Shown here one piece after another: positions 1 to 33,461 of a stretch of DNA of 33,461 bases. The notes beneath the pieces are model-generated. The model was not told where the DNA came from, ran no database searches, and was given only the letters and a program-made list of their open reading frames with translations. The translations under genes and the position numbers were made by a program. This stretch comes from Fimbriiglobus sp. (GTDB taxonomy: Bacteria > Planctomycetota > Planctomycetia > Gemmatales > Gemmataceae). The stretch spans positions 1-33,461 of the forward strand of contig JANXWE010000068.1 in assembly GCA_025351325.1 (NCBI GenBank). Reading direction: 5' to 3'. The first letter of the stretch is position 1. Each line of letters opens with the position of its first letter.

Positions 1-1505
1 AGTTTGGCGAACCCCTTCTCGCCGATGACCGCGAGCTGTTTGCCGTCGTCGGAGAGCTTCAGTCCGATGAAGACCGTTTTGACAGGCAACTCGATTTTGG
101 ACTCCGACTGGAACGTAATCGTCGTGTCATCGGTAACCCGAAACGTGCGTATGGCGGAGTCGGCATTGGCGACGACGAGTCGTTTCCCATCGTGGGAAAG
201 AGCCGCCTTCACGATGGCTTGGTCTTTCGGGAACTCGATGGTGCTGGTGGGGTTCAACCGCCCTTTGGGAATGTCGTCCCACAGGTTGCCATGGATGCTC
301 AATTTAGTGCCGAGCTGCTTTTTATCCCGCATTACCATGACACTCAAATCGTCCGAGAATCCGAGCGCGGTGGTTCCTAACCTCTTGCCGTCCAGGCCAC
401 CGCCCCATTGCTCATACCGAATGACGTCCCCGTTGATCGCAGCCCCGCCATCCGTGGTCATCATTAAGTATTTGCCGTTGGCCACGAATTGGAGACCGTC
501 TGCCGGAATGGTGAACCGACCGCCGCGAAGGGGCAGATCGAGTCGTTGACCGTCCTTCGGATTCCACGGTTTCAGAAGGCAGTCGTCGCCGGTCGTGGCG
601 AGCATCGCTTCGTTCACGGCCACAGCCGTAACCGCAACACCGTGCTTCACCGCGAACAATTCTTTCCACGTCCGCTTCGCCTCGGCGGGTGCCGGGGCCT
701 TCACATGGATACGGCGCGGGGCGGGTTTCGCTTCCGCCTCCGCCAAGGTTCCAAGTGCGACCGCCCCGAAGCCGGTACCGAGGAACAAGACGCACGCGGC
801 CAGTTTCAGTTTGCGAAGGGTCATGGTTCGAACGACTCCGTAGGCCAAGGCCGTGGCCGCGCTGGCGTCGGAACATCCGACGATCATCAACGCGGCGGCC
901 GAATTCGTGGACGCAAACAATTTCGCCGGCACAATGGCCGACGCGAGCAGTAGCGATGCACCAGCCGTCACACCGCGTGCGGTCAGGCGTTTCGCCAACA
1001 GTTCCATCGCTCGGTGCAATCGGCCGGAGAGCGTCCCTTCACTCCAGCCGAGTTCGCGCGCCGCTTCGGTGCGCGTCCGCCCTTGCAAGTGGCACAGCAC
1101 CACCGCAGCCCGGTACTTCTCCGGAATGGCGGCGAGGGCTTCGTCCAAGTGGGACACGAGATCGGGTTCGACAACGGGACGTTCAGGCATCGGCCATTCG
1201 AGGAGTGGAACCTCGGTGAAACGGGATACTCGGCGGGCCTTCAACGCGCACCGCACAGCGACCCCGTGCAGCCAAGCACCCAACCGGGATTGAGGCCGGA
1301 CGGTCTCGGCCTTCGCCGCCAGCACCAAGAAGCAGGCTTGGAACGCATCTTCGGCGTCGTGGTGATGGCCGGCGATCCGCCGACAGGTGGCGAACACCAT
1401 CGGCCCGTGCTTGCGAACGATGGTCGCGAAGGTGCGGTCGTCCCGGTCGTTGATAAAACGAGTGAGGAGTTGGGCGTCGGTCGGCGTCGGTCGGCTGGCG
1501 GTCAT
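1..1505 (-). CDS. ECF sigma factor with transmembrane segment and WD40-like C-terminal domain (partial)
   Basis: The frame opens at an ATG (1505-1503) and runs off the left edge without a stop, so 501 codons are visible and the C-terminus is missing. Residues about 12-95 form sigma-70 region 2 (motif DAEDAFQACFLVL) and about 118-175 form region 4, with the helix-turn-helix RTEAARELGWSEGTLSGRL. A hydrophobic segment at about 232-253 follows, then from about 275 a beta-propeller-like region with WD40-type phrases (LSHDGKRLVVANADS, LSDDGKQLAVIGEKG). Planctomycetes are known for ECF sigma factors with WD40 extensions. That the propeller is exported and senses a signal is inference. It diverges from a second fused ECF gene over a 166-bp gap. 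Confidence is high for the sigma part and moderate for the propeller. Confidence 0.88.
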   Translation of the reverse strand, partial: MTASRPTPTDAQLLTRFINDRDDRTFATIVRKHGPMVFATCRRIAGHHHDAEDAFQACFLVLAAKAETVRPQSRLGAWLHGVAVRCALKARRVSRFTEVPLLEWPMPERPVVEPDLVSHLDEALAAIPEKYRAAVVLCHLQGRTRTEAARELGWSEGTLSGRLHRAMELLAKRLTARGVTAGASLLLASAIVPAKLFASTNSAAALMIVGCSDASAATALAYGVVRTMTLRKLKLAACVLFLGTGFGAVALGTLAEAEAKPAPRRIHVKAPAPAEAKRTWKELFAVKHGVAVTAVAVNEAMLATTGDDCLLKPWNPKDGQRLDLPLRGGRFTIPADGLQFVANGKYLMMTTDGGAAINGDVIRYEQWGGGLDGKRLGTTALGFSDDLSVMVMRDKKQLGTKLSIHGNLWDDIPKGRLNPTSTIEFPKDQAIVKAALSHDGKRLVVANADSAIRTFRVTDDTTITFQSESKIELPVKTVFIGLKLSDDGKQLAVIGEKGFAK

Positions 1506-1671
1506 CGAATCGCTCGCGTGAGGGTCTACAGTACTTTGCCAGAATCGCCCGCCGCGCGTACGCGATTTTCCCCGAGATTGTCGGAGTCAAAAATTCCGAA
1601 CTCCCCTGCACGCGCCGAGCACTCGGCGGGCAGTATATCTTTGTCGGTCGCCGGTTTGAGGTGAATCCCCC
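1506..1671. promoter_or_regulatory. Divergent intergenic region between two ECF sigma genes, with inverted repeat
   Basis: This 166-bp gap must hold the start signals of both divergent sigma-factor genes. A perfect 7-bp inverted repeat, CGCCGAG-CA-CTCGGCG, lies at 1613-1628. A TATATC hexamer at 1634-1639 is the best -10-like element on the plus strand, but no convincing -35 box accompanies it. GAGGTG at 1658-1663, eight bases before the ATG at 1672, is the ribosome binding site of the rightward gene. No strong promoter could be assigned to the leftward gene. The repeat could be an operator or a leader hairpin. Confidence 0.4.
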
Positions 1672-3288
1672 ATGACGATGTCCGCCCAAGCGTTGTTCTT
1701 GAAAGCCTGTGCCACGTCGGACGGCGAAGAATCCGATGCGAGTCTGCTCGCCGATTTCTTCGCCCATCGAGACGAACGCGCCTTCGCCACGCTCGTCCGC
1801 CGGCACGAGCGCACTGTGTGGGGTGTCTGTCGGCGGGTGTTGCCAAATGCGGCGGATGCCGAGGACGCGTTCCAAGCGACATTCTTGGTTCTGGTCTGCC
1901 GGGGCCGGACGTTGGCGGAGCGCGGCAGCATCGGCGGCTGGCTCTACCGGGTGGCCCATCGGATCGCGTGGAAGGGGCGTGCGATGGCCGACAAACGCAA
2001 GCGGCGGGAGACCAAAGTGGCCAAGTCGGAAGCGGCACCGGAGTCGGAACAACCGTCCGATTTGATGGCCATCATCGGTGAAGAACTGGAGCAGTTGTCG
2101 GAGCCGCACCGCTTGGCGATCATCGTTTGCGATCTGGACGGGTTGAGCCGGTCGCAGGCCGCCGCACGGCTCGGTTGCAACGAGGGGACACTGTCGGCCC
2201 GGCTGAACCGGGGCCGGAAACAGTTGGCGGAACGGCTCCGCGCCCGCGGGATCATGACCCCGGTGGTCGGGCTGGGGGCACTGATGGGAATCGCTTCGAA
2301 CGCGCCGGCCTATTTGGGCCAAACCACGGTCGATGTGGCGTCGACCGTCGTGGCGCTGGGGATCTTCAATCGGGCCGTCTCCGCTTCGGTGGCGGCTCTC
2401 GTTTCGGGAACCACGAGGGAAATGACGATGCGAATCACGACGAAAGTTTTGGCGGCGGTCGCACTCTCGACCGGGTTGATCGGCGGCGGCTGGGTGAACT
2501 GGAACCCGGCCCCGAGCGCCCGAGTTCAGGGGGCGCCGGTGCCGGAGGTGAAGGCGGAACCGTTGATCGAACTGACGCCGGCGGCCATCGACCTACTCCG
2601 CAAGCGCAAAGTTCTGAAGGAACTCAAATGCGCCCCGGAGCAGCGCGTGCAGATCGAAGACCACTTCGACGACTGGCTAGAAAAGAGCTGGGCGGTGCGC
2701 GATGCCGCCATCGAGAAACAACCGAACATGACCGAGGAAGCGAAGACCACTCTGATGAACGACCGCGAGGAGGCCGGTCGGGTCGAAGCCAAGAAACTCC
2801 TCAAGCCGAATCAAATTGTCCGACTCGGGCAGATCGAACTTCAGGCACGCGGGGTGCAAGCGTTCCACGATGCAACCGTCGTCAAGCTGCTGAAGTTGAC
2901 CGATGACCAGAAAACGATCGTGCGCGACGCCATTGCGGAAGCCGAACAGTTGCCACCGCCGCAACCGCAGCAGCAGGCGATTCGAATTCTGCCTGCGCCC
3001 GGTGCTGCAGCAGGCCAATTCCTCTTCCAGATGCAAGTTCAACAACAACAGCCGGATTCCAAGCTACTGGCGGCGGCGATGGTCAAGGTGTTGGGTGGCC
3101 TGACGAAAGATCAACTGGCGACATGGAAGCAACTGACCGGGGATAAAATCGGCTTCGAGTTCCCGCCCGATAGCTCCAGTACTTTTTCCGGCCGGGTAAT
3201 GGCCCCGGCAATAGCAGTGTTTGCACCACCGGCACCAGCCTTTCCAGTGGCACCCGCCCTACCGGTGGCTCCGCCGAAGAAAGATTGA
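1672..3288 (+). CDS. ECF sigma factor with transmembrane segment and helical C-terminal domain
   Basis: The protein has 538 residues against roughly 180-200 for a plain ECF sigma factor. Region 2 is at about 24-103 (DAEDAFQATFLVLV, GGWLYRVAHRIAW) and region 4 at about 139-190 (SQAAARLGCNEGTLSARL). A hydrophobic stretch near 257-277 probably crosses the membrane. Residues about 300-425 are helical and contain LLKPNQIVRLGQIEL and LKLTDDQKTIV, which recall the LTxxQ motifs of Spy/CpxP-like periplasmic proteins; that likeness is by eye only. The tail is rich in Pro, Gln and Ala. The start has an SD GAGGTG eight bases upstream; ATG 1678 is an alternative. Its TGA abuts the stop of the convergent gene. 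It is likely a membrane-tethered sigma factor (inference). Confidence 0.9.
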   Translation: MTMSAQALFLKACATSDGEESDASLLADFFAHRDERAFATLVRRHERTVWGVCRRVLPNAADAEDAFQATFLVLVCRGRTLAERGSIGGWLYRVAHRIAWKGRAMADKRKRRETKVAKSEAAPESEQPSDLMAIIGEELEQLSEPHRLAIIVCDLDGLSRSQAAARLGCNEGTLSARLNRGRKQLAERLRARGIMTPVVGLGALMGIASNAPAYLGQTTVDVASTVVALGIFNRAVSASVAALVSGTTREMTMRITTKVLAAVALSTGLIGGGWVNWNPAPSARVQGAPVPEVKAEPLIELTPAAIDLLRKRKVLKELKCAPEQRVQIEDHFDDWLEKSWAVRDAAIEKQPNMTEEAKTTLMNDREEAGRVEAKKLLKPNQIVRLGQIELQARGVQAFHDATVVKLLKLTDDQKTIVRDAIAEAEQLPPPQPQQQAIRILPAPGAAAGQFLFQMQVQQQQPDSKLLAAAMVKVLGGLTKDQLATWKQLTGDKIGFEFPPDSSSTFSGRVMAPAIAVFAPPAPAFPVAPALPVAPPKKD

Positions 3289-4377
3289 TCACTTCTGCAT
3301 GATCGGCAGGTAGTTGTTCGGCAGTTGCAGAATGATGCAGGCCATGGCGGTGGCGTAGGCGGTGCCGTTGTTGGGGTCGTCCCAGCCGCTGAAGTTGGAG
3401 CGCTTGGCGAGCAGTTCTTTCCGGATGGCCGGGAACCATTCGTTCCAATAGCTGCCGCCGGCCGTCCACATGGCGAGGGCGGCGTAGTAGTGGCCGTAGT
3501 AGTAGTGGTAATCGGCCCGCATGTCGGAGTTGTTGCGCTGCCCGCTCGGCAGGTAGCGCATCAGGAACTTCAACCCCTTGTCGATGATCTCCCCCTCGTA
3601 GATCCCGGCGCTGTACAAACCGACGATGGCGGCGGCGGAACGCGGGAGCAGCGACCCGGTGGCGGGTCGGCCCTTCTGGTACATGAAGCCACCGTCGGGC
3701 AACTTGCACCCTTTGATGTACTCGACGCATTTATCGACCACCGATTTATCGACGAAGATGCCGGCGTTCTTGGCGGCACGCAGGGCCATGAGCTGGGCGA
3801 CCGTCACCGACACGTCGGAGTCCTCGGGTTCCGGTTTGTACCGCCAGCCCCCTTCGCGGTTCTGCGCCTTCACGATCAGCGAGATCGCCTTTTCGAGCAT
3901 GTCGCGGACTTTGGCTTGCTTGGCAGGATCGGGGAAGGTGCCGTGGATTTCCGCCAGGAACAGCGAGCCGAAGCCGTGCTGATACATGGCACCGTGGGCC
4001 AGGAACGCATCGGTATTCTGGAGGTAGCCGACCTTGTTGCCCGACCCACCCCGAGAGACGATGTAGTCGGCGGCGCGGGCCACCGCTGCCCCGTATTTAC
4101 CTCGTCCGGGGAGTTGACCACCGGCCAAGAACGCCAAGCCGGCGAGTGCCGTCACGGCGACGTTGGCCCCGTTGTTTTTATCCCGGAAGGCACCGTCCGA
4201 TTCCTGGTGCTTGGCCAAATACTCGAGACCGCCGTCGATGGCCGATTGGGCGTCCGACGTCACCAGATCGCTGGCCACTTTCGGGGAATCTTGGGCGTGG
4301 CCGACGAGGGCCATCGACCCGCCGAATCCGGAGAGGGCGGCCGCGCGGAGGAACTGCCGACGATGCTGTGCGTTCAT
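3289..4377 (-). CDS. Tat-exported prenyltransferase/squalene-oxidase repeat protein
   Basis: The 362-residue protein starts with a twin-arginine signal (HRRQFLRAA followed by a hydrophobic stretch ending near GHAQ), so it is probably exported folded. Residues about 40-355 have the alpha/alpha-barrel repeat pattern of the prenyltransferase/squalene-oxidase superfamily: ESDGAF, REGGWRYKPEPEDSDVSVT, LPDGGFMY, and LPRSAAAIVGLYSAG. The catalytic DxDD motif of squalene-hopene cyclases is not seen, so a cyclase role is unlikely; such exported planctomycete proteins have no settled function. It is the last gene of a three-gene minus-strand operon, 11 bases after its neighbour. Its stop touches the stop of the convergent sigma gene, forming TGATCA at 3286-3291. 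Confidence 0.85.
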   Translation of the reverse strand: MNAQHRRQFLRAAALSGFGGSMALVGHAQDSPKVASDLVTSDAQSAIDGGLEYLAKHQESDGAFRDKNNGANVAVTALAGLAFLAGGQLPGRGKYGAAVARAADYIVSRGGSGNKVGYLQNTDAFLAHGAMYQHGFGSLFLAEIHGTFPDPAKQAKVRDMLEKAISLIVKAQNREGGWRYKPEPEDSDVSVTVAQLMALRAAKNAGIFVDKSVVDKCVEYIKGCKLPDGGFMYQKGRPATGSLLPRSAAAIVGLYSAGIYEGEIIDKGLKFLMRYLPSGQRNNSDMRADYHYYYGHYYAALAMWTAGGSYWNEWFPAIRKELLAKRSNFSGWDDPNNGTAYATAMACIILQLPNNYLPIMQK

Positions 4378-4388
4378 GATTCGTCCGA

Positions 4389-5180
4389 TTATTTGCGGGC
4401 CGCCGGCGCCGAGCGTTCGGCGAGGTTGAGGTAGTATTGCTTCAGCATCTCTTGGTACTTCGGCATGTACTGTTCCCGGTAGTACTGTGATGCTTGCTGG
4501 CGGAGCTTCTCGGGCAGGTGCCCCCAGACTTGCTTGGTGAACGGATCTTCGTTCGGCAGGTTCGGGGCCGTCGGCCCCCCTTTTCCGTCGGTCGTGCCGC
4601 TGCCTTTCGGTTCCCCGGCACCGGGCTTCATCATCGGCTCTTTCGTACCGCTGCCTTTCGGTTCGCCGCCACCCGGTTGCATCATCGGCTCTTTCATTCC
4701 GGTGCCCATCGGCTTGTCTTCGGGTTTACCCGAGCCACCGCGCATCGGCCGTGGTTTGCCGGCCCCACCACTGTTGCTACCCATCGGCATGGGCATCGGC
4801 TTCCCGGAACCGCCGCCACCGCCATCCATCGGTGGCATCGGCGGCATTTCCCCGGAACCACCACTCTCCATCGGCGGTGGCGGTGAGTTCTCACTCTGTT
4901 TCAACAGCGCGTCGATATCTTTGAGAACTTGATCCTGCTTCTTCCGCGTTTCGTCGCCGGTGTCTTGATCTTTCAAGCGGTCCCCGACGGCTTTGGCATT
5001 CTGCGTGACCCGCTCGAGAATTTTAGCGGGGTCTTCCATCTCACCGGGGGGCGCCGGCTCCTCGGCAATCACTCCGGGAACCTTCCACTCCGTGAGGCGT
5101 GGCACGGGGGCGACCACGACGGCGAACGCCGATACGGAACCAAACAGCATGAACGCGAAGGTGAACCACGCACGCATCAT
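4389..5180 (-). CDS. Met/Pro/Gly-rich secreted protein
   Basis: This is a 263-residue protein with an N-terminal signal peptide (MMRAWFTFAFMLFGSVSAFA). A short charged helical region at about 45-95 is followed by low complexity, with GGSGKPMPMPMG and two 17-residue copies of EPMMxPGxGEPKGSGTx. It ends in a helical, Tyr/Gln-rich segment (LRQQASQYYREQYMPKYQEM). Its ATG overlaps the TGA of the upstream large gene (ATGA, 5177-5180), so translation is probably coupled. Both proteins carry PMPM-type segments, which hints at a shared partner or surface role. I do not recognise a family, and composition makes homology calls unreliable. Confidence concerns coding status, not function. Confidence 0.8.
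   Translation of the reverse strand: MMRAWFTFAFMLFGSVSAFAVVVAPVPRLTEWKVPGVIAEEPAPPGEMEDPAKILERVTQNAKAVGDRLKDQDTGDETRKKQDQVLKDIDALLKQSENSPPPPMESGGSGEMPPMPPMDGGGGGSGKPMPMPMGSNSGGAGKPRPMRGGSGKPEDKPMGTGMKEPMMQPGGGEPKGSGTKEPMMKPGAGEPKGSGTTDGKGGPTAPNLPNEDPFTKQVWGHLPEKLRQQASQYYREQYMPKYQEMLKQYYLNLAERSAPAARK
4594..4695. repeat. Two-copy 51-bp in-frame tandem repeat
   Basis: Two adjacent units of 51 bp start at 4594 and 4645 and match over most bases. Each encodes 17 residues of the type EPMMxPGxGEPKGSGTx in the secreted Met/Pro/Gly-rich protein. The in-frame period points to expansion by slippage or unequal recombination and to likely length variation between strains. Confidence 0.75.
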
Positions 5181-8100
5181 TTCATCTCCGGATCGACAGG
5201 TGATGGTTGCAAAGCCGCGGCGAGCTTTTCCAACAGCTCCGCGATTTCTCGTTGGGTGCGCTCGAGTTCATCGAGTTCTTCCCGGTCCGCGTCGTTCAGT
5301 TTTTCTTTGTCAGGTTGGAGCTTAGCGAGTGCGGCCGTGCGTTCGTTCACCTCCGCTTGAATCGCCCGCAGGGCCTTCAACTGTGCCAGCGGTGGGACTC
5401 CCCCCGGTGGCATCTTCGGCGCTTCGCCGTCGCCGGGGGGCATCTCCGGCATCGGCATCGGCGGTTCCATCGGCTTGTCGCCCATCGGCATCGGTTTCGG
5501 CTTATCCGTGATCGATTCCAAAATGTGGTCGAGCCGACGCAGGGCCGTCTTCAACGGGCGGCGGGTGCGATCATCCGTGGCCTGTTCCGCTTGGCCGTCG
5601 AACGGTTGCCCGGCCGCGTCCAGCACCTCCCCTTTGCGTTCGGCGAACAGCTTCCCAGACTTCGCCGTCAGCGTCGCCGCTTGCTCGGTCAACTGCTTGA
5701 AGACGGGGAGTGGTTCCAGTTGCTTCTCGGCGAAGGTCCTCAGTTCATCGGCGATCCCCTTGGCCCGATCTTCGAGGTCACCCAGGCTGGCAATCGTGGC
5801 CCGATTCCAGCCCGCTTCTTTGAGCGTCTCCGCGTGAATCCGACCCGCTTCGTCGTCGGTCGCCTTGAGCCGCTCCCGGAGTGAATTGAGGCGTTCCGCC
5901 AGCTCCTCGCGCTTCTCGGCGGAGAGCTTCTCGGTGTCCTTTTCGCGATCCTTGTCGAGCTTGGTCACCGCTTCGTCGAGCTTCTTCAACGCCTCGTCTT
6001 GTTTCTCTTCAGGCGGCTTGCCGTCGACGAGATCCTTGGCCGCCGCGTCCATCTTCTCGGCGGCCGCACGGAGCTTATCGGCCGCGTCTTGGCGGCGGTC
6101 GCGGGTCAACTGCTCGGCCGCTTGTTCCGTCTTCTTCTTCAACCGCTCTTGCTCGTGGGCCAGCTTCTCCAGCTCCTTGGCCCGTTCCGTTTCGTCGGGG
6201 ATCATCGCCGCGGCTTTGGTCTTCTTCCGCAGTTCGTCCTGCTCGGCGGCGAGTTTGTCGATGTCGTCGGCCTTCTGCTTTTGCTTCTTCAGTTCATCGC
6301 CGGTGTCGGTCGGTTTCTCGCCGAGGGCCTCCGACAGTTTGGCCAGTTTGTCGGCCGCGCTCTGCTTGGCGTCGTTCGCTTGGGCCGGATTGTTTTGTTG
6401 AAGCTCTTGACCGGCCTTCCGCAGATCTTCGACCAGTTCCTGGCCCCCCGCTTTCCGCACGGCGTCACGCAGTGCGTCCGCTTCGGTCTTGGTTTGTTTG
6501 CTCGACTTTTGCAAGCGATCCGCGTCGGCCTGGGCCGCAGCCGCTTTGGTCTGGGCGTCCGCAGCTTCGTCCGAACCCTTCGGTTGCTGCTCCGCGTCGG
6601 CTTGTGCCCCCTTGGCATCGGCCGACTTCGAATCAGCCTGATTCTGCAACTCTTTGGCGCGGGCGTCTTTCTCGTTCGCCAACCGTTCGGCCTTGCCGAG
6701 GGCGGCCCCGGAGCGCTCCGCGAGTTGGTTGAACTTGTCGGCGACGCGGTTCAGTTCCGCCTTTTCATTGGGCTTCAGTTGATCCGCCGGTTTGCCCGGT
6801 TCGAGTTTGTCCGTCGCTTTCATTCCCTCTTCGCCGGCTCTGTTCACCGCGTCTCTCAGACCGTTCGCTTCCGCCCGCAGTTCTCCCGCCCCGGCCCACT
6901 TCTCGAGCTGTTGCAGCACCAGGTCCAGCGTCGTCTCCGCCGCCTTCTGCTCCTTCACGGCCGCCTTCAATTCTTCGGCGACTATCTTCGAGTTGAGCTT
7001 TGGCCCTTGGTCGGTCTCATTCTTGGCTTTCGTCAACGCCTGATCGATGGGGTCGAGGTTCTGCTCGGCGATGCGGGCCAAATCCTCGGCCACGGCATCC
7101 ACACGGTCGGTCGTGGGCGTCCGGGGTAAATTGTTCGCCTTCACCAGGTCGCGCAGCTTTTGCGCTTGCGCTTTCAAACCATCCCGCGGGTCGGCGATCT
7201 GATTCTGAATTGCCCGCTGCTCTTTTTCGGCCCGGTTCACCTTCGCGATGTCGTCCGGGGTCAACCCGTTGTCGCGTGCGGCTTTACCCGCGTCGTCGGT
7301 TCGTTCGCGGGTCGCCCGTTGTTCCTCACGGAGCTTCAGCACCTGGGGGCGGAGTTTGCCCAGTTCCAGTTGAAGCAGGCTATCCAACCCGACGGGACTG
7401 ACGATGCGGATCTCGAACGCGGGCTTGCTGCGACCCGGTTCCTTCAAGGCGGTGATGTCGTCGTAATCGGTTGCGGCCGCCACGAGAATCAGCGTGTCAC
7501 CCTCGGCGGGGGCCGAGCCGTCGGCTTTGCGGAAGCGGCTCAGAGGGATCGTCGCGGTCCCAGTCAGGATCACCGGCTTCACCGAGGTCGCCGGGGCAGC
7601 GAACCCGAGTATGGCCGACTGGGGCAGTTGCGGCCGGGTCGACGGGACGGCCAGCACCAGTTCGCGGGCCGGGGCATTGGCGTCGCCGAAGCGGTACTCC
7701 ACCACCGAACGCTGCACCGCGAAGGTGCGATCTTCGGCACGGGCTTGCACGGTCACGCTCGCCGTCGGCAACAGCACTTGCGGATCGAGGCCCACCATCG
7801 GGCGATCCATCGACACCGTCGGCGGCGGGTCGACGGTGTAGCGGAAGTCGAACACCCGCGACCCGCTCAGCCCGGTTTCGTCGGTGAAGCGGAAGTTGTA
7901 CAGCCCGGCCAAACGGGGGATGAAGTTGGCTTCGAGCCGGGTGCCGTCCGCTCCGGAGATGCTCACGGGAATATCTCGGTTCACTTCGTCGGCCAGCAAT
8001 TGCGAGCCGAGGGCGCCGAACGGATTCGTGCCCGCCAACCCGGCCACGCTGCCGCCCGCGAGGTTCCAATCGCGTTGAATCTGGGGAATGAGAACCGCCG

Positions 8101-9160
8101 AGACGATCCGACGATCGGTTGCCGCGAGCAACCGAATCCGGGTCCCGTGGACGGCTTCGAGCGTACTGGCCCCGTCGGGCAACTGGCTCGGGGGCAAATC
8201 GGTGTAACGCGGGTAGGTCAGGTGGAACTGCGGAGAAGCACGCCCGTCGAGTGGAACCAGCTTCGGAGGCGGTTTCACGTCGACCCGAAAGGGGCCGGTC
8301 ACGCCGTCGTTGGCCGTCAGTTCAAACGCAAAGTCAGCGGGGATGCGGTGCGCATCGAGGTGGAAGATCCCATCGACGGTGCCGGTCGCCCCCTCCGGGA
8401 TCGTCAGCGACGCGACCTCTTCAAAGCTGTTGCCGTTATCGAGTGTCACCGTAATCGTGGCTCGGTCCGGAATCAGCCCGGTCACCTGGAAGGGAATGTC
8501 GAGCGGATCGCCCTTCGCCAGGCGCAGGGGATATTGGCTCGGTGTCGTCACGCGGATCTTCGTCTTGGTCGGCCACGGGTGGACACCAAACGGATCGAGC
8601 AATCGCACGGCCGCCTGTTTGCTCCGGGCGGTGTTGAAGAGTGCCAACGGAAAGACGATCCCGACGGCCGCGAGCGCGAGCCAAAAGGCCCGCCAAGCTC
8701 GGCCACTCGGGACGATCTCCCCGAGTTCGAATCGCTCCAAGGAGTTCCGGGCACGGGCGATGGCGACCCGCCGAAAGCGCGCCGACGCCGGTTTGTCGGC
8801 CGGGTTCATCTCGCTGAATTCGACCGCGCTGGCCAACGAGTCGTTGAACTTCGGGAAGCGATCTTCGAGCAGCATGGCCACCCGGAGCGGCTTGACCGCG
8901 CGGCGGACCGGTGCGAACACGTCTCGCAACATCAGCACCGCGGCGGAGGCGATGATCCCCACCAGCAGCAACGCCCGGACGAAGCCGGGCAGGTGGTACG
9001 CGATATCGAGCGCCCCGGCCAACCCGACGCAGGCGACGACCACCGCCACCCAGCGCAACCCGCCGGCCACCACGACGGCCCGTTTGCGTTGGCCACCGAG
9101 CGTGCTCAATTGTTCCAGCAGAGAAATGGTTTCGCCGGGCGGTCTCAAGACGAATGGCAT
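5177..9160 (-). CDS. DUF4175-like large membrane protein with long coiled coil
   Basis: The 1327-residue protein is first in a minus-strand operon. Two hydrophobic segments lie at about 30-95 and a third near 160-180, an arrangement like DUF4175 family membrane proteins. Residues about 190-520 look like beta-sandwich domains (IRVTTPSQYPLRLAKGDPL; FRVDVKPPPKLVPLDG), and about 560-1180 form a very long Lys/Glu/Ala/Asp/Gln-rich coiled coil. A Met/Pro segment follows (PKPMPMGDKPMEPPMPMP), then a short coiled coil. The start is ATG 9160, with GGAG nine bases before it; an upstream in-frame TTG at 9184 would add eight residues and lacks such a site. MoxR, DUF58 and VWA genes, often near such proteins, are absent. 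A cell-envelope structural or signalling role is inferred. Confidence 0.82.
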   Translation of the reverse strand: MPFVLRPPGETISLLEQLSTLGGQRKRAVVVAGGLRWVAVVVACVGLAGALDIAYHLPGFVRALLLVGIIASAAVLMLRDVFAPVRRAVKPLRVAMLLEDRFPKFNDSLASAVEFSEMNPADKPASARFRRVAIARARNSLERFELGEIVPSGRAWRAFWLALAAVGIVFPLALFNTARSKQAAVRLLDPFGVHPWPTKTKIRVTTPSQYPLRLAKGDPLDIPFQVTGLIPDRATITVTLDNGNSFEEVASLTIPEGATGTVDGIFHLDAHRIPADFAFELTANDGVTGPFRVDVKPPPKLVPLDGRASPQFHLTYPRYTDLPPSQLPDGASTLEAVHGTRIRLLAATDRRIVSAVLIPQIQRDWNLAGGSVAGLAGTNPFGALGSQLLADEVNRDIPVSISGADGTRLEANFIPRLAGLYNFRFTDETGLSGSRVFDFRYTVDPPPTVSMDRPMVGLDPQVLLPTASVTVQARAEDRTFAVQRSVVEYRFGDANAPARELVLAVPSTRPQLPQSAILGFAAPATSVKPVILTGTATIPLSRFRKADGSAPAEGDTLILVAAATDYDDITALKEPGRSKPAFEIRIVSPVGLDSLLQLELGKLRPQVLKLREEQRATRERTDDAGKAARDNGLTPDDIAKVNRAEKEQRAIQNQIADPRDGLKAQAQKLRDLVKANNLPRTPTTDRVDAVAEDLARIAEQNLDPIDQALTKAKNETDQGPKLNSKIVAEELKAAVKEQKAAETTLDLVLQQLEKWAGAGELRAEANGLRDAVNRAGEEGMKATDKLEPGKPADQLKPNEKAELNRVADKFNQLAERSGAALGKAERLANEKDARAKELQNQADSKSADAKGAQADAEQQPKGSDEAADAQTKAAAAQADADRLQKSSKQTKTEADALRDAVRKAGGQELVEDLRKAGQELQQNNPAQANDAKQSAADKLAKLSEALGEKPTDTGDELKKQKQKADDIDKLAAEQDELRKKTKAAAMIPDETERAKELEKLAHEQERLKKKTEQAAEQLTRDRRQDAADKLRAAAEKMDAAAKDLVDGKPPEEKQDEALKKLDEAVTKLDKDREKDTEKLSAEKREELAERLNSLRERLKATDDEAGRIHAETLKEAGWNRATIASLGDLEDRAKGIADELRTFAEKQLEPLPVFKQLTEQAATLTAKSGKLFAERKGEVLDAAGQPFDGQAEQATDDRTRRPLKTALRRLDHILESITDKPKPMPMGDKPMEPPMPMPEMPPGDGEAPKMPPGGVPPLAQLKALRAIQAEVNERTAALAKLQPDKEKLNDADREELDELERTQREIAELLEKLAAALQPSPVDPEMK

Positions 9161-9282
9161 AACGCACTCCGAACCGACACGCAAACGTCACCACTTCACC
9201 ATGATAGCCGACCCGGTCGGCCGTGCCAATCGACCGATACAATCCGTGACAGAGTGGGGGGAGGTGTTCTCGTTTCGTTTGA

Positions 9283-9363
9283 GGCGAGCCGCACCGCGTG
9301 AGCGGTCGGGTGAAGTGCGAGGGACTTTCATTCCACCCGACCGCTCACGCGGTACGGCTCGCC
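9283..9363. repeat. REP-like inverted-repeat element, copy 1
   Basis: Two 30-bp arms (9283-9312 and 9334-9363) are reverse complements with one mismatch, around a 21-base spacer that itself pairs AAGT with ACTT. Each arm contains a small hairpin; in the left arm it is ACCGC-GTGA-GCGGT with a GNRA-type loop, so the element resembles two REP sequences in opposite orientation (BIME-like). A second copy with almost identical arms lies at 9771-9873. It ends one base before the stop codon of the minus-strand gene at 9365 and could act as its 3' hairpin. Confidence 0.85.
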
Positions 9364-9364
9364 G

Positions 9365-9568
9365 TCACCCTTCGCCGTATCCCTGCCGGGCCGCATCTTC
9401 GATCTTCCGCACGTTCTCTTCAGCTTTCTTGATTTTCTCGATGGCGGCACTGTGCTTGGTGTATTTCGCCGCGACCGGCGCCCGCACCAACGGATCGACC
9501 AGTTGCGCCGCCGTGGTGTTCTCGAGCCGGGCCACCCACGCGATCATCTCGGCCAAATCGGCGTTCAC
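9365..9568 (-). CDS. Small antitoxin-like helical protein
   Basis: Starting at GTG 9568, which has AGGGGAG eight bases upstream, the product has 67 residues; an upstream in-frame GTG at 9637 would add 23 residues without a good ribosome site. The core, NADLAEMIAWVARLENTTAAQLVDPLVRAPV, has the helix-turn-helix spacing of small antitoxin or ribbon-helix-helix-like proteins, followed by a charged helix (AAIEKIKKAEENVRKIEDA). No toxin gene is adjacent, so it is an orphan if it is an antitoxin. It is flanked by an inverted-repeat element at its 3' end and by a methyltransferase remnant at its 5' side, in a region that looks rearranged. The family assignment is a guess. Confidence 0.6.
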   Translation of the reverse strand: MNADLAEMIAWVARLENTTAAQLVDPLVRAPVAAKYTKHSAAIEKIKKAEENVRKIEDAARQGYGEG

Positions 9569-9604
9569 GCGGATTTCTCCCCTACCAATCCGTCTCGTCC
9601 CTAC

Positions 9605-9745
9605 ATGGAGCTTGTCATGGACTGGGTGTTGATTCACCGAACGCCCGAAGATTTACTTCGACTCGCCGCGGATGCCGGATTTGAATCGTTGACAATCCGC
9701 ATTGATAGCGAACCGCTCGGCGTCAATTTATTCTTGCATGCGTCG
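9605..9745 (+). pseudogene. C-terminal remnant of a SAM-dependent methyltransferase
   Basis: Only the last part of a gene seems present. The frame reads YMELVMDWVLIHRTPEDLL, then LAADAGFESLTIRIDSEP and LGVNLFLHASL. This resembles the C-terminal end of a class I methyltransferase family that ends in a DW-LIYR-type motif and a GVNLF strand (recognised from memory, not searched). No N-terminal SAM-binding motif lies upstream; the sequence there is antisense to the antitoxin-like gene. The frame runs on into inverted-repeat copy 2 and stops at 9817. It is most likely a broken gene left by a deletion or insertion. It could instead be a short orphan ORF from ATG 9617. Confidence 0.4.
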
Positions 9746-9770
9746 CTTACCGTGAGCAATTTTCGACCAA

Positions 9771-9873
9771 GGCGAGCCGCACCGCGTGAGCGGTCGGGTG
9801 AAGTGAACGTCCGATAGCTTTTGTTAAGGATTACCCCGCGCTTCACCCGACCGCTCACGCGGTACGGCTCACC
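9771..9873. repeat. REP-like inverted-repeat element, copy 2
   Basis: The arms at 9771-9800 and 9844-9873 match those of copy 1 almost base for base, but the spacer is longer (43 bases) and unrelated in sequence. Conserved arms with a free spacer suggest that each arm is the mobile or recognised unit. The right arm ends five bases before the stop codon of the small minus-strand ORF at 9879. On that strand, similarity between the two copies also extends a short way into both coding ends. Confidence 0.85.
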
Positions 9874-9878
9874 TTCAC

Positions 9879-10031
9879 CTATCGCCTCCCTGCGTCGACG
9901 ATCCTTGTTGCTAGTTCCTCGCGGAGGGACTGGGCCAGATAGTCGGCTTCCACGTACACGATCACGTTGCCCCCCGGGCGGGGATTTCGCGCACCGTCGG
10001 GAAGATCACCCGACTCCATTCGGTGCCGCAT
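9879..10031 (-). CDS. Possible 50-residue protein of unknown function
   Basis: A short frame from ATG 10031 to TAG 9879-9881 encodes 50 residues containing ARNPRPGGNVIVYVEADYLA and then QSLREELATRIVDAGRR. A TAA codon two codons upstream shows it cannot extend further. The C-terminal half has a natural strand-then-helix pattern, and the second position of REP-like copy 2 just after its stop mirrors the antitoxin-like gene. No clear ribosome binding site was seen. It may be a real small protein or the tail of a decayed gene; I do not recognise a family. Confidence 0.35.
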   Translation of the reverse strand: MRHRMESGDLPDGARNPRPGGNVIVYVEADYLAQSLREELATRIVDAGRR

Positions 10032-10195
10032 CGTTTACCGAAGCGGAAAGATACTTCGTGCCGATCCCGGTCGCATTGGTCAGCATTGGAACTTAATATC
10101 CACGGACAATTCGGCGTGCAGACTCGGTAGCGGCATGTCGAATCCTATAAGAAACCGGATCAACTCCAGTCTGACGGTCGTCATTCTGCCCGGTA

Positions 10196-10252
10196 CACTT
10201 GTTTCCATTGGTTCCACAGGGGGGAGGGGGGTACTCGCCGTGGAAACAAGTG
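10196..10252. other. 12-bp inverted repeat upstream of the site-2 protease gene
   Basis: CACTTGTTTCCA (10196-10207) and its exact complement TGGAAACAAGTG (10241-10252) flank 33 bases that include a G-run. The repeat ends 16 bases before the ATG at 10269, so in RNA it would form a hairpin close to the start codon, and in DNA it could be a two-half operator. No run of U follows, which argues against a terminator. The rest of 10032-10195 shows nothing recognisable. Confidence 0.5.
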
Positions 10253-10268
10253 CAAGCTTCAGAACGGC

Positions 10269-11144
10269 ATGATTTCCACTGTTTCACGTACGCATCGTCG
10301 TTCCGCGAGTAAACTGAATCCGTTCCGGTTGACGTTGTGGCAGCGACGGAGTCCGCCCGTGTTTGGAAGCGATCAGCCGAGCCCGTTCGATTTGAAATTC
10401 CGGGTCGCGGGAATCCCGGTGCGGGTCAGCCCGTGGTTCTGGATCATCATGGCCCTGTTGGGCAGCGGTATTTTCAACCGCGAAGGGCCGCTGTTTCTGG
10501 TGCTGTTCGTCGCCTGCGGATTCGTGTCGATCCTCGTCCACGAAATGGGCCACGCCGTCGCGGCACGGTTCTACGGATCGCCCGTGTCGATTACGCTGAT
10601 CGCGTTCGGTGGCTACGCTCAATATTCTCATCCGCCGCGCTCGGCTTTCAAACGCATCCTCATCTCGTTGGCGGGGCCAGGGGCAGGCTTCGGCCTCCTC
10701 GGGCTGGTGGTGGCCGCCACGTTCGCGTCGGATGGAGAAATCACAAACGATTACGCCGAGGCCGCGCTCCGGTACTTGTTCTTCATGAATCTCATCTGGA
10801 ACTTGTTCAACCTGCTGCCGATCTGGCCGCTCGACGGCGGGAAAGTCTGCCGGGAACTGTTCGCCATCGCCAGATTGCGGAACCCGGACGCCGCCGTACA
10901 CGGGTTGTCGCTGGTCCTCGCGGGCGCGTTGGCCGCCATCGGGGTGTTGGCGTTCCTCCGTATCGGCATTCCTGCGAAGGGCATTCCCGGTTTGAATCTC
11001 GTGATCAGCTACTTGAGCAGCAGCCCGATGATGACGGTCTGGATGGCGATGTTTGCATTCGAGAACTACCAAATGCTGCAAGTGGCCCAGCGCCGCGGGT
11101 ACTATTACGAAGACGACGACACCCCGCCTTGGCGACGAAATTAG
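10269..11144 (+). CDS. Site-2 protease family (M50) membrane metalloprotease
   Basis: The 291-residue protein has the zinc-binding motif HEMGH at residues 91-95 in a membrane segment and the third ligand region NLFNLLPIWPLDGGK, with LDGG at 188-191. At least five hydrophobic stretches fit the S2P core fold. These proteases cut substrates inside the membrane, often releasing anti-sigma factors or clearing signal peptides. No PDZ or CBS domain is present, and the C-terminus is acidic and Tyr-rich (YYYEDDDTPP). The start at ATG 10269 lacks a good ribosome site; a later in-frame start near 10330 would remove about 20 residues and keep the core. It leads a tight operon with the next two genes. The substrate is unknown. 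Confidence 0.88.
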   Translation: MISTVSRTHRRSASKLNPFRLTLWQRRSPPVFGSDQPSPFDLKFRVAGIPVRVSPWFWIIMALLGSGIFNREGPLFLVLFVACGFVSILVHEMGHAVAARFYGSPVSITLIAFGGYAQYSHPPRSAFKRILISLAGPGAGFGLLGLVVAATFASDGEITNDYAEAALRYLFFMNLIWNLFNLLPIWPLDGGKVCRELFAIARLRNPDAAVHGLSLVLAGALAAIGVLAFLRIGIPAKGIPGLNLVISYLSSSPMMTVWMAMFAFENYQMLQVAQRRGYYYEDDDTPPWRRN

Positions 11145-11161
11145 CAACCCGGAGAGACCCG

Positions 11162-12478
11162 ATGAAGTGGTGCCTTGCGCTGTTGGCCGCTCTGCTGGCG
11201 AACCACGTCCGTGCCGAGGTTCCGAAGGAACTCGCCGACTTCGTGCAGAAGGCGGACAAAGCCTACGAGTGGAAGTCGAACGGCAAGATCGAAACGCCCG
11301 GGTCGACGGTGTACAACCTGACGATGACCTCGCAGACGTGGCACGAGACGACGTGGAAACACGACATCCAAATCTTCGTGCCGAAGGGGGCCAAGCCCCG
11401 AGCGACGATGCTGCTGTACAACACCGGCGGGGCGCCGTCGCCGACGAACGCCATCTTCGGGTTGGCCATTTCCGAGCGCGTCAAAGCCCCCGTGGCTTTC
11501 CTGTACGGCATCCCGAAGCAGCCGATCTTCGATTTGAAAGAAGATGGGTTGATCGCGGAGACGTTCACCAAATACCTCGCCACCGAAGATGCGACGTGGC
11601 CGCTGCTCTTCCCGATGGTCAAAAGCGTGGTGCGGGCGATGGACACGCTGCAAGCCTTCGCGAACGAGGAATGGAAAACGGACGTCAGCGGCTTCGTGGT
11701 GACGGGTGCCTCGAAGCGTGGCTGGACAACTTGGCTGACGGCGGCCACCGGCGACAAACGGGTCAAGGCGATCATCCCGATGGTGATCGACACGGTGAAC
11801 TTCAAGGCGCAGATGCCACACCAGTTGAAGAGTTACGGCGCCTACAGCGACCAGATCAAGGACTACGTCGATCGCGGGTTGCTCGATCCGAAGATGCCGG
11901 AGAACCCCAAGAGCCAGAAGCTCTGGGCCATGGTCGACCCGTGGAGCTACCGCGAGAATCTGACGCTGCCGAAGGTGATCATCAATGCCACCAACGACCC
12001 GTACTGGACACAAGACGCACTGAACTTGTACTGGGACGACCTGCGAGGCCCGAAGTGGGTTCTGTACGTGCCCAACGCCGGGCACGGCCTCGAACAAATT
12101 CAAACGGACGGCAAGAAAGACCGCGACCGGGTGATGAACACGATGGCGGCCGCCGCACGCTGGTTCATCGAAGGGAAGACTCCACCGGTGATGACTTGGA
12201 AGATCGGCGACGGAACGAGCTTCGAGTTCACGGTCGACGGCGGGAAGGATTGTAAAGAGATTCGGTTTTGGGATGCAAAATCAACGACCCGCGATTTTCG
12301 GAAATCCAAATGGGAACAGCGAGGCACCGTGTCGAGCGAATTGACGACGTGGACTCATCAATTTGCAGCTTTGGAGACCAAATACAAAGCCGTCTTCGCC
12401 GAGTGCGAATACGACCTCGACGGGCTGAAGTATTCGCTGAGTACGCAGATCCGCATCCTCGAACCGGCGAAGAAGTAA
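11162..12478 (+). CDS. PhoPQ-activated pathogenicity-related family alpha/beta hydrolase
   Basis: The 438-residue protein has a signal peptide (MKWCLALLAALLANHVRA) and matches the PhoPQ-activated pathogenicity-related (PqaA-like) pattern. Seen features are WHETTWKHDIQIFVP near 60-74, the serine elbow GASKRG at 182-187 (S184), NATNDPYWTQDAL with the likely acid D279, and NAGHGL with H308, giving a plausible catalytic triad. An Ig-like C-terminal portion starts near residue 340. The start is fixed by GGAGAG a few bases before ATG 11162, only 17 bases after the protease stop. The family name comes from Salmonella; in planctomycetes there is no reason to infer virulence. The substrate is unknown; an exported or periplasmic hydrolase is the safest description. 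Confidence 0.88.
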   Translation: MKWCLALLAALLANHVRAEVPKELADFVQKADKAYEWKSNGKIETPGSTVYNLTMTSQTWHETTWKHDIQIFVPKGAKPRATMLLYNTGGAPSPTNAIFGLAISERVKAPVAFLYGIPKQPIFDLKEDGLIAETFTKYLATEDATWPLLFPMVKSVVRAMDTLQAFANEEWKTDVSGFVVTGASKRGWTTWLTAATGDKRVKAIIPMVIDTVNFKAQMPHQLKSYGAYSDQIKDYVDRGLLDPKMPENPKSQKLWAMVDPWSYRENLTLPKVIINATNDPYWTQDALNLYWDDLRGPKWVLYVPNAGHGLEQIQTDGKKDRDRVMNTMAAAARWFIEGKTPPVMTWKIGDGTSFEFTVDGGKDCKEIRFWDAKSTTRDFRKSKWEQRGTVSSELTTWTHQFAALETKYKAVFAECEYDLDGLKYSLSTQIRILEPAKK

Positions 12479-12480
12479 CC

Positions 12481-13392
12481 GTGCCGTGGAACTTCGCCGA
12501 CGAGTTGCGGAAACACGGGCCTGCATCCACTGACATATTGATGTCACTAAACGAGGCCCGCGCCTACTGCGCCGCCGTGACGCGGTCGCACTACGAGAAC
12601 TTCACGGTGGCGTCGTGGTTGCTGCCCCGGGCACTCGTGCCCCACTTCCAAGCCGTGTACGCCTACTGCCGGTGGGCCGACGACCTCGCCGACGAAACCG
12701 GCGGGGGGGCGGCGGCCTTGGATCTGTTGGGCTGGTGGCGGCGGGGTTTGCTGGGTTGCTACGAGCGGGAATGCCGGCACCCCGTGTTCATCGCTCTCCG
12801 CGAAACGATTCGACGGTTCTCGATCCCCCCGAAGCCGTTCCTCGATCTGCTGGTGGCCTTCGAGCAAGACCAACGTGTCCCGAAATACGACACGTTCGAC
12901 CAACTCCTCGGCTACTGCGCGAACTCTGCCAACCCCGTCGGGCAACTGGTGCTTCATTTGTTCGAGACCTGTGACGACACGAAGGCCAAACTGTCCGATG
13001 AAATTTGCACGGGGTTGCAACTGGCGAACTTCTGGCAAGACGTCGCCCGCGATTTCGAGAAGGGCCGCATCTACTTACCACGGGAGGATCGGGAACGGTT
13101 CGGCGTGAGCGACGAGCAAATTGGCACGAAACGATTCGACGCCGCCTTCCGGGAATTGATCCAATTTGAAGTCCGACGAACGTGGGGATTCTTCGAACGA
13201 GGCCGGCCACTCTTGGCACTCTTGCCACGCCAAGCCCGCGTCGATGTACAACTATTCGTACTCGGTGGCGAAGCGGTATTGCGGGCCATCGAGAAGCAGG
13301 ACTACGACGTGTTGACGAGGCGCCCGCGCATCGGCAAAGTGCAGAAAGCCAAATTGCTCGGCCGGGCGTTGTTGGGTCAACTGTGGGGTTGA
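12481..13392 (+). CDS. hpnC: Squalene synthase HpnC (hydroxysqualene synthase type)
   Basis: The 303-residue protein belongs to the trans-isoprenyl diphosphate (squalene/phytoene) synthase family. SHYENFTVASWLLPR (36-50) is the HpnC signature. The first aspartate motif DDLAD is at 67-71 and the second at 187-191 in WQDVARDFEKGRIYLP. In the HpnC/D/E route, HpnD makes presqualene diphosphate, HpnC converts it to hydroxysqualene, and HpnE reduces that to squalene for hopanoids or sterols. hpnD and hpnE are not in this window. The chosen start is GTG 12481, two bases after the preceding stop, suggesting translational coupling; ATG 12541 would still keep the catalytic core but removes a family-like N-terminus. 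Its last 16 bases overlap the convergent channel gene. Confidence 0.9.
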   Translation: MPWNFADELRKHGPASTDILMSLNEARAYCAAVTRSHYENFTVASWLLPRALVPHFQAVYAYCRWADDLADETGGGAAALDLLGWWRRGLLGCYERECRHPVFIALRETIRRFSIPPKPFLDLLVAFEQDQRVPKYDTFDQLLGYCANSANPVGQLVLHLFETCDDTKAKLSDEICTGLQLANFWQDVARDFEKGRIYLPREDRERFGVSDEQIGTKRFDAAFRELIQFEVRRTWGFFERGRPLLALLPRQARVDVQLFVLGGEAVLRAIEKQDYDVLTRRPRIGKVQKAKLLGRALLGQLWG

Positions 13393-15284
13393 AGGATGGT
13401 CGCGCTCGCCTTTTCCCGAATCACCCGCGTATAGAGTTCCTCGGCCTGCCCCCGGCTCAATCCTTCCCCCACGACGAATCGTTTGGTCGCCAGCATCGCT
13501 TGAGCTTCCTCCGCAGTGCAATTTCGGCTGGCCCGCAAGATCGGTGCGAGGGCGTCGCTTGCGGTCAACGGAAAATCGTCGATCAGTACCGAATACCCTT
13601 TCTCGGGTGCGGCCCGGCGGACGAGCCGTTCCAAGTCAGTCAGCTCCGCCGCCACGGTCAGGTGATCTCCGGCTTTCATGCGGTAGCTTTTCGGGATTCC
13701 ACTCTCGGCAAAGGTCGGCTGCCCCGCGATGCCGAGCGGTAAAAAGTGGTAATCGATGGTGAGCGCCAGCAACGGATGATCGACGAGGTCGGCGTCACCA
13801 TCTTGGATGACGACTTCGCAAATGGCCATGGTGTTCAGTCCGACAGTCAGGATCGATTGGACGCGATCCCCGAGCAGTGCGGCGGCGAACGCCGGCGCCG
13901 CCAAGGCGGGGGTGGACATTGCGTACTTCAGCTCGGCCGCGTCCCGCATGGCTTGGGCGAACTCGGGATCGGCGAGCCGCACGATGACCCGCTGGGCTGG
14001 ATTCAACTCGCGGACGAGCAACGCGATTTCGAGATTGGCCAGCTCCGACGACGTCGCCGCGATGACGGCACGGGCCTTGATCGCCCCGGCCTGTTTGAGG
14101 ACCTCTTGGACCGTCGCGTCGCCGAGCAGCACGGCCGCACCCATCCGCCGGACTGTGGCGACGAACGGGTTGTCGGCCTTCTGGTCGATCACCACGACTT
14201 GGCACCCGAGCTTCAGCAAGTGCTCGACACACCGGAACCCGATGTTCCCGAGTCCGCAGACCACGACGTGGCCCGCATCGGGGATGCGGCGCATTTCGAA
14301 GGCGCCGCCGAGTTTGGCCTTCAACAAATAGTTGGTGAAGATGGCGGTGAATCCGGCGATCAGCGCCGCCCCGAGCAGTTTGAGCACGCTGATGAAGATC
14401 TTCACCCACTCGGCACGGCCGTCGCCCCGTAAGTCCGACCCGGTGGCTACGACCGACACCGTGCTGTAAATGGCATCGCCCCAGCCAGCGTCCGTCCCAA
14501 AGCGGAACACGAGCGAACTTGCCAGTAGCACGCTGAATAGAACGGCCGTCGCCAGCTTCATCGAGAAGTCGATTTCGCCGACGGTTCGTCGGGCGGTGCG
14601 GGCGAAGCGGCGCAGTTTGCCGGCCCACTCGACACCGGATGCGAAGGTGCCCGACGCCAGGGCCAGCAATTCACCGACGGCTTTTGGATCGCCGCAGACC
14701 ACGAACCGATCCGTCGCAGACAACCGACAGTCCGCGGGTAGCTCTTGAGAAATCACCAAGACTTGAAAACGCCCGGCGACGTCGGCGAGCCGGTCGCCGA
14801 CGAGTGCCGAATCGACGTCGATGGTAATCTCGGCAACTTGCTGGGCCTTGTCCCCGATGTTGAACGCGGCGAGTGCTTCCCCACTGACCGCCGTCAGGGC
14901 CATGAGCGGAGCCGTGAGCGCCGACACGGACAGCGCCACCGTATTATGGAGGGCCGAGCCGAGCCGCTGAATGAGATTCTGATTGAACATCCGCACGACG
15001 ATACGTGCCGTCGGGTTCATCCGCCGCACGAGCATGGCCGTCGAGACGTTCAGCAAATCGTCGCTCGTGACGATCAAAATACCCGTGGCGGTCGCGGCCC
15101 CGGCTCGTTGCAGCAAGTCGGAACGTTTACAGTCCCCTTGGTAAAAAGTCACCCCTTCTAAGCGGGGATCATCGGCCTTGGCTTTCAAGTCGATGACGGT
15201 GATATTCGCCCGGGTCGCCTTCAAGGAATCGAGAACCCGCCAACCGACTTGGCCCAGTCCGCAGAGTACGACCGTGTGGGTCAT
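13377..15284 (-). CDS. Two-RCK (TrkA-N) ion-channel-like membrane protein
   Basis: The 635-residue protein has an N-terminal NAD-binding RCK/TrkA-N domain (GLGQVG at 9-14), then two membrane segments at about 242-261 and 294-320, then a second TrkA-N domain (GLGNIG at 344-349) and a TrkA-C-like tail. The segment between the helices is YSTVSVVATGSDLRGDG. It lies where a K+ channel carries TTVGYGD, but the filter is not conserved. It is therefore a potassium-channel-like or CASTOR-like protein with an unusual pore, and ion selectivity cannot be predicted. The ATG at 15284 follows AAGGGGGA eight bases upstream. It is convergent with hpnC (16-bp overlap) and divergent from the [2Fe-2S] gene. Confidence 0.85.
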   Translation of the reverse strand: MTHTVVLCGLGQVGWRVLDSLKATRANITVIDLKAKADDPRLEGVTFYQGDCKRSDLLQRAGAATATGILIVTSDDLLNVSTAMLVRRMNPTARIVVRMFNQNLIQRLGSALHNTVALSVSALTAPLMALTAVSGEALAAFNIGDKAQQVAEITIDVDSALVGDRLADVAGRFQVLVISQELPADCRLSATDRFVVCGDPKAVGELLALASGTFASGVEWAGKLRRFARTARRTVGEIDFSMKLATAVLFSVLLASSLVFRFGTDAGWGDAIYSTVSVVATGSDLRGDGRAEWVKIFISVLKLLGAALIAGFTAIFTNYLLKAKLGGAFEMRRIPDAGHVVVCGLGNIGFRCVEHLLKLGCQVVVIDQKADNPFVATVRRMGAAVLLGDATVQEVLKQAGAIKARAVIAATSSELANLEIALLVRELNPAQRVIVRLADPEFAQAMRDAAELKYAMSTPALAAPAFAAALLGDRVQSILTVGLNTMAICEVVIQDGDADLVDHPLLALTIDYHFLPLGIAGQPTFAESGIPKSYRMKAGDHLTVAAELTDLERLVRRAAPEKGYSVLIDDFPLTASDALAPILRASRNCTAEEAQAMLATKRFVVGEGLSRGQAEELYTRVIREKASATILQPHS

Positions 15285-15372
15285 CGGCGAATCCCCCTTG
15301 TGCCCTTCGGCGGTTCCTTCGGATAATCAAGTTACCGTCGGGTGCCCGTTAAGTCATTCGAGATTCGCGGCC

Positions 15373-15684
15373 ATGGATTTGGACGACAAAGTCTGCCTCT
15401 GCTTCCGGATCTCGAAGCGGAAGCTGGTGAACTATTTGCGTCGGGAGCTGCCGCGCGTGCCGAGTCAGCTTTCGGAGTGCGGCGGCGCCGGCACGGGCTG
15501 CGGCTGGTGCATCCCCTTCTTGAAGCAGTTGTTCCGGCAAGAGATGCTCACGGCGGTCGACGGGAGCGTTTCGGAGCTGACGGCGACAGAATATGCCCGC
15601 CTACGAGCCAATTACATCCGCGTGGAAAAAAAGATTCCGCCGCCCGGTGCCGAGCCACTCCCGGACGGAGCGAGTGCGGACTGA
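15373..15684 (+). CDS. BFD-like [2Fe-2S]-binding protein
   Basis: The 103-residue protein carries four cysteines in the pattern of the BFD-like [2Fe-2S] domain: C8 and C10 (VCLCF) and C43 and C46 (GCGWCIPFLKQL), plus C36. The family includes bacterioferritin-associated ferredoxin and domains of nitrite reductase and NifU; the cluster transfers electrons or senses redox or iron. The C-terminus (about 70-103) is charged and outside the domain. No bacterioferritin gene is adjacent, so its partner is unknown. ATG 15373 was chosen because the domain begins right after it, although the ribosome site is weak. It diverges from the channel gene over 88 bp. Confidence 0.82.
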   Translation: MDLDDKVCLCFRISKRKLVNYLRRELPRVPSQLSECGGAGTGCGWCIPFLKQLFRQEMLTAVDGSVSELTATEYARLRANYIRVEKKIPPPGAEPLPDGASAD

Positions 15685-16003
15685 AGATTCGAGCCGGGCC
15701 ACAAACATTTCCGCTACCAGCGTACAAACCTGTAAAGCTCCGATTACGAAATACTCGACTGTCCGAAATCGAGGCGCGGCCCCCGCGATACTGGGGAAAC
15801 TATGCCGATTCTCCGTTTGACGTCCGGCAAAAGTCGATCTAGGTTTCCGGCGTAGATGATCGCTAGCTAGTTCGGTACGGGATCGACACACAACCCAGTT
15901 TCGCTGCGGCCGCCGCAGAGAAATGAACCAAGCCCGGGCACACGGTTGTCGCAGTCGCCGCCGCAAACGAACTCCTGAGCATCGTCGCTACGGAGTAATG
16001 ACC
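15685..16003 (+). promoter_or_regulatory. Upstream region of the pilin genes with candidate promoter
   Basis: No gene is seen in these 319 bases. A candidate sigma-70 promoter has TTGACG at 15817-15822, a 17-base spacer and a poor TAGGTT at 15840-15845, which would give a leader of roughly 150 bases before the first pilin. A short palindrome, CTGCGG-CCG-CCGCAG, lies near 15903-15917. The ribosome site GGAG at 15992-15995 is eight bases from ATG 16004 and only two from ATG 15998, which is why 16004 is preferred as the pilin start. Confidence 0.35.
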
Positions 16004-16192
16004 ATGGTACGCACGGCGGTACGCCGCGCCGTCCATTTTCTCAAACGTGAGGATGGACCGACCGCGGTGGAATACGCCGTCATGCTGGCTCTCATTGTGG
16101 TGGTGTGCTTCGCAGCCATCAGCACAGTCGGACAAAGCACGACGTCGGTTTACGATAACAACGTTTTGAAGTCAGGCTTGAAACCATCGTGA
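16004..16192 (+). CDS. flp: Flp/Fap type IVb pilin, first copy
   Basis: The 62-residue prepilin has a basic leader (MVRTAVRRAVHFLKREDG), a cleavage site after G18, and a mature start PTAVEYAVMLALIVVVC with the glutamate at +5 that is typical of type IVb pilins. The mature protein of about 44 residues ends YDNNVLKSGLKPS. It should be processed by the CpaA peptidase encoded downstream and polymerised by the Tad machine. An in-frame ATG at 15923 would give an atypically long leader. The second pilin, 95 bases downstream, is near-identical through the cleavage site and hydrophobic core but differs in the C-terminal half, so the two may be major and minor subunits. Confidence 0.93.
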   Translation: MVRTAVRRAVHFLKREDGPTAVEYAVMLALIVVVCFAAISTVGQSTTSVYDNNVLKSGLKPS

Positions 16193-16287
16193 CCTTTTCG
16201 GTCGCGGGTCTTTGTACTCGGCACCGGGCACTTTCGCCCAACTGCTGATCGTTCGACTGTTTTTTCACAACTTTTCGAGGCTACACC

Positions 16288-16467
16288 ATGCGTAACTTGA
16301 CCAAGAACATCGTCAAATTCATGAAGCGTGAAGATGGCCCGACGGCCGTCGAATACGCCGTCATGCTCGCCCTCATCGTCGTGGTCTGCATCGCCGCCAT
16401 CACCGCCATCGGCGGTGCGTCGAACCAGACCTTCAGCCAAGTCGGCTCGGCCATCAAGCCTAGCTGA
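16288..16467 (+). CDS. flp: Flp/Fap type IVb pilin, second copy
   Basis: The 59-residue prepilin (MRNLTKNIVKFMKREDG leader, cleavage after G17, mature start PTAVEYAVMLALIVVVC) is short enough to be missed by length-filtered gene finders. The C-terminal half, TAIGGASNQTFSQVGSAIKPS, differs from the first pilin. GAGG seven bases before ATG 16288 is a good ribosome site, stronger in context than that of the first copy. A perfect hairpin terminator lies 29 bases after the stop, so strong pilin expression separate from the assembly genes is likely. I infer this is the major pilin, but the sequence alone cannot decide between the two. Confidence 0.95.
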   Translation: MRNLTKNIVKFMKREDGPTAVEYAVMLALIVVVCIAAITAIGGASNQTFSQVGSAIKPS

Positions 16468-16495
16468 ATCGAGTGGGCCTAGCCCGACCGAACTC

Positions 16496-16530
16496 GAAGC
16501 CGAGCCAATTTTGGCTCGGCTTCTTTCGTT
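16496..16530 (+). terminator. Intrinsic terminator after the second pilin
   Basis: GAAGCCGAGCCAA (16496-16508) pairs perfectly with TTGGCTCGGCTTC (16511-16523), followed by a T-rich stretch TTTCGTTTT. It separates pilin transcription from cpaA, which is typical where pilins are needed in large excess. The inverted sequence could also work on the other strand, but no minus-strand gene ends here. Confidence 0.8.
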
Positions 16531-16601
16531 TTCCCGTTCTAGGGTCAAAGTACCGTCTCGGTGTAAACCCCCTTACCTGCTTCTTCGAGGTCATCCCGCT
16601 C

Positions 16602-17360
16602 ATGGCGAATCCTGTTTTGGCCGCCCCGGCCCCCACCCCAGTGGACGATTCCTTGGGAATCGACCGCGCGTTCATCGTCTCGATGGCCCGGATCCCGCTC
16701 CTCGCGGCCGTTTGGGTCGGCCTCGCCTGGGTCGCTCAGATCGCCTGGGCCCAGTTCGGATCCACCGAATACGGCAACCTCGGCCCCATCATCGTGCTCG
16801 CCTGCGGCATGGTGCTCGCGGCGGCGATCGATGGCTATGCCTTCAAAGTGCCGAACTGGCTCACGCTCTCGCTGGTCGTCAGCGGTTGGTACCTCGGCAT
16901 TCTCAACGATCTCGGGTACGACTGGGTTCCCTGCGTCGGCGGCTTCGGCTCCGCGTTGCTGTGTACGGCCCTCGGTTTCATCTTGCTCTTCCCGATGCTC
17001 TTCATTCAGGGCATGGGCCAGGGTGATGTGAAAATGCAAATGGGCTTCGGTGCTTGGATCGGCGCACTCTTCGGCCTAGGTGTCGGTGCGTCCGTCATCA
17101 TCTGGGCGTTCTGCCTCGGAGCCATCGTCGGCGGCGTCTTCGGCATCGTGATGATGTTCGCCCGTCGGCAGTTCGGGAAGAACGCCGAAAACTTCCGCGC
17201 GATTATGGGCGATCTGCAAACGCTCGTCACCGACGGTCCCACCAAAGCGGCCGCCCGTGCGAACACCCGCCGCCCGGCTTGGATCCGATTGCCATACGGG
17301 GTTCCCCTCTGCATCGGTTTCCTCGGCTACCTGTGGTACCGCATCATCTTGAGTGCATAA
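16602..17360 (+). CDS. cpaA: Tad prepilin peptidase CpaA/TadV (A24 aspartyl protease)
   Basis: The 252-residue membrane protein has the two A24 aspartates: D77 in AIDGYAFKVPNWLTL and D142 in GMGQGDVKMQMGFG (the GxGD-type motif). About six hydrophobic segments surround them. The N-methyltransferase domain and cysteines of PilD-type enzymes are lacking, as in CpaA/TadV. It cuts prepilin leaders at the inner membrane and so serves both Flp pilins just upstream. Compared with short CpaA proteins of about 170 residues, it has a longer N-terminus and a C-terminal extension with a terminal membrane helix. GAGG eleven bases before ATG 16602 is a slightly distant ribosome site. A hairpin terminator follows the stop. 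Confidence 0.92.
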   Translation: MANPVLAAPAPTPVDDSLGIDRAFIVSMARIPLLAAVWVGLAWVAQIAWAQFGSTEYGNLGPIIVLACGMVLAAAIDGYAFKVPNWLTLSLVVSGWYLGILNDLGYDWVPCVGGFGSALLCTALGFILLFPMLFIQGMGQGDVKMQMGFGAWIGALFGLGVGASVIIWAFCLGAIVGGVFGIVMMFARRQFGKNAENFRAIMGDLQTLVTDGPTKAAARANTRRPAWIRLPYGVPLCIGFLGYLWYRIILSA

Positions 17361-17387
17361 TTCGAATTATTTCAAAATAACTTTTCA

Positions 17388-17420
17388 CGCCCCTGCCAAT
17401 ACGGCGGGGGCGTTGTCTTT
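17388..17420 (+). terminator. Intrinsic terminator after cpaA
   Basis: CGCCCCTGCC (17388-17397) pairs with GGCGGGGGCG (17403-17412), with one T-G pair and a five-base loop, followed by TTGTCTTT. It closes the peptidase unit and implies a separate promoter for cpaB. Confidence 0.75.
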
Positions 17421-17772
17421 GGGATACTGGTGAAACTCCACTGGATCGATACGACCAGAAAAGCTGAAGGATTCGGAAGGGATCGGTCGAAAGAGTAAGT
17501 GTGTCAATCTCCCTTACCAAATGTAAACCCGGCGGATCAAGAAAAAGCGTTTCGATGCAGACTTCTTGCGAAATGCGAACTTCGTACTAGGGTTGGTTGC
17601 TCAATTGATCGGCGCGCCTCAAAAATGCGTCGTTCCCTTCTGAGTCATCACCCTGCGGAATTCGCCGGCCCGCCCGCAGGAACGGTCTCCACGCCGAAGC
17701 ACTCCGCAGCTCCGCTTCGGAATGGTGGTGATCGGGCCGCAGTCGATTTTTTTCTCCGGGGGGATGGCACCA
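17421..17772 (+). promoter_or_regulatory. Long non-coding leader before cpaB
   Basis: This stretch of about 350 bases between a terminator and cpaB has no supported gene, so it should contain the promoter and 5' leader of the secretion genes. No confident -35/-10 pair was found. A CCGAAGC...GCTTCGG hairpin (about 17694-17720) and a G-run directly before the start codon could control translation. The rest shows nothing recognisable. Confidence 0.4.
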
Positions 17773-19053
17773 GTGAAACAGAAGAACATTGTCCTTGTGG
17801 TCGTGGCGGTGGTGTGCGGCTTGATCGCCGCGTTCCTCACCACGATGGGGGCGAAAGGCAAGAGGCAAGACGTCGACACGGTTCAAGTCCCGGTCGCCAT
17901 CGCCGACTTGCCCGTCGGGACGAGACTCAAAGCCGACGATTTGGAAAAGTACGTGGTCATGAAAGCGTTGCCGAAAGATGCGGTGCCCCCGAATTCCGTG
18001 GAGCAGACCGACTTCTTGAAAGACAAACGCTTGACCCGGACGGTTCGCCAAGGCGAATCCTTCGGCCAGACCGATGTGACGACGAACGTGTTTCTCAACC
18101 CGCCGCCGGGCCACAGCGTGATGTCGGTCACCATGTCGACCGTCGAAGCGGCCAGCGGGTTCATCGGGCCGGGCGCCCACGTGGACATCATCGCTTCGGT
18201 GCTGTTGAAGAAGTCTCAGAAATGGGTCGTCTTCCCGTTGTTTCTCGACATGCTCGTGCTGGCCGTGAACTCGGATTCGGCCCCGTCGCAAGTTCCCGGC
18301 GGTGCGACACCGAACGTCGGGATGGTTTCACTCGCGGTGACGGCCGAGCAGCAACTCTTGCTGCAAGGTGCGATCTCGCGGGGCGCCACCATGCGGATGG
18401 GTCTGCGGCACCCGGACAACCCGTCGGTTCACCGCGTGATGAAAGCGGACGAAATTTGGGACATCCTCTCCGACAAGATCGAAGAGAAAGACAAAGAACA
18501 GCTCGCCCCGCCGGCACCGACAGCACCGGTGGTGGAAATGGTGAAAGTGAAAGTGCCGACGGTCGACTTGGTCGCCGGAACGCTGATCACGGACGATTTG
18601 ATCGCCAAGAGTTTCAAGGATGCGGAGTATCCACTGTCCCTCGTGCCAGAGACCGCAGTGAAAGAGTTGAAGAGCTACGCCGCGAATGGGGATTATCTGT
18701 TGAAGGATCTGCCGGCGAATTATTTCGTTCCGAAGACGTTCTTCGGGCCGAAGCCGAAGGAAGAGGCGAAACAGGCGAAAGTTGCACCCGACGGGACGGG
18801 TGCGACGCCGAAGAACGGCGAAGTCGAACTGTTGAAACCCGTGCCACCGAAGCCAGTTTATGTCGAAGTGATTTTGCAGACGCCCAAAGGAGTGGTGAAG
18901 TACCGCTACCAGAAAATGCCGAACGGCGACCACAAGTATGTCGGAGTGGTTCGTCCGGAATCGGAAGACGACGATTCGAAGTCGAATGATGGTAAGGGTG
19001 AGAAGAAGCCGGAAGAATCGGGCAGCTCGAAAGGCCCATTCACGGCACCGTGA
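17773..19053 (+). CDS. cpaB: Tad pilus assembly protein CpaB/RcpC with apparent second SAF domain
   Basis: The 426-residue protein has an N-terminal membrane anchor (KNIVLVVVAVVCGLIAAFL), a SAF domain at about 37-105 (VPVAIADLPVGTRLKADDL), and the CpaB C-terminal region at about 112-225 (MSVTMSTVEAASGFIGPGAH, VDII). Residues 257-320 (VPTVDLVAGTLITDDLIAKS) repeat the SAF pattern, which the short CpaB proteins lack. The tail is charged low complexity. CpaB sits in the periplasm and works with the secretin. The start is GTG 17773, nine bases after a G-run; ATG 17764 and an earlier GTG near 17722 are in frame but too close to, or before, that site. Confidence 0.9.
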   Translation: MKQKNIVLVVVAVVCGLIAAFLTTMGAKGKRQDVDTVQVPVAIADLPVGTRLKADDLEKYVVMKALPKDAVPPNSVEQTDFLKDKRLTRTVRQGESFGQTDVTTNVFLNPPPGHSVMSVTMSTVEAASGFIGPGAHVDIIASVLLKKSQKWVVFPLFLDMLVLAVNSDSAPSQVPGGATPNVGMVSLAVTAEQQLLLQGAISRGATMRMGLRHPDNPSVHRVMKADEIWDILSDKIEEKDKEQLAPPAPTAPVVEMVKVKVPTVDLVAGTLITDDLIAKSFKDAEYPLSLVPETAVKELKSYAANGDYLLKDLPANYFVPKTFFGPKPKEEAKQAKVAPDGTGATPKNGEVELLKPVPPKPVYVEVILQTPKGVVKYRYQKMPNGDHKYVGVVRPESEDDDSKSNDGKGEKKPEESGSSKGPFTAP

Positions 19054-19172
19054 AGTCGGTCGGATGATCGGTTCTCGGAAGGATTTCGAGAGCCGAACAG
19101 TTCCCCGGCCGTGGGGAATGGGACGAATTGTTTCCGGACTGGGGATCGGCCTCGGCTCGGTATTACGAACAC

Positions 19173-19193
19173 GGCAGGTCTTTCCGACCTGCC
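19173..19193 (+). other. Leader hairpin before the secretin gene
   Basis: GGCAGGTC (19173-19180) and GACCTGCC (19186-19193) form a perfect 8-bp stem with a five-base loop, ending ten bases before the GGAGG ribosome site of the secretin gene. No T-run follows, so it is not a standard terminator. It could stabilise the mRNA end after processing between cpaB and cpaC, or be a dispersed small palindrome. Confidence 0.5.
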
Positions 19194-19216
19194 AGACTTG
19201 TGGGGAGGGTGAACGG

Positions 19217-20809
19217 ATGCACCTGATCAGTAATCGTCGCCGCCGCTGGATGGCGAGTTTGGCCGTTCTCACCGGGTTGACCGGTAGCACCGCCCTGGGC
19301 CAACAACCGAACAAACCGCCCGCAGGCGGAATTGAAGCGAAAGTTGAACCGAAGAGTGGAGCTTTGTTGGTGCCACTCGGTGGCCTGGCCAAGTTCGACC
19401 CGAAAACGAACAAGCTCATCACGGAAATCACGCTCAGCAACGGCGACGTCGTCGACGCGAAGCCGATCGCTCCGGAACTCAAGAAAGTGGATCTGGTTGG
19501 GAAGCTCGGAGGAGCGACCCAAATGACCCTGACCTTCGAAGATCGTTCGAAGGCCGTCTACACCGTGGTCGTGCAGCCGGATTACGAACAACTGAAGTTC
19601 GTGATCAAGCAAGCGGTGCCCACGTCGAACGTGGAAATCATCCCCGGCGTCGGCAACGTGATTGTCATCAGCGGGTCGGTCAGCCAGCCCGGCGATGCCG
19701 ACGTCATTGTCCGGATCGCGAGTAGTGCAGTCGGTGGCAATGCCGCCAACGTCATCAACGCGATCCAAGTCGGTGGCACGCAGCAGATCACGATCGAAGT
19801 GACTGTCGCACAAGTCGACCGGACGCTGCTCCGCGAGCGCGGCTTCTCGTTCGGGGCCAGCGGCAAGAGTTTCGGGATCAGCTCGGTACTCGGTGGCCTC
19901 GCGAGTTCATCGGCCACCTTGGGCAGTCTTCCCGCTTTCACCACGGGGGCGAATGCAAACATCGTGGCCGGGATCGTGCCCGGGCAGTTCACTGGGGCTT
20001 TGCGAGCACTGAAGACAGAAGGCGTCGCGAAGTTCCTCTCGGAACCGAAGATCACGACCACGACAGGTCGGGCGGCGTTCTTCCGGGCCGGGGGTCTCCA
20101 AGCGGTGCTCAGCCCATCGTCGGGGATCAACGGCCCGGGGGTGACCCTGACGCCGGTGGGTACCGAAGTCGAAGTGATCCCCGTGATCACCGCCGACAAT
20201 CGGATTTACCTCGAGATCAACCCGCGGATTTCTTCGGTGAACAACGGTCGCGGGATCACGACGGCGTTCGGCTTCACGCCCGGTTTCAACGAGACGCAAG
20301 CCCGTTCCACGGTGACGCTGCAATCGGGTCAGACGTTCGCGATCGGTGGCTTGCTCGAAACGACGGTGCAATCCAACGCCCAGAAAGTCCCGTACTTGGG
20401 TGACTTGCCCTTGTTGAGTGCCGCCTTCAGCAGTGTGACTCACGACGAACGGGAGACCGAATTGTTGATCTTGGTGACCCCGCGGTTGGTCGAAGCGTTG
20501 AACCCGGATCAGGTTCCCCGGCGAGTTCCCGGTAAAGAAACGCGCAGCCCGGACGATTATGAGCTATTCGTTGAAACGCTGCTCGAAGCGCCACGCGGTG
20601 CTCGGAAGATCTGGAACGGCAAAACATACGTTCCCGCTTACCGCCACGCTCAGAACAGTGGACAAGGGTTGTCCGCCAACTCGGGCCTGACCGCCACAGT
20701 GGGTAGCCCGGCTTGTCCAGCGGTGGCTCCGATCATCACGGAGTCCGCGGTTCCGCCGACCTTGCCGCCGACGGTTCCGATGCCTCTGCCGGTGCTCGAA
20801 GGCAAGTGA
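19217..20809 (+). CDS. cpaC: Tad secretin CpaC/RcpA
   Basis: The 530-residue protein has a signal peptide (RRRRWMASLAVLTGLTGSTALG), a pilus-assembly N-terminal domain, a BON-like segment (VEIIPGVGNVIVISGSVSQ) near 140-160, and the secretin domain at about 235-445. Secretin landmarks are VAKFLSEPKITTTTGR, VTLTPVGTEVEVIPVI, and VPYLGDLPLLSAAF followed by ETELLILVTPRLVEAL. The Pro-rich C-terminus (PPTLPPTVPMPLPV) is beyond the family core. Secretins form the gated outer-membrane ring through which the Flp pilus exits; its presence implies a diderm envelope. The start at ATG 19217 has GGAGG eight bases upstream. It sits 163 bases after cpaB with a hairpin in between, and a terminator-like hairpin follows. 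Confidence 0.95.
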   Translation: MHLISNRRRRWMASLAVLTGLTGSTALGQQPNKPPAGGIEAKVEPKSGALLVPLGGLAKFDPKTNKLITEITLSNGDVVDAKPIAPELKKVDLVGKLGGATQMTLTFEDRSKAVYTVVVQPDYEQLKFVIKQAVPTSNVEIIPGVGNVIVISGSVSQPGDADVIVRIASSAVGGNAANVINAIQVGGTQQITIEVTVAQVDRTLLRERGFSFGASGKSFGISSVLGGLASSSATLGSLPAFTTGANANIVAGIVPGQFTGALRALKTEGVAKFLSEPKITTTTGRAAFFRAGGLQAVLSPSSGINGPGVTLTPVGTEVEVIPVITADNRIYLEINPRISSVNNGRGITTAFGFTPGFNETQARSTVTLQSGQTFAIGGLLETTVQSNAQKVPYLGDLPLLSAAFSSVTHDERETELLILVTPRLVEALNPDQVPRRVPGKETRSPDDYELFVETLLEAPRGARKIWNGKTYVPAYRHAQNSGQGLSANSGLTATVGSPACPAVAPIITESAVPPTLPPTVPMPLPVLEGK

Positions 20810-20838
20810 GGTTCGAGCGAGATCGAAGCAACGCAAAC

Positions 20839-20874
20839 GCCGGGCAGCTTCTCTGGAACTGCCCGGCTGTCTTC
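20839..20874 (+). terminator. Terminator-like hairpin after the secretin gene
   Basis: GCCGGGCAG (20839-20847) pairs with CTGCCCGGC (20859-20867) around an 11-base loop, followed by TGTCTTC. The T-tract is weak, so read-through into the next gene is possible. It separates the CpaBC unit from the TadZ-A-B-C unit. Confidence 0.6.
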
Positions 20875-20910
20875 ACAACCTGACGAACACCCCCGACTTC
20901 GGTGATTGAT

Positions 20911-22134
20911 ATGCAAAGAGTCGCCATCGTTGATCCTTCGGAAGCGTCGCGCGAATCGCTCCGCACCCTGCTGCTCGGCGTAGATTTCGTCTGGCTCGAA
21001 GCCGAGTGCGCCCGCTACGAGTACTTTTTCGACGTCATCGAGCAACAGGGCGAGATGCCCGATCTGGCCATCGTCGCGCTCGATGCCGACAAGGCCAAAG
21101 CCCTGTACATGATCGGCGAGTTGTCGATCAAGTATCCGAAGTTGGCCATCCTCACGATCAGCCAAGATCACCAAGCCCTTCTGCAATCGCTCCAACGCGG
21201 TGCCAAGTACTTCCTCACCCATCCGGTCGGCTTGGAAGACATGCTCGCCGTACTCCGGCGAGCCTTGGGAGAGTCCAGCGGCTCGATCGGCGACCAACCC
21301 AGCAACGGCGGGATGGTGCGCCAGCAGGGCGCCAAGCAGATGATCGCCGTGCTCGGTTCGCGGGGCGGCGTCGGCACCACCAGCATTTGCGTGAACCTCG
21401 CCGCCACGCTGTCGACCGATCCGGACAACACCGTCGCACTGGTGGATCTCGACTTGGCCCTCGGCGACGCGGACATCGCCATGGAAGTCAACGGGATGGA
21501 CAACATCAGCATCGCCGACTTGGCCCGCAACATCGAACGTCTCGACATGAACTTCCTGCGGCGGGCTTTGGTGCGCCACGAAGGGACCGGATTGTCGATC
21601 CTCCGGCACCCGATGGAAATTCAAGAAATCGGTGTGCTGCACGAGGGGCACGTCGAGCGGATTCTCAACCTCTTGAAGATGAGCTATTCGCACTTGGTGA
21701 TCGACTTGAGCAAGTCGCTGCGGCCGACCGACATGATGGCCCTGCGGATGGCCGACACCATCTTGCTGACGGCCCAACTCGAACTCAGCAGCCTGCGGAA
21801 CGTCGTGCGGTTGATCCACCTGCTCGGCAGCGAAGACCTCGCCGACAAAGTCCGCATCGTCATCAACCGCGTGGGGTCGGACACGGTCGAAGAAGGCATC
21901 AGCATGAAGAAGGCGGAAGAGGTGATCGGCAAGCCGATCACCTGGCAGATCCCGTACGACCCGAAGGCCCTGATCGCCGCCCGCATCGCCGGGGAACCCC
22001 TGGTTCGCCACAACCCGAAAAGCCGGGTGCAACACGCCATCGTCGGCTTGGCCCAAATCCTGGCCGGCAAACCCGCAGCACCGCTCGTGGAAGCCAAGAG
22101 CAAGGCGAAATGGAACCCGTTCGGTCGCAAGTAA
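20911..22134 (+). CDS. cpaE: Tad localisation ATPase TadZ/CpaE
   Basis: The 407-residue protein has an N-terminal receiver-like domain (about 1-120) and a MinD/ParA-type ATPase domain from about 143. The Walker A is GSRGGVGTTS (149-158), with Arg in place of the first Lys of the deviant motif, as in many TadZ proteins. VALVDLDLALGDADIAME is the second nucleotide-binding segment. The receiver has HP where active receivers have KP (FLTHPVG, H104), so it is probably not phosphorylated in the usual way. TadZ places the Tad machine at the cell pole or envelope. ATG 20911 was preferred over GTG 20902. The tail (KWNPFGRK) is basic. It is followed closely by tadA. Confidence 0.92.
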   Translation: MQRVAIVDPSEASRESLRTLLLGVDFVWLEAECARYEYFFDVIEQQGEMPDLAIVALDADKAKALYMIGELSIKYPKLAILTISQDHQALLQSLQRGAKYFLTHPVGLEDMLAVLRRALGESSGSIGDQPSNGGMVRQQGAKQMIAVLGSRGGVGTTSICVNLAATLSTDPDNTVALVDLDLALGDADIAMEVNGMDNISIADLARNIERLDMNFLRRALVRHEGTGLSILRHPMEIQEIGVLHEGHVERILNLLKMSYSHLVIDLSKSLRPTDMMALRMADTILLTAQLELSSLRNVVRLIHLLGSEDLADKVRIVINRVGSDTVEEGISMKKAEEVIGKPITWQIPYDPKALIAARIAGEPLVRHNPKSRVQHAIVGLAQILAGKPAAPLVEAKSKAKWNPFGRK

Positions 22135-22181
22135 GTGATCGCCAGTGAACGCACCCGGAATTGACCTCAAGGAACTCGGAT

Positions 22182-23573
22182 ATGTCGCGGCTGCAACAAG
22201 GAATCTCGAAGCTCAACAACCTCAGCAACCAGGGGAGCAACACCGGGCTGTCGCGGTTGTCCAGCCCGAGCTTCGGGGGGTCGAGCAGTAGCGGGGGCAA
22301 GAATTTTGAAGAGCTGAAACGGCAGATCCACTCGAAGCTCGTCGAGCGGCTCGATCTGTCCCGCGTCAAGGATCTCGCCAGCGACGCCATGCGACGGGAC
22401 ATCCGCCGCGCCATCGAACACCTGTGCGACACCGAGAACCCGCTCCTCAACCGGATCGAACGCGAAAAGCTGATCGAAGAAATCCTCGACGAAACGCTCG
22501 GGTTCGGCCCGCTCGAACCGCTGCTGAAGGATCCGACCGTCAGCGAAATCATGGTCAACGGCCCCAAGAAGATTTACGTCGAGCGCCGGGGCAAGATCGA
22601 ACGCTCCGAAGTCGTCTTCCGCGACAATGACCACTTGCTGCAGATCATCGACCGCATCGTGTCCAAAGTTGGGCGCCGCGTCGATGAAACCAGCCCGCTC
22701 TGCGATGCTCGCTTACCGGACGGCTCCCGGGTTAACGCGGTCATCCCGCCGATCGCACTCGATGGAGCCAGCCTCAGCATCCGGCGTTTCGGTGCCCAGC
22801 CGCTGAAACTCGAAGACTTGTTGAACTACAAAGCATTCACGCCAGAAATGGCCATGCTCTTGGAAGGGGCCATCAAAGCCCGCATGAACGTGCTGATCTC
22901 CGGCGGTACCGGCTCGGGTAAAACCACCCTCCTCAACACGCTCTCGGCCTTCATCCCCGGCGACGAACGTCTCGTGACCATCGAAGACGCCGCCGAACTG
23001 CAACTGCAGCAGGATCACATCGTGCGGCTCGAAACGCGGCCGCCGAACATCGAAGGCAAAGGCACCGTGAGCTGTCGTGACCTTGTGAAGAACGCCCTGC
23101 GGATGCGGCCCGACCGGATCATCGTGGGGGAGTGCCGGGGGGCGGAAGCCCTCGACATGCTCCAGGCCATGAACACCGGTCACGCCGGGAGCATGACGAC
23201 GCTGCACGCCAACACCCCGCGCGACGGCCTCGCCCGCTTGGAAACGATGATCATGATGGGCGGTACCGAGTTGCCCATCAAAGCCATGCGGCAGCAGATC
23301 GCCTCCGCCGTCGACTTGATCATCCAAGTGAACCGGTTGCAAGGCGGCCCGCGCAAGATGTGCAGCATCACGGAGGTGCTGAACATGGAACAAGACATCA
23401 TCATCATGCAGGAAATCTTCCGGTTCCGGCAGGTCGGCGTCGATCAAAACGGCCGGGCCTTCGGCCAGTTCGAAGCGACGGGCGTCCGCCCGACCTTCGT
23501 GCCGCGGCTCGAGCAAAAAGGGATCAAACTCCCGTCGAATATGTTCACGGAACGAGTTCTGGCCCGCGACTGA
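22182..23573 (+). CDS. tadA: Tad pilus assembly/secretion ATPase TadA/CpaF
   Basis: The 463-residue protein is a GspE/VirB11-type hexameric ATPase that drives pilus assembly at the inner membrane. It shows Walker A GGTGSGKT at 241-248, the Asp box [12 protein letters not shown] near 264-275, Walker [13 protein letters not shown] at 309-320, and the His box [12 protein letters not shown] at 333-344. All catalytic motifs look intact. The first 45 residues are Ser/Gly-rich and vary between family members. AAGGA eight bases before ATG 22182 decides the start over the in-frame TTG at 22161. It sits 47 bases after tadZ, with tadB 37 bases after it. Confidence 0.97.
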
Positions 23574-23610
23574 GTCCCGAGATTCCCCCTACTTCTTCGA
23601 GTCGTGCAAC

Positions 23611-24570
23611 ATGAGTCCTCTGTTATTCGCCTTGGTCATCGGCGGGCTGGTCGTGGGGATGGTCCTCGCCCTGGCGTTCGCCCTCACCGGCTCCAAAGAA
23701 GGCCGGGCCTCGGTGCGCCTCGACGTGCTCGTGGGCCGCAACAACCGGAAAGATTCCTCGGCCGACATGCTCCTGAAGCAGGCCCTGCAGGAAGTCGACA
23801 AAAAGAACTTGCTCGACAAGATCACCCCGAAAGTCCTCAACCTGCAAAAGATGATCGAGCAGGCCGACGCCAACGTGAAACCGAGTGCCTTGGTCGGCGT
23901 CGGTCTCGCCGCCGCGTTCGTCGGTGGCCTCGCCTCCGCCTGGATGGTCAACGTCTACGTGGCCCCCGTGGTGGCATTGGTCTGCCTGTCGGCGCCGTTC
24001 ACCTGGCTCTTCTGGAAACGCAAGAGCCGCTTGAACAAGTTCGCCAACCAGTTGCCCGAGTCGATGGAACTGGTCGCCCGGGCCTTGCGGGCCGGGCACT
24101 CCCTCGCCGCCGGCCTGCACGTCGTCGCCGAAGAAATGCCGCAGCCGATCTGCAAGGAATTCGGCCGGGTTTACGAAGAACAGAACCTCGGCATCACCCT
24201 CGACGAAGCCCTGAAGGGGATGTGCGAGCGGGTGCCGAACTTGGACTTGAAGTTCTTCATCACCAGCGTGGCGATCCAACGGCAGACCGGGGGCGATCTC
24301 GCAGAAATCCTCGACCGCATCGGCTACGTCATCCGCGAGCGGATCAAAATTCTCGGCCAGGTGAAAGCGTTGACGGCGGAAGGGCGGTTGTCGGGGATCG
24401 TGCTCGTCGCCCTGCCGATCGGCCTCTTCTTCCTCATGCTCTGGATGAAGCCGGACTACATCGAAGCCCTCTGGAAAGACCCCATGGGTGTCAAAATGTC
24501 GATCGGGGCGATCTTCCTGATGCTCATCGGCACCTACTCGATCAAGAAGATCATCGACATCAAAGTGTAA
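23611..24570 (+). CDS. tadB: Tad inner-membrane platform protein TadB
   Basis: The 319-residue protein has one N-terminal hydrophobic segment, two central ones (about 90-140), a type II secretion F (T2SSF) domain at about 150-280 (LPESMELVARALRAGHSLAAGL; GGDLAEILDRIGYVIRER), and C-terminal membrane helices near 265-315. This is the TadB arrangement. It forms, with TadC, the platform that TadA acts on. Its closest partner is encoded 86 bases downstream. The ribosome site before ATG 23611 is weak (TTCGAG). Confidence 0.93.
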   Translation: MSPLLFALVIGGLVVGMVLALAFALTGSKEGRASVRLDVLVGRNNRKDSSADMLLKQALQEVDKKNLLDKITPKVLNLQKMIEQADANVKPSALVGVGLAAAFVGGLASAWMVNVYVAPVVALVCLSAPFTWLFWKRKSRLNKFANQLPESMELVARALRAGHSLAAGLHVVAEEMPQPICKEFGRVYEEQNLGITLDEALKGMCERVPNLDLKFFITSVAIQRQTGGDLAEILDRIGYVIRERIKILGQVKALTAEGRLSGIVLVALPIGLFFLMLWMKPDYIEALWKDPMGVKMSIGAIFLMLIGTYSIKKIIDIKV

Positions 24571-24656
24571 ATCGCCGCGGCGGCCCCTCGACCCGAGCGC
24601 GCCGTCGACCCCCTCGATCAACGGACACCGCTTCTAAGCACCCTGGAGACACCCCC

Positions 24657-25619
24657 GTGGAACTGTTCGCGTTTTTATCCGCGGATGAGCTGGCACCGAT
24701 TTTCGTCTTCGCCGCCATCATGATCGGAACTTTTTGGCTCCTGCAGTTGATCTCGAATCGCAACAGTCAGGCCGACGACCGGCTCGACCGAATCGGCCGG
24801 CCACGCTCCCTGGTCGATCTCGAATTGTCGCAGATGGAATCGCGGCAGCGGTTCTCCGGGCTGAAAGACGCCTTCTCGAACCTCGGGGCGTCGATGCAGC
24901 CCCAGTCGGATCTGGAAAAAAACTCACTTCGTGTCAAGTTGGCCAACGCCGGCTTCCGGAGTCAGACGGCGCCGATGGTCTACCAAGGCCTCCGGCTCGC
25001 GTCGCTGGTCGCATTCTTGCTGCCCGCCCTCCTAATCTGTTTAGTCGCGCAAGGTTTCACACTGGCTGCGATGTGGAAAATCGGATTAGCTGGGTGTGTT
25101 GGGTTCTATTTGCCGATGATAGCTTTGAAGCTGCTCGTGAACGATCGCCAGCAGCAGATCTTCTTGACGCTGCCCGACGCGCTCGACCTTTTGGTGGTGT
25201 GCGTGGAGTCCGGCCTCGGCCTGGATGCGGGACTGCGAAAAGTGACCGACGAGATGAAAGATCACGCCAAGACGATCTGCGAAGAATTGGCCTTGGCGAA
25301 CCTGCAGCTGCAAATGGGTCGACCGCGCCGGGAAGTGCTGCACGACTTGGGTGTGCGAACCGGGGTCGACGACGTGAAGAGCCTCGCGGCGATTCTCATT
25401 CAGGCGGATCGATTCGGGGCGAGTATCGCCCAAGCCTTGCGGGTGCAATCCGACGCGATGCGAACGCGTCGCCGGCAGATTGCCGAAGAAAAAGCGGCGA
25501 AGACGGCCGTCAAGCTGATCTTCCCACTGGTACTGTTCATCTTCCCGGCAATCTTCGTGGTGCTGGTTGGGCCTGCGGCCATCCTCATCCAGAAGAACTT
25601 GCTGTCGAAGATGGGTTGA
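24657..25619 (+). CDS. tadC: Tad inner-membrane platform protein TadC
   Basis: The 320-residue protein is the second T2SSF-domain platform subunit. The N-terminal helix (about 12-35) is followed by a soluble segment, two hydrophobic helices (about 110-160), the T2SSF core with LPDALDLLVVCVESGLGLDA and DRFGASIAQALRVQSDAMR, and a C-terminal helix (LIFPLVLFIFPAIFVVLVG). EKAAKTAVKLIFPL before the last helix is typical of TadC. The GTG start at 24657 has GGAG eight bases upstream; the frame extends far upstream but only antisense-like composition lies there. Confidence 0.93.
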   Translation: MELFAFLSADELAPIFVFAAIMIGTFWLLQLISNRNSQADDRLDRIGRPRSLVDLELSQMESRQRFSGLKDAFSNLGASMQPQSDLEKNSLRVKLANAGFRSQTAPMVYQGLRLASLVAFLLPALLICLVAQGFTLAAMWKIGLAGCVGFYLPMIALKLLVNDRQQQIFLTLPDALDLLVVCVESGLGLDAGLRKVTDEMKDHAKTICEELALANLQLQMGRPRREVLHDLGVRTGVDDVKSLAAILIQADRFGASIAQALRVQSDAMRTRRRQIAEEKAAKTAVKLIFPLVLFIFPAIFVVLVGPAAILIQKNLLSKMG

Positions 25620-25665
25620 TTTTCGAATGGGCAGGATGCCCTGTGTTACTCATGGAGGAAGTGCG

Positions 25666-26355
25666 ATGAAGAAGTTCGTTCGTGCCGCGACGTTCGCGGT
25701 TTTGGTCGTCGGCAGCGCGGTCTCCGTCGGTTGTACAGGCGTGCCGGGCGGCAACCTGTCCAACGGCCCCGGCGTCCAGAGCCGGTACAACAAAATCGTC
25801 GATCCGTGCCCGCAAGAGCGCTACAAAGTGAGCGCCCGCGACAACGTGGTGCAACCGTTCGACGCCATGGCCAACAACGCCAACAATCTCGAAGTGACCG
25901 TCTGGAACAGCCACTTCGAGGCGGGGAAAGAGAATCTGAACGCGGCCGGTCTCAGGAAGATCGACTACATCGCCCGCCGGTTGCCATCCCCGGTGAGCAA
26001 GGTCTGGATTCAAACGGCACGCGATCTGCCGTACGATGCGGCCAACCCGCAAAAAGTCGTCAACCTCCGCACGGAACTCGACGCGAAGCGTTGCCAAGCG
26101 GTGCTGGCGTACTTGTACGCCCAACCGAACGGCCAAGCCATGCACTACGACGTGCAGGCCCACGACGCCGTCGATCCGGCGATGCCGGCTCTGGGGCCGA
26201 CCAACGCTTACCGCGGTCTCGCCGCCCAGTTCGGCAGCTCGGTCGGCGGCGTCGGTGGCGGCGGAGCCCAAATCGGCGCTGGCGGTGGTGCGGCACCGGG
26301 CACCCCGGCGGCCGGCGGCAACAACGCGGCCGGCGGGAACAGTCCAACACGCTAA
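25666..26355 (+). CDS. OmpA-like lipoprotein of the Tad locus
   Basis: The 229-residue protein has a signal peptide with a lipobox-like end at C23 (SAVSVGC). Residues about 75-150 (VWNSHFEAGKENLNAAGLRK, then WIQTARDLP and LRTELDAKRCQAVLAYL) resemble an OmpA-type peptidoglycan-binding domain: F-x-G strand, helix, then an R-x-x-L-D-x-x-R-x-x-x-V-x-x-Y-L helix. The last 50 residues are Gly/Ala-rich. A near-perfect GGAGGAA precedes ATG 25666. It is probably an outer-membrane lipoprotein that braces the pilus machine against the wall, perhaps filling the place of other Tad lipoproteins (inference). The OmpA similarity is moderate; many conserved residues cannot be checked by eye. Confidence 0.8.
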   Translation: MKKFVRAATFAVLVVGSAVSVGCTGVPGGNLSNGPGVQSRYNKIVDPCPQERYKVSARDNVVQPFDAMANNANNLEVTVWNSHFEAGKENLNAAGLRKIDYIARRLPSPVSKVWIQTARDLPYDAANPQKVVNLRTELDAKRCQAVLAYLYAQPNGQAMHYDVQAHDAVDPAMPALGPTNAYRGLAAQFGSSVGGVGGGGAQIGAGGGAAPGTPAAGGNNAAGGNSPTR

Positions 26356-26363
26356 CCCGATGG

Positions 26364-26407
26364 CGAAGTCGGCGACTTCGGCGGAGTGCGCGGGCACTCC
26401 GTTTTTT
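26364..26407 (+). terminator. Strong intrinsic terminator after the OmpA-like lipoprotein gene
   Basis: CGGAGTGC (26382-26389) and GCACTCCG (26394-26401) form a perfect 8-bp stem with a four-base loop, followed by six Ts. A second perfect hairpin, CGAAGTC-GGC-GACTTCG (26364-26380), lies immediately before it. This tandem arrangement ends the TadZ-A-B-C-lipoprotein unit, so the three genes downstream likely have their own promoter or depend on read-through. Confidence 0.88.
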
Positions 26408-26439
26408 CGTATTTCGGCTCGCACCCAAGAGGAACCACC

Positions 26440-26649
26440 ATGATTCGGAACTCGATCGCCGCACTGTTGACCATCGCCGTACTCGCAGGCCCCGCTGCCG
26501 CGGCACCGTTCGCCGAACAGAGTTACATGAACGGGTTCGTCGAACATTGGAAGTCCACCATCGGCAAACAGAACACCATCGTCGTGGGTGTGCTGTTCGT
26601 CGGGGCCTTGGGGATTTTCATCATCACCCGCGGGAAAAAGTTGAAGTGA
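26440..26649 (+). CDS. Small membrane protein of the Tad locus
   Basis: The 69-residue product has a signal-like N-terminus (about 1-22, ending in AAAAP), a short polar stretch (FAEQSYMNGFVEHWKSTIGK) and a second hydrophobic helix at about 46-63, ending RGKKLK. If the signal is cleaved, the mature protein is about 47 residues with a short periplasmic part and one membrane helix. AGAGGA lies before ATG 26440. It is sandwiched between the lipoprotein terminator and the AAA+ gene. It has no prepilin cleavage motif (no G followed by a hydrophobic start with E5), so it is not a pilin. Function is unknown; a membrane adaptor for the AAA+ ATPase is speculative. Confidence 0.75.
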   Translation: MIRNSIAALLTIAVLAGPAAAAPFAEQSYMNGFVEHWKSTIGKQNTIVVGVLFVGALGIFIITRGKKLK

Positions 26650-26734
26650 GACTTTCTTGCCGGCCCCGGCCCCGGATGTGAACTAGGCTTCGATGTGATC
26701 CGTCGCCTTTCGCCTCCTCGCCGGTGGGTTTCTC

Positions 26735-28081
26735 ATGGCTGTGCTGTCTCGCCCGGTAGTCGATTGGGATACCAACCCGGCTCCCGAAGCTCCGATTTCG
26801 CCGGAATCGATCAAAGAATCCGGGCTGACGTCTTCGTTCCTCGCCGACATGTTGGTGCGCACGATCTACACGCGCGGCCCGCAAATCGGCCGAGATCTCG
26901 CCCAAGTGCTCTGCTTGCCGTTCAAAATCATCCGCGAGCCGCTCAAGCACCTCAAAGAAGAAAAGCACATCCAAGTGGACGGTGGCGACCTCGTCGGTGA
27001 AGTCAGCTACCGCTATAGTTTGACGGATCGCGGCCGGAGCCACGCCCAAGATCTGATGAAACAATGCGCTTACGTCGGGCCGGCCCCGGTGCCGCTCGAA
27101 GATTACGTCGAACAGTGTTACCGCCAAACTGTGACCGGCCTCAGCTGCTACCCGGAAGTCCTCCGGGCGCCCTTCCGTCACTTGGTCATCAAAGACGATC
27201 TTTTCAACGCCATCGGCCCGGCCATCATCAGCGGTCGGTCGGTGTTCATCTACGGCCCTCCCGGGAACGGCAAGACCGCCATCGCCCGCTCCATCGGCGA
27301 GTACATGAACTCGGTCGGCGGGTCGATTTTTATCCCCTACGCTTTCCTCGCCGACGGGAACGTCGTCACCGTGTACGACCCGTCGCTCCACGTCGTCGAC
27401 GACACCCCCAGTGAGTTCGGCGACGAAGGCGACGCCGTGGTGCGGCGCCTGCTCAGCGACGGTTCGCACGATCAGCGCTGGGTCAAAATCCGCCGCCCGG
27501 TCATCGTGGTCGGTGGGGAACTCACCCTGAGCATGCTCGACCTCCGGTTCAACTCGGAAGCCAACTTCTACCAAGCGCCCATTCACTTCAAAGCCAACGG
27601 CGGCGTCTTCCTCATCGACGACTTCGGCCGCCAGATCGTCAGCCCGAAGGAATTGTTGAACCGCTGGATTCTCCCCCTCGAAGACCGCCACGACTTCCTC
27701 ACGGTCTCCAACGGCAAGAAGTTCCAGGTGCCGTTCGAGCAGCTCATCATCTTCAGCACGAACTTGGATCCGAAAGATCTGGTCGACGACGCGTTCTTGC
27801 GCCGGATTCGGCACAAGGTCTGCATCACCGCCCCGACCCGAGACGTCTACGAAAAGATCTTCGGTTCGGTCTGCAAGCGGCTCGACATGAACTTCAACGC
27901 CGAGTCCGTGGAATACTTGTACGAACGCTACTACAACCGCGGGCGGACGCCCCGCGCCAGTGATTGTCGAGATTTATTGGAAACGGTTCAGTCCATTTGC
28001 CGATACAGACGGCAACCCGTGCATTTGACGCGCGATTTGATGGTGGAAGCGTCGGCGAGTTTCATCGCCGAGTTCAAGTGA
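26735..28081 (+). CDS. AAA+ ATPase with N-terminal winged-helix domain, Tad locus
   Basis: The 448-residue protein has an N-terminal winged-helix-like region (about 35-110: IGRDLAQVLCLPFKIIREPL, YSLTDRGRSHAQDLM) and an AAA+ module from about 150. Walker A is GPPGNGKT (174-181), Walker B VFLIDD (291-296), sensor 1 STN (341-343) and a likely arginine finger RRIRHKV (356-362). The GAFTGA motif of sigma-54 activators is absent. It is soluble, with no membrane helix. Core Tad systems have no such ATPase, so it is an accessory factor: possible roles are regulation, remodelling or energising. It is followed 51 bases later by the TadD-like gene. The ribosome site before ATG 26735 is weak. Confidence 0.85.
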   Translation: MAVLSRPVVDWDTNPAPEAPISPESIKESGLTSSFLADMLVRTIYTRGPQIGRDLAQVLCLPFKIIREPLKHLKEEKHIQVDGGDLVGEVSYRYSLTDRGRSHAQDLMKQCAYVGPAPVPLEDYVEQCYRQTVTGLSCYPEVLRAPFRHLVIKDDLFNAIGPAIISGRSVFIYGPPGNGKTAIARSIGEYMNSVGGSIFIPYAFLADGNVVTVYDPSLHVVDDTPSEFGDEGDAVVRRLLSDGSHDQRWVKIRRPVIVVGGELTLSMLDLRFNSEANFYQAPIHFKANGGVFLIDDFGRQIVSPKELLNRWILPLEDRHDFLTVSNGKKFQVPFEQLIIFSTNLDPKDLVDDAFLRRIRHKVCITAPTRDVYEKIFGSVCKRLDMNFNAESVEYLYERYYNRGRTPRASDCRDLLETVQSICRYRRQPVHLTRDLMVEASASFIAEFK

Positions 28082-28132
28082 TCGTCCCTCGCACGGGGAT
28101 CGGATCCTGTCGACTCCTCAGAGGGATGACCC

Positions 28133-28990
28133 ATGGATGGGCGCCTGCTTCAGTTGGTTCTGGTGGCGACCTTGACGGTCGGTGCGGTCGGTTGTCGGAC
28201 CGTCAAAGACTCCCATTTGCCCGATGCGACGTTGCCCAAATCGGGCGAGCACGCCAGTTTCATGGGTAAGCCGAGCACGCAGAAGTTCGGCCCGCCCAAG
28301 GAAGAGGTCGTCACGCATGCCCCGCGTGGCAAACCCGGGCAACCGTTGAAACCCGAGACACTGGCCGTCTGGGCCGACAACGAAGTCGAAGCCGCATTCA
28401 TGGAAGAGAAGACCGCCGTGGAACGCGACGCCCTCGTCGACTCCGCACGCCAGACGTATCAAAAAGCCCTCAAACAAGACCCGAAGTGCACGGCCGCACT
28501 TTCGGGATTGGCCCGTCTCTATTCCAAACTCGGCGAACGCGAACGGGCGGCCCAGGTCTACCAAGAAGCTCTGCGGCAGAGCCCGAAGAATCACGAGCTG
28601 GCGTTCCGGATGGCGAGCATGTACGCGAAAGCCGAAGAATGGACGCCGGCTTGCGAAGCCTGCAAACTGGCGATCAGCATCGATCCCGAAAACCGCATCT
28701 ACCACAAAACACACGGCTACTGCGCCGCGCGCGCCGGCCAGTGGGACGTCGCCTTCGACACCTTGATGCGCGTGATGCCCGAGGCGGAAGCCCGTTACTT
28801 CCTCGGCCGCGTGCTCATCGATTCGGATCGCGTCGGCGACGGTCGCCAGCAACTCGAAATGGCCATGAAGATTGATCCGCAGCACGTGAGTTCGTCGGAA
28901 TTGCTCGCCGAACTCAACGCTTCGGCGCAACCTTCCGGACTCTCCCCGCAGCCCGCACCGATTCAGCAAGCCGGCAGCTTGCAGCGCTAG
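28133..28990 (+). CDS. tadD: TPR lipoprotein, TadD-like
   Basis: The 285-residue protein has a signal peptide with a lipobox-like TVGAVGC (C21) and TPR repeats at about 100-265 (SARQTYQKALKQDPKCTAAL; GERERAAQVYQEALRQSPKN; EWTPACEACKLAISIDPENR). TadD is the outer-membrane TPR lipoprotein of Tad systems and acts as a pilotin or assembly factor for the secretin. The Pro/Gln-rich tail (SPQPAPIQQ) lies outside the repeats. GAGGG lies a few bases before ATG 28133. It is the last recognisable gene of the Tad locus; the next gene is convergent. Confidence 0.85.
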   Translation: MDGRLLQLVLVATLTVGAVGCRTVKDSHLPDATLPKSGEHASFMGKPSTQKFGPPKEEVVTHAPRGKPGQPLKPETLAVWADNEVEAAFMEEKTAVERDALVDSARQTYQKALKQDPKCTAALSGLARLYSKLGERERAAQVYQEALRQSPKNHELAFRMASMYAKAEEWTPACEACKLAISIDPENRIYHKTHGYCAARAGQWDVAFDTLMRVMPEAEARYFLGRVLIDSDRVGDGRQQLEMAMKIDPQHVSSSELLAELNASAQPSGLSPQPAPIQQAGSLQR

Positions 28991-28995
28991 GCCGA

Positions 28996-31900
28996 CTACT
29001 TCACTCCGGTGGCCGCAATCGGAGTGAGTCCGACGGTGCCATCGGAGTGGGCTTGAAGTAATTGATCGGAACCAAACCGGATCGCGGCGATTTCGGAAGT
29101 GGGGCGATCCGCTTCCGTTTCTTCGACTGCCAGTCCAGTTTTTGAATTCAAGACCTGAACCAATCCGGATTGATACGAAACGAGCACTCGATCTCCGTCG
29201 CGTGCGCAACCGAGCAGTTCCCCGAAATTCGGACTCGGCGCCCGGACGACCCACTCCGGTTTGTCATGGCTCAGCTTCAAGCAGACCAGCGATTCCTTCT
29301 TGACCGAATAGACCAGTCCCGGCCCGTCGCCACCTTCCAGCAATAGGAGCTGTTGAGTGACGGCGCCTTCGGGAATCGGCCCTTTTGCATTGCCTCTCCA
29401 AGTGCGGATCGGGTCGCGCAGCGCTTTCGTGCGATCGAAAAGACACACGGTGCCCGCGTCGGTTCCGGTGGCCACGAATGTCCTCTCCCCAGCTTCGATC
29501 CAGACTGCTGGGAGGCTGATCTTACCCCGGGCCTCCCACGGGCCGGCGAGCCGCGCGGCTTCCTCTTTGTCGGCGGGCCAACTGTAGAGGCTGACTTCGG
29601 CATTCCCATCCGACGCGAGGTACGAGCCGACCCCGGCCCCCGAAAGATGGCAGGTCGTAGGGCCGCGAATCGTACTCCCGCGCCAGACGCTTCCCGTCTT
29701 CAACGCCGTGTCGGCGATGTCGACCCGGTAGACGTATCCGTTGGCCAGGGGTACCAGCAATTGCGATCCGAACGCCAGCGGTACCCCCGCGAGTTGGTCG
29801 ACCAACGGCACGGCGGTGATCCCGACACTTTTACCATCGGTGAATTTCTGCAACTTCAATTTCGTTCCGTCGGCTGCGGTTGCAAGTAAGAGCATCCAGA
29901 CGTCGTGGCCATCGGCCGACACGACGACGCGGGCCGGGCCAGTCGCCGCTTCAGTCGGAGGGGTGACGGTCTCGGTTTGAAACACAGGCTCTTGATCCGG
30001 TGCCGAACTGTTCCGGACACGGTAGACGCCGGCGAACCCATCGACCAAGAGATACTCCTTGTTGGCCAGGGGGATCGGCAAATGGATCGCAATCGCCCCG
30101 AGTTGGCGTTCCCAGGCGGTCACGCCTGTTTCGAGATCGAAGGCCATCATCCGCACGGCCCCGCCCACGCTCGGACGGTAAGTCACAAACGCACGGTTCA
30201 GGGCCGGTCGGACTTGCGACCGGGCGAGCGGTTCCCCGAGTAATTTGGCATCACCGCGCGGCATCAGTCGGTAGCCCCCCAACCCGTCGATGGCCACTTT
30301 CAACCGCACCAGTCGATGGCCGAGGAGCACCCACACCGATTCTTCGTCTTGGGCGATCACTTGCGACCGGCAGACTTGCTCTTGTTCCTTCGCCGGCGGC
30401 TGGCCCGGCAACGTGAACAAACCCGCATCGGCGTTGCCGGCCTGATTCACACCGAGCGCCATGAAGACCCCCGCATCGGTCGAGACGCACACACGCTCGC
30501 CGTCCGAAAGTGGCGCGAACCAATTCCAACCGTTCACGCGGGTTTCGGCAATGGCATTGGCGTTGATCGGCGTATCGCCTTCGGATTGGAGTTTGCTCAG
30601 CTGCTCGATCGCCGGGAGCGGGAAGCTCCGGAGCTTCATCGCCGCCGGGGTATCCCCTTCGCAGAGGGTCATGCGTGTGGGCGACCCGGCTTCGCCGCTG
30701 CTCGTGAGCATCGGTTCGACTCGCAGGGAGTCCTTCGCGTGATTCGTGGCGAAGCTCCGCACGCAGGTCAGCGGCTCTTTGCGGTTGTCGGCATCCACGC
30801 GGCCCCACTCGATCACAAAGACGCGCCGAGCATCACCGGGGATGACGAGGAAACCATGATCAGCATGAAGGCCGGGAAGTACTGCCAAGCCACCCCCGAT
30901 GGGCTGACGCAACGCCAGACTGCCGTACTGTTCGCCCGTGACCACGTCCAGATGCACGACCGTGCCGAGGGAATCTTGCAGCGGCACGAACAGTTGATTG
31001 CCGATCAACGCGGGTTGGCCCAGGCACGGACTCGCCAGCGTTTGGTGCCAGATGGCTTCACCGGTCCGTGTCCGCCGGGCCGTGATCGCCGATTTACCGT
31101 CCGTGGTCGAAGGGAGGAGAACCCAGTCAATGGCTCCATCGGCGAGGACGACGCGCAACGGTAAGTCGACCGTCTTCGGATCGGCGCTCGTCGAGTGAAG
31201 TTTGCGACCCCAGAGCAAGTTGCCCGTGTGGGCATCGAGCGCGTAATAGACCCCGTAGGCCAGCCCGAAGACGGTGTCGTTCGTCGCGTCGGTACCCGCC
31301 TTCGGCTCTGGTGACCCCGCAATCGCTGGGGCGACGAACGCCAGGGGCGGTTCCGGGGGTGCGGCCGTGGCCGGTCGGCGGTCGGGCACGAACTTCACCA
31401 GCGTCCGCAGATTCGTCCGGGCTTGCGCCGCCAGAGACTTGGCTTCGTCGTCCTTCTCGAGACCGGCTTTCTTGATCGTCTGCTCGAACTCGGCGATCCG
31501 TTCATCGGTCGGTTCCACCGCCAGATTTCGATACGGGGCCAGCACCGCCAGCCGCGAACGCTCCTTGAAAATCTCCCCGGTCGTGGCGTCGAACTGTTCG
31601 CGCACTTTGTCCGATGGCATCCCGCTGCCCCGGTGGCGTTCCAACTGCGGCAGCAGTTCCCGGCCTAGTTGCACCGATTTCTCGGCGGAGTCCAGCTCGG
31701 GTAATTTCGACCGATCTTTGCGAAACTCCTTGATGTGATCGCCGGCGTTGTCATTGAACACCGCGGCGAGCTTCTGACCCGCTTGCACGATATCGGTGCC
31801 GAAGCCGGTGTCGGGCAAGGCGAACGGCGATTCCCCATACACGCTGAGGAACTCGCGCAACGATTGCAGCGGCGCCGTCGGATTCTCACGTGCGGCCACG

Positions 31901-32607
31901 GCCCCGATGGAATTCTGCGTCGCACTCAAGCGGCTGAAGAACTCGTACTTCTTCACGTTCTCGCTGTCGGGATACTCACTTTGAAGCTCCTCGTAACGCT
32001 TCGCCGATTCCCCGTATTTCCCTTCGCTGTACAGTTTCTCGGCATCTTGGACGAGCTTCTCCTCGGTGCGTTTCTCGCGGACGACCAACATCACGACGAC
32101 GGTGATCAAGGTTCCCAGCAGGGCCAAGCTCACGAGGGCGAGCATCGCCTTGGGCACACCCCGGCGCTTCCCGCGCCGGGTCACCGGGACGTGGTCGTCG
32201 ATCTGTTTCTTAAACGGTGTCGGTGTCGTTTTCGTTTCGGGAATCGGCTCGTCGGCAGCATCCCACGCCACTTCACGCGGGCCGGGCAGCAGTGTGGCCG
32301 CCGGCAACTTGACCACGGAGCGCGGTGGCAACGGTGGTAAACTCCGGGCCACCGGCAACAGTTCGGGGGCGAGAATCGGAGTCGAACTCGGCGCGACTTC
32401 GATCACCTGGAGAAAGTCCGTCACCGAACCGGAGGTCAACGGCGCCGACGAAACCACCACGGGGGTGGCCAGCTCCAGCTCTTGCTCAACCCGAACCTGG
32501 AAGATTTCACCGCAATCGAGGTTGGGGCAACGCATCGACTTGCCGAGCAAATCGGGACTGAGTTGGAATTGCGATTCGCAATGCGGACAACGAACACCCA
32601 GCGTCAC
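28996..32607 (-). CDS. MJ0042-type zinc finger/TM/PQQ-propeller protein
   Basis: The 1203-residue protein starts with an MJ0042-type zinc-finger (C7, C10, C27, C32: RCPHCESQFQLS, RCPNLDCGEIFQV), then a Pro-rich linker, a membrane helix at about 154-176 and a TPR/coiled-coil stretch (about 182-380). From about residue 410 there are PQQ/BamB-like beta-propeller blades (VYYALDAHTGNLLWGRKL, VHLDVVTGEQYGSLAL, MAFDLETGVTAWERQL). The order puts the zinc finger in the cytoplasm and the propeller outside. GTG 32607, with GGGAG six bases before it, is preferred over ATG 32634: a near-consensus promoter would start the RNA only about five bases before that ATG. Function unknown; it may sense or scaffold at the envelope. 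It is convergent with tadD. Confidence 0.85.
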   Translation of the reverse strand: MTLGVRCPHCESQFQLSPDLLGKSMRCPNLDCGEIFQVRVEQELELATPVVVSSAPLTSGSVTDFLQVIEVAPSSTPILAPELLPVARSLPPLPPRSVVKLPAATLLPGPREVAWDAADEPIPETKTTPTPFKKQIDDHVPVTRRGKRRGVPKAMLALVSLALLGTLITVVVMLVVREKRTEEKLVQDAEKLYSEGKYGESAKRYEELQSEYPDSENVKKYEFFSRLSATQNSIGAVAARENPTAPLQSLREFLSVYGESPFALPDTGFGTDIVQAGQKLAAVFNDNAGDHIKEFRKDRSKLPELDSAEKSVQLGRELLPQLERHRGSGMPSDKVREQFDATTGEIFKERSRLAVLAPYRNLAVEPTDERIAEFEQTIKKAGLEKDDEAKSLAAQARTNLRTLVKFVPDRRPATAAPPEPPLAFVAPAIAGSPEPKAGTDATNDTVFGLAYGVYYALDAHTGNLLWGRKLHSTSADPKTVDLPLRVVLADGAIDWVLLPSTTDGKSAITARRTRTGEAIWHQTLASPCLGQPALIGNQLFVPLQDSLGTVVHLDVVTGEQYGSLALRQPIGGGLAVLPGLHADHGFLVIPGDARRVFVIEWGRVDADNRKEPLTCVRSFATNHAKDSLRVEPMLTSSGEAGSPTRMTLCEGDTPAAMKLRSFPLPAIEQLSKLQSEGDTPINANAIAETRVNGWNWFAPLSDGERVCVSTDAGVFMALGVNQAGNADAGLFTLPGQPPAKEQEQVCRSQVIAQDEESVWVLLGHRLVRLKVAIDGLGGYRLMPRGDAKLLGEPLARSQVRPALNRAFVTYRPSVGGAVRMMAFDLETGVTAWERQLGAIAIHLPIPLANKEYLLVDGFAGVYRVRNSSAPDQEPVFQTETVTPPTEAATGPARVVVSADGHDVWMLLLATAADGTKLKLQKFTDGKSVGITAVPLVDQLAGVPLAFGSQLLVPLANGYVYRVDIADTALKTGSVWRGSTIRGPTTCHLSGAGVGSYLASDGNAEVSLYSWPADKEEAARLAGPWEARGKISLPAVWIEAGERTFVATGTDAGTVCLFDRTKALRDPIRTWRGNAKGPIPEGAVTQQLLLLEGGDGPGLVYSVKKESLVCLKLSHDKPEWVVRAPSPNFGELLGCARDGDRVLVSYQSGLVQVLNSKTGLAVEETEADRPTSEIAAIRFGSDQLLQAHSDGTVGLTPIAATGVK

Positions 32608-32645
32608 AGTCGACTCCCGCCCGTGGTGAAACATCCTACAAACGG

Positions 32646-32674
32646 ATTATAATACAAGCCGGCGACGGTTGAAA
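32646..32674 (-). promoter_or_regulatory. Sigma-70-type promoter of the zinc-finger/propeller gene
   Basis: On the minus strand, TTTCAA (32674-32669) is followed by a 17-base spacer and a perfect TATAAT (32651-32646). The -35 matches the TTGACA consensus at three positions, the -10 at all six. The expected transcription start near 32639 leaves about 32 bases to GTG 32607, with its ribosome site inside, which supports that start codon. It is the clearest housekeeping promoter in the window. Confidence 0.65.
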
Positions 32675-32706
32675 CCCCTGACGAAACTCCGTCGAGATCT
32701 CAGGGG
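32675..32706 (-). terminator. Possible terminator hairpin between two minus-strand genes
   Basis: CCCCTGA (32675-32681) and TCAGGGG (32700-32706) form a 7-bp stem with an 18-base loop. On the minus strand it follows the zinc-ribbon gene's stop (at 32750) and is followed by TTTC, and it directly precedes the -35 box of the next gene. The loop is long and the T-run short, so it is a weak call. Confidence 0.4.
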
Positions 32707-32749
32707 GTCTGGCAAAATCTTCTGGCGGGCCAATCGCGCTGCCGACGGT

Positions 32750-33070
32750 TCAGTGTTGTATCTTGCACTCTAACGGGGCCACCGAAGGTAGCCAGGGGTG
32801 GAGCGGAGCGCACCATTTCGTTTCAGACCGTAATTGCCACCACGGCGGGTCCCGCAAATATGCCCCCCATTCCGAACCACACGTGTTGCAGTGCCACACA
32901 GGGCTCTTGCCAATGATCACAGGGCTACCGCCGTACTTTCGATCTTTCTCATAGCTGTGGCCAGGCGCTCGACAGCCGTAGAAGATTTTTTTGCCATGCT
33001 CCCCACTACCGCATACTGGACATGCCGACAACGGTAGCACCTTTTCTTCCGGTTGGATTTTGCTGAACAT
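32750..33070 (-). CDS. Small zinc-ribbon protein of unknown function
   Basis: Starting at ATG 33070, the product has 106 residues with CPVCGSG (C17, C20) and HCNTCGSEWG (C61, C64), a classic two-knuckle zinc ribbon, plus C33 between them in YGCRAPGHSYEKDRKYGG. The tail is rich in Trp and Pro. An in-frame TTG at 33139 would add 23 residues but has no ribosome site. Base composition is visibly more AT-rich than that of the neighbours, which hints at a recent arrival. No enzyme domain is seen. Possible roles are nucleic-acid or protein binding. It lies between a REP-like doublet and the propeller gene. Confidence 0.5.
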   Translation of the reverse strand: MFSKIQPEEKVLPLSACPVCGSGEHGKKIFYGCRAPGHSYEKDRKYGGSPVIIGKSPVWHCNTCGSEWGAYLRDPPWWQLRSETKWCAPLHPWLPSVAPLECKIQH

Positions 33071-33182
33071 CCCGACGCCATCGACAGCTAAAACGGATTT
33101 TCGTATCAGGCCGTCATTCCGTATCAAAGCCCTCGTCAACCAGTTATACTTCTCACGGGTAAGACTGAGTTTTCTTCAAACA

Positions 33183-33276
33183 GGTTAACCCGATGCGCAA
33201 GCATCGGCGGTGTTGAAGGTCAGGATCGAGTTGGCGAATCATTTGTGGTTTCCGATGCTTGCGCATCGGGTTAACC
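33183..33276. repeat. REP-like inverted-repeat element, second sequence family
   Basis: Two perfect 25-bp arms (33183-33207 and 33252-33276) are reverse complements around a 44-base spacer. Each arm contains a complete hairpin of its own; the left arm reads CCGATGC-GCAA-GCATCGG with a GNRA-type loop. This is the same architecture as the two elements near 9.3 and 9.8 kb but with a different sequence. No gene was seen in 33071-33329 apart from it. It may also serve as the 3' hairpin of the partial minus-strand gene ending at 33330. Confidence 0.85.
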
Positions 33277-33329
33277 GTGAATTTCATCGGTTATTTCGCC
33301 ACAAAAGCTCAGATTGACACGTGCGGAGT

Positions 33330-33461
33330 TTAGAGTCGATTCACTTCCGCAGTCTCAACTTCCGGCAACTCGTTCATCATTCCGAGCATCTTGACGAACT
33401 CGCCGGGGTGAATCTGATCCGCCCGCACCCGCCAGTTCGTCACTTTCTCGACGACGTACTC
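33330..33461 (-). CDS. 3' end of an unidentified minus-strand gene (partial)
   Basis: The last 43 codons of a minus-strand frame end at TAA (33332-33330) and run off the right edge without a stop. The visible part includes EYVVEKVTNWRVRADQIHPG and EFVKMLGMMNELPEVETAEV. It has a natural protein-like composition, but I recognise no family, and the start is outside the window. Confidence 0.55.
   Translation of the reverse strand, partial: EYVVEKVTNWRVRADQIHPGEFVKMLGMMNELPEVETAEVNRL

Follow-up and report, generated by a model that had tools for sequence, protein, structure and literature searches.

A 448-aa AAA+ ATPase with an N-terminal winged helix is encoded behind the core genes of a complete Tad (type IVc) pilus locus in the window analysed here, a stretch of 33,461 nucleotides, and the link of its protein family to Tad systems is very well supported. 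On balance, we favour the reading that the protein acts as an optional cytoplasmic AAA+ accessory of Tad machines, which docks on a motor-side component and remodels or switches it. Rather than regulating local genes, it probably serves the pilus motor as a helper that has so far gone unlisted. Tad machines would thereby have another NTPase in addition to the motor TadA/CpaF and the ParA-like TadZ. We picture it as assembling into a ring, with its N-terminal winged helix docking on the TadA/TadB/TadC/TadZ complex at its cytoplasmic face, a task that an added MshEN domain may serve in some Desulfobacterota relatives. From there it might remodel or switch its motor-side target, for example by resetting the motor or the platform between assembly and retraction.

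The abstract of PMC12019362 describes Tad extension and retraction as run by a single bifunctional motor ATPase, CpaF/TadA. If the proposed role holds, Tad pili would have one more factor that uses ATP, a conserved but optional AAA+ partner, and reset or regulation of the single motor would become testable by deletion in Vibrio, Pseudomonas, Burkholderia, Massilia and Rhizobium. A family so far annotated generically would also gain a name.

The Tad locus and the genes behind its core

The source genome (a 5.1 Mb draft, G000, family code f1, taken as Gemmatales-like) carries a complete Tad locus in the window. Its genes follow the order two Flp-like pilin ORFs, TadV, CpaB, secretin, TadZ, TadA, TadB, TadC, OmpA-like lipoprotein, 69-aa protein, AAA+ and TadD (Table 1), with 3.2 kb between TadA and the AAA+ gene. 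Flp, TadV, CpaB, secretin, TadZ, TadA, TadB, TadC and TadD are shared with the known Tad/type IVc pilus (Denise et al., 2019, PMC6668835); the AAA+ gene lies inside or beside this set. The accessory components given for the MacSyFinder model in excerpts of that paper are TadD, RcpB and RcpC, with no winged-helix AAA+ among them. This agrees with an earlier note on this DNA, which had placed such a protein outside the core Tad list, as does a Tad locus that lacks the gene (G205, see below). Titles and abstracts in a search that covered mostly open-access literature held no description of a Tad-linked AAA+ or winged-helix ATPase.

Table 1. Features of the Tad locus in the window and the basis of their assignment.
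Feature	Position	Strand	Basis or remark
Two Flp-like pilin ORFs	about 16003-16192, 16288-16467	+	rest of Tad core
TadV prepilin peptidase	within 16473-17360	+	
CpaB	17722-19053	+	
Secretin	ends 20809	+	
Tad core minus motor module, as block	16003..20809	+	
TadZ, TadA, TadB, TadC motor module	20902..25619	+	Pfam AAA_31, T2SSE, T2SSF, T2SSF
OmpA-like lipoprotein, 229 aa	25666..26355	+	named by eye, no Pfam match; homologous ORFs 5' of AAA elsewhere
Tandem hairpins then T-run, terminator-like	26365..26403	+	between OmpA-like gene and 69-aa ORF
Small membrane protein, 69 aa	26440..26649	+	signal peptide, one further membrane span, basic C-terminal tail RGKKLK
AAA+ ATPase, 448 aa	26735..28081	+	ORF, family alignments, AlphaFold2 model, motifs in 130 members, Tad linkage
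TadD-type TPR lipoprotein, 285 aa	28133..28990	+	TPR_2 5e-16, TPR_19 3e-15, both above cut-off

The earlier note had set the last three genes apart as a module isolated by a strong tandem terminator. The genes do lie together, in the order small membrane protein, AAA+ ATPase and TadD, on the + strand behind the Tad core and the OmpA-like lipoprotein gene, and the tandem hairpin/T-run is real but local. It consists of two hairpins and then TTTTTT (fold -26.8 kcal/mol, z -2.0 vs shuffles); the second hairpin is also present in the sister species (locus L052) and was not found in 7 other Gemmatales-type relatives examined. Since only the sister species shares the terminator, it defines no module. 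Similar small ORFs precede the AAA gene in L052-L060 (families f1 and f94), and their products share with the 69-aa protein a signal peptide or N-terminal hydrophobic stretch, a membrane span and a basic tail; searches of L061-L063, L067 and the f2 loci gave no counterpart ahead of AAA. The 69-aa protein is an addition of particular lineages and no required partner. Its identification as VirB2/TrbC was rejected, the TrbC/VirB2 score being 18.5 bits against a cut-off of 27.9.

The OmpA-like and TadD-type TPR lipoprotein genes are the better conserved flanks of AAA. Homologous OmpA-like ORFs lie 5' of AAA in Tad loci and in separate OmpA-AAA-TadD cassettes, and in Planctomycetes this lipoprotein is the partner conserved 5' of AAA. 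The TadD-type protein has a cysteine behind an N-terminal hydrophobic stretch and homologues 3' of AAA in loci of the clade to which the window protein belongs (clade A, see below). As a TPR lipoprotein encoded next to the Tad core, the 285-aa protein fits TadD; the profile searches gave no match to a TadD-specific model. Thus, the three genes do not form a fixed module: the small protein occurs in f1 and f94 only, the terminator within the genus only, and OmpA-AAA-TadD is the better conserved group.

A winged helix joined to a complete AAA+ domain

The ATPase consists of a winged helix (about residues 33-110), a linker with the motif Y-x-G-P-A-P-V (113-119) and an AAA+ domain (about 140-448). 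Walker A (GPPGNGKT, 174-181) and Walker B (LIDDFGRQ, in which FGRQ follows about 292-296) are both intact, and sensor 1 (STN, 341-343) and the arginine finger (R356/R357) are in place. Among 130 family members, Walker A and Walker B (DD[FL]GRQ) are kept in all 130, the arginine finger in 129 and sensor 1 in 126, and this full set of motifs, together with the predicted fold, makes the protein an AAA+ ATPase. The GAFTGA loop that marks sigma-54 activators was found in none of the 130, so that the combination read earlier from the window protein, intact Walker motifs and no GAFTGA, extends to the family. No curated Pfam or NCBIfam model captures the family, all best scores falling below cut-off, and genome annotations call its members only 'AAA family ATPase' or 'ATP-binding protein'. 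The protein has no signal peptide, and a search with T2SSE (PF00437) gave no match in it at E up to 1, while TadA scored 7.5e-67.

We modelled the protein with AlphaFold2 (pLDDT 85.8, pTM 0.81). The model predicts a winged helix made of helices 33-47, 52-59 and 63-75, wing strands 79-84 and 92-96 and a helix 98-110, with pLDDT mostly >90. The DNA-binding-like N-terminus of the earlier note is therefore, as modelled, a real domain and confidently predicted. The model shows the winged-helix fold expected of MarR/ArsR-type DNA-binding domains; profile matches to SufR, TrmB and Rrf2 are weak. The folds closest to the AAA+ model were Pyrococcus furiosus Q8U0N8, Lon, sigma-54 activators and NorQ. 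Q8U0N8 (PDB 8p49), an uncharacterised AAA+ protein, was the best match, with Z 17.3 over 288 residues and an alignment reaching into the winged-helix part, but at 14% identity and rmsd 4.5; a literature search for Q8U0N8/8p49 found no paper. NorQ shares the AAA+ fold (Z 14.4, rmsd 2.7 over 217 residues), and the best Pfam match of the AAA+ protein was bpMoxR, at 21.3 bits below the cut-off of 27. In contrast to NorQ and MoxR, no VWA partner gene was noticed beside the AAA gene in an unsystematic look. TadG is expected to face the periplasm, and TadG-VWA was dropped as a MoxR-style partner for this reason.

The winged helix raises the alternative that the protein is a transcription regulator, in which this domain binds a promoter, the AAA+ ring senses pilus state and Tad expression follows. 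Such a regulator would fit the predicted winged helix, its weak TrmB, Rrf2 and SufR profile matches and the LTDxGR wing, as well as an AAA+ fold near those of the sigma-54 activators FleQ, FlrC and NtrC1 (Z 14 to 15, rmsd about 2.7-3.5 over about 220 residues). However, the window protein differs from these activators in having no GAFTGA, an N-terminal winged helix and a conserved DD.GRQ Walker B, at about 16% identity. Furthermore, position 67 in the recognition helix is E or D in 81% of family members (R67 in the window protein itself), the winged-helix domain has a net charge of about 0, and the mean net charge of helix 3 is -0.4 among Tad-linked members. The near-neutral to acidic recognition helix and near-neutral domain favour protein docking over DNA binding in the family, less clearly so for the window protein with its R67. 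The DNA-binding regulator was accordingly demoted from first choice on the recognition-helix and GAFTGA checks, and with it the coupling of pilus state to gene expression suggested earlier, against which the distances of the protein also speak, since they follow the motor (see below). We consider a regulator unlikely.

Pili are a common phage receptor, and an anti-phage or defence ATPase lodged near the pilus was also considered. Matches to the IetA models of PADLOC and to IteA of NCBIfam hint at such a function, but they score 17 to 29 bits (27.1 for the IetA type) against an NCBIfam cut-off of 510, and in the Planctomycete protein they span essentially the P-loop. No defence partner gene was seen among the annotated neighbours, and no relative of the AAA+ protein was found in phages. 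We rejected this reading, which is highly improbable given matches that are weak and of P-loop type.

Tad linkage outside the Planctomycetes

Family members lie within or next to the Tad operons of Planctomycetes, Acidobacteria and the gamma-, beta-, alpha- and delta-proteobacteria. At least four arrangements occur: tadC-AAA, tadV-AAA-cpaB, tadC-ompA-AAA-tadD and convergent. Annotated plasmid records place AAA directly 3' of tadC in Rhizobium, between the prepilin peptidase gene (tadV) and cpaB in Burkholderia and Paraburkholderia, and convergent to tadC in Salipiger. Searches by tblastn located it directly 3' of tadC in unannotated records of Sinorhizobium and Ensifer, likewise within the Tad operon in an unannotated Burkholderia stagnalis record, just 5' of cpaB in Photobacterium and about 2 kb 3' of tadC in Pseudorhodobacter. 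Thus, placement within or beside a Tad locus recurs in independent lineages, and the co-conservation of the AAA+ gene with Tad genes that the earlier note had anticipated holds across phyla, with operon placement in Proteobacteria, Acidobacteria and Planctomycetes; that of the 69-residue protein does not, being confined to f1 and f94.

A diverse alignment, run against GTDB genomes, returned more than 570 relatives, of which the best 80 were kept. At least one Tad core gene lay in the flank of 47 of these 80 and at least two in that of 46; because the sample was ranked by similarity to a Photobacterium protein, 47/80 is no unbiased rate. Tad-linked members among the best 80 came from Vibrio, Pseudomonas, Halomonas, Zobellella, Massilia, Duganella, Janthinobacterium, Methylophilaceae (Methylotenera) and Acidobacteria. 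On a tree of 130 members, the Tad-linked or unlinked state changes only 5 times; the tree came from a quick search, has several deep forks with weak support and scores the f2 cassettes as Tad-linked.

Orphan members occur in Myxococcota, Chloroflexota, Cyanobacteria, Desulfobacterota-type genomes, Acidobacteria and Planctomycetes, and beyond close kin they have no conserved neighbours. They could represent the original function of a general AAA+ enzyme with a job of its own, which was recruited near Tad several times. The breadth of the orphan clades, which include those in Planctomycetes, Myxococcota, Chloroflexota, Cyanobacteria and Desulfobacterota, and the retention of the protein in four genomes without TadA and TadC (see below) would suit this account. 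Against it, 22 of 25 tested orphan-bearing genomes encode TadA (about E 1e-128 or better), the linkage state rarely changes on the tree, and a fusion to an MshEN-type domain (see below) points to type IV filament machinery. We regard a general enzyme as unlikely.

Distribution among Planctomycetes

Within the class, 219 of the 248 genomes have one or more family members. A tree of 41 planctomycete members separates clade A (22 rows, support 100/99), which holds the window protein, from the rest, clade B, which includes the source genome's second copy on contig C300 (43% identical). Clade A lies 3' of TadC and OmpA in families f1, f94, f96 and f97; Gemmatales-type loci keep the order TadA-TadB-TadC-OmpA-AAA-TadD, and the matches in the flank of L057 were limited to the small ORF, AAA and TadD. 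Family f2 carries clade A in a separate OmpA-AAA-TadD cassette, with TadA-TadB-TadC elsewhere in the genome. Altogether, clade A is at Tad loci or in this cassette in nearly all 22 tree loci, and no Tad genes were found near clade B members. The possibility that the AAA+ gene sits mostly away from Tad, which the earlier note had named as its refutation, is thus countered by clade A and borne out in part by clade B, with the C300 copy, and by the four Tad-less genomes.

Presence in essentially all Tad systems, as expected of a core component, is not what we observed. The Tad locus of G205 (L166) reads TadC-OmpA-TadD without AAA, and the 248 genomes of the class include many Tad-bearing Planctomycetia families in which clade A was not detected. 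Thus, the ATPase is optional and dispensable. Conversely, four genomes of one genus (G425, G453, G459 and G477, of which the last is a single contig) have clade A but neither TadA nor TadC; either Tad was lost and the ATPase kept, or the ATPase serves a second purpose. G456 retains the OmpA-AAA-TadD cassette with no Tad-type TadA match and a TadC-like stretch broken by stop codons, a pattern that would fit recent Tad loss. TadA is present with no detectable AAA in G386 and G406, where the contig ends 2.6 and 3.5 kb from TadA on the AAA side, so that the absence of AAA is probably an assembly break.

Co-occurrence and co-variation with the motor proteins

Presence of AAA (any clade) and TadA agreed in most of the 248 genomes (212 with both, 12 with neither, 17 and 7 discordant; Fisher p 2e-8, counted by hand and with phylogeny ignored). 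Within f1, strong TadA (E at most 1e-200) was found in 51 of 53 genomes with clade A, compared to 2 of 8 without it, and in both TadA-only genomes the contig appears to stop short of the place expected for AAA or just within it.

We then compared pairwise distances across 53 loci with all genes. AAA distances correlated with those of TadA (0.86), TadB (0.85), TadZ (0.85), TadC (0.78), secretin (0.71) and CpaB (0.66); the shared species tree inflates all of these values, and what is informative is how the modules differ. Motor proteins among themselves gave r 0.87-0.92, and secretin-CpaB 0.85. The gap between TadA and secretin in correlation with AAA persisted in subsamples (0.10 to 0.22). Furthermore, partial correlations of AAA with TadA, TadB and TadZ, given secretin and CpaB, were 0.68-0.70, whereas those with secretin and CpaB, given TadA and TadB, vanished. 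Thus, AAA distances track TadA, TadB and TadZ over secretin and CpaB, and the ATPase behaves as a member of the cytoplasmic motor module.

These contrasts also bear on the idea of an assembly or quality-control factor for envelope parts such as the OmpA-like lipoprotein, TadD and the secretin. OmpA-AAA-TadD stays joined in the f2 loci, where the Tad core is elsewhere, as would be expected of such a factor. However, AAA distances correlate weakest with secretin and CpaB, and the neighbours of AAA in Proteobacteria are tadV, cpaB or tadC instead. Moreover, since AAA has no signal peptide, a cytoplasmic enzyme of this kind would reach exported proteins before export only. An envelope factor is quite improbable, and the co-variation argues instead for an accessory of the motor.

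An MshEN-type domain in Desulfobacterota relatives

Members from five Desulfobacterota-type loci (L124, L137 with two copies, L141, L154 and L155) carry an extra N-terminal domain. A profile of the six N-domains, searched against PDB profiles, matched the N-domains of MshE (5htl, E 4.5e-14) and PilB; a Pfam search of these N-domains at E up to 0.1 gave no MshEN, and the window protein is without this part. An MshEN-type N-terminal domain is thereby common to PilB/MshE/GspE and some Desulfobacterota family members, but the ATPase domain of the family is AAA+, not T2SSE. We put forward, more tentatively than the role proposed for the window protein, that the family could supply Tad pili and related type IV filament machines of several phyla with a further, so far unlisted NTPase, remodelling the TadA/TadB/TadZ complex and so setting extension, retraction or turnover, with the MshEN members displaying PilB/MshE-like docking. 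The first c-di-GMP-contacting arginine of the MshEN motif is apparently not kept in most N-domains as aligned, and its apparent loss makes docking likelier than c-di-GMP sensing.

Further members and relatives of the AAA+ family

The clade A ATPase, the type carried by the window, is retained at three loci of a single genus, L169 (genome G477), L170 (G425) and L171 (G459), despite both TadA and TadC being missing from these genomes, and no OmpA-like or TadD neighbours were detected beside it at these loci. The OmpA-AAA-TadD cassette is also retained in G456, a genome without a Tad-type TadA match, where the TadC-like stretch is possibly a decaying Tad core. The window's own genome (G000) encodes a second family copy, which shares 43% identity with the window's protein, bears an additional N-terminal segment and has no Tad genes in its surroundings; this paralogue belongs to clade B, which is common across Planctomycetia.

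The top fold match to the predicted model of the window's AAA+ protein was an archaeal AAA+ protein, P. furiosus Q8U0N8 (PDB 8p49, Z 17.3), whose function might shed light on the family. Separately, members from Desulfuromonas, Geobacteraceae and related hosts (L124, L137, L141, L154 and L155) carry an MshEN-type N-terminal domain like that of MshE/PilB; L137 of Desulfuromonas holds two such members in tandem.

Features discussed in this section
Feature	Position	Strand	Remark
538-aa protein	window 1672-3288		sigma-70 regions 2 and 4 at N-terminal start
Small ORF	window 15373-15684		immediately 5' of Flp pilin ORFs
AAA+ protein	window 26735-28081
1212-aa protein, zinc-ribbon and PQQ-type beta-propeller	window 28996-32634	-	convergent to tadD
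TadC-like stretch	G456:C6:30043-30639		in-frame stop codons
Second AAA+ copy, 552 aa	G000:C300:26026-27312		loci L002, L032

Other ORFs of the window

The 538-aa product is a sigma factor of ECF-like type whose C-terminal side is much extended: the ~350 residues after its sigma-70 regions have no Pfam match. Homologues of the 1212-aa protein also lie close to the Tad loci of L053 and L054. By eye, the cysteine pattern of the small ORF product (CLC ... CGGAGTGCGWC) resembles a BFD-type [2Fe-2S] domain.
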